Shown piece by piece: positions 1 to 34,860 of a stretch of DNA of 34,860 nucleotides. Within the stretch, counting starts at the first letter, position 1. The number at the start of each line of letters is the position of its first letter. The DNA lies in assembly GCA_913051705.1 (NCBI GenBank), contig CAJXCW010000021.1, forward strand, positions 1-34,860, in the 5' to 3' direction. The translations under genes were made by a program, and so were the position numbers. The notes under the pieces were generated by a model. It made no database searches, was not told where the DNA came from, and saw only the letters and a program-made list of their open reading frames with translations. The DNA is from an uncultured bacterium. GTDB taxonomy: Bacteria > JAAXHH01.

Positions 1-50
1 ACAAACCAACAAATACCCAAATCAACAAATCAACAAATCAACAAATCAAC
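1..50. repeat. AAATCAAC octamer tandem array inside the ileS frame
   Basis: Four consecutive AAATCAAC units (about 19-50) preceded by degenerate units AAACCAAC and AAATACCC. Eight-nt units give an eight-codon protein period, read here as QINKSTNQ-like residues. The unit fits the same formula (R)AAnnnAC as intergenic octamer arrays at 17287-17396 and 28089-28256. It abuts conserved IleRS sequence starting at about 51. It may be an insertion in the gene, a gene split, or a repeat at a contig edge. Confidence 0.85.
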
Positions 51-1568
51 ACCTGGTTCCCTGCCGACTGGATCTCCGAAATGCGCGAGCAAGTCCGGCT
101 GTGGTTCTATTCCCAACTGTTCATGTCGGTGACGCTCAACGATTGCACGCCGTTTAAATCGGTGCTGACCTATGAGGAGATGCGTGATGAAAGCGGGGAA
201 GCCTTCAGCAAGAGCGGAGGGAACGCGATTGCAGTGGAGGACGCAACAGAACGGATGGGCGCAGATGTCATGCGGTGGCAGTATGCCGGCGCCCCGATCA
301 ATATGGTCTTCCGGTTCGGATACGGCCCTGCGGAAGAGGTGACGCGTAAGATGCTCAGGTTGTGGAATGTATATGCGTTTTTCGTAACCTACGCCAACCT
401 GCCCGATTGCCCGCCGATCGCATCTTCTGCGCCGATGGACCAACGTAGCGAACTGGATCGTTGGGTCATCGCCCGTCTGCACACGTTAATTGCACAGTGT
501 AACGACCGGTTGGAGCACTTTGACTCTGCCACCTTTGTGAGAGAGGTGGAGAAATTCCTCGACGACCTGTCGACGTGGTACGTCCGGCGCAGTCGCCGCC
601 GCTTCTGGAAGAGTGGGGATGACAAGGACAAGCAGTCGGCTGTGCAGACGCTGTATGAGGTACTGGTTGCACTCAGCAAACTAATTGCGCCAATCCTGCC
701 GTTTTCTGCAGAGGAGTTGTATCAGAGTCTGGTACCGCCGATCGATCCGGAGGCGCTGGAGAGTGTTCACCTGTGCAGCTATCCCACAGCAGATGAGGAT
801 TTAATCAATCAAGATTTGATCGATGATATGGATGCCCTGAAACAGGTGATTGAATTGGGACGTGCTGCGCGTAATGAGGCGAAGATGAAAGTCCGCCAAC
901 CTGCCCTGCGATTGCAGGTTAAACCGACTAATAGCAGACAGGGGGAAACCGTCACTCGTTTACGTAGTCAGATTCTCGAGGAACTGAACGTGAAAGAGCT
1001 GACCGTGATTGAGGATGAAACAGTGTTTCAGACGTACGCTGTTAAACCGGATTTCTCCAAATGGGGGCCGCGGTTCGGCAAGCAGCTTAATGTGGTACGA
1101 AAGGCATTGGAGGCGCTTGTTCCGAATGAGACGGGCATGATGATCGCAGACGGCCGGTCGATAGAACTTGTTGTGGATGGGGAGACGATCTCGATCACGC
1201 CGGACGAGCTGGTGCTTGAACGGGTGGATGCAGACGGTCTCGCGGTAGTCTCCGATTTCGGCTGTACGGTAGCCATCGATACCGAGATTACACGAGAATT
1301 ACTGCTTGAAGGATTGATGCGCGATGTTGTGCGACACGTACAGAACTTACGTAAAGAAGCCGATTTCCATGTGAACGACCGAATCAATCTCTATTACGAT
1401 ACAGCAGGCGACCTGGCCGAGGCCATTTCTGTTCACACAGAATATATACAGGCAGAAATCCTGGCGGTCTCAATACAAGCGGGGGCAGCACCCGATGAAG
1501 CGGTCGTCAAAGAACTGAAAATTGGAGAGAACGCTCTCCGTCTCGGTGTCCTGCAGGTTGCTTCCTGA
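3..1568 (+). CDS. ileS: Isoleucyl-tRNA synthetase, type 2 (eukaryote-like), 3' part
   Basis: Class I aminoacyl-tRNA synthetase that charges tRNA-Ile; the 5' part lies outside the window. The frame is open from base 3; the first ATG in this frame, at 81, is internal. Visible parts are the end of the Rossmann catalytic domain (PADWISE, then WFYS), a KMSKS-loop region reading AFSKSGGNAI (about 201-230), the helical anticodon-binding domain, and a C-terminal domain of the DUF5915 type found in type 2 IleRS. There is no C-terminal zinc-ribbon cysteine cluster as in type 1 enzymes. Odd points: K and M of KMSKS are replaced by A and F, and the first 50 bases are a tandem octamer array read in frame just before the conserved TWFPADW segment. 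Identity is well supported; integrity of the upstream part cannot be judged here. Confidence 0.93.
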   Translation, partial: KPTNTQINKSTNQQINTWFPADWISEMREQVRLWFYSQLFMSVTLNDCTPFKSVLTYEEMRDESGEAFSKSGGNAIAVEDATERMGADVMRWQYAGAPINMVFRFGYGPAEEVTRKMLRLWNVYAFFVTYANLPDCPPIASSAPMDQRSELDRWVIARLHTLIAQCNDRLEHFDSATFVREVEKFLDDLSTWYVRRSRRRFWKSGDDKDKQSAVQTLYEVLVALSKLIAPILPFSAEELYQSLVPPIDPEALESVHLCSYPTADEDLINQDLIDDMDALKQVIELGRAARNEAKMKVRQPALRLQVKPTNSRQGETVTRLRSQILEELNVKELTVIEDETVFQTYAVKPDFSKWGPRFGKQLNVVRKALEALVPNETGMMIADGRSIELVVDGETISITPDELVLERVDADGLAVVSDFGCTVAIDTEITRELLLEGLMRDVVRHVQNLRKEADFHVNDRINLYYDTAGDLAEAISVHTEYIQAEILAVSIQAGAAPDEAVVKELKIGENALRLGVLQVAS

Positions 1569-1572
1569 AGAT

Positions 1573-1605
1573 CTGCCATTCACCATTTGCTGTTTGCTAT
1601 TCTTT
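1573..1605. repeat. Degenerate heptamer repeat (AGCAAAT/GGCAGAT type) between ileS and pyk
   Basis: Read on the minus strand the 41-bp gap contains AGCAAAC, AGCAAAT, GGTGAAT and GGCAGAT in tandem, one 7-nt unit after another. The segment CCATTTGCTGTTTGC recurs almost unchanged at 29370-29385, and GGCAGAT recurs at 26366-26372. An eight-T run separates the repeat from the pyk start codon, so no Shine-Dalgarno is visible. Confidence 0.6.
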
Positions 1606-1609
1606 TTTT

Positions 1610-3025
1610 ATGCGCCGAACCAAAATCGTCTGTACCGTCGGCCCGGCAATCGATTCGGAGGACCGTTTGCGACAGGTCGTTGAGGCCGGCGCTGATGTAT
1701 TCCGATTAAACTTCTCCCATGGTACCCCTGATGAACACCGAAACCGGGTCGCCATGATCCGGGCTGTAGAACGTGACCTTGGCAAACCCATTGCCATCCT
1801 GCAGGATTTACCGGGACCGAAAATCCGGATTGGCACTTTTCAAACGGGGCCGATCCATCTATCGGTCGGCGCCCATTTCATCTTAACCACAGAACAAGTA
1901 AACGGTGACAAGCGAAGGGTGTCCGTTAATTATAACCGGTTGGCGGAAGAAGTAAATCCAGGACAACATCTGTTGCTGGCCGACGGCATCATCGAATTAC
2001 AAATCGATGCCGTCGAACCGCCGGAGATCCACTGTACGGTTATACTGGGCGGCCCGTTGTCGAATCAAAAAGGCATTTCCGTTCCCCGGGGCGCTTTAAG
2101 TATATCCGCATTTACAGATCGAGATAGAGAATTATTGCTTGAGGGTATAGATATGGGCGTCAGCATGGCTGCCCTGTCTTTTGTGCGTTCTGAGGAGGAT
2201 GTGCTGCAGGCCCGTCGGTTGCTTGACGAACATCAGAGTGATCTACCTTTAATGGCCAAAATTGAAAAACCGGAGGCGGTAGATAAGCTCGATGAGCTGC
2301 TTCAGTGTGTTGATTCTCTGATGGTGGCGCGGGGAGATCTCGGGGTTGAAATTCCCTTCCAGGAAGTGCCCCTTATCCAGAAAGATATTATCTATAAATC
2401 TTTATGCGCTGCGAGACCGGTGATTACGGCGACCCAGATGCTCCGTTCCATGGTGGAAAGCCCACGGCCTACCCGCGCGGAAGCCGCTGATGTCGCCAAT
2501 GCGGTACTGGATGGTTCCGACGCCGTGATGTTATCTGAAGAAAGTGCGATGGGCGCTTACCCGGTGGAAGCAGTCCGGGCACTCGCCGCTATCGCAGAGC
2601 AGGCAGAATCACGCCTGTTTGAACATAGGCCGTTTATCGATATCCAAAATAAAAAGCAATTCAGTATATCCGAAGCAATCGGACACGCCGCCTGTGTGCT
2701 AGCCCAGGATGCAGGGGCTAAAGCCATTGTATGCTGTACCCGCACCGGGCATACGGCCCGCCTGGTCGCGCGGTATCGACCCGTTGTACCGATCATTGGC
2801 GTCAGTCCGGGAATGGAAACCGTTCGCAGAATGGCGCTGGTGTGGGGCGTCAGACCGGTTCTATGTGATGATTTTAAATCGATTGATGGTATGATTCAGA
2901 CGTCTCTGGATGCTGCCCGCCAATCCGGTGAATTGGATTCCGGATCTCGCATTGTGATCGCCGGTGGATCACCTGCCGCCGGACCGGGACATACGGATTT
3001 TCTGCGTGTCGCTGTTGTTCCGTGA
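1610..3025 (+). CDS. pyk: Pyruvate kinase
   Basis: Converts phosphoenolpyruvate and ADP to pyruvate and ATP, the last step of glycolysis, in the cytoplasm. The 471-aa length is normal. The N-terminus RRTKIVCTVGPA is the standard barrel start, LNFSHG follows, and the active-site segment MVARGDLGVEIP and the family signature ITATQMLRSM are intact. The C-terminal domain is complete. The ATG at 1610 is fixed by homology, although it is preceded by a T-run and a heptamer repeat instead of a ribosome binding site. It lies 41 bp after ileS and could be co-transcribed with it. Confidence 0.97.
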   Translation: MRRTKIVCTVGPAIDSEDRLRQVVEAGADVFRLNFSHGTPDEHRNRVAMIRAVERDLGKPIAILQDLPGPKIRIGTFQTGPIHLSVGAHFILTTEQVNGDKRRVSVNYNRLAEEVNPGQHLLLADGIIELQIDAVEPPEIHCTVILGGPLSNQKGISVPRGALSISAFTDRDRELLLEGIDMGVSMAALSFVRSEEDVLQARRLLDEHQSDLPLMAKIEKPEAVDKLDELLQCVDSLMVARGDLGVEIPFQEVPLIQKDIIYKSLCAARPVITATQMLRSMVESPRPTRAEAADVANAVLDGSDAVMLSEESAMGAYPVEAVRALAAIAEQAESRLFEHRPFIDIQNKKQFSISEAIGHAACVLAQDAGAKAIVCCTRTGHTARLVARYRPVVPIIGVSPGMETVRRMALVWGVRPVLCDDFKSIDGMIQTSLDAARQSGELDSGSRIVIAGGSPAAGPGHTDFLRVAVVP

Positions 3026-3074
3026 AAGATCTACCCCCCTTCCCCCCTTCCATCCTCCCACTTTGGAGAACCAT
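3026..3074. other. C-rich tandem tract between pyk and the DegT gene
   Basis: A short polypyrimidine tract with two CCCCCCTT units (about 3035-3050) and a further CCATCCTCCC. The minus strand has two runs of six G and several shorter runs, so a G-quadruplex is conceivable. The Shine-Dalgarno GGAG at 3065-3068 for the next gene follows it. Confidence 0.5.
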
Positions 3075-4400
3075 ATGACTATCTCGACCACCAGCCGACT
3101 GGCCTTCCTCGGTGGCAAACAGGCCGTCCATGATTCGCAGGAAGAGCTGTTCAAATGGCCGATTGTTACGTCTGAAGATGAAAAGGCTGTATTGGATGTC
3201 CTGAGAAAAGGCAGCATGTCGGGGACAGATGTAACGATGCAGTTCGAACAGGAATTTGGAGCGTGGATGGGCCTGGATTATGCCCTCGGATGTTGTTCCG
3301 GAACAGCTTCCCTGCATAGCGCCATGTTTGGTTGCGGCATCGGGGTAGGCGATGAGATCATCTGCCAGAGTCCCACATTCTGGGCCTCCGCCTTACAGTG
3401 TTTCTCGCTTGGTGCTACCGTTGTATTCGCAGATATCGAACCGGACACGCTGAATATCGATCCGGATGATATAGAAAGACATATATCAGACCGGACCAGG
3501 GCCATTATGGTGGTCCATTACACCGGCTATCCTGCGGATATGGATCGGATCAGGCCGATTGCTCAAAAACATGGCTTGAAAATCATCGAAGATGTCTCCC
3601 ATGCTCAGGGCGCCCTTTACAAAGGGCGCAAAGTAGGCACCTTCGGCGATGTAGCTGCTATGTCCCTCATGAGTGGCAAATCATTCGCCACGGGTGAGGC
3701 CGGTATTCTGGTGACCAACGACCGGGAGATCTACGAACGCGCGATGGCCTTCGGACACTATGAACGCTATAAAGGAAACTTCGAGACCGAAGACCTTAAT
3801 GCGTACTACGGTTTACCTCTGGGCGGCTATAAATATCGTATGAATCAGATGTGCTCCGCTGTAGGGCGTGTGCAGTTGAAATATTATGACGAGCGCATTC
3901 AAGAGATTCAGGACGGTATGAACAGATTCTGGGATCTGCTCGAAGGCGTGCCAGGCCTTAAAGCCCACAGAGTGCCTGAGGACTCCGGCAATACGATGGG
4001 GGGCTGGTACAATCCTAAAGGGTTATATAACACAGAAGAATTGGAGGGCCTGTCCATAACAAGGTTTGCAGAGGCCGTTAGGGCGGAGGGCTCTTCCTGT
4101 TCGCCCGGTATGAATAAACCGTTACACAGACACCCCTTACTGAATACCTGCGATGTATACGGCCACGGCAAGCCGACCCGCCTCGCCCACAGCGACCGGG
4201 ACTTGAGGCAACCCAAAGGCAGTTTGCCCGTTTCGGAATCCACGGAATTTCATACCTTTAACGTCCCCTGGTTTAAACACGACACGCCTGAACTCATCGA
4301 ACAACACGCGTTAGCCTTCCGAAAAGTGGCGGAACAGGCCAATGACTTGTTAACCGATGACCCCGGGAACCCATCCGGTATGGGAGAATGGATTACATAG
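3075..4400 (+). CDS. DegT/DnrJ/EryC1/StrS family PLP-dependent aminotransferase
   Basis: Fold-type I, PLP-dependent enzyme of the sugar aminotransferase family (441 aa). The start at 3075 follows GGAG and avoids overlap with pyk; a longer frame from 2964 would overlap pyk by 62 bp. Family landmarks are the CCSGTASLHSAM phosphate-binding region (about 73-84), EDVSHAQGA with the cofactor-binding Asp (about 173), and GKSFATGEAG with the Schiff-base Lys (about 202). Members commonly transaminate keto-sugars or act in inositol and antibiotic sugar pathways. The substrate cannot be read from sequence, and no nucleotide-sugar genes sit beside it. It is convergent with the outer-membrane protein gene. 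Confidence 0.9.
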   Translation: MTISTTSRLAFLGGKQAVHDSQEELFKWPIVTSEDEKAVLDVLRKGSMSGTDVTMQFEQEFGAWMGLDYALGCCSGTASLHSAMFGCGIGVGDEIICQSPTFWASALQCFSLGATVVFADIEPDTLNIDPDDIERHISDRTRAIMVVHYTGYPADMDRIRPIAQKHGLKIIEDVSHAQGALYKGRKVGTFGDVAAMSLMSGKSFATGEAGILVTNDREIYERAMAFGHYERYKGNFETEDLNAYYGLPLGGYKYRMNQMCSAVGRVQLKYYDERIQEIQDGMNRFWDLLEGVPGLKAHRVPEDSGNTMGGWYNPKGLYNTEELEGLSITRFAEAVRAEGSSCSPGMNKPLHRHPLLNTCDVYGHGKPTRLAHSDRDLRQPKGSLPVSESTEFHTFNVPWFKHDTPELIEQHALAFRKVAEQANDLLTDDPGNPSGMGEWIT

Positions 4401-4405
4401 AGTAA

Positions 4406-4443
4406 GGGCGGACAGGTCCACAAAACAGTACATCTGCCCGCCC
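4406..4443 (+). terminator. Possible stem-loop after the DegT gene
   Basis: GGGCGGACAG at 4406-4415 pairs with CTGCCCGCCC at 4434-4443 with one mismatch, starting six bases after the stop codon. There is no following U-tract, so it would be an atypical terminator or a 3'-end stabiliser. The rest of 4444-4652 shows no convincing gene. Confidence 0.4.
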
Positions 4444-4652
4444 GGTTCGATGTCGGTGTAGAAGTGGACGACTGAGGGGTTGGTCGTGGGCTGGTTGGCG
4501 CCGATGAATTACAACCAAGGAAGGCAATAAGAAGCACAAAACATCGACAGTTCAATGGAAGGGAAGGCCTCCGTTGCTATGAGAAATAAATATCCAAGTG
4601 TGTTATCACAAGTACACGCCGGAAATCGAAGCTGTCGAACCGCCGATTATTC

Positions 4653-5750
4653 CTACCGGGATGCACCAGGGTCTTCTTCCATCGATTCCTTCATCTCTTC
4701 CAGTTCCCGTTGCGCCTTGATACGATCCTGGCGAATTTCTTCAATTCCCTCCTCACGATCCATATCGTCATCCCGATCATATTGATAACTCGAACGGCCC
4801 GATATACGCATACTCCGACCGCGACGATAGGTAGGAGGCACCCCTTCAAAAATTCTATATTTCAGATTTATGATCGCCCGCCAACGAGGATAAACCGACT
4901 GATTGTCATATTCGGTAAACTGACCGGAACTAAAAGCACGAAGTTCTAGTCCGTACATAATATAAAATTGCCCGAGCTGATAACGTAGACCGGGCGTAAG
5001 TCGAATATACGGTGAAATCTTGGAACCTTCTCTAGCAATAAGAGTATACGGATTGATATCAATAAAATACTCTCCTGTAAGTTCTGTTAAGAAATGGATA
5101 TTCTCCCTTAGAGGCACCTGTAGTCCGGCGCCAAAAATGGCTTGTGACGTATTTATGGTGTTGAGCGAAGAATTCGGGTCCTCAGCGTCAACATATGCGT
5201 TCTTATCATTGTGGTATATAAAGCCCGCATTTATATGCAAGCGTCTTGAGCGATTCAGATCTATCGGATTGGAATCATAAGACAGAATAATCATACCGCC
5301 GACAGATGTGCTGGGTGCAGTATAGCTCTCCCATTCAACATTTGAAGCCTTACCTATCGGGATCGAAAACAAGATCTGGGCACCAAGATTAAGGGAGGAC
5401 GGTGCACTGGTCGGCAAAGCGCCTTTCAAACTGACACGAAGCGGGCCGATCGCCGGGCCGAGGGCTCCAAAAGCGCGATCTTGATAGAGCGTTTGACTAA
5501 GGCCAATCTCAAAATAATGGCGGACACCATATAATACATTAATCGCACCTGTCCCATCTCGAAACGTGTAGGAACCACTGCTTTGCGTATAGTCCATATT
5601 GATTGTTCCCCACAAAGCGCCACGGTACACATTGTTAGCAGACTGAACACGTACCAGCCCATTACCACCGTAAGTTGTAATTCCTGTGGCGTGCTCAATA
5701 GGAAGACCAATCACCAAGCTTGCTACGATTATATAAAATACTTGTTTCAT
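4653..5750 (-). CDS. Predicted outer-membrane beta-barrel protein, family unknown
   Basis: A 365-aa protein with a signal peptide (hydrophobic IIVASLVIGLP near residues 7-17). It then has alternating polar/hydrophobic strands rich in Gly, Tyr and Asn typical of outer-membrane barrels, such as EIGLSQTLY and FYIMYGLELRAF. A strand ending LKYRIF (about 296-301) looks like a beta-signal, but a highly charged 64-residue tail rich in Arg, Asp and Glu follows it. A strong ribosome binding site (AAGGAGGAG) precedes the ATG. It is transcribed alone, from a consensus promoter about 370 bp upstream (6121-6150), downstream of the atpC terminator. I do not recognise a named family. Function is unknown; a porin or assembly role would be a guess. 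Confidence 0.75.
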   Translation of the reverse strand: MKQVFYIIVASLVIGLPIEHATGITTYGGNGLVRVQSANNVYRGALWGTINMDYTQSSGSYTFRDGTGAINVLYGVRHYFEIGLSQTLYQDRAFGALGPAIGPLRVSLKGALPTSAPSSLNLGAQILFSIPIGKASNVEWESYTAPSTSVGGMIILSYDSNPIDLNRSRRLHINAGFIYHNDKNAYVDAEDPNSSLNTINTSQAIFGAGLQVPLRENIHFLTELTGEYFIDINPYTLIAREGSKISPYIRLTPGLRYQLGQFYIMYGLELRAFSSGQFTEYDNQSVYPRWRAIINLKYRIFEGVPPTYRRGRSMRISGRSSYQYDRDDDMDREEGIEEIRQDRIKAQRELEEMKESMEEDPGASR

Positions 5751-6114
5751 ATATCTCCTCCTTCTTCAACTTTTATGATCCTTAGATTTTTAATCAAGTA
5801 CACAACTGATATAGAAGTCGTTTAACATGAAATAATAAGGTGCGATTTTAATGACTAAAGCCTATCGATTCCCGTTGCGTTGATGCCACATATAAGCATC
5901 AGTTGGTATCGGATAGGCCTGTTCTTTCAAAGATTTATTTTCAATAAAAATGTCTGTTTTGGAATGATTCGTCGATTTTTTGGAGAGAGGTCTTCATTAG
6001 CCGGGACCCTATAGGTCATTATCATCAATGGATGGTTGAAAACCAAGATATACAGGCCAGTGGATTTTTTACAAAAAAGGTATATCCGGCATAATGCGCT
6101 CTCGAGCAAGAATA
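5751..6114 (-). other. Long 5' leader of the outer-membrane protein gene
   Basis: If transcription starts about 7 nt after the -10 at 6121-6126, the mRNA leader is about 360 nt. I see no convincing ORF in it; a 60-codon TTG frame at 5927-6109 has no ribosome binding site. It is more AT-rich than the genes. It contains the nested stem-loop at 5857-5927 and one arm (6091-6098) of an inverted repeat overlapping the promoter. A leader this long suggests post-transcriptional control or a small RNA. Confidence 0.5.
5857..5927 (-). promoter_or_regulatory. Nested stem-loop in the leader (possible cis-regulatory RNA)
   Basis: Outer arms GCCTATC-GAT (5860-5869) and ATC-GGATAGGC (5908-5918) pair with one bulged base. 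Inside them TGATGC (5881-5886) pairs with GCATCA (5896-5901) around a nine-base loop, giving a two-storey hairpin about 60 nt long. It lies about 110 nt upstream of the start codon of the outer-membrane protein gene. It resembles no riboswitch I know. Confidence 0.45.
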
Positions 6115-6125
6115 TTTCGCATTAT
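6091..6125. promoter_or_regulatory. Inverted repeat overlapping the -10 box (possible operator)
   Basis: ATAATGCG at 6091-6098 and CGCATTAT at 6118-6125 are perfect inverted arms separated by 19 bp. The second arm overlaps the -10 element and the predicted transcription start, a usual place for a repressor site. A hairpin at the very 5' end of the transcript is the alternative. Confidence 0.45.
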
Positions 6126-6150
6126 AACCTGACGTCTATAGCTTTGTCAA
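6121..6150 (-). promoter_or_regulatory. Consensus sigma70-type promoter for the outer-membrane protein gene
   Basis: On the minus strand TTGACA (6145-6150) and TATAAT (6121-6126) both match consensus at all six positions, with an 18-bp spacer. It lies just after the atpC terminator and reads toward the gene starting at 5750. Confidence 0.75.
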
Positions 6151-6164
6151 GAAAAAACATAATT

Positions 6165-6193
6165 AAAAAATACCAGGCGTAAAGGCATATTTT
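6165..6193 (-). terminator. Rho-independent-like terminator after atpC
   Basis: On the minus strand AAAATATGCC and GGTATTTTTT form a ten-pair stem with one mismatch and one G-U pair, around a TTTACGCCT loop. The 3' side runs into a U-rich stretch. It begins about 35 bp after the atpC stop and directly precedes the next promoter. Confidence 0.55.
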
Positions 6194-6226
6194 CCAACCA
6201 TCTCCCTGATCAGTATACCCGGTAAA

Positions 6227-6637
6227 TTATTCTGAAAACAAATGGGATGCTTTAATCCGATTCAACGCACGATCAAGGGAGGCCTTCGCACGGTCTATAT
6301 CAAACTTCTGACCGCCGGATTCCAAACGTTGCCGGGCACGCGCTTCCGCCTGTTGAGCACGGTCTAAATCAATCTCATCGGCTCGTTCAACCGCCTCGGC
6401 TAAAACCGTCGCCTGATGACGCAGCACTTCGACGAATCCGCCGGATACAGCATAAATATGACGGCTTTCTGTATCCCGAATGGTCAGAATACCTGGGCGT
6501 AACGAAGTCAGCATCGGTACATGGCCGGTCAGCACTTCAAATTCCCCATCTGTACCCGGTGCCTGGAAACTACGTACCGCCCCCTCATACGCCATCCTGG
6601 TCGGTGTGACTACTACAAAAGGATATTCTCCAGCCAT
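6227..6637 (-). CDS. atpC: F1 ATP synthase epsilon subunit
   Basis: Central-stalk subunit that couples gamma to the c-ring and can inhibit ATP hydrolysis. At 136 aa it has the N-terminal beta-sandwich (TPTRMAYEG, APGTDGEFEVLTGHVPML, VSGGFVEV) and the C-terminal two-helix region rich in Ala, Arg and Glu. It is the last gene of the atp operon, starts 3 bp after the atpD stop, and is followed by a terminator. Confidence 0.95.
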   Translation of the reverse strand: MAGEYPFVVVTPTRMAYEGAVRSFQAPGTDGEFEVLTGHVPMLTSLRPGILTIRDTESRHIYAVSGGFVEVLRHQATVLAEAVERADEIDLDRAQQAEARARQRLESGGQKFDIDRAKASLDRALNRIKASHLFSE

Positions 6638-6640
6638 GAT

Positions 6641-8056
<1,416 letters not shown>

Positions 8057-8077
8057 CTATCAGGTTCAAGGTAACGA

Positions 8078-8935
8078 TTATCGCAACGCCTCGGCCCCGC
8101 CGATAATGTCCATCAACTCCGAAGTAATCGTCTCCTGACGCATTTTGTTAGCCTTCAGGGATAATTCATCAATTAAATCGCCCGCATTACGCGTCGCATT
8201 ATCCATAGCCAGCATTCGGGCAGCCTCTTCAGCGGCATTCGATTCCAGCAAAACACGCCAGATCTGAAACCGGATATGTCGAGGAACCAGATCATCCAGC
8301 AAAGCCTTCTGTGAAGGTTCATATTGATACCCCGTAAAAAGCGGATCCTCTTCTATAGGCTGTGGTACAATGGGTAAGATCTGCTCTAATACGAGATTCT
8401 GCTGACCTGCTGATTTAAATTCATTATACACGACCTCTACACGATCAATCTGACCACTGTTAAACAATTCCATCAGCTGGTCCGCGATTTCTCCCGCATG
8501 ATCATACTCCAGTGCCTGGAATATGTTAATCTGTTCTGCCAGAATCTTGACGTGGGGCTGTCGTGAAAGCGTTTCCGCCCCCTTACGTCCCACACAGATT
8601 AATTCCGGTTCCGGGGAAGCTTCACGTGTATGTTCCATCGCCCGTCTAATGACATTGGTATTAAAACTTCCGCAAAACCCACGGTCTGCCGTCACGACGA
8701 CCAAGGTTGAAGCCTTGACATCTCGTTCTGTCAACAGCGAATGAGCTTCGTCTGCCGTTTGCGCTGCCAGATGCTTAAGCATTTCGTCCAGTTTGCGGGC
8801 ATACGGACGCGCAGAAATCAGGCGATCCTGCGCCCGACGTAGCCGGACACCTGCCACGGTCTGCATCGCTTTCGTAATCTTCTGAATATCTTTTGTACTC
8901 GCGATACGGCGACGTATCTCTCGTAATGACGGCAT
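8078..8935 (-). CDS. atpG: F1 ATP synthase gamma subunit
   Basis: Rotor shaft of F1. The N-terminal helix (SLREIRRRIASTKDIQKITKAM) and the C-terminal helix (NAGDLIDELSLKANKMRQ then ITSELMDIIGGAEAL) are the conserved coiled-coil ends, and the middle carries DRGFCGSFN. Length 285 aa is normal. AAAGGA precedes the ATG. The gap to atpA (8936-9021) holds a degenerate copy of the octamer repeat, unusual inside an atp operon. Confidence 0.97.
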   Translation of the reverse strand: MPSLREIRRRIASTKDIQKITKAMQTVAGVRLRRAQDRLISARPYARKLDEMLKHLAAQTADEAHSLLTERDVKASTLVVVTADRGFCGSFNTNVIRRAMEHTREASPEPELICVGRKGAETLSRQPHVKILAEQINIFQALEYDHAGEIADQLMELFNSGQIDRVEVVYNEFKSAGQQNLVLEQILPIVPQPIEEDPLFTGYQYEPSQKALLDDLVPRHIRFQIWRVLLESNAAEEAARMLAMDNATRNAGDLIDELSLKANKMRQETITSELMDIIGGAEALR

Positions 8936-8950
8936 GGGGTCCTTTCAAGG

Positions 8951-9030
8951 GAAGCTACGGAACGACGAAGTTATGGATCATTTGTATTCTGCTTCTCATC
9001 TTCGTTGTTTCATCGTTTCATTTACGCCTG
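8951..9030. repeat. Degenerate octamer repeat (GAAnnnAC family) between atpA and atpG
   Basis: One side reads GAAGCTAC, GGAACGAC, GAAGTTAT (8951-8974). The other, on the minus strand, reads GAAACGAT, GAAACAAC, GAAGATGA (about 9001-9026). This is the same unit formula as at 17287-17396 and 28089-28256, but more decayed. It reaches the 3' end of atpA. Confidence 0.55.
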
Positions 9031-10554
9031 AAATGTCTTAAGAAAATCCTCAATCGCAGCTTTGATCCGTTTCTCCAGATCCGCGCTCAACTGCCCTTTC
9101 TCCCGGATTACTTCACCTATATCCGCATGCTGCGTATCCATATATTGGAGAAGGGCGGCTTCGAAGGCCTGTACTTGATCGGTATCCAGATCATTTAGAA
9201 AGCCGTTAACACCGGCATATATCGAAAGGACCTGGTGCTCAATCGGCATGGGCTGATATTGATTTTGCTTAAGCAACTCGATCAGACGCTCACCCAGATG
9301 CAATTCGCGCTGGGTGGCCTGATCCAGGCCGGATGTACCAAATCGAGCGAAGGCTTCCAATTCCCGGTATCGAGCCAGTGAGGTTTTCATAAGACCGGCG
9401 ACATGGCGATGTTTCATGGCCCGAGTCTGTGCGGCGCCGCCTACACGGGAAACGGATAGTCCGACATTGACGGCGGGACGCTGCCCGGCGAAAAATAGAT
9501 TGGATTCCAGATAGATCTGACCATCTGTAATCGAGATAACATTCGTCGGAATGTAGGTCGAAACGTCACCGAACTGCGTCTCAATGACGGGCAGGGCGGT
9601 CAGAGAACCACCACCTTTTTCGTCACTCATTTTGGCGGCACGTTCGAGGAGACGGGCATGTAGATAAAACACGTCGCCCGGATACGCTTCCCGGCCGGGC
9701 GGACGTCGTAAATTCAGCGAAAGCTGACGATACGCTACTGCATGCTTGGACAGATCATCGTAAACGGCCAGCGCATGCTTGCCGTTGTCCCGATAAAATT
9801 CGCCCATCGTGGCGCCGGCATAAGGCGCCAGGAACTGCATCGGCGCGGGAGAACTGGCGGAAGCAGCCACCACGATCGTGTAATCCATCGCACCATGTTC
9901 TTCAAGGGTTGCCACCGTTTTGGCAACGGTTGATCCTTTCTGACCGATCGCAACGTAAATACAGACGACATCCTGACCTTTCTGATTAATAATCGCATCA
10001 ACAGCCACAGCTGTCTTACCCGTTTGCCGATCACCGATGATCAATTCACGCTGGCCGCGCCCGATCGGGAACATACTATCTACGACTTTAAGACCAGTAT
10101 ACATTGGTTCCGAGACCGGCTGGCGTTGCAATACGCCCGGCGCCTTCTGTTCGATGGGACGCGCATCTACATTGGTAATCGGCCCCTTGCCGTCTATCGG
10201 ACGTCCAAGTGGATCGACCACACGACCCAGAAGACCATCACCTACAGCGGTTTCGGCAACGCGTTGCGTGCGTTTTACCGTATCGCCTTCTTTAATCAGT
10301 GTGTCATCGCCAAATAAGATACACCCGACATTATCTTCTTCCAGGTTAAGCACCATCCCGATGACTTCATTCGGAAATTCAACCAGTTCACTCGACATCA
10401 CGTTGGAAAGGCCGTGTACACGCGCAATACCGTCACCAACCTGAATCACGGTACCCGTCTCATAAATATCAACCTCTCGCTTGAATTCGAGCACCTGTTT
10501 CTTGAGGAGTGCCGATACCTCATCCGCACGAATTTCTATTGCATCAAGCGCCAT
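9022..10554 (-). CDS. atpA: F1 ATP synthase alpha subunit
   Basis: Non-catalytic nucleotide-binding subunit of F1, 510 aa. The Walker A GDRQTGKT is at about residues 174-181, with [15 protein letters not shown] before it and a C-terminal helical domain. The frame extends to an ATG at 10566, but the ATG at 10554 has GGAG six bases upstream and gives the usual N-terminus, so it is preferred. Confidence 0.97.
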
Positions 10555-10614
10555 TATTTTCTCCATCCGTTCCGAAACAGGAGCAAATAAACAGAATCAG
10601 CAAGATAAAGAAGC

Positions 10615-10645
10615 ATTTCCTGCGCTATCCATTTGCCCATCTGCT
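10615..10645. repeat. Heptamer-type repeat between atpH and atpA
   Basis: On the minus strand AGCAGAT, GGGCAAAT and GGATAGC follow each other, the same kind of unit as at 1573-1605 and 26363-26430. It sits in the 99-bp gap between atpH and atpA, which otherwise shows only the atpA ribosome binding site. Confidence 0.4.
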
Positions 10646-10653
10646 AAGTATGA

Positions 10654-11193
10654 TCATCCAATCAATGCATGCCGCATTTGCTGGAGTTGAACCGCCAGAC
10701 TGCTGTCGAACACCAGATCACCGACACGCACCGCGAATCCGCCGATGATATCCGGATTAACCCGGGTCTGCATGCGAATATGTTTTCCGGTGTACGATTC
10801 CAGCTTTGTTTTTAAAAGATCTTTCTGTGCCGATGATAGCGCCACCGCACTGGTAACTTCCGCATTGACTATACCGTCGCGTTCATCCAGAATCATACGG
10901 CATGCTTCCAGGATCTCCGCTAACAGGTGTTCCCGCTGCTTGGATACCAGCAACAGAAGGAAGTTGTGCGTAATACCCTGCACTTTCCCTTCGAATATCT
11001 CAGAAAGAATACGCTGCTTGGCATCTCTCGGAATAGATCGATCTTTCAGAAAATCGGCTAACTCCTCAGAGTCATGTATCAACGATTGCAGGTCGCCGAT
11101 TTCCTCACGAACCTGCTTTAACAGGTCGAGCTCATCCGCTGCGTCCAACCAGGCATTGGCATATCGGTATGAAATATCTGTACTCTTCGCCAT
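10654..11193 (-). CDS. atpH: F1 ATP synthase delta subunit
   Basis: Connects F1 to the peripheral stalk. The 179-aa protein has the N-terminal helical bundle opening (ISYRYANAWLDAA), FLKDRSIPRDAKQRIL, NFLLLLVSKQRE, and the C-terminal beta signature INPDIIGGF-type (here VNPDIIGGFAVRVGDLVFDSS). It starts 9 bp after atpF, suggesting coupled translation. Confidence 0.95.
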   Translation of the reverse strand: MAKSTDISYRYANAWLDAADELDLLKQVREEIGDLQSLIHDSEELADFLKDRSIPRDAKQRILSEIFEGKVQGITHNFLLLLVSKQREHLLAEILEACRMILDERDGIVNAEVTSAVALSSAQKDLLKTKLESYTGKHIRMQTRVNPDIIGGFAVRVGDLVFDSSLAVQLQQMRHALIG

Positions 11194-11202
11194 AGACCGC
11201 CA

Positions 11203-11712
11203 TTATTCGTTTGATGTCGGTAACTGCTCGATCAGTTCGTCTATTACTTTCTGATGTTGAGCCGCGTCCAACGCATTATTAAGCACCCGTTCGGCAATCT
11301 GCATCGCAATATCTCCCACCTGCGAACGCAGGTCGGCGACCGCCAGATTTTTCTCGCGTTGTATCGTCTGACGGGCTTTTTCCAACTCACGGTCTGAATC
11401 CTGGTGCGCCTGCGCCATAAGCTTATCGCGCTCTGCATTTGCCTGATCAATAGCCGTCTGAATCCGACTCTTGGCTTCTAACTCAATTTCCGTGAGCCGT
11501 TGCCTGACTTCTTCCTGAAGACGGTCCAGTTCTTTCTGGTCCGCCTCCAATTTGTCCATCCGTTCCTGGATATCGTTCTTCCGCGCCTCTAATGCAGCCC
11601 CGATATGCCCGAAGACAAACTTCTTCAGGATCAGGAACATCAGAATGAATCCGATGCCCTGTAAAATCAGTGCGCCCGGATCAATACCAAGATTGTGTAA
11701 AATAGCTTCCAC
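11203..11712 (-). CDS. atpF: F0 ATP synthase b subunit
   Basis: Peripheral-stalk subunit. One N-terminal membrane helix (about residues 12-33) is followed by a long charged coiled coil (about 40-140). The start is a GTG with AAGGAG eight bases upstream. Length 169 aa is typical. It lies 44 bp after atpE. A single b gene is present; no b' copy is seen. Confidence 0.93.
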   Translation of the reverse strand: MEAILHNLGIDPGALILQGIGFILMFLILKKFVFGHIGAALEARKNDIQERMDKLEADQKELDRLQEEVRQRLTEIELEAKSRIQTAIDQANAERDKLMAQAHQDSDRELEKARQTIQREKNLAVADLRSQVGDIAMQIAERVLNNALDAAQHQKVIDELIEQLPTSNE

Positions 11713-11756
11713 GCGTTATGCTCCTTACTTGAACATTTTAGAGATCACAACGCTCA

Positions 11757-12029
11757 TTACTGCCCGGCCTGCGCCAACTCCAAAATTTGCTCGAACGTCG
11801 GCAGGTTACCCATTAATAGAATCGCGAGCAAAAAGGAATAGATAACCAGCGACTCAATCAGCACCAGACCGATAATCATAAACGTTTGAATCCGACCGGC
11901 AGCTTCCGGCTGACGCGCAACACCTTGTACGGCAAAAGCCGTTGCAAGTCCCTGACCGATCCCCGCACCAATTACACCGATAGGAAGGCCGATCCCTATT
12001 GCGAGCGCCAGCCCCATGTAGTACAGCAT
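11757..12029 (-). CDS. atpE: F0 ATP synthase c subunit, predicted sodium-binding type
   Basis: Proteolipid of the rotor ring: two membrane helices joined by the polar loop ARQPEA. Helix 1 has GAGIGQG and helix 2 has LIESLVIY with the ion-carrying Glu59. Q26, E59, S60 and Y64 line up, with identical spacing, with Q32, E65, S66 and Y70 of the sodium-type Ilyobacter tartaricus c subunit; T67 is replaced by Leu. In that family the Gln plus Glu-Ser set marks Na+ coordination, so sodium coupling is predicted but not proven. AAGGAG precedes the ATG. Confidence 0.94.
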   Translation of the reverse strand: MLYYMGLALAIGIGLPIGVIGAGIGQGLATAFAVQGVARQPEAAGRIQTFMIIGLVLIESLVIYSFLLAILLMGNLPTFEQILELAQAGQ

Positions 12030-12122
12030 GCAATTCTCCTTTCCTTTCGGAAAAAGTGAACAGAACGACGGCGATACCGCCTCTCAAATATACAAATACA
12101 ATTTCCTAATGATGCCCTTCTC

Positions 12123-12929
12123 CTAATGATCGTGTTCTTCAAGAAACTGACCCAGATAGATCGACACGAGTAAAGCAAATATCATCGCCTGAAGGAAGCC
12201 AACGAATAAACCGAACAGCATAATAGGCAGTTGAATGGGTACGAAAGGCACTTCAAAATGTCCAAGGATCAATACCGGCGAAAATCCCATCAGCACGACC
12301 ATCAAGGTCTCCTTGGCGAACATATTTCCATATAGACGAACGGCAAGAGAAACAACCTTTGCAAACTCCCCCATCACATGTAAAGGAAACATCATCCAGG
12401 ATAGCCAGACAGGCTCACCTGCAAAATGTTTCAAATAGGCGACCAAGCCGATCTCGCGAATAGCGATCACATTTACCGTAACCACAGCGATGACCGCAAA
12501 ACTAAGCGTGGTGTTTAAATCGGCAGTAGGGGATTGGAATCCGGGGACCAAGCCGAGAAAATTAAGAAAGAGGATGTATAAGAAGTAGGAGGCTATAAAC
12601 GGAATATATTTTCTGCCCCGCTCTCCAACGATATCGATAAAGAAATCCGTCAAGCCTTCAACAGCAAATTCGAGGATATTCTGACCATTGCCTTCAGGTA
12701 AACGACGGAGCGAACGGACAGTCAATATTACAAATCCGGCAAGGAGACTAAAAGAAAAGAGGGTATTGAGAAGCAAATCCGGCTGTTTGGCCGGCTGCGG
12801 CAGCACGTCTTCAAGCGGATAGATAAGGTGCAGAACACGTAAAATGGAGTGGTGGACTTCTTCTCCGCCGCCGCCAACGGCCATGATCATGGACAGAGAT
12901 CCCATCCCCAATACGGTACCCGTGAGCAA
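12123..12929 (-). CDS. atpB: F0 ATP synthase a subunit
   Basis: Stator channel subunit with several membrane helices and the essential Arg in SLAVRLYGNM (about residue 198). The start is uncertain. A GTG at 12935 is flush against the GGAGG and would overlap the atpI stop, whereas TTG at 12929 has GGAGG five bases upstream and is preferred; an ATG at 12905 is a third choice. Just past the stop, CATTAGGA is repeated, a small duplication of the gene end. Confidence 0.93.
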   Translation of the reverse strand: MLTGTVLGMGSLSMIMAVGGGGEEVHHSILRVLHLIYPLEDVLPQPAKQPDLLLNTLFSFSLLAGFVILTVRSLRRLPEGNGQNILEFAVEGLTDFFIDIVGERGRKYIPFIASYFLYILFLNFLGLVPGFQSPTADLNTTLSFAVIAVVTVNVIAIREIGLVAYLKHFAGEPVWLSWMMFPLHVMGEFAKVVSLAVRLYGNMFAKETLMVVLMGFSPVLILGHFEVPFVPIQLPIMLFGLFVGFLQAMIFALLVSIYLGQFLEEHDH

Positions 12930-12931
12930 TG

Positions 12932-13408
12932 TCACCTCCTCACACTGTTTTCAAGCGGATTTTGTTTTTCAAAAAAGGCCATCAAGCCGGCCTGTCCTAT
13001 CGGACTATTGCCGGTATAGATAGATATAAGACTATATCCTATAATCAGCAAGGGCATCAGGCTGACGCCGATGACAAACCCTCTCACATCGAACCAGGAA
13101 CTCCAGGCCACCAGAGCAAGAAAAACCATAATCACCGGAAATTTAACCATTAAAAAAACCATGAGCCAGACCCGGCGTTGCTTCAGTCGCTTCCCTGGTG
13201 TTAAAAATCGCTGTACCAGAAATTGTGTACTGCGAACCAGGCTCAAGCTGAAGACCGCACCGACAATAAAGTTCAACATCAATACTCGAATCTCACTCAA
13301 ACTCATGGCGATGATGCCCAGGCAAATGACCAGCCCCGCCGTCACATACACGGCATGCAAAAATCGGCCGGGAGTCATAGTAGATGTTTCTTCTTGATCA
13401 GGTATCAT
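12932..13408 (-). CDS. atpI: ATP synthase accessory protein AtpI (subunit I-like)
   Basis: Small membrane protein with four predicted helices located just ahead of atpB, the usual place of AtpI, which helps c-ring assembly or Mg2+ handling. The open frame reaches 13438, but the ATG at 13408 follows GGGAG and overlaps atpZ by 11 bp, so it is preferred. Sequence similarity within this family is low, so the call rests mainly on topology and position. Confidence 0.75.
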   Translation of the reverse strand: MIPDQEETSTMTPGRFLHAVYVTAGLVICLGIIAMSLSEIRVLMLNFIVGAVFSLSLVRSTQFLVQRFLTPGKRLKQRRVWLMVFLMVKFPVIMVFLALVAWSSWFDVRGFVIGVSLMPLLIIGYSLISIYTGNSPIGQAGLMAFFEKQNPLENSVRR

Positions 13409-13670
13409 CCGACTTTGTGCTCCCTTCACCGGGTTCACTCATTCGACGTTCGATACGGCGAATGGTCCGAAACATTTCCAGAAAGCCGGCGATAATGCCT
13501 AAAATAATACCTGTCAGCACTCCCCAGGGTTGAATCTGGGGCCATCGTGTTTCAACCCAGTGGCCAATATAGTAGCCCATGACCGTTGCAATGACCAGGG
13601 TCAGGCCGATCACACCGAGTTCGCTGAGATCTTTCAGGCTGCTACCCGGCGTCTTCGAATCCTCTGCCAT
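13398..13670 (-). CDS. atpZ: AtpZ-like F0F1 accessory membrane protein
   Basis: A 90-aa protein with two membrane helices (around LGVIGLTLVIATVMGYYIG and WGVLTGIILGIIAGFLEMF) and the GYYIG...W then G.I.G...G spacing of the AtpZ/F0F1-ATPase gene 1 family. It is the first atp gene of the operon, overlaps atpI, and follows bactofilin by 57 bp. Confidence 0.82.
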   Translation of the reverse strand: MAEDSKTPGSSLKDLSELGVIGLTLVIATVMGYYIGHWVETRWPQIQPWGVLTGIILGIIAGFLEMFRTIRRIERRMSEPGEGSTKSDDT

Positions 13671-13690
13671 AACTCATTGCACACCCTCAA

Positions 13691-13706
13691 GTCGGTTAAA
13701 ACCGAC
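13691..13706. promoter_or_regulatory. Perfect palindrome between bactofilin and atpZ
   Basis: GTCGGTTAAAACCGAC, two 7-nt arms around AA, in the 57-bp gap. There is no U-tract, so it is not a clear terminator. It could be a protein-binding site or an mRNA processing hairpin separating the cell-wall genes from the atp genes. Confidence 0.4.
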
Positions 13707-13727
13707 CTGATCGAAGCCCTGCCCTCG

Positions 13728-14063
13728 TCATTCTTTACCCTTGGGCTGTTCTTCCTTCATCATGGTGGAGTTGCCGTGAAAAATAGCGCCTTCCTCGATA
13801 ACCAGGTTACCGGTTTTTATATCACCCAGGAGTTTAGCTTTGCCGCCCAGAGTGATATGCTGGGGCGCAATCAGATGGCCTTCCACCCGGCCATGTATAA
13901 TCGCGGTCTTCGACTGAATTGTTGTTCCGACGACGACCCCTGTTTTACCGACTTCCACACCATCTGTCGCTGTAATATCACCACGAATGCCACCATCAAT
14001 TCGAATGTTGCCATCGATGATCAATGCACCCGATACCTCGGTTCCTTTTGCGATAATTGTCAC
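13728..14063 (-). CDS. Bactofilin (polymer-forming cytoskeletal protein)
   Basis: A 111-aa bactofilin: a short N-terminus followed by a right-handed beta-helix core (about 10-95) with the repeating Gly/Ile/Val pattern G.I.G.I...VEVG and a charged C-terminus. Bactofilins form filaments that localise cell-wall enzymes. The gene directly follows an M23 peptidase gene, a pairing known from curved and stalked bacteria, which supports a cell-shape role. GTG start. It appears to be co-transcribed with the ATP synthase genes. Confidence 0.92.
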   Translation of the reverse strand: MTIIAKGTEVSGALIIDGNIRIDGGIRGDITATDGVEVGKTGVVVGTTIQSKTAIIHGRVEGHLIAPQHITLGGKAKLLGDIKTGNLVIEEGAIFHGNSTMMKEEQPKGKE

Positions 14064-14084
14064 TGTGCGTTCTAACCTTTATAA

Positions 14085-14999
14085 TTAGTTGTAACTAAAG
14101 CTTGATCCAGGCGATCCCATCAAACCCAATAGATCATCCCACCGAATGACATCCGGCAAATAGTTACGGGGATTAACCGACGTATTATCTTTCCATACTT
14201 CATAATGAAGATGGGGCGCCGAACTGCGGCCGGTGCTTCCCACAAGGGCAATGATCTGGCCACGGCGAATACGTTGACCTCGTTCTACACGGAGACTGGA
14301 ATTATGACCATATCGGGTTGTAAAACCATAACCATGCTCGACCTCGACAAGCCAACCTAAATCCTGATCCCAATCCGAGAACATAACGATCCCGTCGCCG
14401 ACGGCAAGCACAGGGGCACCTTCACGAGCGGCAAAATCCATACCGAAATGACGCCGCATAACCGGATCACTGGTGTTCTGAAATTCTCGTGTGACCCAGC
14501 CGCGAACAGGCCAGATAGAGGGTGTAGAACGAAAGAGAGTCAATTGCCGTTTATTCAGATCGCTTTCGTCTATCGGTATCCATTGGTCATGTAATAGAAA
14601 AGGAAGTTGGTTTTCACGTAAGGATATTTCAGTCGTCTCATCAACAAACGAGGTATATTCTGTAACAGGGGCAGGAGCGCTCGCTTCAAAATCCACCACA
14701 CCTGCTAATTGTCGTATACTTTTTGCAATCTGTTGCATTTCAGCCAGTTCCTGGGTCAATTGTCGTGTTTTGTTCTGGGCCGTTTTCAATTGTTCTTTCC
14801 AGGGTTGTCCGGCTGTTTCCGCCATGATAATGCCAGCTAAATAAGGTGAAATAACAGCAACCACGATCATACTTGCAAGGCCGGTGCATACCAGCCCGAC
14901 AAGCACATAGTACCAGAAACGCGACAGGCGTAATTCGCGTGTTCTCGATGCATTGGATGAGACAATAAGCAGTGAAATCTTTCGGGGTGATCGAGACAT
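14085..14999 (-). CDS. Membrane-anchored M23 (LytM-type) peptidase
   Basis: A 304-aa protein with a cytoplasmic N-terminus, one membrane helix (about 29-55), a coiled coil (about 66-100) and a C-terminal M23 domain. The zinc and catalytic residues are complete: H184 and D188 in HFGMDF, and H263 and H265 in APHLHYE. It should cut peptidoglycan cross-links, unlike degenerate LytM factors such as EnvC. The domain order (helix, coiled coil, LytM) matches partners of bactofilins such as LmdC. GGAGG lies six bases before the ATG, and a good promoter precedes it. First gene of the apparent operon with bactofilin and atp genes. Confidence 0.92.
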   Translation of the reverse strand: MSRSPRKISLLIVSSNASRTRELRLSRFWYYVLVGLVCTGLASMIVVAVISPYLAGIIMAETAGQPWKEQLKTAQNKTRQLTQELAEMQQIAKSIRQLAGVVDFEASAPAPVTEYTSFVDETTEISLRENQLPFLLHDQWIPIDESDLNKRQLTLFRSTPSIWPVRGWVTREFQNTSDPVMRRHFGMDFAAREGAPVLAVGDGIVMFSDWDQDLGWLVEVEHGYGFTTRYGHNSSLRVERGQRIRRGQIIALVGSTGRSSAPHLHYEVWKDNTSVNPRNYLPDVIRWDDLLGLMGSPGSSFSYN

Positions 15000-15061
15000 C
15001 TGATGCCTCCGGAATTATCCCTTATCCGATGCGTCTATTTGCTGAAATCCAGAGCCACCTA

Positions 15062-15089
15062 AATATATGCTGCGCCCCTTAATTGTCAA
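15062..15089 (-). promoter_or_regulatory. Promoter of the peptidase-bactofilin-atp operon
   Basis: On the minus strand TTGACA (15084-15089, 6/6) is followed after 16 bp by TATATT (15062-15067, 5/6). A start near 15055 gives a leader of about 55 nt to the ATG at 14999. No other comparable promoter is seen before atpZ. Confidence 0.65.
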
Positions 15090-15115
15090 CAGTTTATTAT
15101 ACTTCAACAAGAAAA

Positions 15116-15979
15116 TTATAAGCGCACTTTCAGCAAATCTAAAATCCGATTTAAATCGTCTATAGAATAAAACTCGATTTCTATCTTTCCCTTATGCTGC
15201 CCCTGGGATATATTAACCCTTGTTCCGAGCAGGCGCTGCATAATTTCTTCAACGGCCAGCAGGTCCGGTGATTTGCGGTCGGTACGCGGGCTGCTCTCAC
15301 GTACATCTTTAAAGCGGTTTTTGACCAGTTCTTCGACCTTACGGACAGACAGCCCCTTTCTTACAACCTGCTTACATAGTTCCGTCTGCTCAGCCCTGTT
15401 TTCCAACCCCAACAAGGCCCGGGCATGTCCCATGGAAATGTCGTTGGCCAATAAATGATGCTGAACCTCTTCAGGCAGCTTTAAAAGCCTGAGCGTATTG
15501 GCCACCGTTGCCCTGTTTCTGCCAACTCGCGTAGCGACTTCTTCCTGAGTCAAATGACATTCTTCAATAAGCCTTAAATAGGCCTTTGCCTCGTGAATCG
15601 AATTCAGGTCATCCCGCTGAATATTCTCTATCAGAGACAGTTCCATCATCTCTTCGGGTGATGAAACAGACATGACAATGGCGGGAATCGTGTTAAAACC
15701 CGCTTGTTTGGCCGCCCGTAGCCGACGTTCTCCGGCGATCAACTCATACCCTTCATCTTCTTTTTTACGAATGGTAATGGGCTGGATCACCCCTTTTTCG
15801 ACAATGGACCGCGCCAGTTCGTCGAGCTTGGCCTGATCGAAAGACTGTCTTGGCTGATACGGATTAGCCGAGATTCGATCAATCGCGAGTTGAAGGATCT
15901 GCTGTCCCCCGGCATAGTCTTCCTCCATGTCAGGAATCAGTGCCTGTAATCCCCGCCCTAGAACCTTCTTCTTTGCCAC
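15116..15979 (-). CDS. parB: Chromosome-partitioning protein ParB (Spo0J family)
   Basis: CTP-dependent DNA clamp that loads at parS and drives chromosome segregation with ParA. The N-terminus KKVLGRGLQALIP is canonical, followed by NPYQPR, the CTP-binding GERRLRAA and ENIQR (ENIQRDDL), a helix-turn-helix (TQEEVATRVGRNRATVANTLRLL) and the C-terminal dimer domain. The start is a GTG, preceded by GGAGGTGATC (15984-15993), a ten-base anti-16S match. The gene overlaps parA by 50 nt. No consensus parS was found in this window. Confidence 0.96.
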   Translation of the reverse strand: MAKKKVLGRGLQALIPDMEEDYAGGQQILQLAIDRISANPYQPRQSFDQAKLDELARSIVEKGVIQPITIRKKEDEGYELIAGERRLRAAKQAGFNTIPAIVMSVSSPEEMMELSLIENIQRDDLNSIHEAKAYLRLIEECHLTQEEVATRVGRNRATVANTLRLLKLPEEVQHHLLANDISMGHARALLGLENRAEQTELCKQVVRKGLSVRKVEELVKNRFKDVRESSPRTDRKSPDLLAVEEIMQRLLGTRVNISQGQHKGKIEIEFYSIDDLNRILDLLKVRL

Positions 15980-16733
15980 TCTGGATCACCTCCCGGGCTA
16001 AACTCATATAGCTTTCCGCCCCTGATGAAAGAATATCGTACAGAATAATCGGACTGCCGAAACTTGGCGCTTCACTCAGACGCACATTCCGGGGGATGGT
16101 CGTTTTATAGACCTTATCCGCAAAATATTGCTTCGCTTCCTCTTCCACTTGTCTCGACAAATTGAGCCGTCTATCATACATCGTCAAGAGAATACCTTCT
16201 ATTTGCAATCTTTGATTCAAATGCTTCTGAATCTGTCGAATTGAGTTGAGCAATTGACCAAGCCCTTCCAGGGCATAATATTCACACTGAATGGGGATCA
16301 ACACCGAGTCGGATGCCGTCAGCGCGTTCAAAGTCAACAGGCTTAGAGACGGTGGACAATCGATCAGAATATACTCATATTCATCGCGGACCGACTTAAG
16401 AGCCGCTTCGAGCTTCCGCTCGCGCGCCATGGCTGTGACGAGTTCGATTTCGGCGCCGACCAGGCGATGATGCGCAGGCACCACATGGAGGAAGGGTATT
16501 TCCGTTTGTTGTACCGCTTCTTCCATAGGACGCTCTTCTATCAGCACTTCATAAATAGTTACATCCAACGGCCGATTCTGTAGGCCAAGACCGCTTGTCG
16601 CGTTCGACTGTGGGTCAATGTCGATCAGAATCGTCTTTTTTTCCGCCACCCCCAGACAGGCCGCTAGATTGACCGTCGTCGTTGTTTTACCAACCCCACC
16701 CTTCTGATTCGCGACGGCGATGACCTTACCCAT
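15930..16733 (-). CDS. parA: Chromosome-partitioning ATPase ParA (Soj family)
   Basis: Walker-type ATPase that forms nucleoid gradients moved by ParB. The deviant Walker A NQKGGVGKTTTTVNLAA (about 9-25), IDIDPQSNATSGLG, and IDCPPSLSLLTLNAL are present. It is of the short chromosomal type (267 aa) with no N-terminal DNA-binding extension. Its 3' end carries the parB ribosome binding site and first 16 codons, so the two are translationally linked. GGAG precedes the ATG. The 49-bp gap from ispF shows no terminator. Confidence 0.96.
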   Translation of the reverse strand: MGKVIAVANQKGGVGKTTTTVNLAACLGVAEKKTILIDIDPQSNATSGLGLQNRPLDVTIYEVLIEERPMEEAVQQTEIPFLHVVPAHHRLVGAEIELVTAMARERKLEAALKSVRDEYEYILIDCPPSLSLLTLNALTASDSVLIPIQCEYYALEGLGQLLNSIRQIQKHLNQRLQIEGILLTMYDRRLNLSRQVEEEAKQYFADKVYKTTIPRNVRLSEAPSFGSPIILYDILSSGAESYMSLAREVIQSGKEEGSRAGITGTDS

Positions 16734-16782
16734 CTGATGCTCCGCATTTAGAAGTGACCAATGAATACATGACCTGTTTACC

Positions 16783-17277
16783 TCACGTTACGTTATCTAT
16801 TGATTGTATCAATACAACAGCATGGGCAGCGATACCTTCTTCACGCCCGGTAAATCCAAGCTGTTCCGATGTCGTCGCTTTGACCGATACCCTATCTACA
16901 GAAAAACCGAGCGCTTTACCTATCTCACTACGTATGGCCATGATATGAGGCGCCAGTTTGGGTCTTTGTGCCACGACCGTGGCATCCACATTCGATACAG
17001 TATAACCTGCTTCCTGCACCACGTCAACGATCCGTTCCAGCAATATGATACTCGAAATATCCCGGTACTGTTCATCCGTATCCGGAAAATGCCAACCAAT
17101 ATCCCCCAATGCGGCGGCGCCCAAAAGGGCATCGCCAATGGCGTGACATAGAACATCCGCATCCGAATGGCCGAATAATCCTCTGTCATGAGGGATCGTT
17201 ACCCCACCGATGATGCATGGTCGGCCTTCCACGAGCGCATGCACATCATATCCGTATCCTACGCGTATATCGGTCAT
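16783..17277 (-). CDS. ispF: 2-C-methyl-D-erythritol 2,4-cyclodiphosphate synthase
   Basis: Fifth step of the MEP isoprenoid pathway: it cyclises the CDP-ME 2-phosphate to MEcPP. The metal site D-V-H (D11, H13), the [19 protein letters not shown] segment, [10 protein letters not shown] and the C-terminal [19 protein letters not shown] are intact. Length 164 aa is normal. It lies downstream of ispD with a 121-bp gap filled by an octamer repeat. No Shine-Dalgarno is visible before the ATG, only repeat sequence. Confidence 0.97.
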
Positions 17278-17286
17278 GGGAAACGG

Positions 17287-17396
17287 GAAGCTACGAATCG
17301 CGAAACGACGAAGCTACGAACCCCGAAGGGCTCTAAATCACAGTTAGGTGGCTTACATCATCAGAAAATACATAGCTTCGTCGTTTCGTAGCCTCC
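17287..17396. repeat. Octamer repeat pair (GAAnnnAC) between ispD and ispF
   Basis: The left arm reads GAAGCTAC, GAATCGC, GAAACGAC, GAAGCTAC, GAACCCC, GAAGGGC in tandem. The right arm, inverted, reads GGCTACGAAACGACGAAGCTA. A 16-bp perfect inverted match (17301-17316 with 17373-17388) would form a stem around a 56-nt loop. It fills nearly the whole gap between the two isoprenoid genes. Confidence 0.75.
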
Positions 17397-17398
17397 CC

Positions 17399-18091
17399 TC
17401 ATATCCTGCCTTGTCGGTGCAGAATGCGTTCTGCGGTGTCCAGATCCTCCGGCGTGGTGATTTTTATATTGTCATAATCACCATGCAGGATGTGCACGTC
17501 ATGGCCGGCCCACTCAACCAGCGCCGCATCATCTGTACCGATATAATTCTCCTGCCGAGCCTTTTCGTGGGCTTCCCGTAGAATCTGACAGGTAAACGTC
17601 TGCGGCGTTTGCGCCAGCCAGAGCGTTGACCGGTCCAGTGTGGTTTCCACCATGCCGCCCCGGACGATCTTGATCGTATCCTTCGCCGGCACCGCCACAA
17701 GGACTGCGCCGTCCCGCCGGCATTGACGGATGGACGCGCTGATCAAGACCGGATCAATACATGGACGCGCGGCATCATGAATTAGAACCACATCGGTGTC
17801 CACGTCAAGCGTCTTTAATCCGTTAAATACAGATTCTTGTCTCGTGGCCCCGCCGGCGACAACATCCAACACGCGTTGATAACCGAATGCATCAACGATC
17901 TCATGCCGGCAGGCTTCCGGTTTTGACGGTTCCACTACGATAATATACCCATCCACCAACGGGCACTGATCTAATACATCCAGCGTATGAGCAAGGATCG
18001 GCCGGCCGCCGATTCGTATATACGGTTTCTCGACCTCGGTCTGCATCCGCAGGCCCTGACCGGCTGATGGTATAATCGCTATAACCTTCAT
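17399..18091 (-). CDS. ispD: 2-C-methyl-D-erythritol 4-phosphate cytidylyltransferase
   Basis: Third step of the MEP pathway: CTP plus MEP gives CDP-ME. The nucleotide-binding start IPSAGQGLRM with KPYIRIGGRPIL, then GGATRQESVFNGL, IHDAARPC, and YIGTDDAALVEWAGHDV are present. The 230-aa length is normal. It overlaps queA by 4 nt (ATGA type), so the two are probably co-transcribed. Partner ispF follows. Confidence 0.96.
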   Translation of the reverse strand: MKVIAIIPSAGQGLRMQTEVEKPYIRIGGRPILAHTLDVLDQCPLVDGYIIVVEPSKPEACRHEIVDAFGYQRVLDVVAGGATRQESVFNGLKTLDVDTDVVLIHDAARPCIDPVLISASIRQCRRDGAVLVAVPAKDTIKIVRGGMVETTLDRSTLWLAQTPQTFTCQILREAHEKARQENYIGTDDAALVEWAGHDVHILHGDYDNIKITTPEDLDTAERILHRQGRI

Positions 18092-19125
18092 ATAATCATC
18101 ATCGCATCGCCGTAGCTGTAGAAACGGTATTTCTCTCGAACAGCCTCTTCATACGCGTGTAACGTTCGTTCAATACCTGCGAATGCACAGACCAGCATAA
18201 GCAGGGTAGATTTCGGCAGGTGGAAGTTGGTTACCAGCACGTCCACGAGACGAAAACCATAGGGAGGATAGATGAAACGCGTGGTTCGGCCCTCATAGTC
18301 ACGTATTTCGTGATGATCAGCATACTCGACGGCAAGCGTTTCGAGCGTACGTACCGTCGTGGTGCCCACAGCGACAATTCTACCTGTTTGTTTATGCATG
18401 ACAATATCCTGTACCGCTGATGCCTCTACTCGAAAATATTCAGCGTCCATAATGTGTTCTTCAATCGTCTCGGACCGCACTGGTTGAAACGTCCCCGGCC
18501 CCACATGCAGAAGAACATGTTTTATAGACGTGCCTTGGGATCTTATACGGGCCAACAACGATTCTGTAAAGTGCAGGCCTGCTGTCGGCGCCGCCACGGC
18601 ACCGATTTCATCGGCATATACGGTCTGATATCGATCCCGGTCATTTGACGATGGATCACGCTGAATATAGGGCGGTAAGGGGAGCCGACCTATCCGTTCG
18701 ATGGTGCGAGGAACATCAACCTCATCGGCAAATCGGACATAACGGGGTTCATGACCGGGAACGTTATCTACCGTTGCGATCAATGCTCCGTTCTCCAACA
18801 AAAGCCTGGTTCCTGCGCCAAGCCGTGCGCCTGGGCGCAACATCGCCTCCCAGCGTCCGGATTCATCCTCGCGAATCAACACGACTTCCACCTGCCCGCC
18901 GGTCTTTTCCCGTACGCCGCGTAATCGGGCCTGCATAACACGTGTTCGGTTGAGTACCAGCGCATCAGACGGTCGAAGGTAATCAACAATATCCTTAAAA
19001 TACCGATGCTCGATCACACCTGTCTGCCTGTGTAAAACCATCAGTCGAGAGGCGTCGCGCGGTTCGACGGGATATTGGGCGATCAATGATTCGGGCAGCC
19101 GATAATTAAACTGGTCTATATTCAC
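18088..19125 (-). CDS. queA: S-adenosylmethionine:tRNA ribosyltransferase-isomerase
   Basis: Makes epoxyqueuosine in tRNA by transferring the ribosyl part of SAM to the preQ1 base. Family signatures are LPESLIAQYPVEPRDASRLMVL, LNRTRVMQARL, PTAGLHFT and HVLLHVGPGTFQPV. The frame extends to a GTG at 19161, but those 12 residues are translated GAACTCG repeat. The GTG at 19125 gives the usual N-terminus and 345 aa, and is preferred. No strong ribosome binding site is seen because the repeat abuts the start. Confidence 0.96.
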   Translation of the reverse strand: MNIDQFNYRLPESLIAQYPVEPRDASRLMVLHRQTGVIEHRYFKDIVDYLRPSDALVLNRTRVMQARLRGVREKTGGQVEVVLIREDESGRWEAMLRPGARLGAGTRLLLENGALIATVDNVPGHEPRYVRFADEVDVPRTIERIGRLPLPPYIQRDPSSNDRDRYQTVYADEIGAVAAPTAGLHFTESLLARIRSQGTSIKHVLLHVGPGTFQPVRSETIEEHIMDAEYFRVEASAVQDIVMHKQTGRIVAVGTTTVRTLETLAVEYADHHEIRDYEGRTTRFIYPPYGFRLVDVLVTNFHLPKSTLLMLVCAFAGIERTLHAYEEAVREKYRFYSYGDAMMII

Positions 19126-19127
19126 CA

Positions 19128-19190
19128 ACGAGTTCCGAGTTCCGAGTTCCGAGTTAGACACGAGGTGTTTTTACTCGGAACTCGGAACTT
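19128..19190. repeat. GAACTCG heptamer inverted repeat between ruvB and queA
   Basis: On the minus strand AGTTCCGAGTTCCGAGT is followed by an 18-nt loop and then ACTCGGAACTCGGAACT, a perfect 17-bp stem. The loop itself can pair ACAC with GTGT. It fills the whole gap between the ruvB stop and the queA start. A second, decayed copy is at 31950-32023. Confidence 0.85.
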
Positions 19191-20219
19191 TCAATCAAAC
19201 AAACTTTCTTGTCGACGCCTGGGCTCAAGTCCCAGATGCTTGTATGCCATCTCGGTCACCACGCGCCCGCGTGGTGTTCTTTTGATGAATCCCTGTATAA
19301 TAAGATACGGCTCGTAGACTTCTTCGAGCGTACCGCTTTCTTCACTCACGGCTATGGCCAGCGTATTCAGGCCGACCGGACCGCCATCGTATTTCTCTAT
19401 AATCGTTGCCAGGATCAGCCGATTCATGTCGTCGAGCCCCATATGATCCACGCGCAGCATATCGAAAGCAGCCTTGGCGACCTTGCCGGTGATATGACCA
19501 TCGGCTTTTACCTGCGCGTAGTCCCGCACCCGGCGCAGATAGCGGTTGGCGATGCGGGGCGTGCCGCGGGAACGACGTGCAATTTCCATCGCTCCCTCCT
19601 CATCGATCTGTACGCCGAGGATATTCGCAGCGCGTATCACGATGAGATACAGATTTTCAGGCGTATAGAAGTCCAGTCGTATGGGAATGGGAAAACGGGC
19701 CAGCAGAGGAGGGGTAAGCAGGCCGGCACGAGTCGTCGCCCCAACCAGGGTAAAGCCTTCCAGGGGGAGGGTCAACGAACGGGCACTAGGCCCCCGATCC
19801 ACCATAATGTCGATCTTGAAATCTTCCATCGCAGAATACATGTGTTCTTCAACCACATGGTTCAGGCGATGAATTTCGTCAATAAAAAAAACGTCACCGG
19901 ATTGGAGGTTGGTCAGCAAGCCTGCCAGGTCGGCGGGGCGCTCCAGTACCGGTCCGGCGGTGGGGCGCATATCGACGCCCATTTCGTTGGCAAGGATAGT
20001 AGCCAGGGTGGTCTTCCCTAAGCCGGGAGGGCCGTGCAGCAGCACATGATCGAGTGTGTCACCCCGGCGTTTTGCGGCTTCGACATAGAGCTGCAACTCC
20101 TCCTTGGCTTTTTCCTGACCGGGGAAATCCTCGAACCGGGTCGGCCGTAACGCTTTGTCTAATTCCGTATCTTCATCAAAACGGTCCGGATCGGTCAGGT
20201 CATGCTCTTCTTCACCCAT
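19191..20219 (-). CDS. ruvB: Holliday junction branch-migration helicase RuvB
   Basis: AAA+ motor that drives branch migration with RuvA. Walker A GPPGLGKT (about 63-70), Walker B FIDEIHRL, sensor GATTRAGLL, arginine finger region [11 protein letters not shown] and the C-terminal winged helix are intact. The 342-aa length is normal. GGGAGG inside the end of ruvA serves as ribosome binding site; the start is 1 nt after the ruvA stop. Confidence 0.98.
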
Positions 20220-20220
20220 C

Positions 20221-20826
20221 CTAGCGGCCTCCCTGCTGGAGTACTTGCCGGATGATCTGTTCTGCGGACAAAGCCTCTTCCGTATTGCCCGTTATTCGGG
20301 CCACCATCTGACGCGCCTGCGGCTGATCATAGCCCAGAGCGATCAGCCCCAAAACGGCGTCGGTTACATCGGATTGATCGCCGGAGGCCGCCAGGGGCAA
20401 TGCGTCCGATGCATCGACATCCATCTTCCCCATTTTATCACGCAATTCCATGATGAGTCGTTGTGCCGTCTTCTTTCCTATCTTTGGCAAGGTGGCCAGT
20501 TGCTTTACATCTTCGGTCAGGATAGCCGTTGTGAAATCAGCGACTGTGGTACCGGAAAGGATATTCAACGCCATACCAGGCCCGATGCCGGACAGGGAGA
20601 TCAGCATTTCAAATAACCGTTTTTCGTCCGTGGTAGAAAATCCATACAGTTGGAGCACGTCTTCACGTACATGAAGATACGTCTCGACACGCACCCGGCT
20701 GTGTAGAGCGCCGAGCGCTTGAAAGCTGGATAAGGGAATATGTATGGCAAGACCGATACCACCGACATTGACCGTGATTTGTGTAGGTTGCTTTTCAGTC
20801 AGTTCCCCTTCGACGAAAGCGATCAT
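20221..20826 (-). CDS. ruvA: Holliday junction DNA-binding protein RuvA
   Basis: Tetrameric junction-binding platform for RuvB. It has the OB-fold domain, two helix-hairpin-helix motifs ([14 protein letters not shown] and [16 protein letters not shown]) and the flexible link to the C-terminal UBA-like domain ([19 protein letters not shown]) that contacts RuvB. 201 aa. It starts 4 bp after ruvC. Confidence 0.97.
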
Positions 20827-20830
20827 CCAA

Positions 20831-21310
20831 TCATATCCTTCCTAATGTCCGTTGGGTATGACACAAAGCTATGGCGACGGCATCCGCTGCATCTGCCGGT
20901 TTAGGGACCCGAGGCAGTTTCAGTATGGCACGCACCATATACTGCACCTGTTCCTTCGACGCGGCGCCGACGCCGACCACAGCCATCTTCACTTCACGCG
21001 GCGCATATTCCGAGACCGGCAAGTCCCTGTTGGCAACCGCCAGCAGAGCAACGCCACGGGCATGTCCCAGGGTCAATGCCGCCTTGGGATATCGACCGGC
21101 AAACATCGATTCGATGGCCACCTGCTCCGGCTTATGTGTATCTATGACCTGACACAACCCATCATAGATTTGCTTTAACCGATCCGGTAGGGCCTGGCCC
21201 GATTTGGTACGGATGGCCCCACATTCAATGAGCTTGCAATGTCGACCCTGCTTTGTGATTACCCCGTAGCCTGTAATCACACTACCGGGATCAATACCGA
21301 GAATAATCAT
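20831..21310 (-). CDS. ruvC: Holliday junction resolvase RuvC
   Basis: Endonuclease that resolves junctions held by RuvAB. The acidic residues are in place: D7 in ILGIDPG, Glu in QVAIESMF, and the DAADAVAIALCH end. The 159-aa length is normal. Upstream, two octamer-type units lie where a ribosome binding site would be expected, and none is clear. Complete ruvCAB cluster. Confidence 0.97.
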   Translation of the reverse strand: MIILGIDPGSVITGYGVITKQGRHCKLIECGAIRTKSGQALPDRLKQIYDGLCQVIDTHKPEQVAIESMFAGRYPKAALTLGHARGVALLAVANRDLPVSEYAPREVKMAVVGVGAASKEQVQYMVRAILKLPRVPKPADAADAVAIALCHTQRTLGRI

Positions 21311-21320
21311 TGTTGGGAAA

Positions 21321-21337
21321 CGTCGATTCGTTGTTTC
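21321..21337. repeat. Two octamer units upstream of ruvC
   Basis: On the minus strand GAAACAAC and GAATCGAC stand in tandem in the 31-bp gap between yebC and ruvC. They match the GAAnnnAC formula of the larger arrays. With only two units this may be chance, but the position between genes fits. Confidence 0.4.
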
Positions 21338-21341
21338 ATCC

Positions 21342-22091
21342 TTATCCGTTCATCTCCTCCAGCACCTTATCATCCATATCGAAATTGGCGTAAACATTCT
21401 GGACGTCGTCGTGCTCTTCCAGGACTTCCAGCAGGCGAAGAAGTTGCTCTGCCTCCTGGCCTTCAATAGCGACGGTAGACTGCGGAATGCGGCTGATTTC
21501 CGCCCGCAAGGGTTCAATACCGTTTTCAATCAGTTGACTTCGAACCGACTCGAATTCAGACGGCGAGGTAAATACATCAAACGTATCCCCTTCATCCTGA
21601 ATGTCCTCGGCGCCGGCGTCCAGGGCGATCATCATAATCTCATCTTCATCCTGTCCTTCTTTATTTACGACGATCAGACCTTTTTGATCGAACATCCAGG
21701 CGACGCATCCGGTATCCCCTATATTACCGCCGTTCTTGGAGAACGCATGCCGGATTTCCGGTGTGGTCCGATTTTTATTATCCGTCACCGCTTCGATCAA
21801 CACAGCGACGCCCCCCGGACCATATCCTTCATAGGTCAGCTCTTCGTACATTATGCCTTCAAGCTCACCTGTGCCGCGAGCGATAGCCCGATCGATATTG
21901 GCCTGGGGCACATTCTCAGCCCTGGATGTAAGTACCGCCGTTCTAAGCCGGGCATTGACGTTGACGTTCCCACCGCCCTCACGCGCCGCAATCGTGATCT
22001 CCTTGACCAGCTTTGTAAATATCCTACCTCGCTGGGCATCGTTCTTCTCTTTTTTTCGTTTTATGGTACTCCATTTGGAATGCCCGGACAT
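21342..22091 (-). CDS. yebC: YebC/PmpR-TACO1 family protein
   Basis: Member of the widespread YebC family, described as transcription regulators and, for some members, as translation factors easing ribosome stalling at proline runs. The N-terminal signature GHSKWSTIKRKK, then RAENVPQANIDRAIARGTG and YEGYGPGGVAVLIEAVTDN are intact; 249 aa. Next to ruvCAB, as in many bacteria. AAGGAGGTAAC is a strong ribosome binding site. Product naming is firm, cellular role less so. Confidence 0.95.
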   Translation of the reverse strand: MSGHSKWSTIKRKKEKNDAQRGRIFTKLVKEITIAAREGGGNVNVNARLRTAVLTSRAENVPQANIDRAIARGTGELEGIMYEELTYEGYGPGGVAVLIEAVTDNKNRTTPEIRHAFSKNGGNIGDTGCVAWMFDQKGLIVVNKEGQDEDEIMMIALDAGAEDIQDEGDTFDVFTSPSEFESVRSQLIENGIEPLRAEISRIPQSTVAIEGQEAEQLLRLLEVLEEHDDVQNVYANFDMDDKVLEEMNG

Positions 22092-22116
22092 GTTACCTCC
22101 TTACCTGTGGAGCCTC

Positions 22117-24348
22117 TTACTGTACCATCACCACCTGTTTCCCCGTCCCGATATTGTTGGATGTATCTCGGGCCCGTATGGCAATAGTGTGTTCCCCGGC
22201 GTTCAAATGAGTCAATGCCAAATTAAACGTCTCTTCCCTCGAATCTGCGACACCATCGGTAGGATAAACGACCAGCCAGTCTCCGCCGTCGATAGCGTAT
22301 TCCACCTTAAATACCGGACTGGCGACATCCTGTACAGTAAATGACAATGTGAGGCGATTCATTTTGATATCTGCGATACGAGGCGCCGTATTATCTACAA
22401 GAAACGGTTCACTGATCATCTCTGATCGCAAGGTCTGATCCGGTGGGTTGGAGGGGGCATCGCTAACCGTCACCTTTACGGTATACATGCCATCAGGAAA
22501 GGTTTCAGAATCCCATGAATAGGAGGGATTGTGTAAATCATCCTTCAGCAGCTTCCACTGGGTTTCCCCTTCTCCAAGAAAATATATAGCATAGGACAAC
22601 ATATCCTGATTCGAATCTGTCGCATTAATTGCTACAGCCCGAAAACCCTTCTTATAGGCAGGCGTCCCGGATGAGCCCTGTCGCTTGTTGGCCCGATTGC
22701 CGATCTGTCCGGCAATTTTAGGCGGCAGATCGTTCTGTCCATTAGTACCGTTGGATGAATCGCGCAAATATACGCCTGGCTCATACACGGTAAGGGAATT
22801 CACCATCGGAGCTACATTACGGGTCAGGTAGGCAATCGACACACTGGATACGCGCGGCGACAGATCGTTTCTGGTATTCAGTACAGCTTTCCATTGAATA
22901 TAACGCGTAGCAGGGCAGGAGATAGATTCCCCATCAGGATCGGTATACGGCCCGGTCCAGTTACTCCAGGTTTTATCCGGCGAATCCGTATTACCGGACC
23001 GTACATAGAATTGTACGGTCGTACCGTCTGGTTGTGTACCATCCCAGCGAATACGCCCCCACAAGGACGTACTCTGTGTATCCTTGACCTCGGACTCGAA
23101 CGTCCCTTCTCGAACAGGCTGCCTGCTCATACTATAGATATTACCAAGATTACTTGCCGCAACCATGATCCGGCCGGATGAGGTATGCATGAAGGCGGTA
23201 ATCTGGGCTTCTGCAAGTTGGGCCAATATTGTGCTTCGGCCGCGTTCCCGGACAGCATAGAGTTTTCCACTTGGCCCTGTACCAATTAACAAGACGCCGT
23301 CCTCTCGGCTTGCAAGGGCCAGACCCGTATCTTCCCGTGAACGCCACCACTCCTCTACCACACCGTCCGTTCGAATTCTGTATACAATGCCGCCGCCCGA
23401 ACCGGAAGAACGAACTGTCGTAGCGGATGATCTGCCATTCGGTGATGCGGTCACTTCGATCACCCCCACATCCAGTTCATTCGATGGCCTGTTGGATGCA
23501 GACGGAGACGCCCGCGTTGGCGGGAGTTGACTGCCGACCTGTCGTCTGATACGAGGCTCATTCAATGCCCCGGCATAGATGGAGCCATCGGCATCTACCA
23601 GCAAGGTATGGACTTCCTGGTAGGGCGAATCATACAGCACGGAAACCGTTCCGGCAGACGTGATACGATACACACGGCCGTTGGGCTCGGTACCGGCAAT
23701 CAGGTTTCCTTCCAGATCCATAGCCAACGCGACCACATGAGTCTCTTCTGTTTCCGCAAGGATAGCGGCGCGACCATTTTTATCGATTTTGTAAATCCGA
23801 CCCTGCTCACCAGTACCCGCATACAGATTACCGGAGGCGTCAATGGTCAGGGCCCATATATATCGAACAGGTTGGTCGGAGGTGTTATTTTCATTGGGAT
23901 CAAAAAAAATCGACGACTGACCTTCAGGGGTCACTTTATAGACCTTGCCGTCGGGGAAGGTGGAGACATAAATATGGTCAGAGGCGTCAATGGCCACGCT
24001 GTGGATCTCCAACTCATCTACATCGAAGAATATCCGACCTTGGCCGTTGGCATCAATCTGATACAACTTACCGTCGTTGCCGGTACCAGCATATAGATGG
24101 CCCTTTGAATCGGAGGCCAAACACCAGACTAAAGGTTCATTTGTCTCAAACAAAGAAGCCAACGACGGCGAGAGCGTCAGGTATCCTTGACTGGCAATAG
24201 ATATATGAAGGGGGTCACCTTTCTGGAAATCCCGTTGACTGGACTGTTCCCATATCACCGGCGTTGAAGCCTGCGATGTATTGATCATCAACAGGCCGAT
24301 CATCATCAGACCGACATGTCCCCACCCCATATGATACTTCACAGGCAT
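22117..24348 (-). CDS. Exported seven-bladed propeller protein with Ig-like C-terminus
   Basis: A 743-aa protein with a signal peptide (VGLMMIGLLMINTSQA). At least seven blade motifs of the form (L/I)YAGT..(N/D)G(K/R)(L/V)Y.I recur from about residue 75 to 410 (for example LYAGTGNDGKLYQID, LYAGTGEQGRIYKID, LIGTGPSGKLYAV). A Ser/Gly-rich insertion interrupts them around 270-320. The C-terminal third has Ig/fibronectin-like parts, one starting VDNTAPRI. It begins 3 bp after the S55 protein stop; an in-frame GTG at 24342 is better spaced from GGAG. Probably works with its upstream partner in the periplasm or at the surface. Ligand unknown. Confidence 0.82.
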   Translation of the reverse strand: MPVKYHMGWGHVGLMMIGLLMINTSQASTPVIWEQSSQRDFQKGDPLHISIASQGYLTLSPSLASLFETNEPLVWCLASDSKGHLYAGTGNDGKLYQIDANGQGRIFFDVDELEIHSVAIDASDHIYVSTFPDGKVYKVTPEGQSSIFFDPNENNTSDQPVRYIWALTIDASGNLYAGTGEQGRIYKIDKNGRAAILAETEETHVVALAMDLEGNLIAGTEPNGRVYRITSAGTVSVLYDSPYQEVHTLLVDADGSIYAGALNEPRIRRQVGSQLPPTRASPSASNRPSNELDVGVIEVTASPNGRSSATTVRSSGSGGGIVYRIRTDGVVEEWWRSREDTGLALASREDGVLLIGTGPSGKLYAVRERGRSTILAQLAEAQITAFMHTSSGRIMVAASNLGNIYSMSRQPVREGTFESEVKDTQSTSLWGRIRWDGTQPDGTTVQFYVRSGNTDSPDKTWSNWTGPYTDPDGESISCPATRYIQWKAVLNTRNDLSPRVSSVSIAYLTRNVAPMVNSLTVYEPGVYLRDSSNGTNGQNDLPPKIAGQIGNRANKRQGSSGTPAYKKGFRAVAINATDSNQDMLSYAIYFLGEGETQWKLLKDDLHNPSYSWDSETFPDGMYTVKVTVSDAPSNPPDQTLRSEMISEPFLVDNTAPRIADIKMNRLTLSFTVQDVASPVFKVEYAIDGGDWLVVYPTDGVADSREETFNLALTHLNAGEHTIAIRARDTSNNIGTGKQVVMVQ

Positions 24349-24351
24349 CTC

Positions 24352-26166
24352 CTATTGCTTTACGGTCAATCGTCCCCGGCTCTGTCCGGTAATGACATAG
24401 TCTGTTTCAATAACTTTTTCAGCCAGCACCAACTCCCGAATGACGGTAAAACTGCCGTTAATCCGGTCTGAATTCATGACCGAAAGCACCGACGGCGGTA
24501 AGGCAGGCATCTCTGTGCCTTTAACAAAGCCCCCTGTGTTCGTCTGATATAATTTAACGTACACGCGATTATTGGTGCGTCGTTTGTTCAGCAGGCCTAT
24601 TAACTGTTCTACATCATCGGGCCGAAACCGTTGGGGCGCCGATCTCATTTCATGTTGCGCAAGCGCCTGTGCGCTGCCTACAAGTATCTGTACCGTACCT
24701 CTCTCAAGATGCTTCGGTACAGGTATTTTAATTTTTTTAATGATCCGGTCACCACGATACGGCCGGAGGAACACACTAACCTCAAGTTCGTCTCCGGGGT
24801 GCACTTCGTTCTGATTATACCACACCCCTTCAATGACCGCCGTACGGCGGTCGCTGGTAGACCGGATCGTCAAATTCAGGGATTCGATGTGCGGCGTGAC
24901 AAACCGATTATCGAGTACGATGTTCAGCATCCGGGTCACATTCGTGGTCATGGAAAGTAACGTAAGCTGTCCCGAAAACAAATCATCAAGCATAATATCC
25001 GGATACCCGCGCATGGCTACCCGGCCGGCCAGCCGGATCGTTCGCTCCCCGCCCAGGCGGCCATTTCCCAAAATGGTATTTGCTACGCCCATATTCACCA
25101 GCGTAGGTGTCCATGCGGTCGACATCATAACGTCGAATTGATAGGTATTGACCAGTTGATTGCCGACATGCAAAGCGATTTCTACCGGGATCATTTGTGC
25201 TGTATCTCCGAGTTTGCCGTACAGTCCATTGGTGTGATCCCAAAGTACCGCACCGACGACTTTAGTTACATTACCGATTTTGGTAGAAGAAGCCTGATCC
25301 GGTATCACAGTAATGATATCCGCCTGGGTCATCGGGATGTTCAATGCCCCGGACCACAGGTAAGGATGGCCAAAAGCCAGGATGGTCTTATCGTTTCGAT
25401 AGGTTACGGTACCGGTACCTGCCATATTGAAATCGCCCCGGATAAGCTGGGCGCCGACGGCGGAGCCCGGTTCCAGTGTATGTTCGTCGATACGCGGTAT
25501 GTTTTCGGTCTCCTCTGTCTGTATACTCCCGCCGCCACCCATCAATGGAATCAATCCCTTTTGACGGAAGGTGTTTTCAAAAAGCTTTACCGCCGCCGGG
25601 TTGAAGCCGGAGAAAACCATAGGAACACTGATGGGTTTCAGAAAAGGTGTATCAGACGATGGGCCAACGGGTTGAACGGGCGCACGCATTTCCCGTAAAC
25701 CCGAACCGGATTGATCTACCGGTTCACCGTCTTTGGGCTGGGAATCATACGTCACCGCATCCTGGATGGCCAGCATCTGGCCTATCGGCGTAATACCGGC
25801 GATGGGTTCTTTAGGCAATTGGCCGAAGCTATAGGCCAATGCGCCGACGAGTTTACCATCGATATATATCGGACTGCCGCTCATGCCGGCAATAACGCCT
25901 GCATCATCCACATACGGACCGGATACCCGGACCATGATTAGATCATGCTTCGCATAGAATATGTTTTTCATGATCCCGAGCACTTCGACATAAAATGTAT
26001 CTATCTGGGTACCCTGGAAAACTGTCAGACCGTATCCTCTCATACCCGGCTTCACTTCTTTAATATCCATGAACTCACTGGAGGTCTGACACCAGACCGG
26101 GCGTATGCCAAAAAGAAGAAACGCCATCCAAAGCCAGATATACGGACGGCGGCGTATATCCATCAT
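24352..26166 (-). CDS. SpoIVB-like S55 peptidase-domain protein, exported
   Basis: A 604-aa exported protein (hydrophobic WLWMAFLLFGI, cut near VWC or WCQ). VKPGMRGYGLTVFQG and IAGMSGSPIYIDGKLVGALAY match the serine-protease region of the S55 family, with the likely nucleophile near residue 96. GSAVGAQLIRGD then ILAFGHPY, near 265, resembles the His region of SpoIVB, where it precedes the Ser. The order is thus reversed. The C-terminal half has no name I recognise. The start at 26166 is nine bases from GAGG; ATGs at 26175 and 26181 are alternatives. No sporulation genes are nearby, so a signalling or processing role outside spores is likely. It is translationally close to the propeller gene. 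Confidence 0.8.
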   Translation of the reverse strand: MMDIRRRPYIWLWMAFLLFGIRPVWCQTSSEFMDIKEVKPGMRGYGLTVFQGTQIDTFYVEVLGIMKNIFYAKHDLIMVRVSGPYVDDAGVIAGMSGSPIYIDGKLVGALAYSFGQLPKEPIAGITPIGQMLAIQDAVTYDSQPKDGEPVDQSGSGLREMRAPVQPVGPSSDTPFLKPISVPMVFSGFNPAAVKLFENTFRQKGLIPLMGGGGSIQTEETENIPRIDEHTLEPGSAVGAQLIRGDFNMAGTGTVTYRNDKTILAFGHPYLWSGALNIPMTQADIITVIPDQASSTKIGNVTKVVGAVLWDHTNGLYGKLGDTAQMIPVEIALHVGNQLVNTYQFDVMMSTAWTPTLVNMGVANTILGNGRLGGERTIRLAGRVAMRGYPDIMLDDLFSGQLTLLSMTTNVTRMLNIVLDNRFVTPHIESLNLTIRSTSDRRTAVIEGVWYNQNEVHPGDELEVSVFLRPYRGDRIIKKIKIPVPKHLERGTVQILVGSAQALAQHEMRSAPQRFRPDDVEQLIGLLNKRRTNNRVYVKLYQTNTGGFVKGTEMPALPPSVLSVMNSDRINGSFTVIRELVLAEKVIETDYVITGQSRGRLTVKQ

Positions 26167-26221
26167 GTGATCCATCCTCATATCAAATCAGATAACCATA
26201 ACAAACGTAGAGTATCTCCGC

Positions 26222-26250
26222 AATATACAGACGAAAATATATCGGAGCAA
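26222..26250 (-). promoter_or_regulatory. Possible promoter of the S55-propeller pair
   Basis: On the minus strand TTGCTC (26245-26250, 3/6) is followed by a 17-bp spacer and TATATT (26222-26227, 5/6), about 40 bp before the start codons. The -35 is weak. Confidence 0.4.
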
Positions 26251-26299
26251 CTTCTTTCTCTGATGTACATTTATGAGTTATTATCAAAATAGAAAGCGC

Positions 26300-26329
26300 T
26301 TGACTTATCAAGCAACTTACGCATGTTAT
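26300..26329 (+). promoter_or_regulatory. Possible promoter of the serine acetyltransferase gene
   Basis: TTGACT (26300-26305, 5/6) and TGTTAT (26324-26329, 4/6) with an 18-bp spacer in the divergent gap. The transcript would start about 130 nt before the gene and include the hairpin at 26363-26430. Confidence 0.4.
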
Positions 26330-26362
26330 ATGGGGTATAACAAATGCTTTAGTATCAGAGTT

Positions 26363-26430
26363 GGTGGCAGATAGCAGATGGGATTGTCATCAGAACATCG
26401 GCATCAGGATTTCACCATCTGCCATCCACC
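26363..26430. repeat. Heptamer-type inverted repeat in the cysE leader
   Basis: GGTGGCAGATAGCAGATGG (26363-26381) and CCATCTGCCATCCACC (26415-26430) pair as 8 bp (GCAGATGG/CCATCTGC) and 5 bp (GGTGG/CCACC) with an internal bulge. The left arm holds the tandem units GGCAGAT and AGCAGAT. It lies in the divergent gap just before cysE. Confidence 0.6.
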
Positions 26431-26467
26431 GCCTACGCCATAATCTACCGCCAACGGATGCAGGAAA

Positions 26468-27451
26468 ATGGATCGGCCTAAACACAGTACAGCTTCCGAT
26501 AAAAAATTGGTACCGATGTGTGAGATGGCCATGTTTGAGACACGGAACCATCTGGGCATTCTGGCTTCTCACATCGTGAATTCTTACGATGCGGATGGCG
26601 GTTTCAACCATCCTGACGGTCGGAATCTGCCATCCCGAGAACGGGTTATCTCCATATTACGAGACCTTTTAAGGTTGTGCTTTCCCGGATATTTTGGATC
26701 TGGGCCGGTCGTAAAGAACGATGTCGCTTTTTTTGTCAATGCCCTCATTGATGCCCTGTACATCCATCTTCGAGAAGAGATTGCCAGAAGCCTGATCCAC
26801 GAGGCCAGATTAAATCAGAAAAACGAAGACGCCTGTCAGGATCGGGCAGATGTTGTATCGCTGGAACTTCTGGAATCAATCCCCCGGATACGAAAGCTGC
26901 TTATGGGTGATGTGGCGGCGGCGTATAATGGTGATCCGGCCGCTAAAAGTCATGATGAAATTATTCTGAGCTATCCGTGTATTGAAGCCATCGCAACGTA
27001 TCGTATCGCCCATGAGTTGTATATCCGGCAGGCACCGCTTATTCCCAGAATCATATCCGAATATGCCCACAGCCGAACCGGCATAGATATTCATCCCGGC
27101 GCCATCATCGGTACGCACTTTTTTATCGATCACGGTACCGGTGTGGTTATCGGTGAAACAGCCCGGATCGGAAATAATGTGAAATTGTATCAGGGCGTAA
27201 CGCTGGGGGCTTTAAGCTTTCGTAAAGACATTGATGGAAGCCTGGTAAAAGGAGGTAAAAGGCATCCTACGATAGATGACGAGGTGGTTATTTATTCCGG
27301 GGCGACTATTTTAGGTGGCGATACGACCATCGGGCATAATTCAGTCATCGGGGCGAATGTCTGGTTGACGGGATCGGTTCCTCCGCACACCAAGGTAACG
27401 ATCGGCTCCCCCACGATGGAGGTTGTGCCAAAGGATGCCCGTACTGCTTGA
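26468..27451 (+). CDS. cysE: Serine O-acetyltransferase
   Basis: Transfers acetyl from acetyl-CoA to L-serine, feeding cysteine synthesis. An N-terminal helical domain (about 1-200) carries the SAT region (DPAAKS.DEIILSYPC, YRIAHELY). Then come hexapeptide repeats of the left-handed beta helix (GIDIHPGAIIG, FIDHGTGVVIGETARIG, VKLYQGVTLGA). The catalytic His residues in IHPGA and IDHGTG are present. At 327 aa it is longer than the E. coli enzyme and resembles the longer EpsC/SAT-type proteins. It ends in DARTA rather than the terminal Ile used to dock cysteine synthase. The start lacks a clear ribosome binding site, so it is tentative. Confidence 0.9.
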   Translation: MDRPKHSTASDKKLVPMCEMAMFETRNHLGILASHIVNSYDADGGFNHPDGRNLPSRERVISILRDLLRLCFPGYFGSGPVVKNDVAFFVNALIDALYIHLREEIARSLIHEARLNQKNEDACQDRADVVSLELLESIPRIRKLLMGDVAAAYNGDPAAKSHDEIILSYPCIEAIATYRIAHELYIRQAPLIPRIISEYAHSRTGIDIHPGAIIGTHFFIDHGTGVVIGETARIGNNVKLYQGVTLGALSFRKDIDGSLVKGGKRHPTIDDEVVIYSGATILGGDTTIGHNSVIGANVWLTGSVPPHTKVTIGSPTMEVVPKDARTA

Positions 27452-27483
27452 ACGACCATATCGTTCACGTGGGAGGCCTAAGT

Positions 27484-28086
27484 ATGATGCGCATGCGTAC
27501 TTTTAATCTTTTCGTAGCAGGACTGACTGTTGCCTCCTTCATGCTCGTCACACCGGTTGTACTGGCTCAATCGGTAGCGGAGGCGAAAGCCAGCGTTGAG
27601 GAAAAACCGGACGATTCACCCCGTCATTATGATCTGGGGCTGGCCTACTATAAAAACAGCCAGTATGCAGAAGCCATTACCTCGTTTCAGGCGGCAATCA
27701 AATTAAAGGCGAATTATAAAGAAGCCTATTACGAATTGGGGTTGGCGCAACAGAAAACAGGCAAAAATTCAGCCGCGATCAAGTCCTTCCAAAAAGCGAT
27801 AGAACTTGATAAAAAATATGCAGAGGCTCATGCGGCGCTGGGCAGCGCTTATCGGTCCTATAGCCAGTATTCGGTGGCGAGTCGGTCGTATCAAGCAGCT
27901 CTCAAACTCAAACCCGAACAGGCGGCCTGGCACCTCAGACTGGGCATTATCTACCAAACGATGGAAGACTATGAAAACGCTATTGCAGCCTTTGAAGCCT
28001 ACCTTAAATACACGCCCGACGAAAGTTCCAAACGCGCCAACCAGATTCGTACGTTGATTCCCCAGTTGAAGAATGCGATCAGGTGA
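27484..28086 (+). CDS. Exported TPR-repeat protein
   Basis: A 200-aa protein with a signal peptide ending near VLAQS, followed by about four tetratricopeptide repeats (DLGLAYYKNSQYAEAITSFQ, ELGLAQQKTGKNSAAIKSFQ, ALGSAYRSYSQYSVASRSYQ, RLGIIYQTMEDYENAIAAFE). The start at 27484 has GGGAGG seven bases upstream; the frame also opens earlier, overlapping cysE. TPR arrays are protein-binding scaffolds, and the partner is unknown. It follows cysE by 32 bp and may be co-transcribed. Confidence 0.88.
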   Translation: MMRMRTFNLFVAGLTVASFMLVTPVVLAQSVAEAKASVEEKPDDSPRHYDLGLAYYKNSQYAEAITSFQAAIKLKANYKEAYYELGLAQQKTGKNSAAIKSFQKAIELDKKYAEAHAALGSAYRSYSQYSVASRSYQAALKLKPEQAAWHLRLGIIYQTMEDYENAIAAFEAYLKYTPDESSKRANQIRTLIPQLKNAIR

Positions 28087-28088
28087 GG

Positions 28089-28256
28089 GAAACGACGAAG
28101 CTACGAAACGAGGAATCACGAAGTGATCCATGCGCTCCCGGAGGGAGTCATCCCATACTTTCGATTGAGCATAGCTGACTCAATCTGCGAACCTGTGAAT
28201 CATTTGTCGTTTCGTTGATTCGTAGTTTCGTAGCTTCGTTGATTCGTTGATTCCCC
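28089..28256. repeat. Octamer inverted repeat between TPR gene and trxB
   Basis: The left arm reads GAAACGAC, GAAGCTAC, GAAACGAG, GAATCAC. The right arm, on the minus strand, reads GAATCAAC, GAATCAAC, GAAGCTAC, GAAACTAC, GAATCAAC, GAAACGAC. ACGAAGCTACGAAAC (28095-28109) and its complement (28225-28239) form a perfect 15-bp stem. The array occupies both ends of the gap between convergent genes, where it could act as a two-way terminator or mRNA cap. The middle is not repetitive and shows no gene. Confidence 0.8.
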
Positions 28257-29180
28257 TCACCCCTCCAGCTCTGCAATATACTTTTCCGCTTCCATGGCGG
28301 CGGCACAGCCTGTTCCTGCGGCGGTAATGGCTTGACGAAACACGTGATCCTGCACATCTCCTCCGGCAAATACCCCTGGAACATTGGTATGCTGGCGGCG
28401 GTCGGTGAGGATATATCCCTGTTCATCCAGCTCAATTTTGCCTTCAAACAACTTGGTATTCGGAATATGACCGATGGCGATAAAAAGGCCATCTGCATCC
28501 AAAACAGTCTCTTCGTTAGTCACGACATTTTCCACCCGCACGCCGGTTACTCCAGCCTGCTTATCGCCTACCACCTCCTGCACCTTTGAATTCCAGACCA
28601 GTTCGACCTTCGGGTTATTCAATGCGCGGTCCTGCATGATTTTACTGGCACGCAATTCATCTCTACGGTGCACGATCCACACGTGGCTGGCGAACCGCGT
28701 TAGAAAGGTGCCTTCTTCCAGCGCGCTGTCTCCTCCCCCTACCACCACGACTTTTTGATTGGCATAAAACGCCCCATCGCATGTGGCGCAGGTCGATACA
28801 CCACGGCCAAAAAAGGGTTCTTCACCGGGAACATCGAGTAAACGTGAGGAAGAACCGGTGCTTATAATCACAGCTTTTGTCGTATATTCCCCCTGATCGG
28901 TGACCAGATGATGGGCGCCCGGCTGAAAATCAATGTCCATGACTTCCTCGTATTTTACAACGGCGCCGAAATGTTCCGCCTGCTGACGCATCCGTTCCAT
29001 CAGATCCGGCCCGCCGAGACCACCTGGAAATCCGGGAAAGTTCTCTATCTCACTGGTCAGAGATAACTGACCGCCAAGAACCCGACCTGTGAGTACAATC
29101 GGCGCCAGGTTGGCGCGCGCAGCATACAGGGCGGCCGTGTATCCGGACGGTCCGCCACCGATGACAATGACATTTTCCAT
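28257..29180 (-). CDS. trxB: Thioredoxin reductase
   Basis: FAD- and NADPH-dependent enzyme that reduces thioredoxin. FAD motif GGGPSGYTAALYAARA (about 8-23), the redox pair CATC (C131, C134), the NADPH motif GGGDSALEEGTFL and the C-terminal FAD motif GDVQDHVFRQA are intact. The 307-aa length is that of the low-molecular-weight type. AAGGA precedes the ATG. Confidence 0.97.
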   Translation of the reverse strand: MENVIVIGGGPSGYTAALYAARANLAPIVLTGRVLGGQLSLTSEIENFPGFPGGLGGPDLMERMRQQAEHFGAVVKYEEVMDIDFQPGAHHLVTDQGEYTTKAVIISTGSSSRLLDVPGEEPFFGRGVSTCATCDGAFYANQKVVVVGGGDSALEEGTFLTRFASHVWIVHRRDELRASKIMQDRALNNPKVELVWNSKVQEVVGDKQAGVTGVRVENVVTNEETVLDADGLFIAIGHIPNTKLFEGKIELDEQGYILTDRRQHTNVPGVFAGGDVQDHVFRQAITAAGTGCAAAMEAEKYIAELEG

Positions 29181-29202
29181 AGGGTTTTATCCTTAATATG
29201 GT

Positions 29203-29283
29203 TAAAACCAATTAGTGAACCGCGCAGCGCTCGCTGGAGCCCGTAGGGATCAGCAATTGCGACTGGTAATTGGTGATTTAAAA
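29203..29283. repeat. CCAATTA-type imperfect inverted repeat upstream of trxB
   Basis: ACCAATTA near 29209-29216 and TAATTGGT near 29262-29269 face each other, flanked by TTAAAACC-like ends on both sides, around a GC-rich centre. It resembles the other intergenic hairpins but uses a different unit. It lies in the trxB leader. Confidence 0.45.
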
Positions 29284-29354
29284 CCTTATTGTTTTCAGTC
29301 AGTTATATAAATTCATACATGACTTTTCACTTGATAATATGGTATAAGTACCTC

Positions 29355-29386
29355 AGCAAATAAAGCCATTTGCCTGTTTGCAAAAT
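29355..29386. repeat. Heptamer-type repeat (CCATTTGC) upstream of trxB
   Basis: GCAAAT then ATTTGC form a 6-bp hairpin, and CCATTTGCCTGTTTGC nearly repeats the segment at 1581-1596. It sits between the trxB leader and the transporter remnant. Confidence 0.45.
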
Positions 29387-29394
29387 AATCCACG

Positions 29395-29721
29395 TCATCC
29401 GTATTCCATCAATGGGGAGCCGTTTCCATGTGGCGGCGGTCTAATACGCATCCAGAATATGGTAGCCTCTGCCTGGCCGCCGCCCTGCGCCGCTTCGAAT
29501 CCTATGAACGTCAGGATATATCCGGAGCCGATGGCGAAGGTGATGGATTGCGTGACTTTCTGAAACCAGCCTGCTGCAGCGCCGTACATGCCTTCACGCC
29601 GAAAGCCTGTCTTCCATTCATCCCAATCGCGCATATCCGCCTTCATCGAGGTAATCAGCAGCCAGAATCCCATACCGCCGATATTCAAAAAGGGTTGTAC
29701 CACGAATTGGGGATAGGGCAA
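29395..29721 (-). pseudogene. Remnant of a GPH-family (MelB-like) sugar symporter
   Basis: A 108-codon open frame matches only an internal part of glycoside-pentoside-hexuronide:cation symporters. The membrane segment GGMGFWLLITSM is followed by the loop signature DWDEWKTGFRREGMYGA, then a helix and GFEAAQGG. Full-length members have about 450 residues and 12 helices, so at least two thirds are missing, and the end (RIRPPPHGNG) leaves the family pattern. It starts (TTG, no good ribosome binding site) 8 bp after the cupin stop, so it probably marks a lost transporter gene of the same operon. Confidence 0.75.
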
Positions 29722-29729
29722 GTGAAATT

Positions 29730-30125
29730 CTATTTGGGGCTGTGCACGTTATCTGCAATTTCATCCACGTTAGCCGAGATGTTGAGGTATTCGATATCTT
29801 CCTCGGTGTTATTGATCACCTGATGTTTGGCCAGCGGCGGTAGATGAACGGCGTCACCCGCCGTGACATCATATTCCTCGTCGTCGATCAACATCTTGCC
29901 TTTGCCAGAGATAAAATAGTATATCTGCTCTTTATCCTCGTGACTGTGATAATCCGTCGTCACTCGTCCCTGCACCACATGTCTGGTAAAATTAGCCAGG
30001 GACAGCAGGCACGCCTGATCCGGGGCATCCGGATCATCCGGATTGCGAAGGGTGAGCAGCGGCCAGATGATTTTCGTCTCATGGCCGATATAAGGGATCT
30101 GATCTCGCCAGTTCCGTATCACCAT
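29730..30125 (-). CDS. Single-domain cupin
   Basis: A 131-aa cupin. Motif 1 YHSHEDKEQIYYFISGKG supplies metal ligands H60, H62 and E66; motif 2 GDAVHLPPLAKHQVIN supplies H101. Such proteins are often sugar or sugar-acid isomerases, dioxygenases or sensors, and the substrate cannot be told. The start at 30125 follows AAAGGAGAAG; a longer frame to 30173 is unlikely. The MITE-like element lies just upstream, between it and the hydratase gene. Confidence 0.88.
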   Translation of the reverse strand: MVIRNWRDQIPYIGHETKIIWPLLTLRNPDDPDAPDQACLLSLANFTRHVVQGRVTTDYHSHEDKEQIYYFISGKGKMLIDDEEYDVTAGDAVHLPPLAKHQVINNTEEDIEYLNISANVDEIADNVHSPK

Positions 30126-30161
30126 ATTTCTTCTCCTTTGCTGATTTGTACATGTGTTATA

Positions 30162-30278
30162 AGTACACGACAAAAACCGAAAATGTTGTCATTCCCACAG
30201 GGTTTAAGCGGAAATCCATAGCGTTGAATGGCCTGGACACCCGTTTTTGCGGGTATGAAATTATTTTTGTCGTGTACT
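30162..30278. mobile_element. MITE-like element, 117 bp, with 15-bp terminal inverted repeats
   Basis: Perfect terminal repeats AGTACACGACAAAAA (30162-30176) and TTTTTGTCGTGTACT (30264-30278). There is no coding capacity. It contains a small hairpin ACCCG-TTTTTG-CGGGT near the right end. No clear target duplication is seen (flanks ATA and ATG). Its left 61 nt, read on the minus strand, align without gaps to 33615-33675. It is inserted between the cupin and hydratase genes. Confidence 0.75.
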
Positions 30279-30298
30279 ATGACATTTGTTACTTCTGA

Positions 30299-31084
30299 TC
30301 ATCCCTCGAACTTGATCTGCACCTTGCCCAATACGCCGAAATTCGCCGTAACCGCATCTCCGGACTGAGCGATATTGATCCCCGTGCAGGTACCGGTCGC
30401 AACCAACGATCCAGCGGGGACAGAATGCCCCCAACCCATTTGTTGATCGACCAGCCAGACAAGCGAGTTGAGCGGGTCGTCCATCACCTCCCTGCCGTAA
30501 CCGTGGGCGACTTCTTGATCATTAATCCACAGGACGGCTCTATGGTTGGCTAAGTCCAGATGTTGCCATGCTGATATTTCATCACCCAGAACCAGTTCGG
30601 TACCGCCGGCATTGTCCGCACAGACGGCAAGCATCCCTGCAGTAGCCCGGTCGATAAGGCGGCTGTCGCCTATTTCAATAGCAGGGTAAATCGCATCAAC
30701 GGCATCCGCGACCTGCTCCTTCGTGTACGAACCGGTGCGCACAGGCAGCTCCCGGCCGATACGAAATACGAACTCCACTTCACAATTTCGAAAGCTGGTA
30801 AACAGATGGTCACCCATTATCGCCGGACTGCGACGCACATGAGGCGTAAACAGCCGCCCGGATACCGCCTGAGCCGCGCCTTCCGCTGCCGCCACGGCCT
30901 TGCTGGCGGCACCGATTTTCCAGCCGATCAGCGGTAAGGTTAATCGATCTGTCACCGCCTGCTGGATGGCATAGGCCTCATCCTCATTTTTCGGCCGGCA
31001 CGTATCCGGCAACCTTATCTTCTGGTGTTGACGGCGTGCGTTTACCAGCAATTTGGCGGCCTGGTCTATTTGTTCAGGGGACAT
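30299..31084 (-). CDS. 2-keto-4-pentenoate hydratase / oxalocrotonate decarboxylase family protein
   Basis: A 261-aa member of the MhpD branch of the FAH superfamily, which hydrates or decarboxylates 2-keto acids with a divalent metal. The opening LLVNARRQHQKIRLPD, GWKIGAAS and the metal-binding pair E102/E104 in NCEVEFVFRIG are seen, plus PAIEIGDSRL and the Gly-rich end. It follows a UDH-like dehydrogenase and a GalD-like dehydratase, so a deoxy-keto sugar acid is a likely substrate, although classic members act on aromatic ring-fission products. Confidence 0.85.
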   Translation of the reverse strand: MSPEQIDQAAKLLVNARRQHQKIRLPDTCRPKNEDEAYAIQQAVTDRLTLPLIGWKIGAASKAVAAAEGAAQAVSGRLFTPHVRRSPAIMGDHLFTSFRNCEVEFVFRIGRELPVRTGSYTKEQVADAVDAIYPAIEIGDSRLIDRATAGMLAVCADNAGGTELVLGDEISAWQHLDLANHRAVLWINDQEVAHGYGREVMDDPLNSLVWLVDQQMGWGHSVPAGSLVATGTCTGINIAQSGDAVTANFGVLGKVQIKFEG

Positions 31085-31107
31085 GTTTTTATCCTAAAGA
31101 GGACGCA

Positions 31108-31935
31108 TCATGTTGCGTCTCGACGATCATAATCGTGGTTATCCTCGGCCCGATCCTGCGGGATATAGCCGATCTTTCTACGGGCGTCTTCTATATCCGC
31201 CCAACGCAGGTCGTTGTTGGAGAGCCCGTAAAAAATATCAAACCGAATGAATTCGGCGGCGTTGACGCAACGTTCAAACATCTGGACGATATCCCGCTGG
31301 CTCACATAGATGTCTGCCCCGTCGGGCGGGCGAGGCCGGTCCCGTTCCACCTGGCCGACACGAACGCAGATACAAGACATAGCATGCCGATGCGCATAGG
31401 TTCTTGCCAGGGATTCCGTCCAGACTTTCGTGGCGGCGTACAATCCCCTCGGTTCGGCCGGGATGTCCGGCGTAATCATCGGCGTCTCAGCCGGAATATC
31501 TGCATGGCGGCGTTCCATCATGGCCTTATAGGGCTCCTGCTCCTGATGCCCCTGAGAGACCATGATGCTGCTGGCGGCGACGATGCGTCCAACTCCAGCG
31601 TCTCTGGACGCTTCAAACACATTGTACGTACCAATTATATTATTGTTGAGCAGGCTCTCCCAACTGTCCCCCTCCGGATCAGCCCCGATATGCACGACGA
31701 CATCCATGCCTTCGACCGCTCGCCGGGTGGTGTTAAAATCAGCCAGGTCGCCCAGAATAAAATGGGTTTCGTCCAGGTCCACCGTCCACGACTTCGGCAC
31801 CCGGTCCGACGGTCCGCGCCGGCAGTCCAGCGCATAGACCTCATAGGTCTCCGGCTGCTCTCGAAGCCTTTTGTAGGTCATATAGCCGATCTGACCGGTC
31901 GCACCGGTGATCAGGATTTTTTTCTGAGAGGGCAT
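31108..31935 (-). CDS. NAD-dependent sugar SDR, uronate-dehydrogenase-like
   Basis: A 275-aa extended short-chain dehydrogenase. The NAD loop TGATGQIG (about 10-17), VVVHIGADPE, the NNNIIGTYNVFEASR helix, and the catalytic Y166 and K170 in YAATK are present. Length and the sequence blocks (NNIIGTYN, SQRDIVQMFE, YGLSNNDLRW) resemble uronate dehydrogenases, which oxidise glucuronate or galacturonate to aldarolactones. A sugar epimerase is the alternative. The start is preceded by a decayed GAACTCG repeat and no ribosome binding site is visible. Co-directional with the dehydratase upstream and hydratase downstream. Confidence 0.82.
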   Translation of the reverse strand: MPSQKKILITGATGQIGYMTYKRLREQPETYEVYALDCRRGPSDRVPKSWTVDLDETHFILGDLADFNTTRRAVEGMDVVVHIGADPEGDSWESLLNNNIIGTYNVFEASRDAGVGRIVAASSIMVSQGHQEQEPYKAMMERRHADIPAETPMITPDIPAEPRGLYAATKVWTESLARTYAHRHAMSCICVRVGQVERDRPRPPDGADIYVSQRDIVQMFERCVNAAEFIRFDIFYGLSNNDLRWADIEDARRKIGYIPQDRAEDNHDYDRRDAT

Positions 31936-31949
31936 GGTCAGGTTTTTTC

Positions 31950-32023
31950 AGTTCCGAGTTCTGAGTTCCGAGTGAAAGGCGAATTGGACTTTGTTTATAC
32001 GCGGAACTTTCTACTCGGAACTC
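31950..32023. repeat. GAACTCG heptamer repeat, decayed, between the enolase-family and UDH-like genes
   Basis: AGTTCCGAGTTCTGAGTTCC begins at 31950, and CGGAACTTTCTACTCGGAAC (about 32001-32020) forms the facing arm. The repeat starts at the TGA stop of the dehydratase gene. Same unit as at 19128-19190, but with substitutions. Confidence 0.75.
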
Positions 32024-33164
32024 ACCAATTATAATACGAGCCGTCTCTAATCCGGAACTGGGGGAGCAGGTACGGCTCATATGAATACGATTGGGCGGCT
32101 TCTTCGTTGAATTCTATACCGAGGCCCGGCGCTTCCGAGCGGCGCATATAGCCTCCTTCAAAGGTGGGTTGCACAGGAAAAATATCCCACAGGAGCGTGG
32201 AGGAACCAGGCGTGGCATCGCCCATGGCGACATTGGGAACGGCAAAACACAGGTGGTTGCAGGCCGCCGTACTTATCGGGCCCATCGGGCCGTGTGGGAT
32301 AATGTCAATATAATGGGTCTCACACATATGGGCCAGTTTCACGGCTTCCGTCAGGCCGCCGATAAGGGTGATATCGGGCCGGGCGATGCTGATCAACTCC
32401 TCTTCAACCACTTCACGGAATTGCCACTTGCTGGACCAGTGTTCACCGGCGGCGATAGGCAGGGAGACATGCCGGGCTAAGGTTCGGTAACTCGCCGGAT
32501 TCTCTGTACGGATCGGATCTTCGATAAAATGCGGATGATAGGGCTCCAGCTCTCTACAAAGCTGGATGGCCATACGCGGGTCTAACCGGCTGTGGAAGTC
32601 CAGGACCAGTTCTACATCGTTGCCGACGGCCTCCCTGACGGCCTTGACCTGTGCGATCATATGCCGGGCTGATTCGACCGGCTCGAACAGCTCAGGCGTC
32701 TGTCCGAACAACCACCAGCGTACAAATTTAAAGCCTTCATCCCGGGCTCTGATGACATTATTCACCAGCCCTTCGATATTACCGTCTGCATTGTTGACAT
32801 GCTGGAAGAAGTAGAGTTTATCCCGCGTCGGTCCGCCCAGGAGTTTGTACACAGGCAGCCCCAGCGCTTTGCCCTTGATATCCCACAACGCCGTATCTAT
32901 CCCGCTGATGGCGCTGCAAATGGTTCTGTCACCGGGGTAGAAGGCAGTACGGAACATCAACTGCCAGAGGCGTTCGGTGCTTAACGGGTCCTCTCCCACA
33001 ATCAGCCTGCCCAGGTGGGTGATTGCTTCAAACATCGTACGGCCCATCGCCAGATTATCGGCATCCCCCAGACCGTAGATCCCCTCATCCGTCTCCACCT
33101 TTACGAATATGAAACTGTCCTCTCCTACGGTAATCTGATAGGGTTTAACTGCCGTTATTTTCAT
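32022..33164 (-). CDS. Enolase-superfamily sugar-acid dehydratase, D-galactonate-dehydratase-like
   Basis: A 380-aa member of the mandelate racemase/muconate lactonizing group. Metal ligands D189 (LDFHSR), E215 (IEDP) and E241 (GEHW), with H191 and H291 (IIPHGPMGP) as acid/base pair, match the D-x-H pattern and GPIS.AAC segment of GalD/DgoD. The second-strand K-x-K of racemases is absent (FVRWW), which argues for a dehydratase. The exact sugar acid is unknown. Its start overlaps the truncated SDR by 4 nt. Soluble, cytoplasmic. Confidence 0.88.
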   Translation of the reverse strand: MKITAVKPYQITVGEDSFIFVKVETDEGIYGLGDADNLAMGRTMFEAITHLGRLIVGEDPLSTERLWQLMFRTAFYPGDRTICSAISGIDTALWDIKGKALGLPVYKLLGGPTRDKLYFFQHVNNADGNIEGLVNNVIRARDEGFKFVRWWLFGQTPELFEPVESARHMIAQVKAVREAVGNDVELVLDFHSRLDPRMAIQLCRELEPYHPHFIEDPIRTENPASYRTLARHVSLPIAAGEHWSSKWQFREVVEEELISIARPDITLIGGLTEAVKLAHMCETHYIDIIPHGPMGPISTAACNHLCFAVPNVAMGDATPGSSTLLWDIFPVQPTFEGGYMRRSEAPGLGIEFNEEAAQSYSYEPYLLPQFRIRDGSYYNW

Positions 33165-33481
33165 ATTTCCACCTTGATTGATAGGTCGCGCAGGTTACAA
33201 CTGACCGCCGGCCATGGCATGCAATCCAGACGTCCGTATTCGGTAAGAGCGTAGTTCACCAATTTGTCATCGTCCTCCGGCTGGCTGGTATCTGCTATAA
33301 GGCTCAGCGCCTGTCCGTCGCCGGAACGGATATCCTGAACCGTATCCGACGCGTCCTGGATGTCTCCGATGACGATCTTTGCACCGGCTTCTGCCAGGGC
33401 CAGCGCGATGCGGCGACCTAAACCTTGAGCACCGCCGGTAACTATAGCGACCTGCCCGTCCAGCCTTCGGGTATCAGACAT
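33161..33481 (-). pseudogene. Truncated short-chain dehydrogenase (first 106 residues only)
   Basis: Starts normally (AGGAGG seven bases upstream) with the NAD-binding TGGAQGLGRRIA (about 15-26) and an Asp at the end of strand 2. After GRLDC the expected NNAG is replaced by MPWPAVSCN and the frame stops 18 codons later, so the catalytic Ser and YxxxK and over half of the usual 250 residues are missing. The stop overlaps the dehydratase ATG (ATGA). It looks like a deletion remnant whose ribosome binding site may still feed translation into the dehydratase gene. Confidence 0.75.
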
Positions 33482-33709
33482 TGAGATGCCTCCTGATCTT
33501 TTCAGTCGGAACAACCGGATTCTTTCGATCGATATCATACCTGTATCGAGAAGGTATGTTTTTACATATATTGTCCGTCAAGTTTTTATTACCGAATGTT
33601 ACGCAAATCTCCGAGCTATAGATCCCCGCTTAAAGCCTGCGGGGATGACCACCTACATAACTTTTGTTGTGTACTATATTGTTTAATACATATGATAGGG
33701 AGAATGATA
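33482..33709. other. Divergent gap between the sugar-acid block and the methyltransferase gene
   Basis: Holds a half copy of the MITE-like element (33615-33675) and, on the minus strand, a possible -35 TTGACG (33576-33581) without a good -10. GGGAG near 33698-33702 is the methyltransferase ribosome binding site. No gene is seen. Confidence 0.6.
33615..33675. mobile_element. Half copy of the MITE-like element
   Basis: 61 nt align without gaps, 45 identical by eye, to the reverse complement of 30162-30222. The copy ends in TTTTGTTGTGTACT, a degenerate terminal repeat. ATCCCCGC (33622-33629) and GCGGGGAT (33639-33646) make a perfect 8-bp hairpin. The other half and its terminal repeat are absent. 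Confidence 0.65.
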
Positions 33710-34342
33710 ATGGCTTTATCGAATTTTACGGGTCCTGATTACATCAATGACTGGACCAGGGACCTTGATCAGCGCTGGCCTGAAAGAGGGACGATATCTG
33801 AATGCGTCGTAGAGACCCTTTTATCCTGGTCTATGCATTCAGATCGAAAGAAGATGCATCTCCTGGAGCTGGGGATAGGGTCCGGCGGGCTTTCGGAGGC
33901 TATGCTTACCACGTTGGATTCAGATGCTGTCCAATCGTTTATCGGCATCGATATTAATCCGGAACTCACCCGGCATACGCAGGCACGGCTTCGTGGCACC
34001 GGACACACCCATATCCGGATCGAAAATACAGATCTGAAGACCTTGGACTGGATGGAAGGGTTGGCCCCGATAGATGCCGCTTACACCTTTCAGACTTTGC
34101 ATGACCTCGGTGGACAGGATGCGCTGACGGCTGTTTATCAGCAACTCTTCTCGCTTCTTACACCCGGCGGTTTGCTGGTTAATGCAGATTTCGTCGTTCC
34201 GTTTTCCAAAGATAATCCAGACAAACCTCGCCGTTTTCCGGCCGAAACGCATCGTGCGCTTCTGACATCCCTCGGATTTATAGAATTTAAATGTGAAGCG
34301 AGTATGGGTAAAATGGCGTGTATGTCCGTTGTGCGACCCTGA
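33710..34342 (+). CDS. Class I SAM-dependent methyltransferase
   Basis: A 210-aa protein with the SAM-binding motif I LLELGIGSGG (about 51-60), an acidic end of strand 2 (FIGIDINPEL), and LLTPGGLLVNADF as the post-motif region. The start at 33710 is seven bases after GGGAG; longer starts at 33692 or 33596 run through the MITE half copy. The closest pattern is the small-molecule methyltransferases of the Methyltransf_25 type. The substrate cannot be inferred. Confidence 0.82.
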   Translation: MALSNFTGPDYINDWTRDLDQRWPERGTISECVVETLLSWSMHSDRKKMHLLELGIGSGGLSEAMLTTLDSDAVQSFIGIDINPELTRHTQARLRGTGHTHIRIENTDLKTLDWMEGLAPIDAAYTFQTLHDLGGQDALTAVYQQLFSLLTPGGLLVNADFVVPFSKDNPDKPRRFPAETHRALLTSLGFIEFKCEASMGKMACMSVVRP

Positions 34343-34386
34343 GATGTGGGAAGACGGGTGTCGACCCTATCGGGATCAAGGTGGCA

Positions 34387-34402
34387 ACGTCCGGTCGGAC
34401 GT
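34387..34402. promoter_or_regulatory. Small palindrome after the methyltransferase gene
   Basis: ACGTCC-GGTC-GGACGT, a 6-bp stem with a 4-nt loop, 45 bp past the methyltransferase stop. Meaning unclear; it may form part of the 3' end structure together with the larger stem at 34429-34465. Confidence 0.3.
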
Positions 34403-34428
34403 CACGGTTCAGGGTGCAAGGGTTGAAC

Positions 34429-34465
34429 AAGGAAGAGCCCCGCCAAACGCGCAGGGCTCTTCCTT
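34429..34465. terminator. Strong stem-loop between convergent genes
   Basis: AAGGAAGAGCCC and GGGCTCTTCCTT form a perfect 12-bp stem around 13 nt, 10 bp from the stop of the quinoprotein gene and 86 bp from the methyltransferase stop. No U-run follows on either strand, so it would be a non-classical bidirectional terminator. Confidence 0.55.
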
Positions 34466-34474
34466 GCATCCAGC

Positions 34475-34860
34475 TTAATCAGTATCGGGTAGAGCGATAG
34501 CTACCAGCTCTGCCGGCACGGCTCTGCTCATGATCGTCATAACGATGTATTGTTTGCCGTTATGCATATAGGTCATGGGAAGACCGGACTGAGGCGCAGG
34601 CAGGCTTACCGTAGCCACCAGGTCGCCATTTTCCTTATTGTAGGCGTGAAACACCGGATCACCGCCCCGGCTTTCACCGGCAAATACCAGCGCCTTAGTG
34701 ACCATCGTACCGAAGTTTCCGGATTTACCCGTCCTCGGAAGGTTTCCCACGCTTTTCATTAAGGGATGATTTTTGATCCGTTCCGGGGTATCACCGTTGG
34801 CTACTGTCCAGATATGCTCCCCTTTGTTCAGGTCGAGCGCGACGATGCGTCCATAGGGCG
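34475..34860 (-). CDS. PQQ-dependent quinoprotein dehydrogenase, C-terminal part
   Basis: The frame is open to the window edge, so the gene is cut; the ATG at 34759 is internal. 128 residues are visible. PYGRIVALDLNKGEHIWTV is a beta-propeller blade with the W-motif, followed by GDTPERIKNHP, LPRTGKSGNFGTMVTK, then LPAPQSGLPMTYMHNGKQYIV and PAELVAIALP. These match the end of the glucose-dehydrogenase-like PQQ enzymes (GDTP, NLPRTG, GKQYIV). Such enzymes oxidise sugars or alcohols in the periplasm and pass electrons to quinone. The substrate is unknown. Confidence 0.88.
   Translation of the reverse strand, partial: PYGRIVALDLNKGEHIWTVANGDTPERIKNHPLMKSVGNLPRTGKSGNFGTMVTKALVFAGESRGGDPVFHAYNKENGDLVATVSLPAPQSGLPMTYMHNGKQYIVMTIMSRAVPAELVAIALPDTD

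Follow-up and report, generated by a model that had tools for sequence, protein, structure and literature searches.

In Geobacter metallireducens, classes of four tandem octanucleotides or five heptanucleotides are arranged as opposite-strand pairs, for which binding by IHF/HU has been suggested, and the same genome also carries elements with TWGTTGAY octamers (PMC2700814). The GGGAATC heptamers of Xanthomonas are about 90% intergenic and form 70-75 convergent pairs per genome, their function there being unknown (PMC4692102). That heptamers are over-abundant in the intergenic DNA of bacteria has been on record since 2007 or earlier, and the excess was ascribed, without proof, to polymerase slippage (Mrazek 2007, as cited in PMC4692102 and PMC4679880). 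Since paired octamer and heptamer arrays have been reported in G. metallireducens and Xanthomonas, an octamer as such is not unprecedented. The arrays described here, with at least two tandem 7-8 nt units at many loci, intergenic and in convergent pairs, belong to this class of facing short tandem repeats (Geobacter class 1-3/Xanthomonas type). They come from a metagenome-assembled genome (MAG) of 5.45 Mb in 405 contigs (97% complete, 5.7% contamination), whose nearest named relative is a Ca. Latescibacterota MAG (RuvB 81% identical). The window, that is, the whole stretch of 34,860 nt that was analysed, is contig 21 of this assembly, and an Rfam search of it returned no match above the gathering score.

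Octamer Arrays in the Window

GAAnnnAC units occur at 8951-8970, 9001-9022, 17280-17320, 17372-17396, 21322-21337, 28089-28112 and 28206-28253. With one mismatch allowed, GAANNNACGAANNNAC is found 14 times in the window against 2.35 expected, a count reached by none of 100 shuffles, and GAAACGACGAAGCTACGAA, with three mismatches, is found seven times against 0.01 expected. Hairpin A has its left arm at 17280-17320 (plus strand; GAAACGG GAAGCTAC GAATCGC GAAACGAC GAAGCTAC), in which 8-mers are interspersed with 7-mers; its core or loop, which with part of the arm spans 17301-17364 (minus strand; GATGTAAGCCACCTAACTGTGATTTAGAGCCCTTCGGGGTTCGTAGC...), has copies on contigs 64 and 106, and its facing right arm lies at 17372-17396 (minus strand). 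The bulge in this hairpin is a single 7-mer, GAATCGC, present in the left arm only. Hairpin B has its left arm at 28089-28128 (plus strand; GAAACGAC GAAGCTAC GAAACGAG GAATCAC GAAGTGAT), a core or loop at 28113-28188 (minus strand) made of two TNCG-type hairpins, ACTCCCTCCGGGAG and GATCACTTCGTGATTC, and a facing right arm at 28206-28253 (minus strand) with the core words TCA, TCA, GCT, ACT, TCA and ACG. Two further gaps carry shorter arrays. The one between atpA and atpG has a left arm at 8951-8970 (plus strand; GAAGCTAC GGAACGAC GAAG) and a right arm at 9001-9022 (minus strand; GAAACGAT GAAACAAC GAA), and the yebC-ruvC gap has a two-unit array at 21322-21337 (minus strand; GAAACAAC GAATCGAC).

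The sequence-only reading had placed arrays in these gaps and named two stems, and both, of 16 bp (17301-17316/17373-17388) and 15 bp (28095-28109/28225-28239), are exact reverse complements. It had also described the arrays as folding into long hairpins, which is borne out at two of the four loci: the RNA folds of 17280-17398 (z = -6.7) and 28087-28256 (z = -6.8) are far better than those of shuffles, but in the gaps at 8951-9030 and 21321-21337 the folds (of 8940-9021, z = -0.55, and of 21311-21341, z = -0.85) are no better than those of shuffles. Arrays of other families share the window. A heptamer hairpin of (CGAGTTC)n and (ACTCGGA)n occupies the ruvB-queA gap (19126-19189; fold z = -5.1), AGTTCCG arrays with facing GGAACT repeats lie at 31949-32022, and an octamer array of ACAAATCA (equivalent to AAATCAAC) stands at the window's edge (10-55).

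Genome-Wide Enrichment, Location and Orientation

Genome-wide, GAANNNAYGAANNNAYGAA has 131 matches against 3 for a reversed-pattern control, the narrower pattern GAANCNACGAANCNACGAANC has 75 matches against 0 in 15 other genomes from the phylum, and the 19-mer GAAGCTACGAAACGACGAA has no match in 257 Gb of contigs from other genomes, a collection from which the window's own genome was possibly left out. Because of these three results the claim of a genome-wide repeat stands, and the excess at period 8 that had been expected over shuffled DNA is there as well. In 595 kb of sampled sequence (the stretches were picked irrespective of arrays, with the window added), period 7 and period 8 each yield 33 approximate tandem runs, against 0-1 in Markov shuffles; the combination periods 14 and 15 are likewise enriched, and other periods are not. 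In 715 kb there are 42 runs at period 7 and 35 at period 8, and 0-2 at any period from 4 to 6 or from 9 to 13. These tandem-run statistics cover 595-715 kb of the 5.45 Mb assembly, about 13% of the genome. Dozens of arrays belong to many unit families, of which GAAnnnAC is one; the others include the 7-nt families ATTGGTG, AATTATG, GTACAAA, CGGAACT, AAGTGGC and TACYGCY and the 8-nt families TGATTTGG, TGATTGGG, TTGTTGAT, AACTCACC, GGCAGGTR, GAAAGGAY and GAANCNAC; some of the other families form long homogeneous arrays, for example (ATTGGTG)n and (CACCAAT)n.

Expressed per 100 kb, runs at periods 7/8 amount to 5.9/4.9 in this genome, 1.0/0 in a genus of the same family (g2), 0/0 in a further genus (g3), 18.3/4.0 and 0/0 in two genomes of the same order (G014 and G015, respectively), and 2.6/0.1 in mostly Bacteroidota loci (35 period-7 versus 2 period-8 runs in 1.36 Mb). 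Within the sequence sampled, heptamer arrays are therefore widespread and often facing, and octamer arrays are uncommon outside this order. Among viral contigs, a marine phage-like sequence in four contigs has an ATG preceded by a ACGAAACGACGAAACAAC leader, and a homogeneous GAAGCAAC array is present in one contig; both were set aside, as neither is like the hairpins.

Genes were called approximately, with a simple codon-based finder; on these calls about 82% of the sequence is coding, yet 74 of the 77 arrays are intergenic. Arrays number 0.65 per kb in tandem gaps, 0.66 in convergent and 0.48 in divergent ones, with no preference for a gene orientation or for gene ends. In the GAA family all neighbouring array pairs (10/10) face each other, 11-101 nt apart. 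Over all families an inverted partner was found for 40 of 116 arms, against 3 in the control, and the G-rich arm is the 5' one in 35 of 39 informative arms, the arms of a pair not being independent; some arrays have neither a partner arm nor a recognisable core.

Synteny around the array gaps is conserved in the nearest relatives compared, which belong to other genera and are too distant for exact empty sites. The atpA|atpG gap measures 89 bp here and 9-30 bp in nine relatives, the ispD|ispF gap 124 bp here and 25-55 bp (97 in one) in relatives, and none of these relatives has GAA arrays in them; the yebC|ruvC and ruvB|queA gaps of the one relative examined there (L111) are also without arrays. 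In G014 the trxB|TPR gap holds a different, apparently independent facing array, and ispF|parA carries a heptamer array of CAATCCA. Together, the array-free orthologous gaps and the arrays of G014 show that the arrays are lineage-specific gains and that the same gaps can be hit independently.

Shared Words and Copied Cores

The unit is better written as GAA-N-C-N-AC than as GAA-NNN-AC, because the central C is present in 122 of 141 flanking units. As the sequence-only reading had supposed, the middle triplet is drawn from a small set, with five common core words (GCT, ACG, ACT, ACA and TCA), all of the form N-C-N, and the common full words are GAAGCTAC, GAAACGAC, GAAACTAC, GAAACAAC and GAATCAAC. 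The two variable core positions are strongly linked (chi2 = 94.7, 4 df), and occasional 7-mers, GAATCGC and GAATCAC among them, stand between the octamers of the family. A general rule of a constant anchor with a variable triplet, applied to all families, was dropped, as the concentration of mismatches by phase is only a little above expectation (0.83 versus 0.75 expected at period 8; 0.82 versus 0.78 at period 7).

The same few words recur across loci in near-random order, and most word diversity lies within arrays, with about 18% between them. Word identity inside arrays is 0.35 for neighbours and 0.394 for all pairs, against 0.257 after a pool shuffle over all arrays; neighbouring words within an array are somewhat more alike than in the pool shuffle (P = 0.013), which indicates that local duplication contributes. 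The words of the arrays are mostly those of one shared pool, with a little local duplication. The two arms of a locus match each other no better than they match the arms of other loci (0.594 versus 0.613, n = 11 loci, P = 0.69). Co-evolution of arm words within hairpins was accordingly not seen at these 11 loci, and the unmatched arms run against what simple copying of an intact palindrome would predict.

The loops, in turn, have been copied. A 60-nt copy of loop A is present at 90% identity on contig 64, between two tRNA genes and bounded by GGGAAACGAC...GTAGCTTCCC, and at 87% on contig 106, both with octamer arms, and a shorter module of it is copied at four further loci. Two TNCG-loop hairpins make up a module of 39-48 nt that loop B has in common with several other loci. 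Core II, a third core of 83 nt, is present in this genome in at least 40 copies of 80-100% identity (40 of 85 candidates scored), and no copy was found in 13 other genomes; copy numbers for Core II and for the loops are lower bounds. Its two subfamilies are GATT..AATC and GATG..CATC, and the octamer arrays in which it is embedded in phase belong to the GTTGATTT or the GGTGATTT type. Of the 19 Core II copies whose two flanks could both be scored, 17 have matching left and right words (Fisher P = 0.001), and no clear link is seen between the Core II subfamily and the flanking word. The copies of loop A, loop B and Core II establish copying between unrelated loci.

Origin of the Arrays

On balance, we favour the reading that the octamer arrays are the arms of lineage-specific, dispersed intergenic hairpin elements with a REPIN/MITE-like anatomy, with a turnover of units through slippage and, probably, through template switches from one array to another. 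The enrichment, the restriction to intergenic DNA, the facing polarity, the shared words, the homologous cores and the array-free orthologous gaps of relatives all support it. Counting against it are the failure to find a transposase or reverse-transcriptase partner, the arrays with neither partner arm nor recognisable core, the arms of a locus that match no better than those of different loci, the slight local duplication of words, and the fact that comparison with such distant relatives yielded neither a clean element boundary nor a target-site duplication. Such an element would measure about 80-180 bp and read GG-[octamer words]n, a core with small TNCG-loop hairpins, and [reverse-complement words]n-CC, so that the GAAnnnAC arrays would be its arms or worn single arms. 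No Y1 (RAYT) transposase (PF01797) was matched in this 97% complete assembly, where control genomes were matched, and no reverse transcriptase (PF00078) was matched in this genome either; we therefore rejected both a RAYT origin of the elements and a retron-like or otherwise RT-templated origin of the arrays, and we infer that the elements were copied into new gaps by means that involve neither a Y1/RAYT transposase nor a reverse transcriptase of this assembly. Within the arms, units would then be gained, lost and exchanged as replication slips or switches template from one dispersed array to another, and such an exchange would keep a single vocabulary genome-wide. Selection against insertions within genes, together with the tolerance of gaps, would explain why the elements persist.

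A related but improbable account dispenses with a dedicated transposase and has words and whole cores passed in phase between dispersed arrays by annealing of shared anchors (GAA.C.AC, TGATT) and template switching, so that the arrays would be one pooled population of 7- and 8-letter words of fixed polarity, with Core II as an extra-long word. Local replication slippage at each site, in which the 7-8 nt period reflects the length of polymerase-DNA contact and facing arms are products of chance or of hairpin-templated repair, we likewise consider unlikely. It would account for the enrichment at periods 7 and 8 only, for the long homogeneous arrays of other families, such as (ATTGGTG)n and (CACCAAT)n, and for the 7-mer present in only one arm at 17287-17396, and the polymerase-contact idea has been published for heptamers (Mrazek 2007, as cited in PMC4692102 and PMC4679880); however, it does not predict the same few words in near-random order across loci, homologous loops at unrelated loci, a fixed facing polarity (10/10) or sister genera without such arrays at the same gaps. 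Between the two origins that the sequence-only reading had offered, a slippage-born repeat and a non-autonomous mobile unit, the dispersed non-autonomous unit is thus the one favoured by the homologous loops at unrelated loci and the array-free orthologous gaps, and purely local slippage is disfavoured by the shared vocabulary and the shared loops.

That a DNA-binding protein, nucleoid-associated or other, might have its sites in the facing arrays, by analogy with the IHF/HU proposal for G. metallireducens, seems to us quite improbable. The layout there is nearly identical, with four tandem octanucleotides per site in opposite-strand pairs at variable distance (PMC2700814), and both the absence of a gene-orientation bias and the far stronger conservation, in the GAA family, of the anchor G, A and A and the central C than of the other two core positions would suit a bound site. 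The Geobacter paper, however, offers binding as a suggestion and not as a test (PMC2700814), the many unrelated unit families of one genome would call for many proteins or for no sequence specificity, and turnover between genera is fast. Very unlikely, in our view, is a role as selected RNA structures, be they mRNA ends, terminators or mRNA-stabilising hairpins, even though three loci, two with octamers and one with heptamers, have very stable predicted folds. Against it stand the similar densities in tandem and convergent gaps, only a little lower in divergent ones, the lack of co-variation between the arm words of a locus, the arrays in the atpA-atpG gap, within an operon and with a fold that is not significant, and a stem-plus-T-run terminator scan of 15000-34860 that caught no array. 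The idea that the repeat was co-opted as an mRNA end is likewise unsupported, as the arrays are not concentrated at gene ends, and the lack of a gene-orientation preference, together with the array pair inside the atp operon, makes a general terminator role unlikely.

This genome sharpens the case of the bacterial heptamer excess, since no periods but 7 and 8 are enriched in it, both of them strongly, and heptamers alone in the Bacteroidota-dominated comparison set. Shared words, facing polarity and copied cores point to dispersal, and not local slippage alone, as what builds such arrays. Because arrays come and go between sister genera at syntenic gaps, the choice between slippage and a mobile element is directly testable with strain genomes.

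Comparison With Known Systems

Like REPINs, the elements are inverted, hairpin-forming pairs with a spacer, extragenic, dispersed and non-autonomous (PMC3116915). REPIN arms, however, are a conserved REP of about 16 nt and depend on RAYT (Y1) (PMC3116915), whereas here the arms are tandem 8-mers and RAYT was not found. With MITEs they share small size, dispersal, inverted ends and a lack of coding capacity; the ends here tend to GGGAA...TTCCC but the arms vary, and no constant terminal inverted repeat, target-site duplication or parent transposon is shown, nor an exact empty site in the relatives, which are of other genera. The cyanobacterial STRRs and the TAACTGA repeats of Beggiatoaceae are also short tandem intergenic arrays with a patchy distribution across taxa, but they are single heptamers, mostly direct and not facing, and TAACTGA lies just upstream of start codons (PMC4679880). 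The GAAnnnAC family, mainly of 8 nt with occasional 7-mers, falls outside the heptanucleotide definition of STRRs, and other families here are true heptamers. The earlier view that the octamer differs from the heptamer STRRs is only partly right, as facing heptamer arrays are equally common here and facing octanucleotides were already described in G. metallireducens (PMC2700814).

Similar in layout are the Xanthomonas GGGAATC and Nostoc GGGGAYT repeats, which form intergenic facing pairs of heterogeneous units and differ in length and sequence between related species (PMC4692102). Those repeats are heptamers only, strongly G-rich (G-quadruplex-forming) and few in divergent gaps, and a dispersed loop core is unreported for them (PMC4692102). 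The Geobacter elements, the nearest published parallel (PMC2700814), share tandem 7-8 nt units, degenerate outer units, opposite-strand pairs at variable distance, tens of copies and absence from a congener, and their TWGTTGAY octamer fits the TTGTTGAT (GTTGATTT) family of this genome. They differ in their other unit sequences and in the insertion sequences that lie at a fixed distance from some of their sites. Set beside Geobacter, this genome stands out for its many coexisting families, for a five-word vocabulary used across loci and for cores placed in phase inside the arrays; the last two of these features appear to be new, as does the equal use of periods 7 and 8.

Repeat modules within the octamer arrays

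A repeat module of 83 nt, distinct from the loops of the window's two hairpins and here termed Core II, lies at L082:15806-15888 (L numbers denote sequence stretches) and at no fewer than about 40 further sites in the window's own genome, with copies sharing 80-100% identity. It is built of several TTCG-type hairpins, falls into two subfamilies and is housed, in phase, by TGATT-type octamer arrays; no copy was detected in the 13 other genomes searched. A further module with two hairpins, Core I (GGCATGTGTCCTNNGGACACGATGCGAGCCCTTCGGGGTT; L034:6645-6680, L044:11991, L050:820 and L045:16434), is embedded within TGATTTGG arrays.

Other repeat families and related genomes

Intergenic arrays are also formed by another purine-rich family of octamers, GAAAGGAC/GAAAGGAT (L051:3968, L050:13764, L078:4778 and L266:12149). 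Several distinct heptamer families (AGTACAG, AGTTCCG, AGTGAAG and ACAGAGA), most of which share an AGT anchor, are arranged head to tail in a single gap (L269:13482-13619).

Marine phage-like sequence on viral contigs L324, L325, L327 and L328 carries AACAACGAAACGACGAAACAACGAAACAACGAAATG immediately 5' of a start codon, where these octamers form a leader, probably of convergent origin. Viral contig L326 contains a homogeneous octamer array of approximately 12 copies of GAAGCAAC (9080-9226).

ACGTTNNN octamer arrays with a constant ACGTT and a variable triplet occur in a relative from the same order, G014 (L290:12706-12790, L105:3457-3488). In a related genus, the tandem repeat found in the ispF-parA gap (L111 and L197), GGCGGGTGATCTGCGTT..., is of another, longer kind and occurs about five times. 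G014 also carries a facing array of its own in the trxB-TPR gap, GTATGGGAGTGTGGGAG / CCCCCATACACCCATAC, and a CAATCCA heptamer array in the ispF-parA gap (L204 and L199), both of which differ from the octamers of the window.
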